A stretch of 64,000 bases of DNA, from assembly GCF_003576595.1 (NCBI RefSeq), contig NZ_NQOU01000002.1, positions 1 to 64,000 on the forward strand, given 5' to 3'. Positions 1 to 64,000 of the stretch are shown one piece after another (the stretch's first letter is position 1; the number at the start of each line of letters is the position of its first letter). Both the position numbers and the translations under genes were made by a program. The notes under the pieces were generated by a model. It did not search any database, was not told where the DNA came from, and saw only the letters and a program-made list of their open reading frames with translations. This DNA is from Neopusillimonas maritima. Lineage in GTDB: Bacteria; Pseudomonadota; Gammaproteobacteria; Burkholderiales; Burkholderiaceae_B.

Positions 1-1470
1 GTAGCGCTGTTGCCAGCTGCATCGGTCGTTGTGACCGAGACGTTAATGGCACTATCTGCTGCCAGATCAGCACCGGCTACATCCACCGACCAGGAATCAT
101 CGGCCACCTGCGTCGTGTAGGTCTGACCATTGACGGTCACGGTGACCGTGTCACCGTCCTGAACGTCACCGCCGACGCTACCGGAAACGGTCACATCTGT
201 ATCTGCTTCCGCAGCATTGACGATGTTGTCTGCCGTAATGTCATCCACCGTGATCGACGCATCGATCTCGGTGTCAACGGTGTAACCCTGCGAGGTCGAG
301 GCGTTCGCTGTATTGCCTGCGGCATCCGTTGTGGAGACAGATGCACTCACATTGCTGTTATTGGCAAGAACTGAGCCAGGAACAGAGACGGACCACGTGC
401 CGCCGGAGACGGTCGCTTCGTAGCTGTTCTCACCCACAGTCACCGTGACCGTATCGCCGTCCTGGACATCACCACCGACACTGCCGGAGACAGTGACGTC
501 ACCGCCAGACTCAGCCGCATTGATGACATTATCGGATGTGATGTCATTAACAGTAATCGACGCATCGATCTCGGTATCAACTGTGTAGCCCTGAGTGCTG
601 GACGCACTGGTACTGTTGCCGGCAACATCCGTTGTAGTCACCGAGGCAGATACGTTGGAATTCGCTGCCAAAACCGAACCCGGCACCGACACAGACCACG
701 TACCACCAGAAACCGTGGCCTCGTAGCTGTTCTCACCCACAGTCACAGTAACCGTATCACCGTCCTTAACGTCTCCGCCAACCGTACCGGCAAGAACAAC
801 ACTCCCCACAGACTCAACGGCACTAATTATGTTGTCGCCTGTGATTGGATCAATTTCAACCGATGCACTAACCCCAGTATCAACAACATAATTTTGCGAT
901 GAAGATGCGGTAGCCGAATTGCCTGCGGCATCCGTCGCGGTGACGCGAGCCGAAATCGCTGTGTTGCCGGCCAAGACAGAACCGGGTACCGAGACGCTCC
1001 AAGAAACCCCGTTAGCAGCAACCGTCGCGGTATACGTGGCGGAGCCGATAGTGATTGTGACAACATCCCCGGCACGCACGTCACCACCAACGCGCCCACT
1101 TAACGTGACTGCCTGACCTGACTCAAGACTATTAACAATGTTGTCAGCCGTAACCGGGTTAATTGTTACGCTTGCGGAAATGTCCGTATCAACCAAATAC
1201 GGACGCGACGTAGTACCAGTAGCCGAAAGGCCGGCAATATTGGTGGTGGTAAGGGAAGCACTAATCGACCCGGCGCTCAGCAGATCTGCGCCTGGAACCT
1301 CGATAGACCATGTTGCACCGTTGGCCCCAACTGCAGTGGTGTATGTTTTTCCGCCAATCGACAAAGTAATCGTGTCGCCCGGGCTAACCGTACCGCCCAC
1401 CGCGCCGAACACGCGAACCGTACCACGCGCTTCTGCGGCATTAATAATGTTGTCTGATGCAATATTGGCG
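1..1470 (-). repeat. Tandem Ig-like repeats in the adhesin, ~303-306 bp period
   Basis: The codons for Asp-Asn-Ile (plus-strand tgttgtc or cattatc) recur near 1450, 1140, 833, 529 and 226, a spacing of 303-306 bases or 101-102 residues. The two copies nearest the left edge are very alike in DNA; for example, the stretch around 420-446 recurs around 720-746. Copies near the N-terminus are more diverged. This pattern indicates recent duplication or gene conversion at the distal end of the array, which continues outside the window. Confidence 0.85.
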
Positions 1471-2099
1471 ATCGCAATATTGGCAATGGGAGGCGGCGCA
1501 GGTGGCCCGGCTGGCGGATCAAATGGGCGGCCACGATCGGCATCTTCACGCCCAGTGGCGCCGCCCTGACCCTGAGTCGTCTCAAGCTCCGGCCCAGTTA
1601 AAGTTTGTACCAGCGGATCTACTTCCCGCGTTACCTGAGCATTCAAAGGCAGTGTTGCTTGTTGAATACCTAAAATACGCACCAGATTCTCAACCGAATC
1701 TACGTTGGCTACATCACTGGTTTCACTTTGATCAATGGAAAACGCACGCTCGTTGTTTTGGATAACGGCAGCCGTAGGCGCCAAGGCAGAAAATGGATCC
1801 TGCCCCGCCTCCAGGGCTTGAGCCAAACCGGCGACATCGGGATTCGAAGGCACACTGGCTTCACTTGGATCCACATCTGGAATATCAAGGCTGGGTTCAA
1901 CCGCAAAGACCTGGTTCGACCCAACAACCACCAACGGGTTGTTCTCCATGGTCAGCTCAACGCTGCTCACGTCACCTGTAACAATTTCCGCATCCAGCGG
2001 AATCTGATCGCCCAGTTTCACCGCAACGAGGGAGCCATCCGCAGAACGGACCCATGCCTCGCCGGTTACTTCAACAACGGTTGCAAATCCAGTAGCCAT
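1..2099 (-). CDS. Large LapA/BapA-type adhesin with retention module, N-terminal part (truncated by window edge)
   Basis: The reading frame is open from ATG at 2099 to the left edge of the window (699 codons, no stop), with a GGAAAA ribosome site 4 bases upstream. Residues 1 to about 75 look like the N-terminal retention module of LapA-family type I-secreted adhesins (VVEVTGEAWVRSADGSLVAV, then short beta-strand-like segments and VELTMENNPLVVVGSNQVF). The module is known to hold such proteins in the outer membrane. A linker to about residue 215 ends in a proline-rich stretch (PPAGPPAPPP). Then come tandem Ig-like repeats of 101-102 residues with the recurring elements DNIxNAxE, GGDVxxGDTVTVTVG and WSVSVPGSVL. 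The C-terminal calcium-binding and secretion signals, and any type I exporter genes, would lie beyond the edge. The family assignment is from motif recognition. Role (inferred): surface attachment or biofilm. Confidence 0.85.
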   Translation of the reverse strand, partial: MATGFATVVEVTGEAWVRSADGSLVAVKLGDQIPLDAEIVTGDVSSVELTMENNPLVVVGSNQVFAVEPSLDIPDVDPSEASVPSNPDVAGLAQALEAGQDPFSALAPTAAVIQNNERAFSIDQSETSDVANVDSVENLVRILGIQQATLPLNAQVTREVDPLVQTLTGPELETTQGQGGATGREDADRGRPFDPPAGPPAPPPIANIAIANIASDNIINAAEARGTVRVFGAVGGTVSPGDTITLSIGGKTYTTAVGANGATWSIEVPGADLLSAGSISASLTTTNIAGLSATGTTSRPYLVDTDISASVTINPVTADNIVNSLESGQAVTLSGRVGGDVRAGDVVTITIGSATYTATVAANGVSWSVSVPGSVLAGNTAISARVTATDAAGNSATASSSQNYVVDTGVSASVEIDPITGDNIISAVESVGSVVLAGTVGGDVKDGDTVTVTVGENSYEATVSGGTWSVSVPGSVLAANSNVSASVTTTDVAGNSTSASSTQGYTVDTEIDASITVNDITSDNVINAAESGGDVTVSGSVGGDVQDGDTVTVTVGENSYEATVSGGTWSVSVPGSVLANNSNVSASVSTTDAAGNTANASTSQGYTVDTEIDASITVDDITADNIVNAAEADTDVTVSGSVGGDVQDGDTVTVTVNGQTYTTQVADDSWSVDVAGADLAADSAINVSVTTTDAAGNSA

Positions 2100-2223
2100 A
2101 ATGTTTTCCAGTATTCGATCACGCGCAGACTGCGCCTACGCTATTTGGGTTAGTACGATCGTAGGAAAACTGGGGTAAATTGCCTATTGGCGCCGACGAC
2201 AGGTTAGCCGGCTTTTTTTGTGA
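2100..2223 (-). promoter_or_regulatory. Adhesin upstream region
   Basis: This is the only non-coding space between the amidotransferase stop and the adhesin start, so it must carry the adhesin promoter if the adhesin is not read from the upstream operon. I see a short palindrome (AGCCGGCT near 2210) but no clear terminator with a T-run on the minus strand and no convincing -35/-10 pair. Read-through from the catabolic operon cannot be excluded. Confidence 0.3.
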
Positions 2224-2946
2224 TTAATTCTTCAAACCCTGTACCCAGCGCCGATAAACACTTCGCAAAACCTCCGTTAAACCCGCCGTTCTTTCCGAAA
2301 TGTTACTGAACATTTCATTTTCTGAGCTAACAGACGGATTGCCTACCTCACGCTCACGTTTCAGGAATGCGCCATTTTTAGCCACATAAGCCTCAACCAA
2401 TGCCGGTGTCATCTCAAAATGCGACTGCATGCCAATATGCAAATCGTTCACCACGAAAGCCTGATTTTCACAGGTGTGGTTCGTCGCAATACGGACAGCG
2501 CCGGGTGGAAGCGAGAAGGTATCGCTATGCCATTGAAACGTAAGTAATTCTTCTCCGGGTTTACGCTGCCACCACGCATCAGAAAACAAACAATTTTCCG
2601 TTTGAATAGATTGCCAGCCAATCTCGGCGCGGTGATTTTTCTCAACTTTAGCACCTAAGGCCACCGCCAAAATCTGGCTGCCCAAACAGTGGCCCGCTAC
2701 CGGCATGCCCAACTCGTTCGCCCGACGAATCAGTTCAATTTCCTGATTAATCCATGGGAATGGGTCATAAACACCCATATATCCTCCCATAAGAACCAAC
2801 CCGGAAAACACCTCGGGGTTTTCTGGAACGGGCTCGCCCTGGTCGACATGGATCACTTGAGTTCGAACGCCCAGGTCGTGCAGAATGGGCACAACCGTGC
2901 CCGGCGTGCCAACTTCGGTATGCTGAAAAACGGCAACAAGTTTCAT
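2224..2946 (-). CDS. Class I glutamine amidotransferase (GMP synthase GATase-like)
   Basis: 240 residues, the usual length of free-standing class I GATase domains. The nucleophile elbow GHCLGSQ gives Cys87, and SHFEMTP near the C-terminus supplies the His176/Glu178 pair, so the catalytic triad looks intact. Such enzymes hydrolyse glutamine or gamma-glutamyl amides. It is the last gene of the minus-strand operon and overlaps the amidase by 4 bases (ATGA), so translation is probably coupled. In aniline-degradation clusters a related GATase (TdnT/AtdA2 type) accompanies a glutamine-synthetase-like ligase, as here. The inferred job is gamma-glutamyl transfer or hydrolysis on an amine substrate. 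A role in purine synthesis is unlikely because no synthetase domain is attached. Confidence 0.85.
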   Translation of the reverse strand: MKLVAVFQHTEVGTPGTVVPILHDLGVRTQVIHVDQGEPVPENPEVFSGLVLMGGYMGVYDPFPWINQEIELIRRANELGMPVAGHCLGSQILAVALGAKVEKNHRAEIGWQSIQTENCLFSDAWWQRKPGEELLTFQWHSDTFSLPPGAVRIATNHTCENQAFVVNDLHIGMQSHFEMTPALVEAYVAKNGAFLKREREVGNPSVSSENEMFSNISERTAGLTEVLRSVYRRWVQGLKN

Positions 2947-4301
2947 GTAAACAAGTTCAATATTGGCTCTATCTCTGCCGAAAAGCTTAACACTTGTTGA
3001 TCCGCATACTTGCGCCCAACGATCTGCAATCCAATCGGCAGCCCTTCAGACGAAGTTCCAACCGGCATACTGATACCGGGTTGATGAGACATATTGAATG
3101 GGAAGGCAAAGCTGTTGCCTGCAAACCAATTCAGGTCTGTTTGCGTGCAAGCCGACGCATCAGGCAATTGGGGTGCCGGAGCTGACGTCGTGGGCGTTAA
3201 CAAAATATCCACTTCCCCGAACACGGCATTCAAACGATTATGAAAATCGCGTAGTGCAGTACGACCTGCCGACACCGAAGCAGTATCAATCGCCGCCCCT
3301 TCATCGTAAACACGAAGAAGCGCTGAATCCAGCAACTGGCGCTTCTCGTCGGGCCAGGATTGAAAAGACTCGAAAATCCGGGCGACCCAAACGGCCCAAA
3401 TCGAGTGCGCAAACCCTTCCGTTTTCAAATTCACGCGCTCAAGCCAATAGCCCTGTTCGCTTAGTTTTTCGCGCACTTCCTGAAATCGCTGATCGACGGA
3501 AGCATCGATGACATCATCGGCGTCAATTCGATCGCACCAGCCTATTTTCAGATACTTGCCTGGCCGGCTTTCAAAACTGCGCTGAAACAAGGAACAGGGA
3601 TCTGAATAGTGGCCCTTCGACAGGGATGCAAAAGCCACCTGCGCATCGGCAACCGTTCGGGTAATGACTCCCTGATGCGCAAAATCGGCGAAGGCGCTCA
3701 AGGGAGGAGATGGAATCGCGCCATACGTTGGCTTGAATCCGACCACGCCGCAAAGTGCGGCAGGAATCCGAACCGACCCCCCGGCATCGCTGCCCAGTGC
3801 CAACGGCCCCCACCCTTTTGCCACGTGAGCTGCCGCACCACTACTGGAACCACCGGCCGAATGAAGCGGGTTGACGGGATTACGCGTGACACCGGTATGA
3901 GGATTACTGGACATAATGGTCCAGCCAAATTCGGTTGAGGTTGTTTTACCGAAAATAACGGCTCCGGCAGCACGTAACGCCGCGACAGACGGTGCATCCT
4001 GAGCCGGGAGCGGGTCATGCTCGGTAGCGCGGGATCCACGCCGGTTAGGCCAACCTCTAACCGCAATCATGTCTTTAACAGAGACAGGAATACCGTCAAG
4101 CGGGCCGATCGGCGTGCCATTCGCAAAACGTTGCTCAGACGCCCGAGCCTGCTCCAGCGCCACCTCGCGATCGATCAATACAAAAGCGTTAATGTCTTGC
4201 TTATCAGCCTCAATTTCATCAAGCAACGTTTCCAGCACCGTAACCGGCGACAGTTCCCGACGGGAAAACGCCTGATGCAACTGATCTATATTCATACTCA
4301 C
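2943..4301 (-). CDS. Amidase signature family hydrolase
   Basis: 452 residues, typical of the amidase-signature family (GatA, AtzF, indole-acetamide hydrolases). The Ser-cisSer-Lys triad is visible: Lys76 in IPVSVKDM, the serine cluster 152-154 in GGSSSGAAA, and nucleophile Ser176 in GSDAGGSVRIPA. The family hydrolyses C-N bonds of amides. The gene sits 10 bases after the glutamine-synthetase-like gene and overlaps the GATase by 4 bases, so it belongs to the same operon. Substrate cannot be read from sequence. By context it cleaves an amide produced or exposed by the Rieske oxygenase and ligase steps. It is not GatA of the tRNA amidotransferase, since no gatB or gatC adjoins it. Confidence 0.85.
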   Translation of the reverse strand: MSMNIDQLHQAFSRRELSPVTVLETLLDEIEADKQDINAFVLIDREVALEQARASEQRFANGTPIGPLDGIPVSVKDMIAVRGWPNRRGSRATEHDPLPAQDAPSVAALRAAGAVIFGKTTSTEFGWTIMSSNPHTGVTRNPVNPLHSAGGSSSGAAAHVAKGWGPLALGSDAGGSVRIPAALCGVVGFKPTYGAIPSPPLSAFADFAHQGVITRTVADAQVAFASLSKGHYSDPCSLFQRSFESRPGKYLKIGWCDRIDADDVIDASVDQRFQEVREKLSEQGYWLERVNLKTEGFAHSIWAVWVARIFESFQSWPDEKRQLLDSALLRVYDEGAAIDTASVSAGRTALRDFHNRLNAVFGEVDILLTPTTSAPAPQLPDASACTQTDLNWFAGNSFAFPFNMSHQPGISMPVGTSSEGLPIGLQIVGRKYADQQVLSFSAEIEPILNLFT

Positions 4302-4311
4302 GCCATTAATA

Positions 4312-5748
4312 TTAAAAAAGATCGAAATACTCGCGATGCTCCCATTCGGTTACATCCAAATTAAAGCGGGCGATTTCGGCCTCTTTAATGAAGCAATAGT
4401 AATCAACAAAAACACGCCCCATCTTTTCAACCAAATAGGAATCCTCGCGCAAGCTGTCGATTGCTTCCTGCAAAGAACGCGGCAAAGGTTCGGCCTGGGT
4501 TTCATAAGGTACATCCACCGATGGCCCGGGGTCGATCTGGTTCTGCATACCGTGCAACCCGGCAAACAATTGCGACGCCATATATAAATAAGGATTTGCA
4601 GTCGGCTCACCCATACGATTTTCAATACGTGACGCAGCCAGCCCCTTTCCGCCCAAAATTCGCAACATGGCAGCCCGGTTATCGCGCGCCCAAACAGCAC
4701 GGTCGGGGGCCAGGGAAAAGGGCCGGTAGCGCCTATAGCCGTTAATGGTTGGGCAGGCAAAGGCCGCGCTGGCGCGGGCATGCTGCTTCAGGCCGCCCAA
4801 ATAATGCATCCCCATATCGCTCAATTCCTGCCCATCTTCTTGCGGCATGAAAAGATTCTGCCCGTCGCTGCGACGGCGTAGCGACTGATGCAAATGCCAG
4901 CCACTGGACATCACATTGGGGATCTTGGGCCTACACATAAACGTGGCGTGATAACCGTTGCGCCAGCATATTTGCTTGATCGCGCTACGCAAAAACACCA
5001 TTAAATCGGCCGGCGCCATCCCCACTGTGGGACTGAAAGTTAACTCAAACTGGCTTGGGCCGAACTCAATTTCCATGGACCGCAACGGCAAATCAGCCGC
5101 CTGAAGCTGGGATCGCAGCAATTCCATGAGGTCATCCACTCGGTCGTACCGGAGTTCAGTGAGGTATTGATACCCGTGCGTTAACAGCGAGACGTCGGGC
5201 GGGGTTCCAGGCTGCCCACCATCGGCCAGACCCAATCGTTGTCCTTCCAGCTTAAAAGCGTGAAACTCCACCTCAAGGCCTGCAACAAAATCACAGCTAA
5301 AGCCATCCAACTCTTTTAGCGCCCGCTGCATTAACTGGCGCGAAGAGATGGGCATGACCTGGCCCTCAACGGTGTAAGCGTCACACAGAACCCAGCCGGT
5401 TTTATTTGCCCACGGCAACACACGAAAGGTTTGCGGGTCGGCCACAATGGTGAAATCGGATGCGCCCTTCAAACCTTCAATTTGAAAGCCCGTGCTATTA
5501 AAAACAGGGAAAACTGTTTTATGTGATGTGTCCTTCAACAACAGCGTAGAAGTTAAATTCACACCATCCCACAACGCCTGCTTGGCCTCTTCTGCAACCA
5601 ACGTTTTGCCGCGCAAAATACCGTGCTGGTCGGGAAAGACAAAGCGCACCAGATTCAGGCTCTCTGCTTCAATACGCTTAACAACGTCGTGAGCCCATTT
5701 GTGCTGGTCGGGCGACCATAAATCGTACCGCTCAACAAAGCTGGCCAT
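4312..5748 (-). CDS. Glutamine synthetase-like gamma-glutamyl amine ligase
   Basis: 478 residues, matching class I-like glutamine synthetase relatives such as gamma-glutamylpolyamine, gamma-glutamylmethylamide and gamma-glutamylanilide synthetases. Visible family elements are the N-terminal VFPDQHGILRGK segment, EIEFGPSQFELTF, WHLHQSL, the ATP/glutamate-site stretch NGYRRYRPFSLAPDRAVW, and ENRMGEPTANPYLY. The family joins glutamate to ammonia or to an amine using ATP. The start codon overlaps the stop of the Rieske oxygenase by one base (TAATG), so the two are translationally coupled. Catabolic context and a dedicated regulator argue for an amine ligase rather than a nitrogen-assimilation GlnA. 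The amine is unknown. Confidence 0.85.
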   Translation of the reverse strand: MASFVERYDLWSPDQHKWAHDVVKRIEAESLNLVRFVFPDQHGILRGKTLVAEEAKQALWDGVNLTSTLLLKDTSHKTVFPVFNSTGFQIEGLKGASDFTIVADPQTFRVLPWANKTGWVLCDAYTVEGQVMPISSRQLMQRALKELDGFSCDFVAGLEVEFHAFKLEGQRLGLADGGQPGTPPDVSLLTHGYQYLTELRYDRVDDLMELLRSQLQAADLPLRSMEIEFGPSQFELTFSPTVGMAPADLMVFLRSAIKQICWRNGYHATFMCRPKIPNVMSSGWHLHQSLRRRSDGQNLFMPQEDGQELSDMGMHYLGGLKQHARASAAFACPTINGYRRYRPFSLAPDRAVWARDNRAAMLRILGGKGLAASRIENRMGEPTANPYLYMASQLFAGLHGMQNQIDPGPSVDVPYETQAEPLPRSLQEAIDSLREDSYLVEKMGRVFVDYYCFIKEAEIARFNLDVTEWEHREYFDLF

Positions 5749-7091
5749 TATGCATCCCCGCCAACGCGTTGCGGCAATCGCTCAGAAGCCCAGTCTGAGC
5801 CCCGGCGCCGCTCGATATCGGCCTCTTTCCAATAGGTGACCGGATCTACACCCGCTTTTTCAATACCGTCAATCGAGGGCGGCCCCGAGAACTCACCCGC
5901 CTGCGATGCGTCGATTAATAATGGTGCGTCACCACCTTTCAAGGTGCTTTCAATCGCCTTAACCAACATACGACGATAAGTCACGATGCCTTTATCGCTG
6001 GTACCCAAGTGTTCGCGCGTGCGATCCTGGATACGCCCTTGAGACTCAATCGCCCACTGGTCATGCACATTAATATCGTGCCCCATCCCCGTGTACGTTT
6101 CCGACAGTTGTTCGTTTACATCGTACCCATAGTTGTTGCTGCGATTGCGACGCGATATGTAATCGGGCAGCTCGTACAACTCCAGCCGCTGCTCTCGCAT
6201 ACGCTTTTTATCCACCGGGCCGGTAAAACTGGTAAAAATGGCGTACCAGTAACACGTTTCATCATCAACCGGCACATGCCATTGAGAAATGGTCATCTCC
6301 GCGCTCATGGGAATAACAAACGCCTGCGGAAATACAAGATTCGTTACGCGAACATGCGTTTGGTTCTGCGGCAAGTGACGCAATGCCGTTAAGCGCATGC
6401 CGTAATTGGTTGGCTCCACCTTAATATCGGGGCGACCATATTCACGCAACACCTGGGTGATAGGCATCTCGGAGTCGGCAGATGCTCCCCGAAACTGCTT
6501 GCCATAGCTTTCCGAAGTGTCTTCGTCCTCAAAGAAACGGTGCAAATACGATGCATGCGCGGGGTCGATACCGACTTCCAAAGCCTGGAGCCAGTTGCAC
6601 TCGATCAAGCCCTTGAAAGCAAACGTGTGGGTGTCCGGCGCAACAAAGCAATCGAACTCGGGAAACGCGGGCGGCTCGCCTTCACCCAAATAGGCAAAAA
6701 TAATGCCGCTGCGCTCGACCACGGGATACGCGCTTTGCTGGATATGTTTGTACATGGTGCTGTTTTCAGGTTCCGCAGGCGTTTCCAGACAGGCTCCCTT
6801 TACGTTAAACAACCAACCGTGAAATGGGCAGCGCAAGCCGCCGTCTTCAACGCGGCCAAATGCCAGGTCGGCACCGCGATGCGGGCAATCGCGATCCATC
6901 AGCCCCAGTTCGCCGTTTTCGTCGCGAAACAAAACAAAATTCTGCCCCATTAAGCGCACCGGGCGCACTGGACGCTTGCCTTCTAGTTCATCGGTTAACG
7001 CAACAGGCTGCCAGTACCTGCGCAATAGCTTGCCGGCCGGCGCTTCGGACCCTACACGCGTCATGAAATCATTCTGTTCCACAGTCAACAT
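5748..7091 (-). CDS. Rieske 2Fe-2S aromatic ring-hydroxylating oxygenase, phthalate-dioxygenase-like
   Basis: 447 residues. The Rieske cluster motif C-x-H-x16-C-x2-H is complete (Cys69, His71, Cys88, His91). The catalytic-domain motif EVGIDPAHASYLH gives the mononuclear iron ligands His179 and His184. Length and motif layout fit single-subunit oxygenases of the phthalate 4,5-dioxygenase/vanillate demethylase group, which need a separate reductase; none is encoded in this cluster. The start has a strong AAGGA site. It is the first gene of the operon, 36 bases from the nearer GntR-type operator. Likely activity: oxidative attack on an aromatic or N-alkyl substrate, possibly after gamma-glutamylation. 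Family certain, substrate unknown. Confidence 0.9.
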   Translation of the reverse strand: MLTVEQNDFMTRVGSEAPAGKLLRRYWQPVALTDELEGKRPVRPVRLMGQNFVLFRDENGELGLMDRDCPHRGADLAFGRVEDGGLRCPFHGWLFNVKGACLETPAEPENSTMYKHIQQSAYPVVERSGIIFAYLGEGEPPAFPEFDCFVAPDTHTFAFKGLIECNWLQALEVGIDPAHASYLHRFFEDEDTSESYGKQFRGASADSEMPITQVLREYGRPDIKVEPTNYGMRLTALRHLPQNQTHVRVTNLVFPQAFVIPMSAEMTISQWHVPVDDETCYWYAIFTSFTGPVDKKRMREQRLELYELPDYISRRNRSNNYGYDVNEQLSETYTGMGHDINVHDQWAIESQGRIQDRTREHLGTSDKGIVTYRRMLVKAIESTLKGGDAPLLIDASQAGEFSGPPSIDGIEKAGVDPVTYWKEADIERRRGSDWASERLPQRVGGDA

Positions 7092-7125
7092 TGCACTATT
7101 CCTTCCAACATAAAAAAGTTATTTC

Positions 7126-7140
7126 CATTGTATACAACAA
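7126..7140. promoter_or_regulatory. GntR-type operator, oxygenase side
   Basis: The site contains the perfect 10-base palindrome TTGTATACAA (7128-7137). The full 15-mer CATTGTATACAACAA is the exact reverse complement of 7264-7278. It lies 36 bases upstream of the Rieske start codon, where a bound repressor would block transcription. T-G-T-N-A-C-A palindromes are typical of FCD-type GntR regulators. Binding by the adjacent regulator is inferred. Confidence 0.75.
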
Positions 7141-7263
7141 TACTCAAACAAGAAAAGCGCATTTTTTAACTTAGCCGTTAGAAATTCAATAAGTTATTTA
7201 TTTTCAATGAATTAATTAAATTTAATCAAAGTCACAAAACGTTCAAATTTCACGAAATGGAAT

Positions 7264-7278
7264 TTGTTGTATACAATG
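7264..7278. promoter_or_regulatory. GntR-type operator, regulator side
   Basis: Mirror copy of the site at 7126-7140, with core TTGTATACAA at 7267-7276, 33 bases upstream of the GntR ATG at 7310. The two cores are 139 bases apart centre to centre, and each sits close to the start of the gene it faces. This suggests autoregulation plus control of the catabolic operon, possibly with looping. The DNA between is strongly AT-rich and probably carries both promoters. Confidence 0.75.
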
Positions 7279-7309
7279 AAAACATCTTGATTTGAACAAC
7301 TTAAACACC

Positions 7310-8122
7310 ATGAGTTCACAGCAATCACGCGTTCTGGTCCAACTGCGCGGGCTAATTCTGAACGGCACGTTCGCCCCTGGCGAACGCCTGGCGGAAATCC
7401 CGCTTTCCGAGCGATTAAACACGTCACGTACGCCAATTAGGCAAGCACTGGCCACACTCGAGCACGAAGGTTTAATCGAACCCTCTCCGGGCGGCGGATA
7501 TCAAATGCGGGCCTTCACCATGGAAGAAGTTGCCGACGCCATTCGCCTCAGAGGCGTGATGGAAGGATTTGCAGCGCGAACATTAGCTGAGCGTGGCGCA
7601 AGCAAATCAATCACAAAGGAACTGAAAAAGTGCCTCGACGAAGGCGATGCCGTGGTCTACAAAACCAGTATGGATTTGGACGATTACGCTCTTTACGTAC
7701 GCATGAACGACCGTTTCCACCAACTCCTCGTTCAAGGGTGTGGCAATAAAGCGCTCATGCGCGTAATGGATCAACTCAACAGCCAGGCTTTCGGCGCGCC
7801 CAGTGCAACATTACCCATGCAATCGTCCATGGAAGAAGGCCAGGAATGGATGAAAATCGCCCACCACACCCACCACGCAATCGTCCAGGCAATCGAACTT
7901 GGGCAAGGTAGCCGAGCCCAGGCTTTAGGTGAAGAGCACGTGGAAATTGCGCGCCAGAACCTGCAGTTCGCCATGCAAGACCCTGAACTGGCGGTGCGTA
8001 TTCTGCCGGGCATACAAATGGTAAGCGGTGTGGAATCTACGACAACGGCCGACCCGCTAAAAAAGCCGAGCCAACAATTGGGAAAGCGCGTTTCGCGTAA
8101 AAGCGAAAACACCAAAGCATGA
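7310..8122 (+). CDS. GntR family (FCD subgroup) transcriptional regulator
   Basis: 270 residues from ATG 7310; an in-frame TTG at 7292 would add six residues, but it lies nearer the operator and has no better ribosome site. The N-terminus carries a winged helix of GntR type (LRGLILNGTFAPGERLAEIP, then TSRTPIRQALATLEHEGLIE). The helical C-terminal half, rich in His and acidic residues (RFHQLLVQGCGN, HHTHHAIVQAIELG), fits the FCD ligand-binding domain. It is transcribed away from the Rieske operon, with two matching palindromes between. It most likely represses the operon until a pathway metabolite binds. A basic tail (GKRVSRKSENTKA) ends the protein. Confidence 0.9.
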   Translation: MSSQQSRVLVQLRGLILNGTFAPGERLAEIPLSERLNTSRTPIRQALATLEHEGLIEPSPGGGYQMRAFTMEEVADAIRLRGVMEGFAARTLAERGASKSITKELKKCLDEGDAVVYKTSMDLDDYALYVRMNDRFHQLLVQGCGNKALMRVMDQLNSQAFGAPSATLPMQSSMEEGQEWMKIAHHTHHAIVQAIELGQGSRAQALGEEHVEIARQNLQFAMQDPELAVRILPGIQMVSGVESTTTADPLKKPSQQLGKRVSRKSENTKA

Positions 8123-8134
8123 GGTGGGGGAAGA

Positions 8135-8209
8135 TGGCGCGCCCGACAGGAATCGAACCTGTATCGAGAGCTTCGGAAACTCTAATTCTATCCATTGAAC
8201 TACGGGCGC
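8135..8209 (-). tRNA. tRNA-Arg (anticodon CCG)
   Basis: The minus strand folds as a cloverleaf. The acceptor stem is GCGCCCG/CGGGCGC with an encoded CCA end (8135-8137). The anticodon stem-loop is AGAGT-TTCCGAA-GCTCT, giving anticodon CCG for codon CGG. The T-arm is ACAGG-TTCGATT-CCTGT. It lies 12 bases past the GntR stop and points toward it. No duplicated 3' end or integrase is seen nearby. Confidence 0.95.
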
Positions 8210-8266
8210 ACAGCAGCGACATTGTAGCGGTTTCACTGCTTCCCTGCATTTCCCCCATACAACCGG

Positions 8267-8272
8267 TATAAT
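8267..8272 (+). promoter_or_regulatory. Possible -10 element for the cytochrome gene
   Basis: A perfect TATAAT lies about 120 bases before the cytochrome start. The region 17 bases upstream of it has no good -35 match, so the call rests on the -10 alone. Confidence 0.35.
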
Positions 8273-8389
8273 CGCAGTCTTAGTTAGTAGCAATTGAACC
8301 CAGTAACTATGCCCGGAAACGGGTGCAAATGAAACCGCCTCGAATTTAGGCCCAGTGCGCCTTGGTTCCCGTATAAGCAGGACTCGAGA

Positions 8390-9358
8390 ATGAACAACAC
8401 AGAAGACCATACCGAAGAAACCCACGAAGGCCCAATCAAAACGCCGAAACAACTTATTGTTACCGTCGTTCTGTCCTTTATTGTTCCCGTACTCATTATT
8501 TTCCTGCTTATTCGTTTGGTGGTGTCCAGCGACATTATTGGCGCCGGGTCCGATGCCCAAACACCGGAAGCCATTGCCATGCGCATTCAGCCTGTTGCTG
8601 GTTTTGAATTGGTCGATGCCAACGCACCCAAAGTATTCAAAACAGGGCAGCAGGTTTATGAATCCACCTGCGCCTCCTGTCATAACGCGGGCATCGCCGG
8701 GGCGCCCAAATTCGGCGACAAAGACGCCTGGGCGCCACACATCGCTCAAGGCTACGAGCAAATGCTGCAAATTGCGCTGCAAGGCAAAGGCGCCATGCCG
8801 CCCAAAGGTGGCAACCCTAATCTCGACGATTTCGAAGTAGCACGTGCTGTTGTGTATATGGCCAATGAAGCCGGCGCCTCATTCGATGAGCCCAAAGAGC
8901 CCGCCGCCGAAGGCGACGCAGCAAGCGAACAGGAAGATAGCAGCACCAGTACTCAGGCCGCCGCAGCGCAACAGCCGGCCGAACCCGCAAATGCCCAGGC
9001 GGCGACACAAGCAAAACCTGCCGAGTCAGCAGAAAGCAACAGCGACAACGCTGCTGCCGAAACCAAAACGAATAGCGAGCCGCAGCAAACTGCAGCGGCC
9101 GCCCCGGCTGAAATCGATCCGGCCGGTGAAAAGCTGTACAACACCGTTTGCCTGGCCTGCCATGCAGCAGGTGTAGCCGGCGCACCTAAGCTGGGAGACA
9201 AAGCCGCATGGGAGCCTTTGGCTGCCAAAGGCATTGATTCCCTGGTCAGCACGGTTATCTCGGGCAAAGGCGCCATGCCGCCCAAAGGTGGCGCAGTTCA
9301 AGCCTCCGACGCTGAAATCCGCGCCGCAGTGCAATTCATGGTATCCAAGTCTCAGTAA
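8390..9358 (+). CDS. Membrane-anchored di-heme cytochrome c (cytochrome c5-like)
   Basis: 322 residues. A single hydrophobic segment (about residues 20-45) without a cleavage site anchors the protein with its haem domains in the periplasm. Two c-type domains follow: CASCH (Cys94, Cys97, His98) and CLACH (Cys254, Cys257, His258). Each is followed by GKGAMPPKGG, where Met is the likely sixth iron ligand. The two domains are clearly internal duplicates, joined by an Ala/Gln/Pro/Glu-rich linker of about 75 residues (170-242). Role: electron transfer toward a terminal oxidase or nitrogen-oxide reductase; the partner is not in the window. The gene stands alone and ends at a strong terminator. Confidence 0.9.
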   Translation: MNNTEDHTEETHEGPIKTPKQLIVTVVLSFIVPVLIIFLLIRLVVSSDIIGAGSDAQTPEAIAMRIQPVAGFELVDANAPKVFKTGQQVYESTCASCHNAGIAGAPKFGDKDAWAPHIAQGYEQMLQIALQGKGAMPPKGGNPNLDDFEVARAVVYMANEAGASFDEPKEPAAEGDAASEQEDSSTSTQAAAAQQPAEPANAQAATQAKPAESAESNSDNAAAETKTNSEPQQTAAAAPAEIDPAGEKLYNTVCLACHAAGVAGAPKLGDKAAWEPLAAKGIDSLVSTVISGKGAMPPKGGAVQASDAEIRAAVQFMVSKSQ

Positions 9359-9409
9359 AACGATTACTTATTGCTGAAGCGAAAAGGCCGCCTCAGCGGC
9401 CAACGCATT

Positions 9410-9439
9410 AAAAAAGGAAGCTTCTCAGCTTCCTTTTTT
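9410..9439. terminator. Bidirectional Rho-independent terminator
   Basis: A perfect 13-bp inverted repeat (AAAAAAGGAAGCT / AGCTTCCTTTTTT) with a 4-base loop lies between the convergent cytochrome and dehydrogenase genes. Read either way the stem ends in a T-run. A second small hairpin (GGCCGC-CTCA-GCGGCC, 9386-9401) precedes it. Confidence 0.9.
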
Positions 9440-9453
9440 ATCGGCTACCACTT

Positions 9454-10989
9454 TTATACGGTTCCGGTTTTCGCTTCCACCGTCAGACTCATTCCTAACT
9501 GAACGCGACGCTGCAACCACAAACTGGAACGATAACGCATATCGCCGGTAACCCTTTGCATATTGCGCAGAATTTCAACAATATGCGCAGCACCCAGGCT
9601 ATCACCCATGCTAAGCGGCCCGCCCTTCGGGTAACCCAACCCCAACGAAACCGCCAAATCAATATCTTTCGGTGACGCAATCGTTTGCTGGGCAATATCG
9701 CTTGCCACATTCACAATGGTGGCCACCACTCGCTGGCCAATAAAGCCGGCTGAGTCATTTATAACGGTGACAGGAGAGTCATCTGAGGCAAACAGCGCCG
9801 CGGCGGCATCACGCCACTGCGGTAACGTCGCCGCAGAACACATCACCACGCGGCGCTTGCCCTGTTCCAAACCGAAGAACGTATCCAATGCAACCGCACG
9901 CTCGGCATCCAGTTGATACTCACTCACTACACTGGCGACATCTTCACCGTATGGCGTGACAACAATCAGCGCGTCAGCAGGCGGCTTATCACTGGAAACG
10001 ACAGAAACATTCAAGGTTTTCAGCAACGACAAAGCCCGCTTATGGCCGACTGAATGATAGGGGGCCACCCACACTTTCAGATCCTGGGAAAGTGAAGCTG
10101 GAGCGGATGACTCAGGCAATTGCTTTTGACCGTCTTCATAACGATAGAAGCCTGCACCGGTTTTCCGGCCCAGCATGCCTCCCGCCAGGCGAACAGCGGT
10201 GATGGGCGAGGGACGAAAACGCGGCTCATCGTAGAATTGTTGATAAATGGATTCCATCACCGGATGCGATACATCGAGCCCGGTTAAATCCATGAGCTCA
10301 AATGGGCCCATACGGAAGCCGGCTTGCTCACGCATGATGGCGTCAATTTGATCAAACTGCGCCACGCCTTCCTGGGCTGCACGCAACCCTTCAATATTCA
10401 GGCCACGCCCCGCATGATTCACAATAAATCCGGGCATATCCTTGGCACGAACGGGTGTGTGACCCATTTTCCGTGCCAGTTCCATTAAGGCATCGCCCAC
10501 GGCAGGGTCAGAACGCAAGCCATCGATCACTTCCACCACTTTCATCAGTGGAACGGGATTGAAAAAGTGATACCCCACCACGCGTTCAGGGTGTTCGCAA
10601 GCCGATGCAATCGCGGTGATAGGCAGCGACGACGTATTGGATGCCAACACACATTGCGCAGAAACGATGCCCTCAAGCTGCTTGAATAGATCTTTCTTAA
10701 CATCCAGCCGCTCAACGATCGCCTCTACAACCAGGTCAGCGTCGGCCATGGCTTCCAAAGAATCACAAGCGACGACGTTTGCCATGGCGGCTTTAACCTG
10801 TTCAGGCGTGAACTTTCCTTTGGCACTGAGCTTATCCCAGGTTTGCTGCAACGACGTGCACGCCGCTTCCACGGCTTGCGAGCTTACATCGAACAACTTA
10901 ACCGTTAGACCTGCCTGCGCTGCAATTTGGACAATACCCTTGCCCATTGCGCCGGCGCCCACAATACCAATAGTTTTAATATCCTTCAT
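9454..10989 (-). CDS. 3-hydroxyacyl-CoA dehydrogenase (PaaH/HbdA type)
   Basis: 511 residues from the ATG at 10989, which has a GGAG site; an upstream in-frame start at 11043 adds an unlikely 18-residue tail. The Rossmann motif GAGAMGKGI (residues 11-19) binds NAD. HFFNPVPLMKVVEVIDG is the diagnostic 3-hydroxyacyl-CoA dehydrogenase segment, and two C-terminal HCDH domains follow. This double layout fits the ~500-residue 3-hydroxybutyryl/3-hydroxyadipyl-CoA dehydrogenases of phenylacetate and fatty-acid catabolism. It oxidises a 3-hydroxyacyl-CoA to the 3-oxo form. No other pathway gene adjoins it; an enoyl-CoA hydratase at 25.3-26.1 kb could supply substrate. Confidence 0.9.
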   Translation of the reverse strand: MKDIKTIGIVGAGAMGKGIVQIAAQAGLTVKLFDVSSQAVEAACTSLQQTWDKLSAKGKFTPEQVKAAMANVVACDSLEAMADADLVVEAIVERLDVKKDLFKQLEGIVSAQCVLASNTSSLPITAIASACEHPERVVGYHFFNPVPLMKVVEVIDGLRSDPAVGDALMELARKMGHTPVRAKDMPGFIVNHAGRGLNIEGLRAAQEGVAQFDQIDAIMREQAGFRMGPFELMDLTGLDVSHPVMESIYQQFYDEPRFRPSPITAVRLAGGMLGRKTGAGFYRYEDGQKQLPESSAPASLSQDLKVWVAPYHSVGHKRALSLLKTLNVSVVSSDKPPADALIVVTPYGEDVASVVSEYQLDAERAVALDTFFGLEQGKRRVVMCSAATLPQWRDAAAALFASDDSPVTVINDSAGFIGQRVVATIVNVASDIAQQTIASPKDIDLAVSLGLGYPKGGPLSMGDSLGAAHIVEILRNMQRVTGDMRYRSSLWLQRRVQLGMSLTVEAKTGTV

Positions 10990-11067
10990 GATTTCATGAC
11001 TCCACAATAAATAAGCCTGCCCGGCACCACCCGGCAAGCACAAGATACTTTCCTTCCCCGACGCGAA

Positions 11068-13119
11068 TCAGGTTTTCTGCAAAAGCGACTTTAAAGCGCT
11101 CAGCCTCTCTTTTGGCGAATAGTTTGCCTGCGGATCTGGTGAAGCATCGACCGGCGATGCCAAACCCATCTCGCTAATAAACCGCGAGGGCTCCCGAACC
11201 ACATCTTCACGCGCCCGCCGCCGCCGTTTACACCAGCTTAACGTTAGGGTGCGCTGCGCCCGCGTAATACCCACATACATTAAACGGCGCTCTTCCTGAA
11301 CCCGGGCAGCCAGCATATTTGCATCAGCCGCTAAAACCTGCTCATCGTCCTCACGCCCCATGTGCGGCAACAAGCCTTCCTCAACCCCCACTAAAAATAC
11401 ATGCGGGTACTCCAGCCCTTTTGAAGCGTGCAAGGTAGACAGTTTAACCGCATCGGGGTCGGCTTCGTCGTGGCGTTCCAACATACTGACCAACGCAACA
11501 TGTTGCACCAGATCAATGACGGTCAGACTATCTTCCTGCGCCTTGCGTTTCAGCCAGGCTAGTAAGTCCAGCACGTTTTGCCAACGTGCCTGGGCTTGCC
11601 GCTCATCAAGGGTGTCATACAGATGACGCTCATAGCCAATCGCACTGATCAGTTCATCCAAAATTTCCGCGCTGGAGTCCGGCCCGTCTTTCTGGGCCCG
11701 TGCCTGAATACGGTTAATAAATGCACCGAATGTTTCCAATGGCTCCAACTGGCGCGGTGCCAGTTGCTCTGTCATCCCGATTTGGAAAACCGCCTCAAAT
11801 AAAGAAATGCCATGCGTTGCCGCAAATTGCCCCAGGGTTTTCAAGGTCCCCTGCCCAACCCCCCGACGCGGCGTGGTGACGGCGCGAATAAACGAAGGGT
11901 CGTCGGCCTCGTTCACCAGAAGTCGCAAATAAGCCAGTACATCGCGAATTTCTGCTTTGTCGAAAAAGCTCTGCCCGCCGGAAACGGTATAAGGAATACG
12001 TAAATTGCGTAAGGCCTGTTCAAGTACCCGAGCCTGTTGATTACTGCGGTACAAAACAGCGAAGTCACGCCACTCGGCGCGACGATCAAAGCGTTGACCG
12101 GAGATACTTAACCCCACCCATTCCGCTTCCGCCTCGTCGGAGTCAATGGCTTTGACGCCTATCGATTCCCCTGCGCCGTGTTCCGACCACAACCTTTTGT
12201 TAAACAGATTCGGGTTGTGGCTAATAACGCTATTGGCCGCCGACAGTATCCTTTGGACCGACCGATAGTTTTGCTCAAGTTTGATGAGTTTTAAATTCGC
12301 GTAATCAGTGGTTAACTTCGCCAGGTTTTCAACCGTTGCCCCACGCCACGCGTAAATGGCCTGGTCGTCGTCGCCAACCGCAGTAAATTGAGCACGGTCT
12401 CCGGTTAACAATTGAACCAGCCGATATTGGCATTCGTTGGTATCCTGGTATTCATCAACCAACAAATACTGTACCCGCTGCTGCCAACGCTCCCGAACAG
12501 CGGTATTTTGTTCAAGCAGCCGAACCGGCAGTCTTACCAGGTCATCAAAATCCACTGCCTGATACGCATTCAAGGTTGCCTCGTAACTACGATAAACGCG
12601 CGCCGCCTCCTCATCGCTGGGTGTCAATGCCCGCTGGGCCGCCTCATCCGGCCCCAACATGGCATTTTTCCACAAGGAAATAGTTTGTTGAACAGCACGC
12701 AAACGCGCCTTGTCGGTGGTTGCCAGCAGTTCCTGAATAATGGCCAGGGCATCCGTTGCATCGAAGATGGAAAACTGCGGTTTTAAGTTTATTTGTTCAG
12801 CCTCTTCCCGAAGAAACCGTACCCCAAGAGAATGAAAAGTACATACGGTGAGTCCGCGGGCGAGACGCGTATCGACCAAGCTACGAATACGCTCGCTCAT
12901 TTCTTTGGCCGCTTTATTGGTGAAAGTCAGGGCCACAATATGACGCCCTGAATACCCGCACTCGCGAAGCAAATAAGCTATTTTCTGTGTAATTACCCGG
13001 GTCTTGCCACTGCCCGCTCCGGCCAACACCAGGCACGGGCCATTCAAATACTTTACAGCCTCGCGCTGTGCAGCATTTAAATCAACCGGCAGTGTGTCAC
13101 CCGGCATATTCAGCGACAT
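11068..13119 (-). CDS. rep: ATP-dependent DNA helicase Rep (UvrD/Rep superfamily 1)
   Basis: 683 residues, the size of Rep. Superfamily 1 motifs in order: LNAAQREAV (Q-motif), GAGSGKT (residues 34-40), VDEYQDTN, GDDDQAIYAWRGA, QNYRS, and the C-terminal LSTLHASKGLEYPHVFLVG and RRLMYVGITRAQ. It is a 3'-5' helicase that clears proteins ahead of replication forks and helps restart. It has no nuclease domain, unlike the helicase at 39.7-42.6 kb. The short second motif 'GTGKTRV'-type variation is absent and all motifs look intact. It lies on the minus strand 65 bases downstream of priA, another fork-restart gene, a sensible functional pair. Confidence 0.92.
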   Translation of the reverse strand: MSLNMPGDTLPVDLNAAQREAVKYLNGPCLVLAGAGSGKTRVITQKIAYLLRECGYSGRHIVALTFTNKAAKEMSERIRSLVDTRLARGLTVCTFHSLGVRFLREEAEQINLKPQFSIFDATDALAIIQELLATTDKARLRAVQQTISLWKNAMLGPDEAAQRALTPSDEEAARVYRSYEATLNAYQAVDFDDLVRLPVRLLEQNTAVRERWQQRVQYLLVDEYQDTNECQYRLVQLLTGDRAQFTAVGDDDQAIYAWRGATVENLAKLTTDYANLKLIKLEQNYRSVQRILSAANSVISHNPNLFNKRLWSEHGAGESIGVKAIDSDEAEAEWVGLSISGQRFDRRAEWRDFAVLYRSNQQARVLEQALRNLRIPYTVSGGQSFFDKAEIRDVLAYLRLLVNEADDPSFIRAVTTPRRGVGQGTLKTLGQFAATHGISLFEAVFQIGMTEQLAPRQLEPLETFGAFINRIQARAQKDGPDSSAEILDELISAIGYERHLYDTLDERQAQARWQNVLDLLAWLKRKAQEDSLTVIDLVQHVALVSMLERHDEADPDAVKLSTLHASKGLEYPHVFLVGVEEGLLPHMGREDDEQVLAADANMLAARVQEERRLMYVGITRAQRTLTLSWCKRRRRAREDVVREPSRFISEMGLASPVDASPDPQANYSPKERLSALKSLLQKT

Positions 13120-13184
13120 AAGACACCTTCAAGCAATAACACCATTCATCCCTTTACTATTTTCACTTTTTTCGGAAACCACAC

Positions 13185-15317
13185 TTATATCTCCAGCGGA
13201 TCAACCTCCAGAGTGCAGCGCACGCGCAACTGATTGGCCAACGGCCCCAGTTGCGGATTCCAGGCCGACAAAAACGCCTGCAGCACGGGGCGACTTGTGC
13301 TTTCAACCAGCAACTGGGCGCGCTCCACATGCGCAACCCGCACAACGCGCAACGGAACAGGGTCATAGAACGTCACGGCCATATCCATATAGGCTGAAAA
13401 CTGATTCTGGGCAACGGACTTTGCCTCTTCCAGAAAACTCAGGGCCTTGGCAATCGTTTTGGCTTCGGCGGTAAGAAGTGCCTGAAACGCAAACGGCGGC
13501 AGGCCGACTGACTCACGCTCCTGCAAGCTATGGCGCGCGAAACCCGTGTAATCATGGTGAAGCAGCGCCTGGTACACCGGCTGCTCGGGGTAATCGGTTT
13601 GTACAATCACTTCGCCGCCTGCAACATGTCGCCCCGCCCGACCGGCCACCTGCATCAGTTGCGCAAACAAACGCTCGGGCGCACGGAAATCCTGTGCAAA
13701 CAACATGGCGTCGGCATTTAACACCCCGACCAAGCCAAGGCGCGCAAAGTCGTGACCTTTTGCCACCATTTGCGTTCCCACCAGAATATCAATCTCTCCG
13801 GCGTGTACTTTGGCGAAAAGCTTCTGGGCACTGCCTTTCAGGCGCGTACTGTCGGCATCAATTCGGGCGATGCGCGCAGCAGGAAAGCACTCACCCAGAT
13901 ACTCCTCCAATCGCTGGGTACCTCGCCCCATGGGGCGTAAATCGGCATCGCCACAATCGGGGCACTTTTCGGGCACGCGTGCATGGTAACCGCAATGGTG
14001 GCATTGCAAATGATGATGACGCGCCGCTGAGCCGCTGCGATGCAAAATGGTATAGGCCGTGCACCGTGGACACTGACTGACCCAGCCGCATGACGTGCAA
14101 CTCAGAACAGGGGCATAACCACGGCGATTCAAAAATACCAGCACCTGCTCTTTGGCGTCCAGGCGCTTTCCCATCGCCTCAAGCAACTGGGGTGAAAAAC
14201 CCTGCTGCAACTCAAGACGCCGTGTATCAACCAAACGAATATGCGGCAAGGTCACGTCGCGCGCACGTTGCCGCAGCGATAAACATGTATAACGTTGCTT
14301 CTGCGCGTGGTGCCAAGACTCCAGCGACGGAGTCGCAGAACCCAGCACGACCGGAATGTTGCGGTCATGCCCTCGCCAAACCGCGAGATCGCGCGCGGAA
14401 TACCTTAGCCCGTCTTGCTGCTTGTACGACGCATCGTGCTCTTCGTCGACAATAATCAACCCCAAGTGTGGCATGGGGGTAAAAATAGATAAACGCGTGC
14501 CAAGCAGTACACGCGCCTGCCCAGTACTAACACGTAACCACTCCCGCAGCCGCTGCCCGTCCGACAAACCGCTATGCAACACGGCCAGGACGTCTTCACC
14601 TCCCTGATGCACCAGGCGCGCACGCAATACCTGCTCAAACTGCGGCGTTAGATTAATTTCGGGCACCATGAACAGCACCTGTTTACCGCCCGCCAAATAG
14701 TGCAACGCACTATGCAGATACACCTCGGTTTTACCGCTGCCGGTGACACCATGCAGCAAAAACGTCTGATGCGAGTTGCACGCAACAATTTGGTCAACTG
14801 CACCTGATTGTTCAGTATTTAAGGTCGGGATTTGATCAGGCGTTAGGTCAGGTAACGGCGCCGGCGACCGCTGCTTCCTCATGCGCGCCACCGGCCCACC
14901 CCGAGAGGCCTTTCCCTGATAAGCACTAACCTTTCTAAGCGGCGCAGGCAAGCTCGGCAGCATAACCTCGCCCAGCGGACGCTGGTAGTAACCCGCGGCA
15001 AATTGGGCCATACGCAACCAATCAGCCGGTAGCGGTGCAATATCGGAAAGGACTTCCTCGATCTCCCGAACTTGTTCGGGGTCGATACGCGGCTTATCTT
15101 GTCGGCTTACCACCACCCCAATCATTTTGCGCCGGCCAAACGTCACAATCACGCGCACGCCAAGTTCGACCGGGTCGGACGACTTATAGTCAAATACGCC
15201 ATCCCCAAGCGGTACATCAAGCGCAACACCCACCCAATGCACCTTGGGGTTGATTTGTGAGCCGGGCTGCTCTTGCTCAATACCACACGTGTCAGAGTTT
15301 TTTTGAAGAGCAGACAT
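13185..15317 (-). CDS. priA: Primosomal protein N', replication restart helicase PriA
   Basis: 710 residues from ATG 15317. An in-frame TTG at 15389 with an AGGA-like site would add 24 residues, so the start is uncertain. Visible elements: the N-terminal 3'-DNA-binding domain (VALDVPLGDGVFDY), Walker A GVTGSGKTEVYL, a DEEH box, and the paired zinc sites CTSCGWVSQCPRC and CHHCGY...CPDCG between helicase lobes. QVAGRAGR is motif VI. PriA reloads DnaB at collapsed forks outside the origin. Its promoter lies in the AT-rich 15318-15636 gap, which carries a DnaA-box match just upstream of the start. Confidence 0.93.
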   Translation of the reverse strand: MSALQKNSDTCGIEQEQPGSQINPKVHWVGVALDVPLGDGVFDYKSSDPVELGVRVIVTFGRRKMIGVVVSRQDKPRIDPEQVREIEEVLSDIAPLPADWLRMAQFAAGYYQRPLGEVMLPSLPAPLRKVSAYQGKASRGGPVARMRKQRSPAPLPDLTPDQIPTLNTEQSGAVDQIVACNSHQTFLLHGVTGSGKTEVYLHSALHYLAGGKQVLFMVPEINLTPQFEQVLRARLVHQGGEDVLAVLHSGLSDGQRLREWLRVSTGQARVLLGTRLSIFTPMPHLGLIIVDEEHDASYKQQDGLRYSARDLAVWRGHDRNIPVVLGSATPSLESWHHAQKQRYTCLSLRQRARDVTLPHIRLVDTRRLELQQGFSPQLLEAMGKRLDAKEQVLVFLNRRGYAPVLSCTSCGWVSQCPRCTAYTILHRSGSAARHHHLQCHHCGYHARVPEKCPDCGDADLRPMGRGTQRLEEYLGECFPAARIARIDADSTRLKGSAQKLFAKVHAGEIDILVGTQMVAKGHDFARLGLVGVLNADAMLFAQDFRAPERLFAQLMQVAGRAGRHVAGGEVIVQTDYPEQPVYQALLHHDYTGFARHSLQERESVGLPPFAFQALLTAEAKTIAKALSFLEEAKSVAQNQFSAYMDMAVTFYDPVPLRVVRVAHVERAQLLVESTSRPVLQAFLSAWNPQLGPLANQLRVRCTLEVDPLEI

Positions 15318-15636
15318 GCCGAAAGTTAAAGTGGTTTCATAGGAGTTATCGCTAGACGGTGGATTCAAGCCGGGTTCAACTTTACGCAAGCATCCTGTGG
15401 ATAACTTTGGGGAAAAAAAAGGATCACCTAATTTTTTGCTCTAAAAAATGGGATTAGTATTTTCCCTTAATAAGCGTCATTATTTTTAAAAATTCTTTTA
15501 AAAACAATTAATTACGATGAATAGCAAGAGTGTAACTTAACGACAGAAGCGATTGATGCAATGCGGAATAAACTGTGTACAACTTGGCGGAAAATAGCTT
15601 CTTCAAAAAGTTAAGCCCTTGTTTTATTGCATAAAA
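15318..15636. other. AT-rich intergenic region with DnaA-box-like sites
   Basis: A 319-base gap between hemE and priA. It holds one perfect DnaA box on the minus strand (TTATCCACA; plus-strand 15396-15404) and one near match (TTGTACACA; 15574-15582). Between them is a long A/T tract (about 15430-15520) with many A and T runs. It must contain the priA promoter and possibly a hemE terminator. It may be DnaA-controlled; a replication origin is discussed and doubted in the findings. Confidence 0.5.
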
Positions 15637-16707
15637 TTAGCGCATGTTGCGACTATATGAATGCACCTCGTCAACCAAAACCGAAACCGACTCCGGCGGG
15701 GTGAACTGGGAAATACCATGCCCAAGATTAAACACATGGCCACCACTGCCTACCGGACCAAAATCGTCGAGAACACGACGTGCCTCGGCCCGAATTGCGG
15801 ACTCGCTGCCGAACAAGGCCATGGGATCAAGGTTACCCTGCAACGCAACCCGATCACTCACCTGCTTGCGCACCCGTGCCAAACTTGTTGTCCAGTCAAG
15901 ACCAACCGCATCGCAACCGCTTTGCGCAATATCGTCAATCCATAACCCACCGCCTTTGGTAAACACGATAACAGGGATCGCGTCGTCTCCCTCACCCCGA
16001 TTCAATTGCTGAATGACTTGACGAATAGAAGCCAGCGAGAAAGTTTGAAACAGCGTATCGGCCAATACCCCACCCCAGCTGTCGAAAATCATCAGTGCCT
16101 GGGCGCCCGCCTGAATTTGCCCGTTCAAGTAGTTCGCGGTGGCTTGCGCATTCACCTCGAGAATGCGGTGCAAAAGGTCGGGACGACTGTACAACATACT
16201 TTTTATAAGACGGTAATCTTTGGAACCCTGCCCTTCCACCATATAACAGGCAACCGTCCATGGACTTCCGGCAAAGCCGATAAGCGGAACCCGCCCATTC
16301 AACTCTTTACGAATCAAAGTCACGGCGTCGAACACATACTGCAATTCCGACATATCGGGTACCGCCAATTTCGCCACCGCAGCTTCATCGCGAACCGGAT
16401 GCTCGAACTTGGGCCCTTCCCCTGTAATGAAGTGCAACCCCAACCCCATTGCGTGGGGTACCGTTAAGATATCGGAAAAAAGAATGGAAGCATCGAACGC
16501 ATAGCGTTCGAGCGGCTGTAATGTGACCTCGCAAGCGTATTCAGGGTTTTGCGCCAGCCCCAGGAACGACCCCGCCTTGGCTCTTGTTTCGCGGTACTCG
16601 GGCAAATAACGACCTGCCTGACGCATAAGCCAAATAGGGGTGTAGGGTACGGGCTGACGCTTTAACGCCCGAAGAAAAACATCATTCTTTAAAGTTGGAA
16701 AAGACAC
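15637..16707 (-). CDS. hemE: Uroporphyrinogen decarboxylase HemE
   Basis: 356 residues, the standard length. Both HemE signatures are present: [19 protein letters not shown] near the N-terminus, with the Arg residues that hold the substrate, and [19 protein letters not shown] in the middle; the conserved FDSWGG and NLGHGI segments follow. It removes four acetate carboxyls from uroporphyrinogen III to give coproporphyrinogen III in the cytosol, on the haem route. Another haem gene, hemA, lies at 33.2-34.5 kb. It is preceded at 30 bases by the Fis-type regulator gene on the same strand, so both may share a transcript. Confidence 0.97.
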
Positions 16708-16737
16708 AGCAATCCTCTGAAAATAATTCCCCCTATT

Positions 16738-17550
16738 TTACCCGTCTGGGGAAGGGTTAAAATCGGACTCGCTTCGATAAGGGCCGGCATCAATATTATA
16801 TTTACGCATTAAAGCCCAATAAGCCCGCCGATGCTTTTTGGAACAACGTGCCGCCATGGCAATATTGCCGCCATGCTGCATTAATGAAGCATTAATGTAC
16901 GCCTTCTCGAAGCGCTCAATAATTTTCGCTTTGGCGGCACGAAACGATTGTTTCGAGGTTGCATGCGCCGCCGCCGCTGCTACAGCAAATGCATCGAGCT
17001 CTGCTCCGCTTCGACCCAGAATACTATCAGACAACGCCTCCTCGCTGACACTATTGGGGGTCACCAGAGCAGGTGCAACCGTAAAGCCCGGCTTCTCGGG
17101 TTCCGCCAAGACAGAATAAGTGGATGACTGAACTCTCCGATGGACACGAAAGCGAAGCTCTTCCAAACAGACCGGAGCACGCAGAACATCGGCGACACCC
17201 AAAGCAAATAAATCATTCAAGGCGGTGGCTTTAAGATCTGAAACAATGGCAATAAGCGGCGTTGAAACAGACCCTTTACTGGCCGACAACAGTAGCCTTG
17301 ACCAAGCCAGCGTAGCCGGACTGACGCTAATGAGTACGGCATCATACCGGCGCAAAGACATAGCGTTTTCGGCCAAAACATCATGGGGAGGCAGTAGCGC
17401 ATTGCCGGCGGCCGCATTTGCATCACCGGCCACCTGGAAATGGCTTAACGTAAGCCGGCCACCCAAATGGTTCCCAGGGGCAACCAATATCTTCTGTTGT
17501 TGTTCGTCTCCTGATGGGACCAGCCATGTGCAATCAACTCTTTCTCTCAT
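16738..17550 (-). CDS. Orphan regulator with receiver-like N-terminus and Fis-type HTH
   Basis: 270 residues. The C-terminal ~55 residues (AKAKIIERFEKAYINASLMQ, then GGNIAMAARCSKKHRRAYWAL) closely resemble the Fis-type DNA-binding domain of NtrC-family activators that carry the Arg-rich recognition helix. The N-terminal part contains hydrophobic beta-like stretches (YDAVLISVSPATLAW, TPLIAIVSDLK, LNDLFALGVADVLRAPV) reminiscent of a receiver fold. I see no clear phosphoacceptor Asp triad, and there is no sigma54 AAA+ domain. The middle is low-complexity (Ala-rich, 180-195). No histidine kinase adjoins it. Role unknown; by architecture a DNA-binding regulator that need not be phosphorylated. Confidence 0.65.
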   Translation of the reverse strand: MRERVDCTWLVPSGDEQQQKILVAPGNHLGGRLTLSHFQVAGDANAAAGNALLPPHDVLAENAMSLRRYDAVLISVSPATLAWSRLLLSASKGSVSTPLIAIVSDLKATALNDLFALGVADVLRAPVCLEELRFRVHRRVQSSTYSVLAEPEKPGFTVAPALVTPNSVSEEALSDSILGRSGAELDAFAVAAAAAHATSKQSFRAAKAKIIERFEKAYINASLMQHGGNIAMAARCSKKHRRAYWALMRKYNIDAGPYRSESDFNPSPDG

Positions 17551-17695
17551 AATGCCCTCGTGGGTAAGCGGGTCAACGAAATGTCGTACCCCCGAGAGAA
17601 ATGATAATTAAGCCTATCAGCCTAGGCTATTCGTAGAAATAGCCCATCGGAAACTACGTAAGTCATATGACAACACCATACATCGCCAAACGGAA

Positions 17696-17715
17696 AACGG
17701 CCCCGAAGGGCCGTT
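17696..17715 (-). terminator. Rho-independent terminator of the atp operon
   Basis: On the minus strand, AACGGCCC-TTCG-GGGCCGTT is a perfect 8-bp stem with a stable TTCG tetraloop, followed by TTCCGTTT. It lies 35 bases after the atpC stop. Confidence 0.9.
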
Positions 17716-17750
17716 CACCGAAGATGCCGGGCAGCAAATAGCTGACAGAC

Positions 17751-18182
17751 TTAGTGCCGCGAATTCCGTATCCGAGCCAGCTTCTGTGCAGCAGCATGTT
17801 GTGCCGCCAACATAGCCAATTCAGCCTCAACCACGGCAATATCTTCCTTGTCTTTGGCATTGCGCAAAGCTTCTTCAGCACGCTTGCGTGCTTCCAATGC
17901 TTTCGCTTCGTCGAGATCTTCAGCACGAATAGCCGTATCGGACAGAACCGTTACGCCACCGGGCTGAACTTCAAGAATGCCGCCGGCAACAAACACGTTG
18001 GTTTCACCGCTGCCATCGGCATGGACAATTTTGACTGTACCCGGGCGAATACGGGAGATCAGGGGCGTGTGCCCCGGAAGAATCCCCAACTCGCCGGCTT
18101 CGCCAGGCAGCGCCACGAACTTCGCCTCACCGGAAAAGATCGATTCTTCTGCACTGACAACGTCAACATGTAGTGTGGACAT
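17751..18182 (-). CDS. atpC: F1Fo ATP synthase epsilon subunit
   Basis: 143 residues from ATG 18182 (GGGG site upstream); the GTG two codons earlier is less likely. The N-terminal beta-sandwich carries the family segments [34 protein letters not shown] and IRPG; the C-terminal helical hairpin is rich in Ala/Glu/Lys ([20 protein letters not shown]). Epsilon connects gamma to the c-ring and inhibits ATP hydrolysis through its C-terminal helices. It is the last atp gene, 12 bases after atpD, and ends before a strong terminator. Confidence 0.95.
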
Positions 18183-18194
18183 AACCACCCCTTA

Positions 18195-19625
<1,431 letters not shown>

Positions 19626-19658
19626 CTAAATATCTTTGACGGGATGCCCTTCTGTTTA

Positions 19659-20570
19659 TTAAACAGCGGCAGCGCCCCCGACGATTTCAGAAATTTCTTT
19701 AGTAATAGCGGCCTGACGGGTTTTGTTGTAAACCAGTTCAAGTTCGCCGATGATTTTCTTGGCGTTATCCGACGCTGCTTTCATCGCCACCATTCGAGCA
19801 GACTGCTCGGAGGCCATGTTTTCGGCAACCGCCTGATACACCAAACCTTCTACATAACGCTGAAGCAGATCATCAATGACCGACTTGGAGTCGGGTTCAT
19901 AGATGTAGTCCCAACCGTACTTGGACTTCAGCACCGCATCCTCTTCCTTGGAGAACGAACTTTCCGTTTGAAAAGGATCGGCCAAACCGCTGGGAAGCGG
20001 CAACAGCCGAATAAAGCTGGGCTCTTGCTTCATCGTGTTAACAAAGCGGTTTGTCGCTACATAAACCGCATCGATTTTGCCGTCGATGAAGTCATCGACC
20101 TGCACCTTGATCGCGCCAATAAGACGCTCAAGGTTGGGGGCATCGCCAAGCTGCACTTCCTGGGAAACCAGGCTCGCGCCGATTCGCGTAAGAAACGACA
20201 ACCCTTTGTTACCCAGAGCGGTTGTTTGAACCTTGATACCTTGTTGGTCGAACTCTTTAATGCGAGACAACACCAAACGCGTAATATTGGTGTTCAAACC
20301 ACCACACAAGCCTTTGTCGGTTGTCACCAATACAATGCCGACACCTTTAACGTCGTTACGCTCAATCATGAAGGGATGAGTGTAATCGGGGTGCGCCTGC
20401 ATAAGATGCGCAGCGATTTCACGTACCTTTGTCGCATAGGGACGGCCGGCACGCATCCTGTCTTGCGCTTTGCGCATTTTGGATGCCGCCACCATCTCCA
20501 TGGCTTTGGTGATCTTTCGCGTGTTCTGCACGCTTTTGATCTTGGTTCGAATTTCCTTAATTCCGGCCAT
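19659..20570 (-). CDS. atpG: F1Fo ATP synthase gamma subunit
   Basis: 303 residues, slightly longer than the 287 of E. coli. The N-terminal coiled-coil start ([33 protein letters not shown]) is diagnostic, and the C-terminal helix ends [23 protein letters not shown]. Gamma is the central shaft linking c-ring rotation to the alpha-beta hexamer. It lies between atpA and atpD with normal spacing of 98 and 45 bases. A 349-codon open frame on the opposite strand is a by-product of codon bias, not a gene. Confidence 0.97.
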
Positions 20571-20668
20571 CGCAAATCCTGTCAGGGCGTTGGTTGGGGT
20601 AACAACAAACTTGCGTTACCCCGGTATTGCGCAAGCAGCGGCCTTTCAACCGTTGCCGCCGCCAGTCA

Positions 20669-22210
20669 TTAATAAGCGCCGTGCTTCTTGAACTCGTCAA
20701 TTGCAGCAGCAAGTGCCTCGTCGTCTTCCTTGGACAATTCTTTCTTGTCTTCGATGCGCTGAACCAAATCGGCGTGCTTGGATTTCAGCGTTTCTTTCAA
20801 GGCTTTCTCGAAAGGCAGAACCTGGTCGACTTCAACGTCGTCGAGGTAACCCCGGTTCACTGTGAACAGCGAAACGGCAAGTTCCCAAACCTGTAAAGGC
20901 TGATACTGAGGCTGCTTAAGCAACTCAACAACGCGCTTACCACGCTCGAGCTGACGACGGGTTGCGTCGTCGAGGTCGGACGCAAACTGAGCAAACGCAG
21001 CCAATTCACGATACTGGGCCAAGTCGGTACGAATACCGCCGGCCAGTTTCTTGACCACTTTGGTTTGAGCCGAACCACCCACACGGGAAACCGAGATACC
21101 TGCGTTAATAGCAGGACGAATACCCGCGTTAAACAAGTCAGTTTCCAAGAAAATCTGACCGTCGGTAATGGAAATAACGTTGGTGGGAACGAAGGCGGAA
21201 ACGTCGCCGGCCTGCGTTTCAATAATTGGCAGCGCGGTTAACGAACCCGTTTTACCTTTTACTTCACCATTCGTGAATTTCTCTACGTACTCGGCATTAA
21301 CGCGAGCAGCACGTTCGAGCAAGCGGGAGTGCAGATAGAACACGTCGCCGGGGTAGGCTTCACGGCCGGGGGGGCGGCGCAGCAACAACGACACCTGACG
21401 ATAAGCCCATGCCTGCTTGGTAAGATCGTCGTATACGATCAGGGCGTCTTCACCGCGATCGCGGAAGTATTCGCCCATCGTGCAACCGGAGTAAGCGGCC
21501 AGATACTGCATGGCGGCGGAATCGGAGGCGGCAGCGGCAACAACGATGGTGTATTCCATTGCGCCGTGCTCTTCGAGCTTGCGAACCACGTTGTTAATGG
21601 TAGAAGCTTTCTGACCAATAGCGACATAAACGCAGGTAACGTTCTTGCCTTTCTGGCTGATGATGGTGTCGACGGCCACAGCGGTTTTACCGGTTTGACG
21701 GTCACCAATAATCAGTTCGCGCTGACCACGGCCGATAGGCACCATGGAGTCAATCGCCTTAACACCTGTTTGCAGGGGTTGGTCGACCGACTGACGCGCG
21801 ATCACGCCGGGAGCCACTTTTTCGATAATATCGGTGGCTTTGGCGTTAATGGGGCCTTTGCCATCGATAGGTGTGCCCAGGGCATCGACCACACGGCCGC
21901 ACAACTCGGGGCCGACAGGCACTTCAAGAATACGACCGGTTGTTTTTACCGGATCACCTTCGGAAACGCCGGTGTAATCGCCCAGAATAACGGCACCGAC
22001 CGAATCGCGCTCAAGGTTAAGCGCCAGGCCGAATACATTATTGGGAAATTCAAGCATTTCACCCTGCATCACATCGGACAAACCGTGAATGCGGGTAATA
22101 CCGTCGGTCACGGATACGACCGTGCCCTGCGTACGTACGTCAGTCGACGCGCCCAAGCCTTCGATACGGCTCTTGAGCAGCTCGCTGATCTCTGACGGGT
22201 TAAGTTGCAT
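20669..22210 (-). CDS. atpA: F1Fo ATP synthase alpha subunit
   Basis: 513 residues, the usual length. The non-catalytic P-loop GDRQTGKT is at 169-176. The N-terminal beta-barrel ([24 protein letters not shown]) and the signature [17 protein letters not shown] near residue 365 are both clear. Alpha subunits form the F1 hexamer with beta and hold the delta-b stalk at their N-termini. It follows atpH by 34 bases. All expected motifs are intact. Confidence 0.98.
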
Positions 22211-22244
22211 GTTCAGACTCCTGGAATCCTGTTAGTTGCTGCCT

Positions 22245-22784
22245 TTAAGCAGCCAACGTATCGCGCATACGGGCCAGTTGGGCCTGCACGGAAGTGTCGA
22301 GTACCTGATCACCGACAACCACCCGGACACCACCGATCAGGGAAGAGTCTATGGTGACGGACGGCTTAAGTTTCAGGCCAAATTTTTTCTCGAGGCCTGC
22401 AAGCAGCTCGGTGACCTGTGCATCGGATAATTCGTATGCACTGGTAATCTGGGCTACCGCACTCCCTTCGAATTGATTTTTAAGCAGGTCGAACTGTTCG
22501 GCAATTTGCGGCAGCAGCAAAATGCGACCATTCTGGACGAGCAGTTCGATGAAATTGCGTGCCTGATCTGACAACGCCGACTTCACCAGCCCGCAGAACA
22601 ACTCGAAACGTTGCTCATTGCTAAGGCGCGGATCGGTAAGCGCGTCGCGCACGTCTTCCAAACTTGCCACTGCTGCAAGCTCGTTCACCAAATCCGACCA
22701 CGATGCCAGAGAAGCCTGGTCACCTTTGGCCGAAGCAAACAGCGCTTCGGCGTATGGTCGGGCAATTGTCGATAATTCAGCCAT
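22245..22784 (-). CDS. atpH: F1Fo ATP synthase delta subunit
   Basis: 179 residues, as expected. Family features are the N-terminal [14 protein letters not shown] segment, a helical domain, and the C-terminal [43 protein letters not shown] block. Delta caps the alpha-beta hexamer and binds the b-subunit stalk to hold F1 still. It starts 15 bases after atpF. Confidence 0.97.
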
Positions 22785-22799
22785 GGCTTTGCCCTGAGA

Positions 22800-23270
22800 T
22801 TAGAGTTGTGCCTTAAGCTGGTTCAACAGCTCGGCGTGTGCCTGTGCATCGACCTCGCGCTTGAGAATCTGTTCTGCACCCTTGACAGCCAACACAGCAA
22901 CGTCGTCACGCAACCCGTCGCGGGCACGCTGGACTTCCTGTTCGGCGTCTTGTTTGGCTTGGGCGATAATCCGAGCTTTTTCAGCCTCGGCTTCGCGCCG
23001 TGCCTCATCGATGAGGGCGGCAGCCTGTTTCTCAGCTTCGAGCATGCGAGCGTGATTTTCAGACTTCGCTGATGCTTCGATCAGGCTGATACGGGCCTGA
23101 GCCTGCGCCAGATCGGCCTTGCCTTTATCGGCAGCAGCCAGACCATCTGCAATTTTCTGGCGGCGATCTTCGATTGCTTTTGTCAGGGGTGGCCATACGA
23201 ATTTCATCGTAAACCACGCCAAGACAAAAAACACGATCATCTGAAAAAAGAGAGTCGCGTTTAAGTTCAC
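22800..23270 (-). CDS. atpF: F1Fo ATP synthase b subunit
   Basis: 156 residues, identical in length to E. coli b. One N-terminal membrane helix ([20 protein letters not shown]) is followed by a long charged coiled coil with the conserved [20 protein letters not shown] start. Two b subunits form the outer stalk joining the a subunit to delta. A 133-base gap with a strong hairpin separates it from atpE, consistent with differential expression within the operon. Confidence 0.97.
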
Positions 23271-23372
23271 GGTCGTTTCCCTTTATTACCACTGGCACCT
23301 TACAGATTAACTGCACGATGCCCAATGTCCACGTCGCAGATGGCACTTAAAGCACCACCAACGACGACGTTA

Positions 23373-23390
23373 GCCTGCCCGAAGGCAGGC
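23373..23390 (-). promoter_or_regulatory. RNA hairpin between atpE and atpF
   Basis: On the minus strand, GCCTGCC-TTCG-GGCAGGC forms a perfect 7-bp stem with a TTCG tetraloop, 13 bases after the atpE stop. There is no T-run, so it is not a full terminator. It probably protects the upstream atpE message from 3' decay or attenuates reading into atpF, giving the high c-subunit dosage needed for the ring. Confidence 0.75.
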
Positions 23391-23403
23391 GCGTTGCTAA
23401 AGC

Positions 23404-23691
<288 letters not shown>

Positions 23692-23771
23692 TTAAAAACT
23701 GCTTTGCAAGAAAACCTTGCTATCCAGCAGACCGACCCCGTTGAAATAAGGGCCCGCCCGCTAGGAATTCA

Positions 23772-24653
23772 TTAATGGTCTTCGTGAGCCAAACCAACGT
23801 AAACGAGGGTTAGCATCATGAAGATGTAGGCCTGCAACACCACGATTAACACGTGGAAAATCGCCCAGGCGGAGCCGGCCAGAATATGACCGATACCCAA
23901 ACCCACACTGGCACCATTAAAGCCTGCCGCCGCACCACCCAATAGGGCGATGAGCATGAAGAGCAATTCGCCGGCAAACATGTTGCCGAACAACCGCATA
24001 CCCAACGACACCGTTTTGGCGGCATATTCCATAAGGTTCAACAATATGTTGAACGGAATAAGAAGCACACCCACAACACCGTGACCGTGGAAGGGAGCCG
24101 TAAACAAGCCTTTTGTGAAGCCCAGGCCACCCTTGACTTTAATGCCGTAGTAAAGAGTGAGTAGCAACACGCCCAACGACATACCCATTGGCACGTTCAG
24201 GTCGGCTGTCGGCAAAATACGGTGGTAATAAAGTGGGTCGCCCTGCTCGGCACCCAAGCCTGTCATTTTGAAAATCCATGCCATGAGATCGACCGGAACC
24301 AGGTCGAGCGTGTTCATGAGGATAATCCACAAGAATACGGTAAGTGCCAGCGGCGCAACAAAACGACGGCTCTCTTCGTTAGGAATAATGCTTTTGGCTT
24401 CGTTCTGCACCATTTCAACAAGCATTTCAACGGCCGACTGGAACCGGCCGGGAACACCGCTTGTTGCTTTATTGGCTGCACGCCACAAGAAAAAGATCAC
24501 GATAAGCCCCATAAACAGGGACCAGAACATCGAGTCGTAATTCAGAACGCTGAAGTCGGCAATTGCAGTTTGCTTTTCCCCCAGACCATTCAAATGCACT
24601 AAGTGATGCTGAATGTAATAGGATTGTGGCGAGATATCACTTGGAGCAGCCAT
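23772..24653 (-). CDS. atpB: F1Fo ATP synthase a subunit
   Basis: 293 residues with five to six membrane helices. The essential Arg is in the conserved segment [21 protein letters not shown]. The C-terminal helix region [41 protein letters not shown] is typical. The a subunit supplies the two proton half-channels against the c-ring. The N-terminal periplasmic extension ([14 protein letters not shown]) is usual in betaproteobacteria. Confidence 0.97.
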
Positions 24654-24686
24654 TTGAACCCTTACCTGTTAACTTTTTTAAACAGA

Positions 24687-24710
24687 GCCTGACACAGAAG
24701 TGTGTCAGGC
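24687..24710 (-). promoter_or_regulatory. RNA hairpin between atpI and atpB
   Basis: A perfect 10-bp inverted repeat GCCTGACACA / TGTGTCAGGC with a 4-base loop lies in the 82-base gap after atpI. On the minus strand it is followed by TCTGTTTAAAAAAG, without a clean T-run. It may attenuate transcription, or cut and stabilise the message so that low-level AtpI is uncoupled from abundant AtpB. Confidence 0.75.
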
Positions 24711-24735
24711 CCATGAAATTGGAATTCGCACCACG

Positions 24736-25179
24736 TTACGGTAGCCGCCCGAACATCAGCAGCAACACGTAACCTTTCAACACCATGAGCAAGCCGAACA
24801 GCAGCGCAGGCCACACAAGCCACGACTGGGCCAGGTAAACCACCAGCACCAGCAATGCAACTGATGCAAACAGCTTAACAAGCTCGCCAACCAGAAACCG
24901 ACCGGGACTGGCCGGCCGACCGGCAACCATGGCCAACAGCAGGCGCGCAGCAAAAAGCGCATTAGGAACAAAACAGGACAACGCGCCCAAAAGCGCCGAT
25001 GCTCCGGCTTCAACCCCTGCGACCCCCCAGGAAACCACAACGGCAACAAGCATCATGCCCGCCTGAGCGGCCAGCACACGAACAAGCCCTTTAACGGCGC
25101 TTGCCTGCACTTTTCTGCGCTCGGCCTCAGTTAGCTTTATTGGTTCAAGCCTTACCGGCTCGGTTTCCCCAGGCTTCAC
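24736..25179 (-). CDS. atpI: ATP synthase-associated protein I
   Basis: About 147 residues with four hydrophobic segments (GLVRVLAAQAGMMLVAVVV; ALLGALSCFVPNALFAARLL; LVKLFASVALLVLVVYLA; ALLFGLLMVLKGYVLLLM), the size and pattern of AtpI, which helps c-ring assembly or magnesium supply. I choose GTG 25179, which has an AGGGG site; an in-frame TTG at 25203 would start only nine bases from the apparent -10. It is the first gene of the atp operon. AtpI is poorly conserved, so identification relies partly on position. Confidence 0.85.
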   Translation of the reverse strand: MKPGETEPVRLEPIKLTEAERRKVQASAVKGLVRVLAAQAGMMLVAVVVSWGVAGVEAGASALLGALSCFVPNALFAARLLLAMVAGRPASPGRFLVGELVKLFASVALLVLVVYLAQSWLVWPALLFGLLMVLKGYVLLLMFGRLP

Positions 25180-25211
25180 AAGCCCCTGCTTCTTTGGTGT
25201 CAAACCCAGAG

Positions 25212-25241
25212 AGTATAACTGGTTTTTTAAGCGTTAAGCAA
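25212..25241 (-). promoter_or_regulatory. Probable sigma70 promoter of the atp operon
   Basis: On the minus strand TTGCTT (25236-25241) and TATACT (25212-25217) are separated by 18 bases. This would place the transcript start near 25205, about 25 bases before the preferred atpI GTG start. Confidence 0.6.
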
Positions 25242-25281
25242 ATCGTAAGGCGGCTTTTTTGTGCAACGCACACCCGGCCCT

Positions 25282-26058
25282 TTATTCATGCCGAAACTTG
25301 GCCTCACGCTTTTCGACGAATGCATTCATGCCTTCTTTTTGATCATGCGTGGAGAACAAGGCGTGGAAGTTGCGGCGCTCAAACAACAAGCCTTCATTCA
25401 ACGGTGATTCGTATGCACGATTAATGCTTTCTTTGGCCATCATAACCGCCGGCAAAGGCATGGAGGCGATGACCGCTGCAGCCGCCATGGCTTCTTCCAG
25501 CACTTTTTCAGTGGGCACAACCCGGGCAACCAGGCCGGCCTGCTCGGCCTCTTGCGCACCAATCATGCGGGCCGTCAGAATCATGTCCATGGCTTTGGCC
25601 TTGCCCATGGCACGCGGCAATCGCTGGGTGCCACCATAACCGGGAATAATGCCCAGCTTGATTTCGGGCTGCCCAAACTTGGCGTTTTCACCGGCAATAA
25701 TGAAATCGCATTGCATGGCCAACTCACAGCCTCCGCCCAGCGCAAAGCCGGACACCGCAGCAATAACGGGTTTACGAATACGGCGCAGCGATTCCCAGTT
25801 GTGGCCCAGGTAATCCTGTTTGTAAACATCGGCATACGACCAATCTTTCATCGCCGCAATATCCGCGCCGGCAGCAAAAGCTTTCTCACTCCCTGTTAAA
25901 ACAATGGCGCCAATGTCGTCGTTTGCATCGAAGTCGCGCATGGCCTGCGCCACTTCATCGATTAATTCATTGCTGAGCGCGTTCAACACTTTTGCCCGAT
26001 TCAGGGTAACCAGCCCCACACGCCCTTGAATTTCGGTTTTGATCATTGGCTCGCTCAT
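25282..26058 (-). CDS. Enoyl-CoA hydratase (crotonase family)
   Basis: 258 residues, standard for the family. Both catalytic glutamates are present: Glu112 in GGGCELAMQCD and Glu132 in FGQPEIKLGIIPGYGGTQRL. The oxyanion-hole segment AFAAGADI also matches. The enzyme adds water across 2-enoyl-CoA to give 3-hydroxyacyl-CoA. It resembles the PaaF/FadB1 subgroup. Its neighbours (atpI, M61 peptidase) give no pathway context. It could feed the dehydrogenase at 9.5-11.0 kb, which is a guess from biochemistry. Confidence 0.93.
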   Translation of the reverse strand: MSEPMIKTEIQGRVGLVTLNRAKVLNALSNELIDEVAQAMRDFDANDDIGAIVLTGSEKAFAAGADIAAMKDWSYADVYKQDYLGHNWESLRRIRKPVIAAVSGFALGGGCELAMQCDFIIAGENAKFGQPEIKLGIIPGYGGTQRLPRAMGKAKAMDMILTARMIGAQEAEQAGLVARVVPTEKVLEEAMAAAAVIASMPLPAVMMAKESINRAYESPLNEGLLFERRNFHALFSTHDQKEGMNAFVEKREAKFRHE

Positions 26059-26088
26059 GAACTCTCCTTTGCAAAGTAAACTAAATGC

Positions 26089-27879
26089 ATGAATACAAAA
26101 CCGTTACTTTACCGCTTAACGCCCGCCGACCCGGCCGGCCACTGTTTTTCAGTTCAACTGACCATTGCGCAACCGAGTACAGAAGGGCAAATACTCAGCT
26201 TGCCTGCCTGGATCCCAGGCAGTTACCTGCTACGCGATTTTTCCCGACAAATCCAGGATATTCGTGCCCACGACGCACAAAACGCGCCCGTCGCCATCAC
26301 CAAAACCGGTTCCCATAGTTGGCAATGCGCCCCTTGCCACGGGGCTTTGCACATTGAGTACCGTGTCTATGCCTGGGATCTTTCAGTACGCGGCGCCCAC
26401 TTCGACGAAACCCATGCTTTTTTCAACGGCACCAGTGTTTTTCTATTTCCGCACGGCCAAACCAACCAGCCCTGCTTGCTGGATATCTCTCCACCGCCAC
26501 ACACAAACAAATGGAAAGTCTTCACCAGCCTGCCCGAAGCCAATCCTCAGCATTACTCAAAGGCGGCCAAACGCCATGGTTTCGGTCTGTATGAAGCACC
26601 CGATTACGATGCCCTGATCGACCATCCTGTTGAAATGGGTACGCCGCAAGTAGTGTCGTTTCAAGCGCACGGCGCCGAACATGAAATGGTGTTTACCGGT
26701 GAAATACCGGGCCTGGATCTGAAACGTATCGCCGCCGACACACAGAAAATCTGTGAAGCGCAAATTGCACTGTTCGAGCCGCAAACCAAGGCAGCACCGT
26801 TCCTCGATAGCGCTTCACGTTACGTGTTCATGACGATGGTAACCGGCAATGCGTACGGCGGCCTGGAGCACCGGGCCTCAACCGCGCTGATGATCAGCCG
26901 CAACGATTTACCTGTTGTCGCGCAAAAGAAAGCACCAGATGGCTACACCACCTTTTTGGGCCTGGTCAGCCATGAGTACTTCCATACGTGGAACATCAAA
27001 CGGATTAAGCCTGCAGCATTCACTCCCTACAACCTCTTGCAGGAAAATCACACGCGCTTGCTGTGGGTGGCCGAAGGCTTCACTTCGTACTACGACGACC
27101 TGATGTTATTGCGCTCCGGCGTTATCAACGAAACCCAGTACTTTTCGCTGCTGGAAAAAACGATTGGTCTCGTCATGCGCTCACCGGGACGCCACCGGCA
27201 ATCGATTGCAGACAGCAGTTACGATGCCTGGACCCGTTTCTACAAGCAAGATGAAGAGTCGCCCAACGCCATTGTGAGCTACTACAGCAAAGGCGCCTTA
27301 GCCGCTTGGGGGCTCGATCTTACTCTTCGAAGCGCCACCAATGGAGCCCGCTCGCTCGACGATGTCATGCTTCTGTTATGGCAACGCTATGGCAAAACTT
27401 TTTACACCGGCGTGCAAAAAGGAATTGAAGAAGATGCCATGGCGGGCCTGATTCAGGAAGCCACCGGCGTAAATGTCGATGACTACCTGTTGCGTTATGT
27501 CTATGGCTGCGAAGATGTACCGCTAACCAAGTTACTGGCAGACCAGGGAGTCACGCTGGCGTGCGAAAAAAGCAATGCGTTGCCGTCGATCGATGTTCGA
27601 ACCAAAACCGGCAGCGGCCAATTGGAACTGGCGACCGTCTACAAAGGGGGGGCGGGGCACCGGGCCGGGCTATCGGCCGGCGACCTATTGGTGGCGGTAA
27701 ACGGGCTGCGTATTACCGACGCCGCCTCACTGGACCAGGCCATGCGCCTGTGCCGACCTAACCAGAGCGTGCCGGTTCATGTTTTCCGCCGCGACGAGTT
27801 ACGCGTGTACAAAGTGAAAACCGCCTCGCCGCCAAACGATAAATGGACACTGAAACGCGCCCAAACGGCTGCTACTTAG
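26089..27879 (+). CDS. M61 family metallopeptidase with PDZ domain
   Basis: 596 residues. The zinc site is HEYFH (His295, Glu296, His299), with the third ligand probably Glu329 in WVAEGFTSYYDD; this is the glycyl aminopeptidase (M61) pattern. The N-terminal ~170 residues form the family's beta domain (IPGSYLLRDFSRQI). A C-terminal PDZ domain (about 500-580: YKGGAGHRAGLSAGDLLVAVNGLRI) likely binds substrate tails. No signal peptide is evident. The start is 30 bases from the divergent enoyl-CoA hydratase, so promoters overlap. It overlaps the convergent flavoprotein gene by 8 bases. Confidence 0.92.
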   Translation: MNTKPLLYRLTPADPAGHCFSVQLTIAQPSTEGQILSLPAWIPGSYLLRDFSRQIQDIRAHDAQNAPVAITKTGSHSWQCAPCHGALHIEYRVYAWDLSVRGAHFDETHAFFNGTSVFLFPHGQTNQPCLLDISPPPHTNKWKVFTSLPEANPQHYSKAAKRHGFGLYEAPDYDALIDHPVEMGTPQVVSFQAHGAEHEMVFTGEIPGLDLKRIAADTQKICEAQIALFEPQTKAAPFLDSASRYVFMTMVTGNAYGGLEHRASTALMISRNDLPVVAQKKAPDGYTTFLGLVSHEYFHTWNIKRIKPAAFTPYNLLQENHTRLLWVAEGFTSYYDDLMLLRSGVINETQYFSLLEKTIGLVMRSPGRHRQSIADSSYDAWTRFYKQDEESPNAIVSYYSKGALAAWGLDLTLRSATNGARSLDDVMLLLWQRYGKTFYTGVQKGIEEDAMAGLIQEATGVNVDDYLLRYVYGCEDVPLTKLLADQGVTLACEKSNALPSIDVRTKTGSGQLELATVYKGGAGHRAGLSAGDLLVAVNGLRITDAASLDQAMRLCRPNQSVPVHVFRRDELRVYKVKTASPPNDKWTLKRAQTAAT

Positions 27880-28774
27880 CGTTCGCTTCCAATCTTGCTT
27901 GAATCGCCTTGGCCGCGGTTACCCCATCGGCCAGGGCGGTTACCACACACGGATGCTGACGCGATGCCACCTCGCCAATGGCATAGACCCCATCAGAACT
28001 GGTTTGGGCCGTATCAAAGTCACTTGAAATAAAACCGCGCGCAGTACACGCCAAGCCCAAGTCGTTCGCAAAATCGGCGTTGGGCGCCCACCCATACATC
28101 ACCAGCAGAATATCATAAGCCACACCGTTCACCGTGCGCTGCTCAGGGTCAACGGTATACGCCCCGACCGTTAGACAACCAACCGGTAACTGCTGAACAA
28201 ATTGCTGTTGCGCGCGAACCGTGCGGGCATAAACCTGCACGCTGTGCGCGCCCTTTTCGAACGCAAACAAGGCATTTTCAAATGCATTGTCACCGCCGCC
28301 CAGAACCGCAACCCGCTTATTGGCAAAATCAAAGCCGGCAACATGTTGCCCCGGCCCAACCAAAACCCGGGGATCAGGCGGCGCTTGATTTAACCCTCGC
28401 GCTTTAACACCTGTGGCCAGCACCAAAAAACGACCTTTGATTGTTTCATTGTGTGGGCCCGATATCTGAAAGCCCGGCGCGCAAACCCGCACCGATTGAA
28501 CCGGCCACCCCAGACGCAACGCCACTTTCGACTGCGCCAGGCTTTGAGCCAGATTCTGCGCAACCTGCAAACCATTCACACCCGGCAAACTGGCATTCCA
28601 ATCGTCCATGAACGGATTGATTCGGCACAACCCGCCCACTGCATCGGCGGCGTCGACCAATAACGGCTTAAAGCCCAGGCGCGACAACCACACCGCACAC
28701 GACACGCCCGCCGGACCCGCACCCACAATCATTGCGTCGTAAAAAGAAGGTGCACTGTTTGCTTGAAGACTCAT
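27872..28774 (-). CDS. FAD/NAD(P)-binding reductase, thioredoxin-reductase-like without redox CxxC
   Basis: 300 residues from ATG 28774; the upstream TTG at 28798 is less likely. The FAD motif GAGPAG is at 18-23, the NAD(P) motif VLGGGDNAFENALFAF lies mid-protein, and GVYAIGEV near the end completes the FAD site. Size and layout match thioredoxin reductases. The active-site CxxC is absent from the NADPH domain, so it is more likely a ferredoxin/flavodoxin-NADP reductase-like or other pyridine nucleotide oxidoreductase. It could supply electrons to an oxygenase, but it lies 20 kb from the Rieske gene. It stands alone, divergent from folB. Confidence 0.8.
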   Translation of the reverse strand: MSLQANSAPSFYDAMIVGAGPAGVSCAVWLSRLGFKPLLVDAADAVGGLCRINPFMDDWNASLPGVNGLQVAQNLAQSLAQSKVALRLGWPVQSVRVCAPGFQISGPHNETIKGRFLVLATGVKARGLNQAPPDPRVLVGPGQHVAGFDFANKRVAVLGGGDNAFENALFAFEKGAHSVQVYARTVRAQQQFVQQLPVGCLTVGAYTVDPEQRTVNGVAYDILLVMYGWAPNADFANDLGLACTARGFISSDFDTAQTSSDGVYAIGEVASRQHPCVVTALADGVTAAKAIQARLEANAK

Positions 28775-28867
28775 TGACCCTGCCAGTAAATAACCCAATA
28801 CGCAAAGTGTATCGGAAGCGATGCCCTATTCGCACTACAATTGCGTCTCACTCATCAGGTTAAACGT

Positions 28868-29233
28868 ATGCTTACCCGCCGTATTTATTTTTCACAGTTG
28901 GCGCTCGACGCCCGTATTGGTATCCTTGAACACGAACTGCGTGCCACGCAACCTTTGCATATCGATGTTGAGGTGGACATTGATATTTCGCAACCGGTAA
29001 ATGATCACAATATTCAAACCGTGCTCGATTACCGCCTGCTACGTAGCGCCATTGTGGAAGAATGTACGCAGGCCCACGTAAACCTCATCGAAACACTGGT
29101 CGAGCAAGTGGCCGACCGCCTGTTTCGCGAATTTGCTGAAGTGCGCCACCTGAAACTGCGCATCAGCAAACCCAATGCTTTTTCCGACTGCGCCGCAGTC
29201 GGCGTTGAAATTCAACGCAGCCGCAACGATTAA
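28868..29233 (+). CDS. folB: Dihydroneopterin aldolase
   Basis: 121 residues from ATG 28868; the longer TTG-start version (28841) adds nine residues without a better ribosome site. Family segments are the [18 protein letters not shown] start, the [12 protein letters not shown] helix, the catalytic-region [16 protein letters not shown] and a final LRISKPNAF. It cleaves dihydroneopterin to 6-hydroxymethyl-dihydropterin in folate synthesis. Five bases after its stop the ttcA ATG begins, so they form an operon. Confidence 0.93.
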
Positions 29234-29238
29234 TAGTT

Positions 29239-30252
29239 ATGACACACGCCAGCAACGACCCTTCAATCATTCGATCCGATCGCAAATTAAGCGTGAACGA
29301 GAACAAACTGGTGAAGCGCCTGGTGCGCGAAAGCGGCCGCGCCATCAGTGACTTCAACATGATCGAAGCGGGCGACAAGGTCATGGTGTGCCTGTCCGGT
29401 GGAAAAGACTCATATGGCCTGCTCGACCTGTTACGCATTCACCAGTCGCGTGCGCCCTTTCATTTCGACATCGTGGCCGTGAACCTGGACCAGAAACAAC
29501 CCGGTTTTCCGGAACACGTGCTGCCTGAATACCTTGAAAGCATCGGCGTGCCGTACCACATTGAAAACCAGGACACATACTCAGTAGTCACCCGCGTGAT
29601 TCCCGAAGGGAAAACCATGTGCTCACTGTGTTCGCGCCTGCGTCGTGGCATTCTGTACCGGGTTGCCACTGAGCTGGGCGCCACCAAAGTTGCACTTGGG
29701 CACCATCGCGACGATATTCTGGCCACCTTCTTTTTAAACCTGTTCTACGGCGGACGCATGAAAGGGATGCCGCCCAAGCTGAAATCCAGCGACGGCAAAC
29801 ACATTGTAATTCGCCCACTGGCTTACTTGCCGGAGAAAGATTTAATCGCCTACGCCAAGCTGAAGGAATTTCCCATTATTCCGTGCTCGCTGTGCGGCTC
29901 TCAAGAGAATCTGAAGCGTCAGGAAATTAACCGCATGATCGGCGAATGGGAACGCAAATTTCCGGGGCGCGCCATGAGTGTTTTCGGGGCACTTACGCGG
30001 GTGGTGCCGTCGCACCTCATGGACCCAAACTTGTTCGACTTCACGAATCTCGAAGTGGATCCGGCGAGCTTTGAAGGGGATATGGCATTCGACGAAGAAA
30101 CCTTTCCCGACTTGCCCGATGTACTGACCCCTGCCGATCATGGTGACTCTGACCATGAACCTGCGGCCGGGCAAGCCGCCGCAGAACGGTCGGCCACCGG
30201 TCAGAGGATTATTCCGCTTAGCGTGGTAGGAAACTTGCAGAAACTAGGCTGA
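29239..30252 (+). CDS. ttcA: tRNA 2-thiocytidine(32) synthetase TtcA
   Basis: 337 residues. The PP-loop SGGKDS (53-58) activates the base with ATP. Cluster-binding cysteines lie in [10 protein letters not shown] (Cys128, Cys131) and CSLCGSQ (Cys216, Cys219). The protein is an iron-sulfur enzyme that thiolates cytidine 32 of several tRNAs. The C-terminal ~35 residues are acidic then Ala/Glu-rich, longer than in E. coli, as often in betaproteobacteria. It is co-transcribed with folB and ends at a terminator. Confidence 0.95.
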
Positions 30253-30266
30253 AAACAGACCTTGAT

Positions 30267-30296
30267 GGCTTAAGTTTTTGCTTAAGCCCTCTTTTT
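30267..30296 (+). terminator. Rho-independent terminator after ttcA
   Basis: Perfect 8-bp stem GGCTTAAG / CTTAAGCC with a 6-base loop, followed by CTCTTTTT. It closes folB-ttcA and lies just before the convergent ubiX stop. Confidence 0.9.
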
Positions 30297-30305
30297 AATA
30301 AGCGT

Positions 30306-30875
30306 TCAGGTGCCTTCCCACTGCGGGCCGTTCACATCAATGTCGAACAGTTCCAGCACGCGTGCCACGGTGTGGTCGACCATTTCGTCGATGGATTTTG
30401 GATGGTGGTAAAACGCCGGCAAAGGCGGGAAAATAATGCCGCCCATTTCCGTTACCGCCGTCATATTGCGCAAGTGCGCCAAATTCAAAGGCGTTTCGCG
30501 CACCATTAACACCAGGCGACGACGCTCTTTCAAGGTAACGTCGGCGGCACGCGTAATCAGGTTATCGGAAAAACCATGCGCCACCGCTGCCAGCGTGCGC
30601 ATGGAGCATGGCACTACCACCATACCCACGGTAGCAAACCCGCCACTGGCCAAGGTTGCACCTACATCGCGAAAACCGTACACGCAGTCGGCCAAGCCGT
30701 GTACCGCCTGGCGTGTTATCTCAAGCTCGTACTTGATGTTTAGCACGCCCGACGGCGACACCACCACATGCGTTTCAATATCCGGCACATCGCGCAGCGT
30801 TTCCAGCATACGCACGGCATAAACCGACCCGGTTGCGCCGGTAATGCCAATAACCAGACGGCGTTTATTCGCCAC
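30306..30875 (-). CDS. ubiX: Flavin prenyltransferase UbiX
   Basis: About 189 residues; the start is GTG 30875 or the adjacent TTG 30878, since no ATG is available, and it overlaps the grxD end by 11 bases. Motifs are the FMN-binding [39 protein letters not shown] and the prenyl-phosphate site [15 protein letters not shown]. It attaches a dimethylallyl group to FMN to make the cofactor of UbiD-type decarboxylases. ubiD is not in the window. Confidence 0.95.
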
Positions 30876-31197
30876 CAAGCGCGCCCGATTCCTTCAGAAC
30901 CGTCACCAACTCGCCCGACTCATGCATCTCGGCAAGAATATCGGAACCGCCAATAAACTCACCCCCCACATACAGTTGGGGAATGGTGGGCCAGTTGGAA
31001 TAATCTTTCACGCCCTGACGCACTTCTTCGTCTTCCAGTACGTTAACCGTGACCAGCTTCGTGACGCCTGACGCTTTCAAAATTTGAATGGCGCGCCCGG
31101 AGAAACCGCATTGCGGAAACTGGGCCGTACCCTTCATAAACAAAACAACAGGGTTACCGGTAACGGTTTCTTTAATGAAATCTTGAACTTCGCTCAT
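30865..31197 (-). CDS. grxD: Monothiol glutaredoxin (Grx4/GrxD type)
   Basis: 110 residues from ATG 31197, a standard length; the upstream extension to 31248 is unlikely. The CGFS site (Cys30) in [14 protein letters not shown] marks class II monothiol glutaredoxins, which carry glutathione-bound 2Fe-2S clusters and pass them to client proteins. [19 protein letters not shown] is the glutathione-binding segment. It is followed by ubiX with an 11-base overlap and preceded by prmC 79 bases upstream on the same strand. Confidence 0.96.
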
Positions 31198-31276
31198 GGT
31201 GCTCTCTAAAGAAATAGGAAGAATATATGAATTATAAAGGCCGAACATTCAGAATGAACGACGTTAAAGGCAGACG

Positions 31277-32095
31277 CTATAAATGCCCACCGGAAATACG
31301 TTCGATTTGGGCCAGGTCTTTCCTGCTTTCGACCCTGTTAAAATCCGATTGTTCCAACAGCGCCCGCACTGCGGCAGCCTGATCCCAGCCATGCTCCAGC
31401 CATAACGTGCCGCCCGGTTTAAGCCACCTATGCGCGTCTTGCACAATATGGCGAATCGCCTGAAGGCCATCGGTTTCGTCGGTTAGCGCCTGGCGCGGCT
31501 CAAACCGCAAATCCCCCTCGACCATATGGGAATCATTCGACGCAATATACGGCGGATTCGACACGATTACATCGAATTGCTGCGAGCCCAACAGCGCATG
31601 GTACCAATTACCGGCATAAAATTCGACCCGTGCGCCCAAACGCGCTGCGTTTTCTTGCGCCACGCGCAATGCAGCCGGGCTGGCATCGGTTGCCACCACT
31701 TTGGCTTCTGGACAGGCTAGCGCCACGGATACAGCAATAGCGCCGCTGCCCGTCCCCAAGTCGAGAAAGGCTTTACGATCACTCTGTATACCCTGCAGCG
31801 CATGAATTGCCGCCTCAACCAGCACTTCCGTGTCGGGGCGGGGAATCAATACATCTGGAGACACTTTGAAAACATGCCCCATAAACTCGCGTTCGCCGAC
31901 GATATACGCCACGGGCTCACCCGCTTTACGGCGTTGAAAACAGGCCTCAATCAAGCGCACTTGGTCGGTGGAAAGCGGGTCGGTGTCGTGGGCAATCAAC
32001 CAACTGCGCGAGACCCCAAGCGCATGCTGCAACAAAACCTGCGCATCCACCCGCGCCAGGCCGCTTTGCATCAGGAAGTCGCGCACACAATGCAT
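31277..32095 (-). CDS. prmC: Release factor glutamine methyltransferase PrmC
   Basis: 272 residues. The SAM-binding DLGTGSGAIAVSVAL and the catalytic NPPYI are both clear, after an N-terminal helical domain that holds the release factor. It methylates the Gln of the GGQ motif in RF1 and RF2. Its gene begins 11 bases after prfA, which encodes that substrate, a widespread pairing. Confidence 0.96.
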   Translation of the reverse strand: MHCVRDFLMQSGLARVDAQVLLQHALGVSRSWLIAHDTDPLSTDQVRLIEACFQRRKAGEPVAYIVGEREFMGHVFKVSPDVLIPRPDTEVLVEAAIHALQGIQSDRKAFLDLGTGSGAIAVSVALACPEAKVVATDASPAALRVAQENAARLGARVEFYAGNWYHALLGSQQFDVIVSNPPYIASNDSHMVEGDLRFEPRQALTDETDGLQAIRHIVQDAHRWLKPGGTLWLEHGWDQAAAVRALLEQSDFNRVESRKDLAQIERISGGHL

Positions 32096-32106
32096 TCCTG
32101 GCCTGC

Positions 32107-33189
32107 TTAAACCTGTTCCGCCATGGCCGCCAACATTTCGGCACGCTGTTCCGCCATTAAAGCGTCGGTTACTTCGTCCAGATCGCCCTGCATGATCGTG
32201 GTCAACTTGTGCAGCGTTAAGTTAATGCGATGATCGGTTACCCGCCCTTGCGGGTAGTTATAGGTGCGAATACGCTCGGAGCGATCCCCTGAGCCCACCA
32301 GGCTTTTACGCTGGGCCGCTTCCTTGCTTTGCTGCTCTTGCATTTGCTTGTCTTTCAAGCGGGCCGCCAAAACCTGCATGGCTTTTTCTCTATTACGATG
32401 TTGCGACCGGTCTTCCTGACACTCCACCACCAAACCCGTGGGCAAGTGCGTTAACCGAATCGCTGAGTCGGTTTTGTTCACGTGCTGGCCGCCGGCGCCA
32501 CTGGCGCGGAACGTGTCCACGCGTAAGTCAGAGGGGTTAATCACGATATCGCTTAACTCGTCGGCTTCGGGCAATATAGCCACTGTACACGCCGAGGTAT
32601 GAATACGCCCTTGCGTTTCCGTGGCGGGCACCCGCTGAACACGATGCGCCCCCGACTCAAACTTCAAGCGCCCGTACACCCCGTCGCCGTCGATCCGGGC
32701 AATCACTTCTTTATAGCCCCCTACTTCGGAAGGGCTTTCCGACATAATCTCGACACGCCAGCCTTTGGTTTCGGCGTAGCGGCTGTACATGCGCAGTAAA
32801 TCACCCGCGAACAAGGCGCTTTCATCGCCCCCCGTGCCGGCTCGAATTTCCAGAAAGACACTGCGGCCGTCATCCGGATCGCGGGGCAACAACAAGACCT
32901 GTAACTCATCTTCCAGCACCTCAAGGCGCTCGCGGCCGATCTTCAACTCTTCTTCAGCCATTTCACGCATATCCGGGTCGGACTGCATTTCCTTGGCTGC
33001 CTGAATATCGCCTTCGGTGGCCTCATACTGTTGAAACTGCATCACCACAGGCTCAATTTCCGACCGCTCACGCGACAGTTTACGGAAACGATCCATATCC
33101 GAAGCAATATCCGGTTCAGCCAACAAAGCATCAATTTCAATCAGCCGACGAGCAAGTTGCTCCAGCCGGCCACGCATGGAATCTTTCAT
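32107..33189 (-). CDS. prfA: Peptide chain release factor 1
   Basis: 360 residues, as in E. coli. The GGQ motif ([13 protein letters not shown], about residue 233) triggers peptide release. The PAT tripeptide in [19 protein letters not shown] reads UAA/UAG, which separates RF1 from RF2 (SPF). It is followed at once by prmC and preceded 53 bases upstream by hemA, the classic hemA-prfA-prmC order. Confidence 0.98.
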
Positions 33190-33242
33190 AAATAAAATGG
33201 GATAAAAAGTGAAAGGCGCGCCGTTTAAGAATAGCGGCAGCG

Positions 33243-34517
33243 CTAACGACGGCGTTCTGAACCCGGCAACAGGCGCGGCAAAAGATCGAGCAATTGCTCG
33301 CGTTGTTCAGCATCACTGCGATTCAACGTTGCCAAAGAGCCATGAATATATTTCTGCGTCAGGCTGTGCGCCAGTATCTCCATGACCTCTTCCGGCGCAG
33401 TACCTTTAGCCAATAAGCGACGCGCGCGCTCAAGTTCACGCTGTTTAAGTAGATCGGCCTGCTCATGAATATTCACAATCGCGGGAACGATATCGCGGTT
33501 CTGCAACCAGTGCATGAAATGCTGAACCCGCGTTTCAATAATGGCCTCAGCCTGCACAACCGCTGCCCGGCGGGCATCGGTGCCGGTTTGCACCATGCGG
33601 CCCAGGTCGTCGACGGTATATAAATACACGTCGTCCAGCCGGCCTACTTCTGTTTCAATATCGCGCGGCACGGCCAAGTCGACCATGACTATGGGGCGAT
33701 GACGGCGGGCACGCGTTACCCTTTCGACCATACCCAAACCCAATATGGGCAGGGAACTGGCCGTACAGGACACGACAATATCGAACTGCTCGAGCGATTG
33801 CGGCAACTCGCTAAGTTTTAATGTACGTGCCATAAAACGCGACGCCAAGGTTTCGGCACGCTCTACCGTGCGGTTAGCCACCGTCATTTGGGCGGGGTTC
33901 AGCGCCGCAAAGTGCGTGGCACACAGTTCAATCATTTCGCCTGCACCAATAAACAGCACACGGGTTTCGGAAATGTCGCCGAACACGCGCTCGGCTAACC
34001 GCACTGCCGCTGCCGCCATTGAAACCGAATGCGCGCCAATAGCCGTTTGCGAACGCACCTCTTTCGCCACCGAAAACGTACGTTGGAAAAGCTGATGCAA
34101 AAGTGTACCCAAGCCACCGGCTTGTTCCGCCGCCCGCACCGCCTCTTTCATTTGGCCCAGAATTTGTGGCTCGCCCAACACCATGGAGTCGAGCCCACTG
34201 GCCACACGAAACGCGTGACGCACGGCCTCATTGTGATGATGCTGATACAGATGCGGCTGCAAATGATGCGCATCCAACTGGTTGAAATCAGCCAGCCAAC
34301 GCGGCAAATGCAAAGACACTTCCGGGTCGGCCGCGCAATACAGTTCCGTGCGATTACAGGTGGAAAGAATAGCGGCTTCTTTTACCCGTTCGCCGAATGT
34401 CGAGCGCAAACCATCCAGCGCCGGCTTGATTACTTCAAGCGGCATGGCAACACGCTCACGCACCGAAACCGGCGCGGAAACGTGATTCAGACCGAAGGTA
34501 TAAACGTCGACAGACAT
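33243..34517 (-). CDS. hemA: Glutamyl-tRNA reductase
   Basis: 424 residues. The catalytic Cys54 sits in [30 protein letters not shown] is the signature substrate segment; the NADPH domain ([17 protein letters not shown]) and a C-terminal helical dimerisation domain follow. It reduces glutamyl-tRNA to glutamate-1-semialdehyde, the first step of the C5 haem pathway. It is first in the hemA-prfA-prmC-grxD-ubiX run, and its promoter faces the tRNA-Phe gene across a 172-base gap. Confidence 0.97.
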
Positions 34518-34667
34518 TTGAAAAGCGCTTGTAAAAGCCCAGGCAATTGATTCGAACCCCTCATTATACCGGCACTAGGGTTAATACTGTATTTTGTGAC
34601 AACACCATGAAAATGCAAGACCGGAAAAACCCACGCCGCAACGTCAGCAAAGAACAAAAAATTAGTG

Positions 34668-34673
34668 TATGAT
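34668..34673 (+). promoter_or_regulatory. Probable -10 element of tRNA-Phe
   Basis: TATGAT ends 16 bases before the mature tRNA 5' end, a fitting distance for a stable-RNA promoter. The -35 position (CAGCAA) is a weak match, so confidence is modest. Confidence 0.4.
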
Positions 34674-34689
34674 TCTGCCTTTACCGAAT

Positions 34690-34765
34690 GGCCTGGTAGC
34701 TCAGTTGGTAGAGCAGCGGATTGAAAATCCGCGTGTCGGTGGTTCGATTCCGCCCCAGGCCACCA
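34690..34765 (+). tRNA. tRNA-Phe (anticodon GAA)
   Basis: Full cloverleaf of 76 bases with encoded CCA. The acceptor stem is GGCCTGG/CCAGGCC, the anticodon loop TTGAAAA gives GAA, and the T-arm GGTGG-TTCGATT-CCGCC is canonical. The mobile element begins 25 bases after its 3' end. The tRNA 3' end is not duplicated at the other border, so the element did not integrate into the tRNA sequence itself. Confidence 0.97.
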
Positions 34766-34790
34766 TTCGGCCCCAGTTATAATGAAAAGT

Positions 34791-34809
34791 GTGCCGTTAA
34801 GCATAAAAC
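34791..34809 (+). repeat. Left terminal inverted repeat
   Basis: 19 bases matching the right end at 18 positions (A/G difference at position 10). Preceded directly by AAAAGT (34785-34790). Inside it, TTAAGCATAA pairs as an inverted partner with CTTATGCTTTAA at 34824-34835, resembling paired recombinase-binding arms. Confidence 0.85.
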
Positions 34810-34851
34810 CGCCATTCGGAAGACTTATGCTTTAAATCCCGATCGGCAACA

Positions 34852-35170
34852 TTACGCTTTATTGGGATCAGAGGTTAAACTAGAAAGTTTGCCTGAAATT
34901 GCTAAAAGCCAGTCGATCTTGGTTCCACAGGTAATCGTATCAACGTAGAGCTTGTGGCTCTCAGGTCGATGATCCTTATTGGCTTTCTCAACTCGAACGT
35001 CAATCCATTGCCACTTCTTGAACTGCCGACCCTCCTCGATCATCCGAAAAGGGTACTGGATATAGGCGACGCATCGAACCATCCTGGCTGATGCCCGCCA
35101 CGCACGAGGTCTCGACGTACTGTGCACTGGGCGAGGGATACGTTTTCGCCAGAATCAGAATGCGCTCCAT
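34852..35170 (-). pseudogene. Small conserved gene downstream of res, broken by a +1 frameshift
   Basis: The first frame starts at ATG 35170 (MERILILAKTYPSPSAQYVE...) and runs to YPVPF. The continuing sequence RMIEEGRQFKKWQWIDVRVE lies in the next frame and ends at 34852. Removing one T from the T4 run (plus-strand A4 at 35047-35050) joins both into one 105-residue protein. I recall similar short proteins beside restriction loci but cannot name a function. It begins 41 bases after the res stop, so it is the last gene of that operon and ends 61 bases inside the element border. Either real decay, phase variation at the short homopolymer, or a sequencing error. Confidence 0.7.
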
Positions 35171-35211
35171 TCGCCCCAAAGCCAAAGTCCCCTCCTAGTA
35201 TCTCAATTGCC

Positions 35212-37917
35212 TTATAGAAGCATCCGAAAATTCCGCTTGTCTGCATCCGACGATTTGAGAAGCCGGTACTCCATACCGCTTGCCACCGCCATCTGCTGGG
35301 CGAATTCCTTCTTCGCCTGCACAACGGCGTCCTCAATCTGGTTGTCGGCCTTTACCTCGACAATGACATACTTGAGGCTACCGTCGGGCTCTTCACGCTG
35401 GAAAATGAAGTCGGGATAGTAGCTACGCACAGTACGGGAATCGGGATCGATGTACTGAACGAAGAAATCGGACTGCCCATGGGTCAGCATCCCGGTGAAG
35501 TAGATCTTCCTCACGCGCTGCTCACGCAACAAATCCCAGAACAGCCAGTTCTCCGAGCCGGAGTCGAAGCAGTAGGTGTCAAGGTGGAAGCTCTTGGCGC
35601 GCTCGTCTTCCTTAATTTGCGCGTCGTGCATTCGCACGACCTTGTCCTTCGCCGCCGACACCTCATAATAGCCATTTACAGGTATCTTGATCAGGTCAAC
35701 CTCGTACTCATCCTTCTTCTCGTACTCGTCGAGATCGAACAACAAACGAAACAGACGTGGAATGATCTCGTCGTAGAGCAGCTCATTAAACTCGTTGGTG
35801 ATAGCCACCAACTCGTCAGTACCTTCCTTCGTAGCGTCGAGCAGATCCTCCACCTCCAGTGGGCTTCGATTCAAATAGCGAGATACCTCAGCCACCAACG
35901 AGAGCCGCGAGAAAACACGCTTCTCACGCCGCGAGGTCAGGTCGAAAGTTTGACTACCAGAAGCGCGAGCGGCAGCAGCAACGGTCAAACCCTCCTGCCG
36001 CGTTTCGATCAGCCGGTATTTCTCAACCATTGCCTTCCAGCTTTCCTGGTCAGCACGGGCTAGCCCCAGAGGTTGGCCGGGTACCAGTTTTTTTTCACGC
36101 ATTTGGTAGAGCTTGCGCACGCGTACCAGTTTGATCTTGACCGGCGGCTCGACCACGCGGATTTCCACACGCTCCTTGTCCTTACCTCCCTTTTGCAGCT
36201 CATCAACGCTGATGCGGAAATTCTGCTGCAGCTCATCGTTGAGTGTCTTAAGGTTAGGCTCCGAGAGGAAGACGTGGCCGGTATGCTGAGCCTGGCCGAT
36301 GGCTCGCAGACATCGCATAGTGGCCTGCAGCACGAACACCTTGGATTTGGGCTCGCGAAACAGCCCCACGCCGAACAGAGAACGGCAGTTCCAGCCTTCC
36401 CGCCCCTTGTTGACCAACAGGATGAACTGCTTCTCCGAGCCTTCAGTATCCAGCCGGTTGAACTCACGGATGTCGTCGTTGGTGGTGATTTTGCTGTCGC
36501 CTACATTGACTAAAATCCGTGATGTGGGAATGCCGTACTTGAGCAGTGCACGCTCGACGGCCGGCTTCAGTTCCTCCACCAACTCGTCGACAGTGCTAGC
36601 GAAGAAGGCCAATTTGGGCAGCAGACCTTCCGGGCGCAAATCGCCTGTTTCTTTGAGAAAGGTCTCGACCGCGATATCGACAAACTCATCATTGCGTGTG
36701 TTGGCGTAACCGCGCAACTCCACGTTCTTCAGATAGCCTTTTTCGATGGCCTCCTTAAGCCCGTAGGCATAAACCACCTCGGGCAGCACTTCACGCCCAA
36801 CGTAGGGCGTACCGGTGTAGTTGTAGCAGGCCACCACCCGCGTACCCGCCGCGCTCAGACTGGTCGCCAGGATGTCGATGGTGGTGCGCAGGCTAGTGTC
36901 GGTTTCCTTTGCCCCAACGCCCATGTCCTTGGCCAGCGCCTTGCCGAAGGCATGGTGGGCCTCGTCAACAAAGATGCCCAATTGCTCCAGACGGCGCAGT
37001 TTTTCGAAGCGCTGATTGGTGGTGAGCTCGCCTTCTTCCTCTGGCTGATCGAAGTTATAAAGGTCGGCCGCATCGGCATACACACCTGTGGCGGTGAGGG
37101 TTTCGCCGGTCGCGCCGAACAACATGTCGACAGAGTTTTTTTCCTTGTGCTTGCGCTTCAGAATGATCTTCTGAGTATTGGAAACAATGATGTTGAAACG
37201 CGACCGATCCAGCGTATCGAGCGAGGTGCCTGCCTCTTCTAGGTAGTGGAAACGCAGGTGCATGGTCAGGAAGTTGACGTATTCTGGTGGCACCACACGA
37301 GTCAGGTCGAAGGCTTCGATTTCCCTCAACGACTGAAGCACAGTCTTATCCGGCGCAAACACCAGAGCATTGTGGCAGTAACGCTCATCCTTTGGGAACT
37401 TGTTAGCTAGCAGGAATTCGTAAAAAACACAGGTCGCCATCAGGATGGTTTTGCCGGTGCCCATCGTCAACGCGAAAATATAGTTCGGGTAAGCGCGAGA
37501 GTTCTTGCGCATCCGCTCGAACAGCAGCTTGTACGAGCTCAGCTCCAGCTCGTCAGACTCGCCAAACTGGAACATCTCCTGCCCGGCGGTACCAAGAAAA
37601 GAGCCAAACCTACGGCCTTCAAACTTGTCGCTGCGCTCGTACCAGGATTTGAAGATTTCCTCGACCTTGACATTGCCGAAAAACTCTTTCAAAAAAATAT
37701 AGGTTTCCAGCGCCTCGAACTGCGGCTGACGCAAAAAAGCGGTGGGGCTTTTCTCCGGATTATTGAAGTCGAGGAACTTGCGGGTCAACTCTTTGTAGTT
37801 CTGCCGGATCGCCCCCCGATTATCCTGATAAAACTGCCAAAGAAATCGGAAAAAGGCGAAGTTCAGCGATGCGCTGGAACTGCTGGCCGCCTTCTTGGCC
37901 GCACGCTTAGTCGCCAT
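35212..37917 (-). CDS. Type III restriction enzyme Res subunit (helicase-endonuclease)
   Basis: 901 residues from ATG 37917 (GGGAGGGGAG site); the open frame upstream to 38061 only shadows mod. Helicase motifs: Walker A TMGTGKTIL (about 151-159), FVDEAHHAFGK (DEAH at 318-321), CYNYTGTPY and ATMRCLRAIG (motif VI). The C-terminus carries the nuclease core YYPDFIF...YVIVEVKADNQ of PD-(D/E)XK type (about residues 835-860). It therefore has the ATPase and cleavage functions of type III restriction. It overlaps the mod stop by 11 bases, so both subunits are made together. Composition is host-like and GC-richer than the rest of the island. Confidence 0.92.
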   Translation of the reverse strand: MATKRAAKKAASSSSASLNFAFFRFLWQFYQDNRGAIRQNYKELTRKFLDFNNPEKSPTAFLRQPQFEALETYIFLKEFFGNVKVEEIFKSWYERSDKFEGRRFGSFLGTAGQEMFQFGESDELELSSYKLLFERMRKNSRAYPNYIFALTMGTGKTILMATCVFYEFLLANKFPKDERYCHNALVFAPDKTVLQSLREIEAFDLTRVVPPEYVNFLTMHLRFHYLEEAGTSLDTLDRSRFNIIVSNTQKIILKRKHKEKNSVDMLFGATGETLTATGVYADAADLYNFDQPEEEGELTTNQRFEKLRRLEQLGIFVDEAHHAFGKALAKDMGVGAKETDTSLRTTIDILATSLSAAGTRVVACYNYTGTPYVGREVLPEVVYAYGLKEAIEKGYLKNVELRGYANTRNDEFVDIAVETFLKETGDLRPEGLLPKLAFFASTVDELVEELKPAVERALLKYGIPTSRILVNVGDSKITTNDDIREFNRLDTEGSEKQFILLVNKGREGWNCRSLFGVGLFREPKSKVFVLQATMRCLRAIGQAQHTGHVFLSEPNLKTLNDELQQNFRISVDELQKGGKDKERVEIRVVEPPVKIKLVRVRKLYQMREKKLVPGQPLGLARADQESWKAMVEKYRLIETRQEGLTVAAAARASGSQTFDLTSRREKRVFSRLSLVAEVSRYLNRSPLEVEDLLDATKEGTDELVAITNEFNELLYDEIIPRLFRLLFDLDEYEKKDEYEVDLIKIPVNGYYEVSAAKDKVVRMHDAQIKEDERAKSFHLDTYCFDSGSENWLFWDLLREQRVRKIYFTGMLTHGQSDFFVQYIDPDSRTVRSYYPDFIFQREEPDGSLKYVIVEVKADNQIEDAVVQAKKEFAQQMAVASGMEYRLLKSSDADKRNFRMLL

Positions 37918-39730
37918 GGCTGATACTCCCCTCCCAGGATTCCGACAGCAGATCAGTAATCTTGACGCGGATGGTGCCAGCGCCCTCGGGCACTGAGTAC
38001 ACACCCTTGACCAGGTCGTTCTTGCCGGGGATGTCCACCACCGCTGGCTGCAAAACCGCACCGTCGTAGTTCCAATCGATCAGCACCGATTCGGCCAGCT
38101 CCTTCCAATCCTCAACCGACTCCTTATGCAGCGAGAGCTTCTGCAACAGGTTCATCGGATAGAAGCGCTCTATGAGCAGTTCGCCATTCTTGATGGCGAC
38201 CTTGGCCTGCGAGTCGCGCTTGAACTCCAGATCGGCCTTGTCACGCAGGATGTCCACCACTTCCACATCGATCTTGAAGGGCTTGGCGGCATACTCCAGT
38301 TGCGCGGCCAAGTCAGGTTCGTGGCCTATGCAGACGAGTGTAATCTTCTCCACCGGACGGTTCGGACTTTCGTTTTGCTTGCGCTCCCAGGCCTTATAGT
38401 CAAAGCCTGCGATCAGCTCATTTAGATCCGCGCGCGTGGCGATGCGGTTGACGGGCATAATCTTGACCATGCGTCCATCCTTCTCGCCATCGAAGACGGT
38501 ACTGAACTCCAGCTTCTGGATTTCCAGGGCTTCGATCAGCAGTTCCTTCGCCTGAACGGGGTTGCGAAATACGTCATAATGATTGACGTTGTAGACATCA
38601 AACCCAGTGTAGTACTTGGTCTCTTCTTCAAGCGACTTCTGACGTAAATCTTCGGCGACACCACTCAGCCGCTTTGCCGTCGTCTGAATTGCACCCAAGT
38701 TAATGTCAGCACCGATAAATCGGCGGCCGAGCTTCATCGCTACGGCTTGAGTCGTGCCAGAGCCCATAAAGCAATCAAAAACCAAATCGCCAGAACTCGA
38801 TCCGAGTTTAATAATGCGTTCAAGTAAATAATCTGGTTTCTGAGTTGGATAACCTGTTCGTTGACCATCTGACGAGTTCAACAAGGGCAGGTCCCAGACG
38901 GTGTCTAGGGGCTTACCTGCAGAAACGATATCCTTTACATAACGTCTATAGCGTTCGCCGTTCCCAGCATCACTTAGGACATACTCTTCACCATTTTCAT
39001 CTTTAATAATGTCGTGCCGATGAGCAACAAAATCTTCATAGCACCACTGCACTGTCACTTCACTTAGACTAAACTCGTCGCTTTTGGCGTACATAAGCAA
39101 ATTATCATGCTTGGCGTCTAGCTTTTTCTCTCTAGCAGCTGTTCTCTGGCCATAGTGCCAAATTATTTCATTTCTGAAATTCGAAACCCCAAAAATCTCG
39201 TCAAGAATCAGTCTTACCCTGTGCGCTTGCTTTTGATCCACGTGCACGATGAGAGCACCTCTTGGAGAGAGAAGCTCTCTAATTAAAACTAAACGTTCAT
39301 ATATGAACTGCAAATAATCATCATTAGCCCAAATATCGGTGTATTGCTTTTCCTCAAACGAGGAATAATCATTCGTAGAAGATCTCCCGTTTAATTTAAT
39401 CTTTCTGTTGTAGTCCGCCTTCGAGTCAAATGGCGGGTCAATATAAACAAAATCAATCTTGCCCCGAAATTCCTTCAGCAAGTGGCTCATCACCTGAAGG
39501 TTATCCCCCCAGAAAATCTTATTGCGCCAGCCGTCCACTTCCTCGCCGTGAACCTCCTTCAACTGTGCCGGATAATACTGCGTGGACGTGAACGGACGTT
39601 TGCCACGCCAGTTCAGCATCGGATAGCCCTTGATGGGTTCGAATTCGTATTTTTCTACCGAATCCAGGTATTTCGGGCTGACTTCGGCAACACCCAGATT
39701 CAACTGCTCTTTCGTACCATCACTCATCAT
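37907..39730 (-). CDS. Type III DNA methyltransferase Mod subunit
   Basis: 607 residues. Motif IV is DPPF (98-101, in YIDPPFDSKADYN) and motif I FDCFMGSGTT (318-327) follows it, the order of beta-class N6-adenine/N4-cytosine methyltransferases that includes type III Mod. Mod recognises and methylates the site and guides Res. The recognition region between the motifs (roughly 38780-39430) is visibly AT-richer than both flanks, suggesting module exchange. The start ATG directly abuts the helicase stop (TAGATG), and its end overlaps res, so the three genes are one operon. Confidence 0.93.
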   Translation of the reverse strand: MMSDGTKEQLNLGVAEVSPKYLDSVEKYEFEPIKGYPMLNWRGKRPFTSTQYYPAQLKEVHGEEVDGWRNKIFWGDNLQVMSHLLKEFRGKIDFVYIDPPFDSKADYNRKIKLNGRSSTNDYSSFEEKQYTDIWANDDYLQFIYERLVLIRELLSPRGALIVHVDQKQAHRVRLILDEIFGVSNFRNEIIWHYGQRTAAREKKLDAKHDNLLMYAKSDEFSLSEVTVQWCYEDFVAHRHDIIKDENGEEYVLSDAGNGERYRRYVKDIVSAGKPLDTVWDLPLLNSSDGQRTGYPTQKPDYLLERIIKLGSSSGDLVFDCFMGSGTTQAVAMKLGRRFIGADINLGAIQTTAKRLSGVAEDLRQKSLEEETKYYTGFDVYNVNHYDVFRNPVQAKELLIEALEIQKLEFSTVFDGEKDGRMVKIMPVNRIATRADLNELIAGFDYKAWERKQNESPNRPVEKITLVCIGHEPDLAAQLEYAAKPFKIDVEVVDILRDKADLEFKRDSQAKVAIKNGELLIERFYPMNLLQKLSLHKESVEDWKELAESVLIDWNYDGAVLQPAVVDIPGKNDLVKGVYSVPEGAGTIRVKITDLLSESWEGSISHGD

Positions 39731-42646
39731 CTACTCTCTAAACTTCCAATTTTTACTATCGCAATAGGGCCGTATATCACAGCTCAGGCATAACTTGGCC
39801 GGGCGCGACGTAATCTGATAGTCCTGCCGCTCAATACGCGACACGATGTCATCAAAACGCGCAATGGTTTTGTCAATTGCGCGATCATCTTTACTAAAGG
39901 ATACATACGGATTACCCGCATCTTCGCCGGTGTAGTATAGGTGCATCCGACTGACCTTTTGGCCGGTGCGTTCTTCCACCAAATGCGCATATACCTCCAG
40001 TTGGTGCTGATACTGGCGAAGGCGGTCGCGGTCTTTCTCCATGTCGGGCTTCTTTTCCGATTTGAAATCGATGATCTCAACCGTGCCCTGTTCGCCCCGA
40101 ATCAAGTCGACATTACCCCGTAGGATGTACTGATCCTTGATGAGTGAAATCTCAACTTCGGCTTCTTTTATACGATCCCAGTTTCCGTTTTCGCGCTCGT
40201 AGTAACGCAGCGCGTGCCCCAACGCCGCCTGTTGCGACGACGGCGCGAGATAGACACGTTCCTTCTTCGACAGCATGGCATAGTTGGCCGAGAACCAGCT
40301 TTCGATGGCATCTCGATTCAAGGTTCTTTCCTCGCCGCGCAGCACGGTCTTGTGGATATCCTCGATGGTCTGGTGCACCAAGGTACCGAACAGCATCGGG
40401 CTTTCGCGTATAGGAGCGAACTCCAATTCCTTAAAGAAACGGTACTGCTCTGCGCAGTTCTCAAACACCGTAATGTGCGAGGTAAAGGAATACTCCCTCT
40501 TGAGGCTGATCTGCTTGACCGCCTCGAAACTCAGTGCTGAAAAGTCAGCATCACGCCAACTGGGCTGCTCGTAGAACATCCGCTCGAAATATTTCGATGG
40601 TGACTTACCAAGACCTTTTCCCCGACGCTCCTGTGCGGCCAATACCAACAAATTCTGCGCACGCGAGAAGGCGGTGTAAAACAGTCGCCAGAAGTCAAAA
40701 TTCTTAATGTGCTCCAACGGCTCGAAGGCTGACTTAGAAAGGTAGCCCCCCTCTTCCAGCGACGCATCCAGTGCACTGTGCTGCTTACGCGGCACTGCTT
40801 CGAGCGAACCACACACCACTACCGGGAACTCCAACCCCTTGGACTGGTGAATGGTGAGAAAGGACACACAGCCCTTGGGCGCATATTCAGCCTCATCCTC
40901 GTATTCGCCGATACCGCCTTCAACTAGAAAGCGCAGAAACTGATGAAACAGATCGCGGATGTTTTTTTCCAACCATTGCGGATTCAAAACACTGACGAAG
41001 TGCAGATACTCGAACTTAGTAAGCAGCTTAGAAAAGGTGCCCAAGTTTCGCGCCGCCCGGCCTTTGTCTAGGCCCAGCACTGCATCTTCCGACAGGAATC
41101 GCGAAAACAGTGGGAACTGAAGTAATTGATAAAACAGGCCTGAGAAGGCGTAATCAGTATTCTGCGCCAGCACGGCGTGACGCTTGGCCAGCGGCCGTGC
41201 CCAATCCAATAGAGGTTTGTTTTCAGGCTTGCGCAGCTCGTCGGCGAACGTCTTGAAGCACTGGTGATCGTAGTAATCCCAGATGGGTAGCGTTACGCCT
41301 GCAGCCCACTCTCGTACTTGGGGAAACTGCGGGAATAGGAAGATCAAGGCGCCTATCATCAGGCGGACCTCCTCGCGCTCGAAAAACATGTTCGAGCGTG
41401 GCGAGAACACAGGCACACCCTCGGCTTCCAGGAAGCGCGCCAGCGACACGACCCTCTCATTCTTGACCGAACGGAACAGAAAGGCCGCTTGGTTCCAGTC
41501 AGATAACTGCCCCGATTCCTTCAGGCCGTTGAGAAAGGCCAGCACTTCGGCATGCCAATTAACCGCTTCTTCCTGACTGTCAGCTGCAGAAAGGCGAAGC
41601 ACAGCGGGCACTTCGGGGAAATCATCCTCGCGAGGCACAATCTGCTTGGCAAAACGGAAGGTGCGCGCCCCATCCTCCCAGGTCTGTTCCTTCATCCACT
41701 CGTTGTAGAAGCGAATAATGTCCGGATGCGAGCGGTAGTTGACCGTGAGCTTGACCTGTTTGCACTGACCTTCGGCGAACAGCCCGGGAAATTCCAGAAT
41801 GTTGCGGATAGTGGCACCGCGAAAACGGTATAAGCCCTGATCGTCGTCACCCACCACACATAGATTGCGGCGCTCGCCCGACAACAGTAAAAGAATACGC
41901 TCCTGAATAGTATTGGTGTCTTGGTACTCATCTACCATCAGGTAGGTAAGCCTCTCACGCAATTGAGCCAGAGCTTCCGGATGCCTCTGCAGCAGCTGCA
42001 ACGCCTCGTACTGGATACCGGAAAAGTCAAGAGAGTTGTGCTCCAGCAGGAGCTCCTGATACTTAACGAAACAGGCGGCGAGCGCGCGAATTTCGGGCTC
42101 AGGAGCTAGCGTCAACGCTGCGATATCAAGCGCCTCTTCCCCGACCTTATTGAGCCACTTAAGCAGATTCTCTGACTGTTTCCAGCGCCCCGACTGGTCT
42201 TCGCCCATGACAAGCTGCGCATCAGGCAGTGCGCGGAATTCCTTGATACGTTGGTACAAAAAATACTGCTGATCAAACTGATCAAACAGTGTGAAGCTAC
42301 GTTTGAGGCGAGTGAACTCCCGAAAATCTTCCAGCAGTCGCAGGCAGATAGAATGGAAAGTACCCAAATACATCTCGTTCAGGTTGAACTGAATGTCGAG
42401 ATCGGCCAGCCGATTGGAGATGCGTGTAGTCAGCTCACGCGCGGCTTTATCGGTGAAAGTAACGACGAACAGCGATTCGGGCACAACGCCTTTTTGCGTG
42501 ATGAGATATACGATGCGCTCGACCAGGGTGAAAGTCTTCCCCGAGCCCGGACCCGCGATGATGAGAACCGGGCCTTCAGTGGCAAGAATGGCTTGTAGCT
42601 GCTGCGGATTAGCGTTGCTTTGAAGAGCACTCGTAATAGCGGTCAT
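39731..42646 (-). CDS. UvrD-family helicase fused to a Cas4/AddB-like PD-(D/E)XK nuclease
   Basis: 971 residues from ATG 42646 (GGAG site). Superfamily 1 motifs: GPGSGKT (32-38), VDEYQDTN, GDDDQGLYRFRGA, NYRSHPDI, LTIHQSKGLEFPVVVCG and FYTAFSRAQNLLVLA. The C-terminal third has the nuclease core VEIIDFKSEKKPD (about residue 880), with a Cys in VFENCAEQYRF and CLSCDIRPYC at the end, the pattern of iron-sulfur-bound Cas4/AddB nucleases. Such proteins unwind and trim DNA ends. It is first in the operon ahead of mod and res, unlike a simple type III pair, so it likely aids restriction or degrades cut phage DNA. Confidence 0.9.
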   Translation of the reverse strand: MTAITSALQSNANPQQLQAILATEGPVLIIAGPGSGKTFTLVERIVYLITQKGVVPESLFVVTFTDKAARELTTRISNRLADLDIQFNLNEMYLGTFHSICLRLLEDFREFTRLKRSFTLFDQFDQQYFLYQRIKEFRALPDAQLVMGEDQSGRWKQSENLLKWLNKVGEEALDIAALTLAPEPEIRALAACFVKYQELLLEHNSLDFSGIQYEALQLLQRHPEALAQLRERLTYLMVDEYQDTNTIQERILLLLSGERRNLCVVGDDDQGLYRFRGATIRNILEFPGLFAEGQCKQVKLTVNYRSHPDIIRFYNEWMKEQTWEDGARTFRFAKQIVPREDDFPEVPAVLRLSAADSQEEAVNWHAEVLAFLNGLKESGQLSDWNQAAFLFRSVKNERVVSLARFLEAEGVPVFSPRSNMFFEREEVRLMIGALIFLFPQFPQVREWAAGVTLPIWDYYDHQCFKTFADELRKPENKPLLDWARPLAKRHAVLAQNTDYAFSGLFYQLLQFPLFSRFLSEDAVLGLDKGRAARNLGTFSKLLTKFEYLHFVSVLNPQWLEKNIRDLFHQFLRFLVEGGIGEYEDEAEYAPKGCVSFLTIHQSKGLEFPVVVCGSLEAVPRKQHSALDASLEEGGYLSKSAFEPLEHIKNFDFWRLFYTAFSRAQNLLVLAAQERRGKGLGKSPSKYFERMFYEQPSWRDADFSALSFEAVKQISLKREYSFTSHITVFENCAEQYRFFKELEFAPIRESPMLFGTLVHQTIEDIHKTVLRGEERTLNRDAIESWFSANYAMLSKKERVYLAPSSQQAALGHALRYYERENGNWDRIKEAEVEISLIKDQYILRGNVDLIRGEQGTVEIIDFKSEKKPDMEKDRDRLRQYQHQLEVYAHLVEERTGQKVSRMHLYYTGEDAGNPYVSFSKDDRAIDKTIARFDDIVSRIERQDYQITSRPAKLCLSCDIRPYCDSKNWKFRE

Positions 42647-43099
42647 ACTCCACAACACCCCGTAGAGCAGCCAATGTCACCATGCCCTCTACAACTCCGG
42701 AGCTTTGTAATTCGATTCATCAATCAATCCCTGCCCGCGCATATTTGTCATATTCACTTAAGTTTGGACAATTTCAAGGAATTTGGCAACACACCTGCCA
42801 AGCCCGGGTCTTACACCCTGAAACTTCAAATATCATGTCGGCAGGCCTATCCGTACCCGTACCCCTCAGTCTCGTAAATAGAAACCCCCATTACCTTGAG
42901 TCCTCTGATCGCGCCTAGGCTAATACTTATTGCGCGTGCAACGCGCGCATGTTGTTGTACTTATTACGTCGCGATCTGTAGTGCTCGGCTGAAATCCGAC
43001 GACAGGCTAGTCAAACTCGCCGAGCGTTATCCTTACCGCTACAAAAGGAGGGCATGCTGTTCCTGGCGGACTTGACCAGCCCTCCGTATAGCTTCAGCG
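42647..43099. other. Intergenic region of the island, no recognised gene
   Basis: About 450 bases between the divergent helicase operon and the decayed fragment. No open frame here looks coding, and no tRNA or repeat array is seen. The promoter of the leftward helicase-mod-res operon should lie in its first 200 bases. A GC-rich self-complementary piece (GCGCGTGCAACGCGCGC, near 42933-42949) could form a hairpin. Confidence 0.4.
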
Positions 43100-43409
43100 C
43101 AGATTTTTTGTTCAAAGCCAATTGCCGATGGCCTCGTGGTTACAGATCTGGACACTGAGCGCTTGGGTGACCAACGCCGCTGCCGACTGTACCGTGACCC
43201 AACATTCATGGAGTTTACCCAACAACAATTTCCACAAGAGGATCCGCTGGGCATACAAAACCTCAGATTTTGAGATTAACTACTATGAGCGAGCCCAAGA
43301 ACTCGCGATTAAGCGGGGCTGGATAACAATGAACCTCGTGCAACGAACATTCCGGCTCAGCTACGGATATGTGCTCTCGATCGTAGAAGCGCTCCAGCAT
43401 ACGTCCTGA
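43100..43409 (+). pseudogene. Decayed fragment with FtsK gamma-domain-like end
   Basis: Two adjoining frames look protein-like. The first reads KPIADGLVVTDLDTERLG... to LGIQNLRF and stops near 43279. The other continues with YYERAQELAIKRGWITMNLV and QRTFRLSYGYVLSIVEAL, ending at 43409. The second piece resembles the winged-helix gamma domain at the C-terminus of FtsK translocases, which similar islands and conjugative elements often carry as small genes. A frameshift near 43265 separates the halves. No upstream motor domain exists. Function lost or unknown; the family match is by eye. Confidence 0.4.
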
Positions 43410-43541
43410 CTACTTCATTTTATTTCTTCCTGAGAAGTCGAATGCGCCGAGCGAAGGCAACGGCTCCAAACTGGGGAGTCCTGCCAAAAAAGACACATTC
43501 TGTTACTATCGGCATAGTGACAAGAAGAGAGGAGCACAGCA

Positions 43542-44237
43542 ATGGCAAGATGCACGGCACCAGTTCGGGGGCACAGTTCCGCAGCAGCGCGAGCGGCCTG
43601 CCCTGCATGCAGTTCCCGCTATGGCGGTTACCGCAGCAGCTACAGCTCACCATACTCGTCTGGAGGCAGAAGCAGCTTCAGCCGCAGTGGCAGATCAAGC
43701 GGAGGCGGTACTTCAAGGCCGCGATGGTCGCCTGCCGGTTCATCCGTCACGTACACCCCTGCTCAGGTAGCATCCCTAACACCGGTTCGCGAGGCTGTTG
43801 AAAAAGAAGCGGGGGCGAAGCTAGACCTTAGGGATTGCTTCCTATGCCATGCTTGGGATGATCGGCAGGGAGCCGCCAAGGAATTGTACGACTTGCTCCA
43901 GGCAGTTGGTGTCAAGGTTTGGTTCAGTGAAAAGGACCTTGGCCTTGGCGTGCCGATGATGCGAGCCATCGACAAGGGTTTGGCGGCCTCGAAAATTGGG
44001 CTCGTCCTAGTGACCCCTGCATTGCTAGAACGCCTCCCGAAAGAGGGAGTCGCCGACAAAGAGCTTTCGACCCTCCTGCAGAGTAACCGGCTCGTGCCCA
44101 TCGTACACGGAACGACGTACACAGCGCTTCGCGATGTTAGCCCCATGCTCGCTTCGCGAAGCGGTCTGGACACGTCGGACGACGCAATGGCGGTGGTCGC
44201 AACCAAAATTGCCGAGTTGGTCGCCATCTGGAGCTGA
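43542..44237 (+). CDS. TIR-domain protein with N-terminal Cys/His motif and Ser/Gly/Arg-rich linker
   Basis: 231 residues, with GAGG before the ATG. Residues 1-23 hold Cys4, His11, Cys20 and Cys23 (CTAPVRGHSSAAARAACPAC), a possible metal-binding knuckle. A Ser/Gly/Arg/Tyr-rich low-complexity stretch follows (24-70). The TIR domain covers about 96-230: CFLCHAWDDR, VKVWFSEKDLGLG, IGLVLVTPALL, and ADKELSTLL, where Glu174 sits at the place of the catalytic NADase glutamate. Bacterial TIR proteins often cleave NAD to abort phage infection. It is the first rightward cargo gene and is separated from the next operon by a structured 199-base gap. Effector role is inferred. Confidence 0.82.
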   Translation: MARCTAPVRGHSSAAARAACPACSSRYGGYRSSYSSPYSSGGRSSFSRSGRSSGGGTSRPRWSPAGSSVTYTPAQVASLTPVREAVEKEAGAKLDLRDCFLCHAWDDRQGAAKELYDLLQAVGVKVWFSEKDLGLGVPMMRAIDKGLAASKIGLVLVTPALLERLPKEGVADKELSTLLQSNRLVPIVHGTTYTALRDVSPMLASRSGLDTSDDAMAVVATKIAELVAIWS

Positions 44238-44327
44238 CATGATTGCGGAAGACTTGCCACATGGCCTCTATCCCAAAAGGCAGCCATGATTGCCTTTCCC
44301 CGTTGTGCAGTCCATCGATGCTTTTGA

Positions 44328-44399
44328 GTCTACTCCCTGATGGCAAGATTACGTCGAACTACAACAACCCCCTGCACTTGAAGCAGGCTTGGAGTAGAC
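44328..44399. repeat. Nested inverted repeat between the TIR gene and the three-gene operon
   Basis: Perfect outer 9-bp arms GTCTACTCC (44328-44336) and GGAGTAGAC (44391-44399) enclose a second hairpin CCTGC-(7 bases)-GCAGG (44371-44387). The total span is 72 bases. Read on the minus strand, the inner loop is TTCAAGT, T-loop-like, yet the rest does not make a cloverleaf. It could be a small structured RNA, a regulator site or a remnant end. No reverse transcriptase lies nearby. Confidence 0.5.
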
Positions 44400-44436
44400 G
44401 GTCGCACTATGTGCGTTGGAACAAAAGGATAGATTA

Positions 44437-45444
44437 ATGGAGATTGGGGAATCGGTTGTCCAAGCGGTCATCCTGCATCAGGTCGGGAACCGATTGCGGG
44501 AGGAGCCTCTGGTTCTGGCGGAGCATTGCTTCGCGATAACAGATCGTATCTCTAACGTCATTCTCGGCGGTTATCTGCGCGGCATCGTCAGCGACAAGAA
44601 CCAATATGTGTTGAGTCATGAGAGCGACATGGCTCTAAACGACGTGGCACATCACGTGTCGGGCTTTTTCACCAAAAAAATGTCCTTCGTGGAATTGTCA
44701 CATAATCTGGCCTCCCATTTATATGCTTCGGCCCATCACCCAAACATTGCAGCTGGCGATCTCTTCGTTATCCTTTTTGAAAAATTGAAAGTGGATGGTG
44801 CTTACCAATCTGCAGTCGGCATCTATAAGTCAGAATCAAAACAGCAGTATTTGTCCGCTCGTACGCACGGACAAATACAGGAGCTCGAAGTTTACAGCGG
44901 CATCAATCCCGACCTGATCGACAAGGGCGTTTTGATTGTTGATGGCTCCGATGTTATCTATGCCATTGATCGACTCAGTAGTCGGACAAAATATTGGATT
45001 GATGATTTCCTGAAGGCAAAACAGATTCCCAATGAAAGCACTAAGTCCGCCGTCGCCGCCGGGCTGATAGATAAAGTTCGGGAAAACATTGAAAGCCCTA
45101 TGGCGCGACAGGATTTTTGTCGCGAAGTCGTTGCCTTATGCTCAGATAGAAACGAGGTACTTGGTGAAGAAATCAGAGAGGTGTCGGAACGATATGTTTC
45201 TCCTGATGTATGGCACACAGAACTGGAGAGGCTTGTTGAACGCAAAGGGTTGATTGGCACCGGAGAAATTAGCGTATCTGCAAGAAGCCTTCAGACCAAA
45301 CTGAAGAGAATATTTAATCGCATCAACCTGGGCCACAACATTAGCCTGATGGTCCCTGACAGCCTGTCATTGAGCGACGTGGATTTCAAAATAGATGGCA
45401 AATCTGTACAGGTAAGCGTAACGCTGGAGAAGAACAGTGGGTGA
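44437..45444 (+). CDS. NdpA/YejK-like nucleoid-associated protein
   Basis: 335 residues from ATG 44437 (AGGA site); a TTG at 44416 would add seven. The opening MEIGESVVQAVILHQVGNR, the internal DLFVILFEKLKVDGAYQSAVGIYKSE and the later KGVLIVDGSDVIYAIDRL fit the 37-kDa nucleoid-associated (NdpA/YejK) fold, though similarity to E. coli YejK appears low. Known members bind the nucleoid; diverged members occur in defence loci. Its stop overlaps the next start by 8 bases, so it is coupled to the nuclease-like gene. GC is lower than in the flanking chromosome. Confidence 0.6.
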   Translation: MEIGESVVQAVILHQVGNRLREEPLVLAEHCFAITDRISNVILGGYLRGIVSDKNQYVLSHESDMALNDVAHHVSGFFTKKMSFVELSHNLASHLYASAHHPNIAAGDLFVILFEKLKVDGAYQSAVGIYKSESKQQYLSARTHGQIQELEVYSGINPDLIDKGVLIVDGSDVIYAIDRLSSRTKYWIDDFLKAKQIPNESTKSAVAAGLIDKVRENIESPMARQDFCREVVALCSDRNEVLGEEIREVSERYVSPDVWHTELERLVERKGLIGTGEISVSARSLQTKLKRIFNRINLGHNISLMVPDSLSLSDVDFKIDGKSVQVSVTLEKNSG

Positions 45445-46354
45445 ATCATCGAAAACTTCCGGAGAGAATGGGGAAAAAATCACGGAAGAACTCTTGAAGC
45501 TAATTGGCTGGAGCAGCCCCCTGAAGGGTGTCAGTGTTCCTTGCAATAGCAAATCGCATGACAAGAAGACTCACGGCAATGACTTCGTTTTTATTTACAA
45601 CAACCCACTCCATGAGAACCGCACAGATATAGTTTATGTATCTTCGAAGAACGTCAAGAAAGGCTACCCAAAAGGTGACCAGGGGGTTAAGACAGCCTTC
45701 AAAGGCCATTTATCAGAGCTTGATGGGATCGTATCCTGTTCAAAGGTCAGCGGCGAAATTAAACAGGCAATACAAACCTTCCAAGGGCGCAAACAGAAGA
45801 AACATGTTGGTTTACTCGTATGGTTGCATGGCGATCGGGAAACCCAAAATAGAGATATTAAGCCCGCCTTGAGTCGTATCCAGCTGGATTTGGCATCGAA
45901 CTGCCCACTCTATCTTGTCGACATGGCCCGTGCATCTTTCATTAAGGAGGCCATCAGCCATTTCAGAGCAAGCAAGCAAGGGGAGAAATACCACTTTTAC
46001 TACCCCAAACTGGGAAATGTTATTGCAAATGCCGATGAACGCTATGGGGATTTGTTGCCTATCGAACTCATGGCATCTGACCTCATTCCTATCCGATTCA
46101 CGCTAGGGGAAAAACCTTCTCTCTGCCTGTACGCCAAGCAATCCTTTTCGGAGGAGTCGATGAAGAAGCTTTGCAGCCTTGCTTTTGACTTTGCGGATGG
46201 ATGGGTGCAGGATATTTTTATCGGCTTGGAAAGCTACCATCCCGCAGAGGACAAACAGACAAAGGATGCAGTTCTTATGGCATACCAGGATAGGAAAGCA
46301 AACATCAAAGTATTCTGCTACAAGGAATCCATTCTTGATCTTCTGGAGTATTGA
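45437..46354 (+). CDS. PD-(D/E)XK-like protein, possibly GapS4a-type defence protein
   Basis: 305 residues from GTG 45437. The N-terminus has a restriction-fold pattern: SGENGEKITEELLKLIGW with a conserved-looking Glu, KTHGNDFVFIYNN with Asp, then DIVYVSSKNVKK with Ser-x-Lys, as in PD-(D/E)XK variants that begin with a helix carrying GE. From memory the MGE-SK-xGExGE opening recalls GapS4a family proteins of mobile defence islands; this needs a search. The remaining ~200 residues are unfamiliar. It overlaps the NdpA-like gene by 8 bases and the next gene begins 2 bases after its stop: a compact operon. Confidence 0.5.
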   Translation: MGESSKTSGENGEKITEELLKLIGWSSPLKGVSVPCNSKSHDKKTHGNDFVFIYNNPLHENRTDIVYVSSKNVKKGYPKGDQGVKTAFKGHLSELDGIVSCSKVSGEIKQAIQTFQGRKQKKHVGLLVWLHGDRETQNRDIKPALSRIQLDLASNCPLYLVDMARASFIKEAISHFRASKQGEKYHFYYPKLGNVIANADERYGDLLPIELMASDLIPIRFTLGEKPSLCLYAKQSFSEESMKKLCSLAFDFADGWVQDIFIGLESYHPAEDKQTKDAVLMAYQDRKANIKVFCYKESILDLLEY

Positions 46355-46356
46355 TT

Positions 46357-47499
46357 ATGAGCACTCCGACCAAGACAACCCCTGCGAAACAATTTGATTA
46401 CGAACGGGCCATGTTATGGGGGGACCGTTTGAGAGTATTGCTCAATAGTGACCACATCAGCAGTGGCGAGATAAATGAGACGCTCAAGGAAAAAGGAATA
46501 TTTATTGGCAGTACCGATAAGTCTGATACTGTGCCGCTATTAAGCGCCTGCCTGCTTACTCCCAACGAATTTAAGCGCCTAATTGGAAAGTCATTTATTC
46601 GAGAATCGGGTAAAAAGTATTCATCCGATAAGCTGAAGCTAAGCTCCGCAGAGGTTGACTGGAAAACAGAACTGTTGAATAACTTCGATTCAGTAGTCGG
46701 AGGCATCGAGTTGGAGGGTGGCCGAGAATTTGCCTCTGAGCCCGCCATATCCGTCGATCCTAATGGAAATATACAGATCACATACTCTGTACGGATGCTG
46801 GATTTTAGCGCGGACTTTATAGAGCAGGAGATTGTTTACCCTGGCGAAATTCACCTCAGACAATCTGGAGATGGCTTGGAAATTGAAGCCAGTAAAACCA
46901 GAACATCAAAAGACACCAGTAAACTAAATGATGCGGTGATCGGTGCCATTGGCAAATTTTACAAATCAAAGGGCATAACTACGAGTGAAAAACCGGAGTC
47001 TATTGTTTTTGATGACTTCACAAACAGTGAACGTATCCGCTTCTTCCTGCAATTGACATCTATTAACACTTCCGATTTCACTTTCAAGGAAATTGATAAT
47101 TTCGAGATCATTCGAGATCAGGAGGCCGGAGCACTGCCGAAAGAGCAACGGATTGAGTGGATGGACGGGCATGTCAATAAAATACAGATAAAAGGAAGCG
47201 ATCTTGGAAAAGTCTTTCTTCTTCAGGAGAAAACTTACTACCAGTACTACTATTTGGTGAAAATGACGGCTACATATGCTTTCAAGTTCGGCGCAAATGC
47301 TGGCGATTGCGGTGTTGAGTTCGCCTTCTCTGGAAAAACGTCAAGAGACGACAATTACTCCGGAACTATGTTCGATTTCAGTATTGAACGAATCCCCCGC
47401 TTGGAAGAAGGAAGCAAGAATCAGGTACGAAAGGCCATAATCCAAAAAATTCAAGAAGCAAGGGATGCGGCTTTCAAGCATGTTAAGCCCCAGCAATAG
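46357..47499 (+). CDS. Unrecognised protein, third gene of the NdpA/nuclease-like operon
   Basis: 380 residues from ATG 46357 with GGAG 9 bases before it. I do not recognise the family (GapS4b-like is one guess by position). The N-terminal third seems helical (YERAMLWGDRLRVLLNSDHI, INETLKEKGIFIG); the middle and C-terminal parts alternate charged beta-like stretches (ISVDPNGNIQITYSVRM; YYQYYYLVKMTATYAF). It has no signal peptide, membrane segment or nucleotide motif. It shares low GC and tight spacing with the two genes before it, so it was probably acquired with them. Last gene before the right border. Confidence 0.6.
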   Translation: MSTPTKTTPAKQFDYERAMLWGDRLRVLLNSDHISSGEINETLKEKGIFIGSTDKSDTVPLLSACLLTPNEFKRLIGKSFIRESGKKYSSDKLKLSSAEVDWKTELLNNFDSVVGGIELEGGREFASEPAISVDPNGNIQITYSVRMLDFSADFIEQEIVYPGEIHLRQSGDGLEIEASKTRTSKDTSKLNDAVIGAIGKFYKSKGITTSEKPESIVFDDFTNSERIRFFLQLTSINTSDFTFKEIDNFEIIRDQEAGALPKEQRIEWMDGHVNKIQIKGSDLGKVFLLQEKTYYQYYYLVKMTATYAFKFGANAGDCGVEFAFSGKTSRDDNYSGTMFDFSIERIPRLEEGSKNQVRKAIIQKIQEARDAAFKHVKPQQ

Positions 47500-47812
47500 A
47501 TATCGACACGCTAGTGCATGCGCACCATCGAGATGAGTGATCTCACAAATCCCCTGCGAAGCGTCATCATCATCGAAAAAGGTGGTTGTGACAATGATTT
47601 GCCAGCAAGCCTAAATCGACATTGTGCACGGCAATGAAAACCGTCTGTAATCTAGGGTAGATTTTTTACTGGACGATCGGCAGCTTTATGCTTTAATTAC
47701 CGGTAGTTTTATGCCTAACGGCACAAAAGTTTCAGGGGCTTTTTGCTGTCTGAAGCACAAGCAGGCACCTATCGTTAAGCAATTCGCCCCGGCATCAAGC
47801 CAGAGAGTTCGT
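47500..47812. other. Right border region of the element and host junction
   Basis: Contains no credible gene. It holds the inner motif (47686-47696), the right terminal repeat (47706-47724) and the AAAAGT duplication (47725-47730). Host sequence follows: TTTCAGGGGCTTTTTGC at 47731-47747. Joined to the left flank (GGCCCCAG at 34769-34776), the pre-insertion site would contain GCCCC...GGGGCTTTTT, which looks like a terminator of tRNA-Phe. Confidence 0.55.
47706..47724 (-). repeat. Right terminal inverted repeat
   Basis: Inverted match of 34791-34809 (18/19), followed directly by AAAAGT (47725-47730). A further TTATGCTTTAA lies just inside (47686-47696) in direct orientation with TTATGCCTAA of the terminal repeat. 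The 8-mer GATCGGCA occurs near both ends (34841-34848 and 47675-47682). Confidence 0.85.
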
Positions 47813-49069
47813 TCACAATAATCTGAACATGTCTTGTACTTGCGGTACAAACGTCATGAATACCAACATTAAGAACAGCAGCAGGACAAAGGGCAGGCAT
47901 CCTTTGAAAACGCGCATGACGGGCACTTTACTGATGGCGCTGATCGCAAACAGATTCAGCCCGATGGGGGGTGTAATAACCGCAATTTCCATATTCAGAA
48001 TCAGCAGCATGCCAAAAAAAACAGGGTCAATATCAAACCCCATAATCATCGGCATGAGAATAGGCATCGTAATCAAAATAACGGAAATGACTTCCAACGC
48101 CATGCCAATCAGGAAGAACAGCAACATGACACCAACGAGGAACTCGGTACTGCTTAAGTTCATCGCCATGATGCCGTCGAATAAGACATGGGGTATGCGC
48201 TCGCTTGTAATGGCATACCCAAATAACTGAGCCCCCGCCAGAATCATCATGATGATGCTGGACATTTTGGCGGAACTGGTGAGGATCGGAAGCAGGCCTT
48301 TAACGGAAACGCCGTAACACAATGCCAGAAATATGGCATATACAGAGCTAATTGCAGCAGCCTCCATGGGCGTAAAGTAACCGGAATAAATCCCGCCCAG
48401 AACAATCACGGGAGACATCAGCACACCAAATGCCGATTTAAAAGCCGCGAGCCGTTCACGCGAACTTGCCTTTGGCTGAGGCGGCACGCCGGAAGCCCGG
48501 CTATATCCATACGCAACAACCGTTAAAAGCGCGGTCAGAATAATGCCCACGATCGCGCCCGCGGTAAACAACCTGGCAATTGACGTTTCGGTCACGATGC
48601 CATAAATCACCAGTGGCACCGACGGGGGCAACAATATACCCAGTCCACCCGCACTGGCAATGAGACCAACCGAGAACGTCCGGTCGTATCCACGTTTAAC
48701 CATTTCCGGGATCAGAATCGTGCCCACCGCGGCAGCAGTGGCAACCGAACTGCCACTGATCGACGAAAACATGACGGTCGCAAAAACAGCCACCACGGGC
48801 AAGCCACCGCGTGTATGGCGTATCAAGACGTCAATGAAATGAATCAATCGGTTGGTGGCACCCGTGCGGCTCATCACCTCGGCTGCCAGAATAAAAAAGG
48901 GGATAGCCAACAAGCTGGGTGTGCTCAACGCGCTAAAGAGTTGCGAGGCCAGTGTCGCAGGCATGGCGTCTTGTACGAGCAAATACACAAGACCGCACAA
49001 GCCTAATGCGAACGCAATCGGCATTCCACTTGCCAGGCCAACAGCAAATGTCGTCAAAAATGAAAACAT
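47813..49069 (-). CDS. dctM: TRAP transporter large permease (DctM type)
   Basis: 418 residues with about 12 hydrophobic segments. The conserved loop VMFSSISGSSVATAAAVGTILIPEM and the LGILLPPSVPLVIYG and VITPPIGLNLFAI segments are diagnostic. It forms the ion-driven channel of a tripartite TRAP importer, taking substrate from the periplasmic DctP protein. Its start is 19 bases after dctQ. The substrate is unknown, probably an organic acid. The gene's stop lies only 82 bases from the right end of the mobile element. Confidence 0.92.
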   Translation of the reverse strand: MFSFLTTFAVGLASGMPIAFALGLCGLVYLLVQDAMPATLASQLFSALSTPSLLAIPFFILAAEVMSRTGATNRLIHFIDVLIRHTRGGLPVVAVFATVMFSSISGSSVATAAAVGTILIPEMVKRGYDRTFSVGLIASAGGLGILLPPSVPLVIYGIVTETSIARLFTAGAIVGIILTALLTVVAYGYSRASGVPPQPKASSRERLAAFKSAFGVLMSPVIVLGGIYSGYFTPMEAAAISSVYAIFLALCYGVSVKGLLPILTSSAKMSSIIMMILAGAQLFGYAITSERIPHVLFDGIMAMNLSSTEFLVGVMLLFFLIGMALEVISVILITMPILMPMIMGFDIDPVFFGMLLILNMEIAVITPPIGLNLFAISAISKVPVMRVFKGCLPFVLLLFLMLVFMTFVPQVQDMFRLL

Positions 49070-49088
49070 GGGTCAGTTCCTACCACAG

Positions 49089-49613
49089 TCATGTTGCTGA
49101 AGATTCGGCCTGCTCTGATTGCGGATCAGCGGCACCCGTCAAGAGAGAAACAAATCGCTGAATCAACCGTAGCGATAAAAGCGCACCACCTAAAGGCAAA
49201 ATGACCTGGGGTATCCACATTGGCATGCGCAGCATCGTCATGGACACTTCACCCAGCATATGGCTTTCCATGACCAACTCCCAACCGGAATAGGTAAGAT
49301 ACAAAGCAAAGAAAAGGGACAACAACGTGCCCAGCATGTCTAGAATCCGACCGGCAGTTTTGGGAAGCACGGTGAAAATCACATCGATCCGCACATGTTG
49401 ATTAGACTTGACTGCTAACGCAGCGGTAAAAAGAATGCTCCAAATAATGGCATAGGCGGCAATTTCATCACCGCCTATGATTGAAAATCCAAAGACTGAT
49501 CGCAGGAATATTTGCAGAACAATAATAAATACCGACAGCGTCAGGAACAGCCCGCCAATGAATATTTCAAGACGATCCCACGCACGACCGACCGTGCTTA
49601 GCATATTACGCAT
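49089..49613 (-). CDS. dctQ: TRAP transporter small permease (DctQ type)
   Basis: 174 residues with four membrane helices (IFIGGLFLTLSVFIIVLQIFL; AAYAIIWSILFTAALAV; ILDMLGTLLSLFFALYLTY; WIPQVILPLGGALLSL) and the family pattern of NQHVRIDVIF between helices 2 and 3. It supports DctM. It lies between dctP and dctM in the usual PQM order; the C-terminal tail is acidic and polar. Confidence 0.9.
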   Translation of the reverse strand: MRNMLSTVGRAWDRLEIFIGGLFLTLSVFIIVLQIFLRSVFGFSIIGGDEIAAYAIIWSILFTAALAVKSNQHVRIDVIFTVLPKTAGRILDMLGTLLSLFFALYLTYSGWELVMESHMLGEVSMTMLRMPMWIPQVILPLGGALLSLRLIQRFVSLLTGAADPQSEQAESSAT

Positions 49614-49640
49614 GGTGGGCTGGCCTCCTGTCTTGTCGTC

Positions 49641-50627
49641 TTACTGGCCCGCAGCGCTTTGAATCTCGGCAATGAGTTTGCGTACCGGCTCACTTTGACT
49701 TTCATAAACGCTTTTGTATTTATCCCGCCATTGCGCCAGCACCTGGCCATCAACCTCTTGAATCACAACACCGTTATCCACCAGGGTTTTCTCGGCAGCG
49801 GCCGAGTTCGAGACCGAGACGTCGTGATTCCATTTTTGTGCGTCGGCCATGGCTTTCATCAACGCATTGCGATGGTCCTCACTCAATTTGTCCCAGCGTG
49901 CCTGATTGATCACAACGGCATAGCCACCATGCTGCTGCAATACACGGGTCATGCCCGTTAGAACTTCGTACCAGCGCGCCGATGCAGCCAGGGTGACAGT
50001 CGTAATGGCACCGTTCACCAAACCCTGCTGCAAGGCCAAATAAACATCGGGGGCTTGAATGGAGACAGGGGAGGCACCTACAACACGCACACCTTCCTCA
50101 AGAGGGGCCGAAGGCGTTACACGAACTTTACGACCGGCCATATCTTCAGGTTTTACCACTGGCTCACCGCTGGTATAGATGTAACCCGGACCATCATTCC
50201 ACAAGCCAATACCGCGCACTTTGAATTGATCAAGATCTTTCAGCAGTGTTTGACCAATCTCGCCCTCGAACACTTTGATGCTGTGCTCAAAAGAATTGAA
50301 CAAACCGGGCTGATTGAAAATCTCCCAACGATCATCCAAAGGCACGTAATAGGAAGTTAAGGGAGCAACAATATCGACTTGACCACGAATTGCGGCACGA
50401 ATTTCATCTTTAGAAGAAACCAACTGCGCGCCCGGATACACATCAATACGCAACGTACCGTTGCTGTATTCGTCCACCTTCTCCGCAAACAATTTAATTG
50501 TCCTGGCTTTAATCGTATTTTCTGGAAGATCATGCGGAAACTTGAGCGCAACTACTTCGCTTGCCATTGCGCCAGAAACAAGTAGGCTACCTAATGCTGC
50601 AACGAAATATCGTAAAGCTTTCATCAT
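49641..50627 (-). CDS. dctP: TRAP transporter solute-binding protein (DctP type)
   Basis: 328 residues. The signal peptide is MMKALRYFVAALGSLLVSGAMA, with likely cleavage after ASA/AMAS. The mature domain has the TRAP features IRAAIRGQVDIVAPLTSYYV, FEGEIGQTLLKDL and GRKVRVTPSAP with the substrate-carboxylate Arg. It captures the solute in the periplasm. It is first in the operon; the 163-base gap upstream to ridA should hold the promoter. It differs from the DctP at 57.0 kb, so the two systems serve different substrates. Confidence 0.92.
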   Translation of the reverse strand: MMKALRYFVAALGSLLVSGAMASEVVALKFPHDLPENTIKARTIKLFAEKVDEYSNGTLRIDVYPGAQLVSSKDEIRAAIRGQVDIVAPLTSYYVPLDDRWEIFNQPGLFNSFEHSIKVFEGEIGQTLLKDLDQFKVRGIGLWNDGPGYIYTSGEPVVKPEDMAGRKVRVTPSAPLEEGVRVVGASPVSIQAPDVYLALQQGLVNGAITTVTLAASARWYEVLTGMTRVLQQHGGYAVVINQARWDKLSEDHRNALMKAMADAQKWNHDVSVSNSAAAEKTLVDNGVVIQEVDGQVLAQWRDKYKSVYESQSEPVRKLIAEIQSAAGQ

Positions 50628-50790
50628 TGTTCCTTATAAACAGAAGGCCCTGCTTCCTGCCCTATAAACGCGATGTCCAATATGCGGGGAAGCAAATACA
50701 AAAAATGAGATCGTTATAGCGCAATAACTTGATCCATTTTCATAACATTCTATTTGTAGAACAATAGGTACTACCCCTTAGTCACCTCAC

Positions 50791-51186
50791 TTACTCCGGC
50801 AACCTAACCGTTACCTCTATCTCAATCAGCAGCCCCGGCACAGCCAAACCCGTTACGCCAATAATTGTTTGGGCAGGGTGCTCCTGGTTGCCCTGAACCG
50901 CTTCAATGGCTTGGGTGATCACTTCATATTCTGTGGGGTGCAGCGTATAGATGGTTCGGCGCACTACATCGCTCCAGCTCGCGCCCACGGCCTTCAGCGT
51001 TACTTCTATATTGCGCATGGCTGCTTGTGTCTGGGCGCCTAAATCGTCGCCACCCACAATGGAAAAATCGGGCGCCAGCGCAACCTGGCCGGCAATGTAG
51101 GCGACGCGACCCGGTTCAGCTACCGTAATATGGCTAAATCCAGGTGCGGGATGTAATTCAGGTGGGTTAATGAGTTTTCGTGACAC
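50791..51186 (-). CDS. RidA family protein
   Basis: 131 residues. Family landmarks are the FSHITVAEPGRVAYIAGQVA start, AMRNIEVTLKAVGASWSDVVRRTIY and the C-terminal ITGVTGLAVPGLLIEIEVTVRLPE-like block, here IIGVTGLAVPGLLIEIEV. RidA hydrolyses reactive enamine/imine intermediates; relatives act in amino-acid or heteroatom catabolism. It precedes the dctPQM genes on the same strand, but the 163-base gap leaves co-transcription open. The Arg that marks true deaminases may be present in VVRRT but not in the canonical place, so activity is uncertain. Confidence 0.88.
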   Translation of the reverse strand: MSRKLINPPELHPAPGFSHITVAEPGRVAYIAGQVALAPDFSIVGGDDLGAQTQAAMRNIEVTLKAVGASWSDVVRRTIYTLHPTEYEVITQAIEAVQGNQEHPAQTIIGVTGLAVPGLLIEIEVTVRLPE

Positions 51187-51268
51187 AACTACCTCCTTGA
51201 TTTTTACAAACGGCTGAATATCGGCTTTAAGCAGCCACTATTGCCACACCAATACATTCTGTCAAGGG

Positions 51269-51808
51269 TTATGCCAACCGCGAAACCATCACACTGGCCT
51301 CGCCCTGCTCCGACGACACCCACGCAGTGGCATCAGTAGTATTAATATTCAAAACCATTTTTCGGGCGGCCAATGCCGCCAACGCCTGAGTGCCTTCAAC
51401 ATCGACGCAAAAAACCTGTAGGTTCTGCGCGCGGCTCAATTTACTTTTTACGCCGTCCCACCATAGCTGCGCGTTGCGCCCGTAGGCAATCACCACCACC
51501 TCGTTGGCACGTCCACAGGCTTTCAGAATCCGCCGCTCATCGGGCAACCCGGTTTCGATCCATTGCGTAATCGCACCGGTTAGATCCAAACGCCACAAGT
51601 CGGGCTCATCCGTTTCCGACAGGCCTTTGGTGAAGACCAGACTTTCCGAGTCGTCGACATACAAAGCAAAAGCCAACAAACGCACCATCATGCGCTCATC
51701 GGTTTCCGACGGATGCCGCGCAACCGTAACGGAATGGCTGGCGTAATAGGCGCGATCGTTGTCGGCAATGTGAAGGTCGGCTTTATAAATAGTGGCACGA
51801 AGGGCCAT
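51269..51808 (-). CDS. YaeQ family protein
   Basis: 179 residues, standard length. MALRATIYKADLHIADNDR at the N-terminus, SETDERMMVRLLAFAL and GLSETDEPDLWRLDLTGAI are the recognised YaeQ segments. The fold is known to be a PD-(D/E)XK variant and the Asp/Glu residues in DEPDLW look kept. The cell role is unclear; RfaH suppression has been reported in enterobacteria. It stands alone, divergent from the monooxygenase gene. Confidence 0.92.
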   Translation of the reverse strand: MALRATIYKADLHIADNDRAYYASHSVTVARHPSETDERMMVRLLAFALYVDDSESLVFTKGLSETDEPDLWRLDLTGAITQWIETGLPDERRILKACGRANEVVVIAYGRNAQLWWDGVKSKLSRAQNLQVFCVDVEGTQALAALAARKMVLNINTTDATAWVSSEQGEASVMVSRLA

Positions 51809-52054
51809 AACGCAACTCTGCCAAGAAGCTTAAGGGGCTACAGTGTATAGCGAACGCTGAATAACACTTGGCGGCAACTATAAGCACGACCAGTTGTTTG
51901 CCGACAAAATTTCTGCACTTTCCAGATATTTGATGCATAAATCCGATAGCCGCCACGACACGCCACACTCTATTGTTCGAAGAACGTCGGCTGGTTAAGC
52001 GCACGCTACCAAGCCTTCAATCATCACAACAATTCAAATTGCTTCGGAGACACC

Positions 52055-53155
52055 ATGCAAACCAATCAATTCCTTAAAAGGGACCACTTTCTGTTGGGTA
52101 CTTTTTCCACCAACTGCTCTGGCGGGATGACAGTTTCAAAACTGCCCGACCGCTGGAAGGCCGACTGGGAAAGCAACCTGAAAATAGGCAAGTTGCTGGA
52201 TGCAGCAGGCATCGACTTCATGCTGCCCATTGCACGTTGGATCGGTTACGGCGGCGAAACCGACTTTCATGGTTACGTGCTTGAAACAGTTACCTGGGCT
52301 ACCGCGCTGCTGGCCAACACAAAACAGCTCACTGTCTTTGCCACTATTCACACGGCGGCGAATCACCCCGTGGTGGTCGCCAAACAAATCGCCACCATGG
52401 CACAAATGAGCGATGAGCGTGTGGGGCTGAATATCGTGGCGGGCTGGAATAAACCGGAATATGAAGCACTGGGTCTAACGTTGCCCGACGACCATGAAAC
52501 CCGTTACGGCTACGCGCAGGAATGGTTCGATATTGTTAAAAAGCTCTGGACACACGACGGTCCTTTCGACTGGGACGGTACCTACTTCAAGCTCAAGCAC
52601 ACCTATGGCAACCCCAAACCACAAACCATGCCGCCCATCTACAACGCGGCTGGTTCCGGATTAGGCCGCGAATTTGCCGCCCATAACGCCGACTTCCTGT
52701 TTACACCGGCCATCGACCTTGCACGCTCAAAACAGGAAGTGTCAGAACTGAAGCAACAGGCGCTGGAACAAGAGAGTCGTAAAGTGGGCGTACTGACATT
52801 TGCTCATGTCATTTGCCGCCCCACCGAGGCCGAAGCACAAAAAGTGTGGCAATCGCTGCAAGACAATGCCGACTGGGAAGCCACCGACAACCTGATTCGT
52901 CTGCAATTTGCTCACGCGCAATCATTCCCACATGACCTTTTGCAACTGATCCGCGAACGGTTCGCGGCCGGCCATGGCGGGTTCCCCTTAGTAGGGACGC
53001 CCAAACAAGTGGCCGACGGCATTACACAATTGCATGAAGCCGGTTTCAGTGGCACAACCCTTTCATTCTTTGATTATGCAGAAGAATTTCCCTATTTCCG
53101 CGATAATGTATTGCCTATCCTTGAATCACGCGGTATCCGCAGGAAATTTGTATGA
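52055..53155 (+). CDS. LLM-class FMN-dependent monooxygenase
   Basis: 366 residues. The luciferase-like TIM barrel shows LLDAAGIDFMLPIARW, VFATIHTAANHPVVVAKQIATM and NIVAGWNKPEYEALGL, with PPIYNAAGSGLGREFAA near the FMN site. Such two-component oxygenases (sulfonate, dimethylsulfone, RutA-type) use reduced FMN supplied by a partner. The partner is the next gene, whose ATG overlaps its stop by 4 bases (ATGA). A GGAG site precedes the start. Substrate unknown; a sulfur or nitrogen source compound is likely. An AraC regulator follows. Confidence 0.9.
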   Translation: MQTNQFLKRDHFLLGTFSTNCSGGMTVSKLPDRWKADWESNLKIGKLLDAAGIDFMLPIARWIGYGGETDFHGYVLETVTWATALLANTKQLTVFATIHTAANHPVVVAKQIATMAQMSDERVGLNIVAGWNKPEYEALGLTLPDDHETRYGYAQEWFDIVKKLWTHDGPFDWDGTYFKLKHTYGNPKPQTMPPIYNAAGSGLGREFAAHNADFLFTPAIDLARSKQEVSELKQQALEQESRKVGVLTFAHVICRPTEAEAQKVWQSLQDNADWEATDNLIRLQFAHAQSFPHDLLQLIRERFAAGHGGFPLVGTPKQVADGITQLHEAGFSGTTLSFFDYAEEFPYFRDNVLPILESRGIRRKFV

Positions 53156-53655
53156 GTGACAGCAATAATGCGCTAAATCAGGAATTCCGCACCGCCATGC
53201 GTCAGCTGGCGGGCGGCGTTTCCGTTATTACCGCCGCCCACGGCGAAAACCGAACCGGTCTCACGGCCACGTCGGTGGTGTCCATTTCCATGGATCCGCC
53301 CGAGCTGTTCATTTCGGTTAACAGGTCGTCCTCGTCGTGGCCGGTCATTGAAAAATCGGGAAAATTCGGTATTAATGTGCTACAACAAGACCAACAGGTT
53401 GTGGCTGAGCATTTCTCGGGAAAAGGCGGGCGCAAAGGCGCCGACCGTTACGCCGACGACGACTGGTATCAAACACCCGACGGTGTCTGGTTATCCCGAC
53501 GGGCCTTGGTTGGCTTCGCCTGCGATGTTGAGAAGGTCTGGATGCACCGTGAACATGCCTTGATTGCGGGCAAAGTCACGCTTATCAATGTGCACGCCGG
53601 GCCACAGCCTCTTACTTATTGGCACGGCCACTACGGTTCATTCATTCAAAACTGA
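53152..53655 (+). CDS. Flavin reductase (HpaC/RutF family)
   Basis: 167 residues. The family pattern is FRTAMRQLAGGVSVITAAHG, LTATSVVSISMDPPELFISVNRSS, FGINVLQQDQQVVAEHFSG and the final PLTYWHGHYGS. It reduces FMN with NAD(P)H and hands it to the LLM monooxygenase with which it overlaps by 4 bases. No other oxygenase in the immediate surroundings would need it. Confidence 0.92.
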   Translation: MSDSNNALNQEFRTAMRQLAGGVSVITAAHGENRTGLTATSVVSISMDPPELFISVNRSSSSWPVIEKSGKFGINVLQQDQQVVAEHFSGKGGRKGADRYADDDWYQTPDGVWLSRRALVGFACDVEKVWMHREHALIAGKVTLINVHAGPQPLTYWHGHYGSFIQN

Positions 53656-53688
53656 AGGGTCCGGCCACTCTATTTTGAGGAACTGCGT

Positions 53689-54684
53689 ATGCAAGCGGCA
53701 CCCAACTCGCAAATGCATCGCCATCTGTTTAGCCGATTCCCAAAATTCACCTCACACGACGCCGAGGAAGTGCGGCATCAGGTTAGCCGCATTTTTTGCG
53801 ACCACGACCTGAAAATTGTCGGGAAGTCGCAGTCGCTAAACACACAAATTCACTTTCGCCGGGGTAAGCGCGTAAGTTATGGGCGCATGCTTTACGGTGC
53901 AACGGTAGATATTGAACCCGGTAAACTGGACGACTTTTACCTCATTCAAATTCCAGTTGCAGGGCAAGAGGCCGTTCAGTACAACCGGCACGCAATTCTT
54001 TCCGACACCCGTGTGGGCACCATTATCAGTCCCGACCTGGAATTCCGCATGCGCCATGAGCGCAATGCCGAAAAACTGTTTATTCGGGTGGAGCGTAGTG
54101 CATTCGAACAACAATGCGCGCAATATTACGGGCACCTGGCGCACGGCGCACTGCACTTCAATCCGGCCATTCATCTGCAACACCCTTCTTTGCAGTCGCT
54201 GAAACGCTTGCTCGACTGGCAGTTATATGAAGCTTCCGAAGGCGACCTGTTCGATCAACCCCTTATTGCTGCGCACTTTGAAGAAGTACTGATGGTGTCA
54301 TTGCTGGGTAGTTTGCAGCATAATCAACCCATCCACTTCGACACAGGCCACGTAACACCGGGATTTATAAAGCGGGCAGAAGATTACATTAAACACCACG
54401 CCCACCTGCCGTTGACGGCAGGTGACATTGCCGACCAGGTAGGGGTCAGCATCCGCACTTTGTTCGCTGGTTTCCGCAAGTATCGGAATGCGTCACCCAT
54501 GCGTTTTCTAAAGCAGGTTCGATTGGAGCAGGTACGCCACGACCTATTGCACCCCAAATCGGATACTGCGGTCACCCACGTCGCATTAAGTTGGGGGTTC
54601 ACGCACCTGGGACAGTTTTCCGCCAGCTACCAGCAACAATTTGGCGAACTTCCATCGGAAACGTTGAGACGCTCGGGAGGCTGA
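53689..54684 (+). CDS. AraC family transcriptional regulator
   Basis: 331 residues; ATG 53689 lies 33 bases after the flavin reductase stop, with GAGG upstream. The C-terminal ~100 residues hold two helix-turn-helix parts (DIADQVGVSIRTLFAGFRKY and VTHVALSWGFTHLGQFSASY). The N-terminal ~200 residues resemble the AraC-binding-like sensor domain of TetR-free catabolic regulators (DFYLIQIPVAGQEAV). It is in the same direction as the monooxygenase pair and most likely controls it. Convergent with the LysR gene, 3 bases apart. Confidence 0.9.
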   Translation: MQAAPNSQMHRHLFSRFPKFTSHDAEEVRHQVSRIFCDHDLKIVGKSQSLNTQIHFRRGKRVSYGRMLYGATVDIEPGKLDDFYLIQIPVAGQEAVQYNRHAILSDTRVGTIISPDLEFRMRHERNAEKLFIRVERSAFEQQCAQYYGHLAHGALHFNPAIHLQHPSLQSLKRLLDWQLYEASEGDLFDQPLIAAHFEEVLMVSLLGSLQHNQPIHFDTGHVTPGFIKRAEDYIKHHAHLPLTAGDIADQVGVSIRTLFAGFRKYRNASPMRFLKQVRLEQVRHDLLHPKSDTAVTHVALSWGFTHLGQFSASYQQQFGELPSETLRRSGG

Positions 54685-54687
54685 AAC

Positions 54688-55605
54688 TTACCCCGCCTTT
54701 GCAGCGGCGCGATTATCGTTACTAATAGCCCGCTTAATCCAGGTTTCCAGTTTTTGTGCCACAGGCGTTAGCGGTACACCGCGAACCCGGAACAAACCCA
54801 GGGTCGCATTCGGCGGTTTCGGCTCTACCGCGAAAGTTTCCACACCACAGCTGAACAAAGGATCGGTAAACAAACGATCAGGCCCGAACCCCACCAAGTC
54901 AGTGCGGCGCATCATTTCAATCATGAGGGCGGGAGAAGTGCATTGAACAATCTGTTGTGGTTGCGGCAAGCCGACTCGATCCAGCCAATGCAACAAATGG
55001 TGGCCGGTACTCCCGTTGGTTAAATTCAAGATCCACCTTGCTTTAGACACCGCGCCCCAGTCTTGTGCCTGAGTTAACGGATGCCCTTTACGGCCGGCAA
55101 TTAACAACGGCGTTGGACACAAAGGAATAAACACAATTTCCGGCGGCAATTCATCCCGGGAGGCGATCGCAACGCCAAAGTCCAGCGCCCCTTCCAGCAG
55201 GCCCGGAATAATTTCGGTCATGAAACCTTCTTTCAAAGTCATGACCGCCTCGGGGAACGCCGCCACAAATTGCCGATAGACATTCGGAAAAATGGTAATG
55301 GCCACCACCGGTGTAATACCAATGGAAACCCGTGCGCCGGCGCCGCCGCTGATTTGCTGAACCTCGTTACGGGCACGCTCCATCGTAGACAGAATCATAC
55401 GCGCCCGACCCAACAAAGCCTTCCCCGCATCGGTGAACGAAACACCCCGATAACTGCGATTGAGCAGCTCGGCCCCCATATCTTCTTCCAGTTCTTTCAT
55501 TGCGCGTGTCAGCGCACTTTGGCTGATACGCAAGGAGCGGGCGGCTGCACGAATTGAGCCGCTGTCGGCTACTTGCACAAACGCTTTTACGTGCTGATAT
55601 TTCAT
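54688..55605 (-). CDS. LysR family transcriptional regulator
   Basis: 305 residues. The N-terminal helix-turn-helix (FVQVADSGSIRAAARSLRIS, QSALTRAMKELEEDMGAELL) and the two-lobed effector domain (VSIGITPVVAITIFPNVYRQF) are typical. It reads away from the M20 hydrolase and TRAP genes across a 135-base gap that holds TCACCTT-like repeats (55620-55626 inverted to 55666-55672, plus 55697-55702). It probably activates or represses that operon in response to a carboxylate or amide. Confidence 0.92.
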   Translation of the reverse strand: MKYQHVKAFVQVADSGSIRAAARSLRISQSALTRAMKELEEDMGAELLNRSYRGVSFTDAGKALLGRARMILSTMERARNEVQQISGGAGARVSIGITPVVAITIFPNVYRQFVAAFPEAVMTLKEGFMTEIIPGLLEGALDFGVAIASRDELPPEIVFIPLCPTPLLIAGRKGHPLTQAQDWGAVSKARWILNLTNGSTGHHLLHWLDRVGLPQPQQIVQCTSPALMIEMMRRTDLVGFGPDRLFTDPLFSCGVETFAVEPKPPNATLGLFRVRGVPLTPVAQKLETWIKRAISNDNRAAAKAG

Positions 55606-55618
55606 TTTCCAAGCCTAA

Positions 55619-55703
55619 AAAGGTGAGTCTATTTCAGCTAAAGCCAAGATGACATCAAAAAGTGTTCACCTTGCCAAAAATATAGTCTTTTAATTATCAC
55701 CTA
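55619..55703. promoter_or_regulatory. Candidate LysR binding region with GGTGA/TCACC repeats
   Basis: AAGGTGA (55620-55626) stands inverted to TCACCTT (55666-55672), and TCACCT recurs at 55697-55702. The three lie between the divergent LysR and M20 genes. This is suggestive of regulator half-sites; they are short and could be chance. Confidence 0.4.
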
Positions 55704-55740
55704 CTCCGGCAAGAATAAAAAAAAGAGACAAGGAGAGACA

Positions 55741-57006
55741 ATGGCACATCCAGAACTGGATCTGCAATCAATGAAAGAATGGCGCCACGCCATGCACCAA
55801 TTTCCGGAACTTGGATTCGAAGAAGAGCGCACCAGCGCTTTAGTGTCACGTTCGCTGACTGAGTGGGGCTATGACGTTCACACTGGTTTGGCCGGCACAG
55901 GTGTGGTTGGGAAACTGGTTATTGGCACAGGCGAAGGGCCGAAGCTGGGCTTACGGGCCGAGATGGATGCCCTGCCTATTCAGGAAGCAACCGGTTTACC
56001 ATGGCAAAGTCGGGTAAGCGGCAAAATGCATGCTTGCGGCCATGACGGCCACACTGCCATTATGATGGGAGCCGCCAAAGCACTGGCCAAAATGAACGCC
56101 GCTGGACAACTACCGGGCAACGGCATTCTGCACATAATTTTTCAACCCGCCGAAGAAATTGGCGGCGGCGGCGGCGCACAACGCATGATAGAGGAAGGTT
56201 TGTTCGACCATTTCCCTTGCGATGCCATTTTTGCGCTGCATAATTTCCCCGGTACACCGGTGGGTCATAGCTTTTTCCGCCCTGGTCCTTTCATGTGCTC
56301 GTCTGACAAGGTGCGGGTGCGTTTTCAGGGCAAAGGCGGGCATGGCGCGATGCCGGAACTATCACAAGACCCCACTCTTCCTATGGCCGCAACGTTAATG
56401 GGGCTGCAAACCATTATCAGCCGTAACCTTAGCCCCTTTGAATCGGGTGTGATTAGCGTAGGGCGGGTTGCCGCAGGGGCAAGCTACAACATTATTCCCG
56501 ACCAGGCCGAGCTGGAACTCAGTGTCAGAGCGCTGCAACCCGACGTTCGCGAAAAACTGCGCGAGCGAATCGAAAGCATGGCGCTGCATCAGGCCAAGGC
56601 ATACGACTGCACCGTAAATACAGAGTACGAACTGGGTTATCCCGTGCTGGTCAATGACCCCACGTTCTCGCAACTGATGGAGCGTGCTGCCAAACAGACG
56701 TTTGGCAATGAGCGCGTTGAGACTCAGGCTTCCCCACTGGCGGCCAGTGAGGATTTTGCGTACATGCTGCAAAAAGTGCCTGGAGGCTATCTGATTATCG
56801 GCAACGGCGACAACGGTCACGAACATGGAAAACGGCTGGGGCCGTGCAGTGTGCACAACCCGCACTATGACTTCAACGATGATTGCTTGCCTTATGGGGC
56901 CGCCTATTGGCTCAATCTGGTCCAACTGTTCTTTTCAACAAAGGCAACTGAATCCCCGGCCAAAAGAGGATCACGCCTTTCATTCATTTCACCAACAGAG
57001 GAATAA
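55741..57006 (+). CDS. M20 family amidohydrolase (hippurate hydrolase-like)
   Basis: 421 residues; GGAG before ATG 55741. Metal ligands are visible in MHACGHDGHT (Cys99, His101), AEEIGGGGGA (Glu pair) and NFPGTPVG. The insert dimerisation domain is present. M20D enzymes release acids from N-acyl amino acids such as hippurate, or indole-acetic conjugates. The last ~25 residues (ATESPAKRGSRLSFIS) form an unusual tail. It is followed 5 bases later by a TRAP binding protein, so the released or imported compound is probably the substrate; this pairing implies uptake and hydrolysis of an N-acyl compound. Confidence 0.9.
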   Translation: MAHPELDLQSMKEWRHAMHQFPELGFEEERTSALVSRSLTEWGYDVHTGLAGTGVVGKLVIGTGEGPKLGLRAEMDALPIQEATGLPWQSRVSGKMHACGHDGHTAIMMGAAKALAKMNAAGQLPGNGILHIIFQPAEEIGGGGGAQRMIEEGLFDHFPCDAIFALHNFPGTPVGHSFFRPGPFMCSSDKVRVRFQGKGGHGAMPELSQDPTLPMAATLMGLQTIISRNLSPFESGVISVGRVAAGASYNIIPDQAELELSVRALQPDVREKLRERIESMALHQAKAYDCTVNTEYELGYPVLVNDPTFSQLMERAAKQTFGNERVETQASPLAASEDFAYMLQKVPGGYLIIGNGDNGHEHGKRLGPCSVHNPHYDFNDDCLPYGAAYWLNLVQLFFSTKATESPAKRGSRLSFISPTEE

Positions 57007-57011
57007 CGACA

Positions 57012-58043
57012 ATGAGACAAACCTTTAAATCCCTCAAATTGCTAACTGCCGCAGCCTTGGTTACCTGTGCGGCAGGCGTACAAGCCACAACCCTTACGCT
57101 TTCCAACTGGGTGCCACCCACGCACTTCGTTACCAGCGATATTCTCCAAGTGTGGGCGAAAAACGTAGAGCAAGCTACAGAAGGCCGCGTCAAGATTCGC
57201 ATGCTGCCCAAACCCGTTGGCAGTCCACCCCAACATTGGGAACTGGCACGCAAAGGCATTGCCGACATTACATGGGGTAACTTCACCTATGAACCCGACC
57301 GGTTCAAAGCCATATGGTTTGCCGAATTTCCATTCAATGGTGACAATTCCGAAGCGCAATCGGTTGCCTTGTGGGACACCTACCAAAAGTACCTAAAAGA
57401 CACGCCTACTTTCCAGGGCGTGAAACTGCTGGGAACCGGCATGTTCGGCGGCGGTGCAATTCACCATGGCACAAAAAATATTATCACCCCGGAAGATCTC
57501 GCCAACCAGAAAATTCGGATGGGCGGACCCATTCAAAAACGCTTGCTAGAGGAAATGGGTGCTGTACCCATTGCCGCGCCCGCGCCACAAGTGTACGAAT
57601 TGGTGGAAAATGGCGTGGTTGACGGCTCGTTAAACCCCATTGAGTCTGTCATCAACTTCCGCGCAGCCGATATGCTGAAACACCACACCCTTGTGCCCGG
57701 CGGCTTCTACGACGCCACCTTCTTCCTGGCCATGAATGAAGGCACATGGAACAAGCTTTCTGAAGCCGATAAAAAAGCCATTATGAGTGTGTCGGGAGAA
57801 CATTTTTCCCGCCTTTGGGGCAGCGAATACGACCGTCAAACCGCAATGGCACTCAAAGAACTGAAAGCGCAGGATCACGAGTTCAATACACCTTCGCCGG
57901 AATTAATGGCCAAAATAAAAGAGGTGAACAAAAAGGTCGTCGCCGAATGGGCTGCTGATGGCGCGTCGTTCAATGTAGACGACCCCATGGAGATGGTAGA
58001 GTTTTATCGCTCCCGATACAACGAACTGAAAAACAAGAACTAA
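57012..58043 (+). CDS. dctP: TRAP transporter solute-binding protein (DctP type), second system
   Basis: 343 residues with an N-terminal signal peptide (LKLLTAAALVTCAAGVQA) and the mature start TTLTLSNWVPPTHFV. TRAP traits are IADITWGNFTYEPDRF and NQKIRMGGPIQKRL, with an Arg where the substrate carboxylate is bound. It begins 5 bases after the M20 hydrolase. A strong hairpin in the 102-base gap to dctQ probably raises its level relative to the permease, as binding proteins are needed in excess. Confidence 0.92.
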   Translation: MRQTFKSLKLLTAAALVTCAAGVQATTLTLSNWVPPTHFVTSDILQVWAKNVEQATEGRVKIRMLPKPVGSPPQHWELARKGIADITWGNFTYEPDRFKAIWFAEFPFNGDNSEAQSVALWDTYQKYLKDTPTFQGVKLLGTGMFGGGAIHHGTKNIITPEDLANQKIRMGGPIQKRLLEEMGAVPIAAPAPQVYELVENGVVDGSLNPIESVINFRAADMLKHHTLVPGGFYDATFFLAMNEGTWNKLSEADKKAIMSVSGEHFSRLWGSEYDRQTAMALKELKAQDHEFNTPSPELMAKIKEVNKKVVAEWAADGASFNVDDPMEMVEFYRSRYNELKNKN

Positions 58044-58087
58044 AGCCGTTACGGTTAAAGCCCTTGTCAGATGGTCGGTGCGCCACG

Positions 58088-58112
58088 GGCGCGGGCACTC
58101 TTTGCCCGCGCC
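58088..58112 (+). promoter_or_regulatory. RNA hairpin between dctP and dctQ
   Basis: Perfect 10-bp stem GGCGCGGGCA / TGCCCGCGCC with a 5-base loop (CTCTT), 44 bases past the dctP stop. Without a T-run it is more likely a 3' stabiliser or partial attenuator than a terminator. Confidence 0.8.
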
Positions 58113-58145
58113 TAAACGACAACCGAAATTTTCCCGGAAAGCCTC

Positions 58146-58628
58146 ATGCACTCTTTTCTGCAAAAAACCCGAAAAGCTATCGAGCGATTTTTGATTGGTG
58201 CTTTGCTTGCAATGGTGTTTCTAACGTTTGCCGACGTCATTGGGCGCCGCTTTTTCGGCGCCCCCATCTACGGCGCGCACGACATCACTGAACATTTGAT
58301 GGCACTCATTGTTTTCTCCGGCTTGCCTTTGCTCACATCGGCCCGTGGCCACCTGGTTGTTGACCTTTTCGACCGTTTCGTGATGACCAACGCCATGCGC
58401 TGGTGGCGCGGGCTTACAACACTACTTATCGCCGTCATTCTGGCTTTAATTGGATATCAATTTATCTTCGCCACCATTGATGCCAACCAAATCAAGGAAG
58501 TGAGCCAGGAGCTGCTGATTCCCCGCAGCTACTTCTATGCCTTAATCAGCCTCAGTTGCTTCGCCAGCGCCATTGCAGCGTTGCTGCCACCGAGCGCACC
58601 GCTCAACGCCCCCGAGGAAAACACATGA
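58146..58628 (+). CDS. dctQ: TRAP transporter small permease (DctQ type), second system
   Basis: 160 residues with four hydrophobic segments (FLIGALLAMVFLTFADVIG; HLMALIVFSGLPLLTSA; LTTLLIAVILALIGYQFIF; YFYALISLSCFASAIAALL) and the family mark GAHDITEHLMAL. It pairs with the large permease that follows with a 4-base ATGA overlap. Upstream is the binding-protein gene. Confidence 0.9.
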   Translation: MHSFLQKTRKAIERFLIGALLAMVFLTFADVIGRRFFGAPIYGAHDITEHLMALIVFSGLPLLTSARGHLVVDLFDRFVMTNAMRWWRGLTTLLIAVILALIGYQFIFATIDANQIKEVSQELLIPRSYFYALISLSCFASAIAALLPPSAPLNAPEENT

Positions 58629-59914
58629 TTGTCGGTTCTGCCGCCCTTTTTGCAGTCTTACTCCTTACTTTTCTAAGAGTCCCCCTGGCATTTTCATTAT
58701 TCGCGGTTTCTATTACGGCCTTGTCGGTCGATATGGGTTTGCAAACCGCCCTCACGATGACCTCCATGACAATTGAAGAGGCGGTGTTTTCCTATGAGCT
58801 TGCCGTCGTCCCGTTGTTCATTCTTATGGGCAATATTTTATCGCGCTCGGGCATTTCAGCGGACTTGTTTCGCGCCGCCAACGCCTACTTCGGCCACATT
58901 AAAGGCGGGTTAGCGCTATCGACCATCGTAACTTGTGCCGGTTTTAGCGCCGTGTGTGGCTCCAGCCTGGCAACCGCCGCCACCATGTCGAAAGTGGCCT
59001 ACCCAAGTATGAAGAAATACGGCTATTCAGATAGCTTGTCGGCGGCCACCATCGCGGCAGGCGGCACACTGGGCATTCTCATCCCCCCTTCCATCATCCT
59101 GATGATTTACGGCATTCTCACGCAAACCAATATCGGGCACCTATTCATTGCCGGCGTCATCCCGGGCATGCTGGGGTTGTTGCTGTATATGGGTGCCGTC
59201 TACATTGTTGCGTTGCTGCGACCAGGTAACGCGCCGCGTGGCGAGAAAACCAGCCGGCATGAAAAAATCGCCTCACTTAAGGGCGTTTGGCCGTTTGTCT
59301 TGCTGTTCATGCTCATTATCGGCGGCATTTATGTCAAGATTTTCACGGCCACCGAAGCCGCCGGGATGGGTGCAGGTTTTGCCTTGATTATTGCCATTTG
59401 GCAAAAACGTATCAGCAAAGCAAGCTTTCGCGCCATTTTTCTGGAATCAGCGTTTGTTTCGGTCATGCTTTACACCGTGTTATTCGGTGCCATGCTGTTC
59501 GCCAAACTCATTTCCTTTTCGGGCCTGGGCGAAGGTCTGTTGGGCTGGGTGGAAGACGCCGGGCTTTCCTCCTATCAGCTCATTTTCGCCATCTTGGCCG
59601 TTTTTCTGATTTTGGGATGCGTGCTGGACTCACTGGCCATTATTTTAATTTGCGTCCCCTTGTTCGTTCCTATTGTGGTGGCCAACGGATTCGACTTGGT
59701 CTGGTTCGGCATTCTTGTGGTGGTCGCCACCGAGATTGCACTGATTACCCCCCCTATCGGCATGAACGTCTTTGTCATTAAAGCCACACTGCCCAACGTT
59801 GCGTTCAAGGATATTTTCCGGGGCCTCATTCCTTTTATCGGCGCAGACATTATTCGATTAATGCTATTGGTGTTCTTCCCCGCGCTATCGCTGGCGTTGG
59901 TAAAGCTTATGTGA
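58625..59914 (+). CDS. dctM: TRAP transporter large permease (DctM type), second system
   Basis: 429 residues from ATG 58625 (GAGGAAAAC site); the frame is open 69 bases further upstream but inside dctQ. Signatures are CAGFSAVCGSSLATAATMSKVA, GTLGILIPPSIILMIYGILT and ALITPPIGMNVFVIK. It is the membrane ion-coupled importer of the set. It ends 3 bases from the convergent gcvP stop, with no room for a separate terminator. Confidence 0.92.
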   Translation: MIVGSAALFAVLLLTFLRVPLAFSLFAVSITALSVDMGLQTALTMTSMTIEEAVFSYELAVVPLFILMGNILSRSGISADLFRAANAYFGHIKGGLALSTIVTCAGFSAVCGSSLATAATMSKVAYPSMKKYGYSDSLSAATIAAGGTLGILIPPSIILMIYGILTQTNIGHLFIAGVIPGMLGLLLYMGAVYIVALLRPGNAPRGEKTSRHEKIASLKGVWPFVLLFMLIIGGIYVKIFTATEAAGMGAGFALIIAIWQKRISKASFRAIFLESAFVSVMLYTVLFGAMLFAKLISFSGLGEGLLGWVEDAGLSSYQLIFAILAVFLILGCVLDSLAIILICVPLFVPIVVANGFDLVWFGILVVVATEIALITPPIGMNVFVIKATLPNVAFKDIFRGLIPFIGADIIRLMLLVFFPALSLALVKLM

Positions 59915-59917
59915 AAA

Positions 59918-62827
59918 TCACGGTGCTTCGGCAAACGCCTCCACGCCGGGGCAAGAGCACACAAAGTTACGGTCGCCATACACGTTATCCACGCGATTAA
60001 CAGCCGGCCAGAACTTGGCTTCTTGTGTAAATGCAGTGGGAAACACTGCCGTTTCCCGCGTATAAGGACGATCCCATTGCACATCGACCAAATCAGCAGC
60101 AGTGTGGGGTGCCAACCGCAGCGGGCTTTGTTCCAACGCATAGTGACCCGACGCAACCGCATCGATTTCAGCGCGAATACCGATCATCGCTTCAATAAAA
60201 CGGTCAAGCTCCAATTTCGATTCCGACTCGGTCGGCTCAATCATGAGCGTACCTGCAACCGGAAAAGACATGGTTGGCGCGTGAAAGCCATAGTCCATCA
60301 AACGTTTGGCGATATCCTCTTCAGTTACGCCGGTTTTCTCTTTAAGCGGGCGAATATCAAGAATACATTCGTGCGCCACCCGCCCTTGCACCCCACGGTA
60401 AAGAACGGGGTAATGGGGGGCCAGTTTCTCGGCAATATAGTTAGCCGCCAAAATTGCGTTTTGTGTTGATTTCACTAGCCCGTTTCGGCCCAGCAAGCGA
60501 ATGTACATCCAACTGATCGGCAAAATACATCCAGAACCATAAGGTGATGCCGATACCGCCCCATTTTCGATATTCAACCCAGCGATGGGGACCACTTTAT
60601 GACTGGGCAGAAACGGGGCCACATGCTTTTTCACGCCAATAGGACCCATGCCCGGGCCGCCCCCACCATGAGGAATCGCGAACGTTTTATGCAAATTCAA
60701 ATGCGAAACATCGGCACCGATTAAACCCGGTTTGCTCAGACCAACCTGGGCATTCATATTGGCACCGTCCAGATAAACCTGCCCACCATGACGATGCACG
60801 ATATCGCATACTTCTACAATACGTGCCTCGAACACGCCATGCGTGGAAGGATACGTAATCATCAATGAAGACAGGTCGTTCGCATATTGCTTCGCTTTCG
60901 CGGCCAAATCATCAATATCGACATTGCCACTGTCGTCGCAAGCGACCATGACAATCCGCATGCCCATCATGGCGGCGGAAGCGGGATTCGTCCCATGCGC
61001 AGAAGACGGAATCAGGCAAACATCACGATGGCCCTGACCAATGGATTCATGATATTTACGAATCGCCAACAGGCCTGCATATTCGCCTTGTGCTCCGGAG
61101 TTAGGCTGAAGCGACACGGCATCGTATCCGGTGATTTCTGCGAGTTGGTGTTCAAGGTCGGCCAAAAGCAAGCGGTATCCCCGGGTTTGATCTTCGGGCG
61201 CAAAGGGATGAATCTGCGCGAACTCAGGCCAGCTCACCGGCATCATTTCAGCCACGGCATTCAACTTCATGGTGCATGAACCCAATGGGATCATCCCATG
61301 CACCAAAGAATAATCTTTATTTTCAAGGCGCTTCAGATAGCGCAACATCTCGGTTTCAGAATGGTAGCGGTTGAACACCGGGTGGCTCAGAAACGCATCG
61401 GTACGACGCCATTGCGCCTTAATTCCGGCTTCATCATTCCGGGCCACTTGCTGGTCCAGCGCTTTGAAATCCACGTTACAGGCTTTACCGGTAAAAACGC
61501 ATAACAAATCCGCCACATCACTTAGGGTCGTGGTTTCGTCCAGGCTAATCCCCAAACCGCCGTCGCCGATCCGGCGCAAATTCATGCCGTGATCCAGCGC
61601 GCGTTGATAGATTCCGGCCTGTTGATCGCCAACCGTAACGCACAAGGTGTCAAAATAAGATGCGTTCGTCGAAAAACCATTCTGTGCCAAGGCTGCCGCC
61701 AGCAAACGCGTTAAACGGTGAATGCGCTCGGCAATTTTCTTCAAGCCCTTGGGGCCATGATAAACCGCATATAAACTTGCCATATTGGCAAGCAAAGCCT
61801 GGGCGGTACAAATATTCGATGTGGCCTTCTCACGCCGAATGTGTTGCTCCCGCGTTTGCATGGCCATACGCAGGGCCGTTTTTCCGCGCTGATCGACCGA
61901 CACGCCAATCACACGCCCAGGCACCATTCTGCGCAAGGCGTCGGTTGTGGCAAAAAAAGCGGCGTGCGGACCCCCAAACCCCATGGGCACGCCAAACCGC
62001 TGAGACGAACCAAACACAATATCCGCCCCCATGGCACCGGGGGGGCGCAGCAAAACCAAAGCCATAAGGTCACTGGCTACAGAAACGAGCGCCTGCTGTG
62101 ATTTTGCCGCTGCGATGAACGGTTCCAGCTCAGGCACGTCGCCATAGGTACCGGGATATTGCAACAACACGCCAAAGACATCGTATTGATCAATATTGGC
62201 GGCATGATCCACCACCACGTCGAAGCCGTAATAGCGCGCGCGTGTTTGCAGAACATCCACCGTTTGAGGGTGAACATCGACCGCCACGAAATACGTTTGC
62301 GTTTTCTTACGACTGGCCCGCCCACTCAGTGCCATTGCCTCTGCGGCGGCCGTTGCCTCATCAAGCAGCGACGCATTGGCCAGGGGTAATCCGGTTAGAT
62401 CCATGGTCATTTGCTGAAAGTTCAGCAAAGCCTCCAGGCGACCCTGGGAAATTTCAGGTTGATAAGGTGTGTAAGCGGTATACCAACCGGGGTTTTCCAA
62501 TACATTCCGCAGAATCACCGGAGGAACATGGGTGTTGTAATACCCCATCCCAATAAACGAGCGATTCACCCGGTTTTGTCGTGCATAACTGCGTAATAGC
62601 CCCAAGGCGTCGGGTTCACTCAAAGCGTCGTCAAGGTCAAGCGGCTCGGTTAACCGGATATCGGCGGGCACGGTTTGCTCGATCAGCCCGTCCAGCGACA
62701 GCCCACCCATTGCAGCCGGCATAGCCTCGCGATCGTGCTCATTGATACCAACATGTCGATCCACAAAGTCGTTGTCCGGCAATAAATGATGCAAAACGCT
62801 AAAGTGCAATGGCGTCGAACCCGACAT
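59918..62827 (-). CDS. gcvP: Glycine dehydrogenase (decarboxylating), P-protein
   Basis: 969 residues from ATG 62827 (GGGAGAGGGG site); the longer frame to 62887 overlaps the gcvH end and is less likely. It is the long single-chain form (fused P1-P2). The pyridoxal phosphate Lys lies in [19 protein letters not shown] (about residue 714). The N-terminal [13 protein letters not shown] and [15 protein letters not shown] are typical. It decarboxylates glycine onto the lipoyl arm of GcvH, whose gene ends 37 bases upstream. The T-protein gene is not here. Confidence 0.96.
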
Positions 62828-62864
62828 TCCCCTCTCCCTTGAAATTATCGTAAAAAATGTCTGC

Positions 62865-63251
62865 TCAATCGCCCAGCGTGGCGGCATAACCCTGTGCGTC
62901 GAGTAACGATGCCAGCTCTGCGGAATCGCTTACACGCACCTTTACAACCCAGCCTTCACCGTAGGGTGCGTTATTCACAGTTTCGGGCGCCCCTTCCAAA
63001 ACCTCATTCACCGCGACCACCTCGCCGGAAACCGGCGCATAAAGATCCGAAGCGGCTTTCACCGATTCCACGACGGCAAACTCCTTGCCATGCTCCACCC
63101 GGCTTCCCATTTCAGGCAGCTCTACATAGACCACGTCACCCAACAGGGTCTGAGCGTGATCAGTGATACCCACAGTCACCGTGCCATCACCGTTATCAAG
63201 AACCCATTCGTGGGACGCGGTATATTTCAAATTCGACGGTAGTTCACTCAT
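62865..63251 (-). CDS. gcvH: Glycine cleavage system H protein
   Basis: 128 residues. The lipoylated residue is Lys65 in [20 protein letters not shown]. The N-terminal YTASHEWV and [20 protein letters not shown] are standard. It carries the methylamine group between P, T and L proteins. It is the first gene of this gcvH-gcvP pair, with a 132-base divergent promoter region facing an XRE-cupin regulator. In most betaproteobacteria gcvT would precede it; it does not here. Confidence 0.97.
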
Positions 63252-63306
63252 ATTTAATCCCCCGAAAACGCTTGATTGCGGGTCAAAACCCGAAAAAATT
63301 GATACG

Positions 63307-63322
63307 CTAGAAATAATTCTAG
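63307..63322. promoter_or_regulatory. Palindrome in the gcvH/XRE divergent region
   Basis: CTAGAA-ATAA-TTCTAG, perfect 6-bp arms, about 56 bases upstream of gcvH. Candidate regulator or RNA polymerase site. Confidence 0.45.
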
Positions 63323-63329
63323 TCTAACT

Positions 63330-63360
63330 AACAAAAAATTTCCTATAAGAAATTTTTGTT
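63330..63360. promoter_or_regulatory. Long AT-rich inverted repeat in the gcvH/XRE divergent region
   Basis: AACAAAAA(A)TTTC and GAAATTTTTGTT are inverted around CTATAA; 12-bp arms with one extra A on the left. It lies 23 bases upstream of the XRE gene, fitting an autoregulatory operator. The two palindromes together suggest that the regulator controls itself and gcvHP. Confidence 0.6.
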
Positions 63361-63383
63361 CAAACAGCTTAGGAACCGATGCG

Positions 63384-64000
63384 ATGTCCGATCAAACTGA
63401 TTTTCTTCCGAAAGATGATGAGAAATCCAGGCTCACACATACACGTTCCGATGAAGTGGTTGAACCATTGCAATTAGGCAAACGTTTGCGCGAAATTCGC
63501 CTGAGTCAAAACCTGACACTTGAAGAAGCGGCAAAACTAACGGGGCTTGCACGCTCCACGCTTTCAAAGATTGAAAACGAACAAATCTCGCCCACCTTCA
63601 TGGCCGTTACGAAACTGGCACGCGGGCTGAATATCGATATGCCGCAACTATTCACCCGCCCGAAACAACCGCGACAAATGGGCGGGCGACGCGATATCAC
63701 CCTGAAAGGGCACGGCAAGCTGCACCCTACACCCACTTACGAGCATGAGTTGCTGGCAACCCAACTTACCACCAAGCGCATGATTCCGTACAAAACAACG
63801 GTTCGCGCTCGGTCGTTCAATGATTACAACGACTGGGTGCGGCACGACGGCGAGGAACTGCTTTACGTCCTGTCGGGCAAGGTGATGCTGTACACCGAGT
63901 TTTACGAACCTATTGAGCTTCAGGAGGGCGACAGCGCTTATTACGACTGCGAAATGGGCCATGCATTGATTTCAACCAGCAAGGACGATGCAATCGTTTT
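63384..64000 (+). CDS. XRE family regulator with cupin domain (truncated by window edge)
   Basis: 205 codons are visible with no stop before the edge; ATG 63384 has AGGA upstream. The helix-turn-helix is at about 31-88 (LGKRLREIRLSQNLTLEEAA, GLARSTLSKIENEQISPTFM). A cupin-like sensor begins near residue 125 (EELLYVLSGKVMLYTEFYEP and EGDSAYYDCEMGHALIS). This HTH-cupin design senses small molecules such as amino acids or amines. It is divergent from gcvH across a gap with two palindromes, so it may sense glycine, serine or a related compound. The ending is missing. Confidence 0.9.
   Translation, partial: MSDQTDFLPKDDEKSRLTHTRSDEVVEPLQLGKRLREIRLSQNLTLEEAAKLTGLARSTLSKIENEQISPTFMAVTKLARGLNIDMPQLFTRPKQPRQMGGRRDITLKGHGKLHPTPTYEHELLATQLTTKRMIPYKTTVRARSFNDYNDWVRHDGEELLYVLSGKVMLYTEFYEPIELQEGDSAYYDCEMGHALISTSKDDAIV

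Follow-up and report, generated by a model that had tools for sequence, protein, structure and literature searches.

A defence-gene block downstream of tRNA-Phe in Neopusillimonas maritima: a probable decayed Tn7-like transposon

The DNA analysed here, a stretch of 64,000 nucleotides from Neopusillimonas maritima (the window), carries downstream of a tRNA-Phe gene a block of defence genes bordered by two inverted ends. The features of the block and its immediate surroundings are as follows.

34690..34765, forward strand: tRNA-Phe (gaa), found by ARAGORN; presumed homing site
34785..34789, no strand: left copy of the target duplication, AAAAG; collinearity with the related genome G401 runs to this point and is then lost
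34790..34872, forward strand: tRNA-proximal transposon end, TGTGCCGTTAAGCATAA with two inverted inner copies (TTATGCTTTA, TTACGCTTTA)
34852..35127, reverse strand: ORF of 91 aa; partial match to the PADLOC candidate PDC-M19B (residues 26-70, E 8e-10)
35212..38061, reverse strand: restriction-type protein; ResIII domain, with a TnsA-like nuclease domain toward the C-terminus
37907..39730, reverse strand: N6/N4 DNA methyltransferase, type III-like
39731..42658, reverse strand: UvrD-type helicase with a C-terminal PD-(D/E)XK nuclease
about 42992-43306, forward strand: relic of a tnsAB fusion, from its tnsA part, split over three or more frame segments and lacking the TnsB catalytic domain
43542..44237, forward strand: ThsB-like TIR-domain protein (PADLOC ThsB1/ThsB, E 4e-121)
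44416..45444, forward strand: NA37 (37-kDa nucleoid-associated) protein, first gene of a three-gene operon (E 2.5e-16)
45437..46354, forward strand: GapS4a family protein (NCBIfam NF047933, 302.6 bits, above the cut-off of 270)
46351..47499, forward strand: GapS4b family protein (NCBIfam NF047934, 346.6 bits, above the cut-off of 300)
47676..47725, reverse strand: tRNA-distal transposon end, TGTGCCGTTAGGCATAA with one direct inner copy, AAAGCATAA
47726..47729, no strand: AAAG as right copy of the target duplication, presumably AAAAG contracted by one A

The cargo in the window is made up of a restriction-methylase-helicase trio, the ThsB-like TIR protein, and an operon of NA37 with GapS4a and GapS4b, which is the operon earlier described as unknown. 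No GapS4 paper was found among the literature matches listed, so the GapS4 names are those of NCBIfam alone. The TnsA-like domain of the restriction-type protein is a domain name only and is distinct from the tnsA of the transposon. The block from 35223 to 42624 is 80-81% alike in three Nitrosomonas plasmid records, and the ThsB-like protein is 62% identical to a protein of a Caballeronia locus (L154). A near search of plasmids with the window element returned four records, none of which contains the full unit including its ends. To describe the cargo as defence only, as the original prediction did, is fair for the window element but not for the family, given that the related element L148, complete with both ends and flanked by a perfect repeat, encodes a DctM transporter and further genes that do not look like defence genes.

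The inverted ends that had been proposed are present, with 0 mismatches to TGTGCCGTTARGCATAAAAC at 34790 on the forward strand and at 47725 on the reverse strand, but the borders lie one base further out. With a pattern that lacked the outermost T, all 16 end-type matches found have a T directly outside GTG; two of them (L006 and L058) are apparently one and the same site. The ends are therefore TGT...ACA, and the unit, TGTGCCGTTARGCATAA...TTATGCYTAACGGCACA, spans 34790-47725 (12,936 bp). Shuffled sequence averaged 0.03 matches when up to 3 mismatches were allowed, and two matches were reached in none of 100 shuffles. Across the 3.25-Mb draft genome the 19-base end, at up to 3 mismatches, occurs in two places only, both of them termini of the element, and the backwards control of this search gave five matches; the 17-base end pattern at 3 mismatches is near chance level (28 matches versus 20 in the control). 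The extra inner copy noted earlier at each end is confirmed, as a GCATAA-type copy lies inside both. Allowing one mismatch, the first inner copy is present in 16 and the second in 15 of 17 proximal ends, and the inner copy of the distal end in nine of nine; these ends were selected by type, mostly with a pattern beginning with T, and all end counts start from the window's own end sequence and favour its near kin. The inner copies of the proximal end are probably transposase-binding sites. TGT...ACA ends with repeated inner motifs resembling binding sites are characteristic of Tn7-like elements, and Tn7 itself has TGT...ACA ends. An integron attC-like hairpin at the proximal end was also considered and was dropped once TnsAB was found between the same ends.

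The same ends occur in other genomes. At up to 1 mismatch, a 17-mer of the end was found in 27 of 268 family genomes, some of them by chance, as the backwards control matched a few genomes as well. Twenty regions were fetched, with an end at a contig start (L052/G420) omitted. Of 67 loci, 42 are, going by their titles, Nostocales matches that share 18 bases in a different repeat context (usually TGTTCGC... upstream) and were judged by eye to be unrelated, and the second inner motif was recognized by eye in 11 of the remaining 25. Another type of end (L142-L145, L147) looked IS21-like on inspection by eye alone and was not considered further. An element in a Pollutimonas harenae record (L150/L151, 35.2 kb) has the same ends at the same hemA/tRNA-Phe site in another species, the repeat ACATC, and ORFs of 907 aa (TnsAB), 351 aa (TniB), and 434 aa (TniQ). 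Because this same-ended element at the same site carries a TnsA-TnsB fusion, TniB/TnsC, and TniQ, we assign the window element to the Tn7-like family, and the ends, which had seemed to match no element family that could be named, now have one. The homologues of the three proteins in L154 are 53, 64, and 41% identical, respectively, with Pfam matches to rve (E 4e-9) and Mu-transpos_C (E 7e-11) in the TnsAB homologue and to TniB (E 4e-19) and TniQ (E 1e-21); no distal end was found for this locus. A full tns set is present in L150, L154, and L250 (genome G464), where it adjoins the same end at a tmRNA, and L139 encodes a homologue of the N-terminal third of TnsAB with a TnsA-like domain (E 1e-6).

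The window had been thought to hold no visible transposase, yet the frameshifted and truncated tnsA relic listed above lies inside the block. Its segments are 60-81% identical to the L150 TnsAB, of which they match residues about 122-277, and 64-79% identical to the L139 TnsA; the fusion as such is thus no longer present in the window. As the relic is all that the window retains of the tnsA/B, tnsC, and tniQ gene set, we file the element as a decayed descendant and not as an active member. We consider it very likely (probability about 0.93) that the block is a decayed Tn7-like transposon of the TnsA-TnsB-fusion lineage that landed downstream of tRNA-Phe and brought the defence genes. The original prediction is supported in reading the block as a transposon-type unit that has defined ends and a cargo of defence genes. 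Inverted ends with an apparent 6-bp repeat are also what tyrosine-recombinase elements of the SE, GInt, RIT, or Tn554 type would leave, and GInt elements are present in Betaproteobacteria (PMC10214605). We dropped this highly improbable reading, as it is contradicted by the relatives, whose repeats are 5 bp with TGT/ACA ends and whose full-set members have tns genes. SE, GInt, and Tn554 have tyrosine recombinases and not a DDE transposase, and their recombinase genes and 6-bp spacer were not found here; the window has the tnsA relic, and no tyrosine recombinase was detected among the nine window ORFs scanned.

The closest known systems are the type I-B2 CAST PmcCAST (Tn7744) and the type I-D CASTs (CyCAST, McCAST), which have a TnsA-TnsB fusion and a tRNA-homing TnsD. 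The full-set relatives resemble them in their TnsAB fusion, TniB/TnsC, and TnsD-like TniQ, in a site that lies a few tens of bases 3' of a tRNA, and in their best PDB matches, which are 9bw1_M for the L150 TnsAB (E 1.7e-135, aligned over 4-851) and 8v32_J, named 'TnsD', for TniQ (E 9e-32). The PDB search gave chain names only for these two entries, which we take to be PmcCAST complexes and thus to represent a tRNA-homing type I-B2 CAST. Unlike these CASTs, the window element is decayed, the window proteins scanned include no Cas effector and no CRISPR-Cas targeting module (the Cas4 matches are to the PD-(D/E)XK domain of the helicase), and L150, L154, and L250 have a single TniQ ORF. With Tn7 the family shares repeated inner end motifs, one end that always faces the site and, in the elements with a perfect repeat, a 5-bp duplication. 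It differs from Tn7, in which TnsA and TnsB are separate and the site is glmS. In L139 and L150 the tns genes are internal to the element; in L250 they are next to the proximal end. Tn7-like transposons with several defence systems, as in the window, are among those described in the survey of Benler et al. 2021 (PMC8649781).

In the TnsAB-fusion, tRNA-homing branch, insertions fall at a constant spacing 3' of a tRNA. Eleven of the 17 proximal ends are located 24-30 bases past a tRNA or tmRNA, and the window, at 24 bases, has the closest spacing among them; one paper (PMC10293859) reports TnsD homing about 30-33 nt downstream of a tRNA. At the other six ends (L139, L146, L148, L181, L239, L022) ARAGORN found no RNA gene in 0.5-1 kb of flank (14.6 kb for L181), so the RNA-gene site does not hold throughout. 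The literature matches listed included nothing relevant on tmRNA as a Tn7 site. Two ends of another type (L242, L147), outside the 17, lie 29 bases past tRNA-Val. As for the flanking repeat, the AAAAGT originally proposed does stand directly outside GTG...CAC on both sides, but the repeat of the family is 5 bp, not 6. It is perfect in five of eight two-ended elements (the window included), a count restricted to elements in which an end of each type, proximal and distal, was seen, and from which L147, L247, and one-end loci were excluded; if L147 and L247, facing pairs with poorer ends and no repeat, are added, it is perfect in five of 10. No matching repeat was found at the two-ended elements L141 and L146. 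The window's own AAAAG/AAAGT is no perfect 5-mer and is best read as AAAAG with one A presumably lost from the right copy.

The empty-site comparison covered eight genomes, and the right flank was present in one of them, G401, from the same genus. There the left flank stops exactly at AAAAG, but the dctM flank is found at a different place, adjoining the same distal end in decayed form near a tmRNA, and the tRNA-Phe site is followed by other sequence. A simple empty site in G401 was therefore rejected. Borders that fall elsewhere in related genomes, named in advance as speaking against a single block, are neither established nor cleanly excluded by this displaced dctM flank. The arrangement in G401, like the unmatched flanks of L141 at the same tRNA-Phe site in another species, would fit a recombination between two family members at different sites that joined the present flanks, in which case the block would not be one insertion. 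We regard such a two-step history as unlikely, given that six bases around the ends are common to both flanks in the window, an agreement seldom expected from chance recombination.

Decay after landing also has to be weighed against the earlier suggestion of a defence carrier mobilised in trans. In a fuller form of this reading, an intact relative sharing the cell would have supplied the Tns proteins that moved the element or a recent ancestor of it, and the family would permanently include small forms without tns genes. By tblastn, five of the eight two-ended elements have no tns gene: L141, L146, L148, L153 (E<=0.01), and L249 (E<=1e-3). The ends remain conserved in tns-less elements, and three of these, L153 (3.25 kb), L249 (5.6 kb), and L148 (13.8 kb), keep perfect 5-bp repeats, which makes movement in trans possible. 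The window element, however, has a tnsA relic, which points to descent from a tns-bearing form, and decay after landing could explain its state. Furthermore, no intact close TnsAB relative was found in the four genomes with a tns-less two-ended element (no match in G417 and G425, one 27% partial match in G421, and G352 outside the 28 genomes matched). Nor was a helper found in the 3.25-Mb draft genome, where TnsAB relatives are limited to a distant 29% partial match. The single search made for a tns-less element repeated in identical form at a second site revealed none; in it, one of 399 genomes had a 49% homologue of one L153 gene. Among plasmids, L153 gave partial matches only (none of 41 records covers 80%), and the closest of 394 records matched by TnsAB is a Caballeronia replicon (53%). 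None of the 'non-autonomous' Tn7-like literature matches listed concerns, by title, tns-less Tn7-like elements. Internal deletion after landing fits the data equally well, and we judge movement of this element in trans to be possible at rather less than even odds. It is likewise only tentatively that we suggest that the family may keep small tns-less 'defence cassettes' (1.5-14 kb, just the ends with a single cargo gene or a few), which intact elements passing through would mobilise in trans with their TnsAB/TniQ.

For the decayed Tn7-like transposon that we favor, the intact relatives provide the analogy for a likely order of events. TniQ, acting like TnsD, would have bound the tRNA gene, TnsC/TniB would have been loaded after this binding, and TnsAB would have excised the element at TGT...ACA and, with a 5-bp stagger, joined it to the DNA about 24 bases beyond the 3' end of tRNA-Phe. 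After landing, tniB and tniQ would have been lost and tnsAB reduced to the short frameshifted tnsA relic, with the defence genes and both ends kept. Given this loss and the relic, the element would at present be unable to move by itself without a helper.

The window block would accordingly be an ordinary defence-gene carrier, and its relatives hint at how such carriers shrink and spread; what looked like an unexplained element without transposase becomes a decayed member of a known transposon lineage. The end sequences and the frequent site past a tRNA or tmRNA (24-30 bases, 11/17) allow tns-less relatives to be found that surveys based on tnsB would miss. A relative with the full gene set has been identified and is suited to a direct test of movement in trans. 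If the family does keep tns-less cassettes, transposase-based surveys would miss much of the cargo spread by the TnsAB/TniQ machinery.

The transposon family that shares the ends of the window element is Tn7-like with a TnsA-TnsB fusion. This assignment rests on genes and ends, and follows from the tns gene sets, domains and PDB matches at L150/L151, L154, L139 and L250. The 35.2-kb element at L150/L151 (in a record titled Pollutimonas harenae) occupies the same hemA/tRNA-Phe site as the window element and contains ORFs of 907, 351 and 434 aa that are 53, 64 and 41% identical to homologs at L154, in which Pfam finds rve/Mu-transpos_C, TniB and TniQ domains, respectively. Over its first 362 residues, the 907-aa protein matches at 68% a protein at L139 that has a TnsA-like domain. 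Its best PDB match is 9bw1_M (E 1.7e-135) and that of the TniQ protein is 8v32_J, named TnsD (E 9e-32); we take 9bw1 and 8v32 to be I-B2 CAST complexes. At L250, another full tns set adjoins the same end.

Searched against the window's own genome, the 907-aa protein matches three pieces inside the element (42986-43264, 52-74% identity) and has one distant match outside it, on contig C11 (29%). In a local comparison the relic, divided among several frames, extends from about 42992 to 43306 and matches nothing beyond the first third of the protein; it lacks the catalytic part of TnsB, and no TniB or TniQ pieces were found in the window element at E<=0.01. The original prediction, which saw no visible transposase, had overlooked this relic. 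Because a tnsAB relic lies inside the element, we conclude that it is a decayed Tn7-like transposon and was not built without a transposase.

A 20-base end pattern that includes a leading T matches the window twice without mismatch, at 34790 on the plus strand and 47725 on the minus strand, against a mean of 0.03 matches at <=3 mismatches in dinucleotide shuffles; the 19-base end has no further copy in the draft genome (3.25 Mb, 26 contigs) at <=3 mismatches. Both ends had been placed correctly from the sequence, each one base short for want of that T, which precedes GTG in 16 of 16 end-type hits to a pattern lacking it. The predicted AAAAGT does stand outside GTG...CAC on either side. With TGT...ACA as the ends, the left copy of the repeat reads AAAAG and the right one AAAGT, and we infer that the repeat is AAAAG, with one A dropped from the right-hand run.

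An exact scan of genome contigs for the end gave 67 loci, 42 of them in Nostocales with another repeat context; a second inner motif is present in 11 of the remaining 25. The Nostocales loci were dropped as relatives, their repeat context being judged unrelated by eye. Those among L023-L088 are a dispersed cyanobacterial repeat with 18 bases (GTGCCGTTAGGCATAAAA) in common with the transposon end, a likeness that is probably coincidence. A search of fourteen genomes yielded facing end pairs, and 20 regions were fetched. With the ends taken as TGT...ACA, five of the eight elements with both a proximal and a distal end (window included) have a perfect 5-bp repeat; the flanks of two others (L141 and L146) have no matching repeat. 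L147 and L247, facing pairs whose ends are poorer and neither of which has a repeat, were excluded from the eight.

Perfect 5-bp repeats, read from the proximal side
L139/L140: CAACC
L148: CCGCC
L150/L151: ACATC
L153: GGTTG
L249: CAAGC

In the window, 24 bases separate tRNA-Phe from the proximal end; at ten other loci that end follows tRNA-Phe, tRNA-Met, tRNA-Ser or tmRNA at a distance of 27-30 bases. An RNA gene precedes 11 of 17 proximal ends; since neither tRNA nor tmRNA was detected at the other six (L139, L146, L148, L181, L239 and L022) in flanks of 0.5-1 kb, or 14.6 kb for L181, such sites are frequent, with exceptions. Faure et al. (PMC10293859) describe TnsD homing of CyCAST ~30-33 nt downstream of a tRNA, and a review (PMC11406308) places I-B2 and I-D CASTs in a subfamily with fused TnsAB, in which TnsD makes use of tRNA genes.

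Collinearity between the window and G401, a sister genome from the same genus, extends to the AAAAG at 34789, beyond which G401 has a terminator-like hairpin and other genes. A search of eight genomes located the right flank (from dctM on) in one, again G401 (96% over 1376 bases), at another place, where it adjoins a decayed distal end (TGTGTCGTTAAATATAA) ~3.3 kb from tmRNA. The distal border is therefore a transposon end in both genomes. For the empty site proposed as a check, G401 matches on the left side, but with the dctM flank elsewhere it offers no simple empty site. A rearrangement took place in one lineage, the window's or that of G401, and at the dctM-Q-P genes it likely involved the transposon end. 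These genes (47813-50627 in the window) correspond to C1 1832755-1834140 in G401 (L174, L176, L178), beside the decayed distal end close to tmRNA; both G401 loci also contain pieces like one window gene (~50789-51240, RidA-like by eye). Within L181:10553-14577, G401 encodes a TnsD-family protein (PF15978 plus TniQ), with one more proximal end ~2.3 kb away; no TnsAB match was found in this genome at E<=1e-5.

The eight two-ended elements comprise one with a full tns set (L150/L151), two with remnants (window, L139/L140) and five in which tns genes were not found (L141, L146, L148, L153 and L249), three of the five having perfect repeats. In the four genomes holding these five, no intact close TnsAB relative was found: G417 and G425 gave no match, G421 one 27% partial match and G352 none at E<=1e-12. 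Across 268 family genomes, 27 have an end-like 17-mer at <=1 mismatch and 28 a TnsAB match at E<=1e-12 (only 27-37% partial matches in 19 of the 28), both counts being biased by a search that started from the window's own end. The elements lacking tns genes may have moved in trans, through the Tns proteins of another, intact element; the counts of such elements, perfect repeats, ends and TnsAB allow this without proving it, and internal deletion after landing fits them equally.

The cargo of the window element comprises a Res-like protein, a DNA methyltransferase and a UvrD helicase-nuclease; a ThsB-like TIR protein with a homolog at L154 (62%); and an operon whose three genes, listed as unknown in the original prediction, can now be named NA37, GapS4a and GapS4b. 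The Res/methylase/helicase block (35223-42624) recurs at 80-81% identity on three Nitrosomonas plasmids (NC_008342.1, NC_008341.1 and NZ_CP157070.1). L141, a 9.3-kb element from another species that occupies the window element's tRNA-Phe site and has no matching flank repeat, carries Wadjet-type genes (JetA and JetD models) and a RES-domain gene (L141:1700-9670). In L249, a 5.6-kb element that lies at tmRNA and has a perfect repeat, there is one large ORF (L249:1374-5927); its 1517-aa product gives TPR hits, contains a PIN-TPR-GreABC-associated domain and has no match in PADLOC at E<=1e-5. Two elements of the family enclose a serine recombinase together with ParB/RepB-like genes (L139:15441-17908 and L151:1541-4907), perhaps a nested mobile module; Pfam was run on three of the proteins encoded there.

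Tn7-like transposons carrying defence genes have already been described (PMC8649781). The window element is thus of a known kind: it belongs to the TnsAB-fusion branch, sits at a tRNA site and has decayed.
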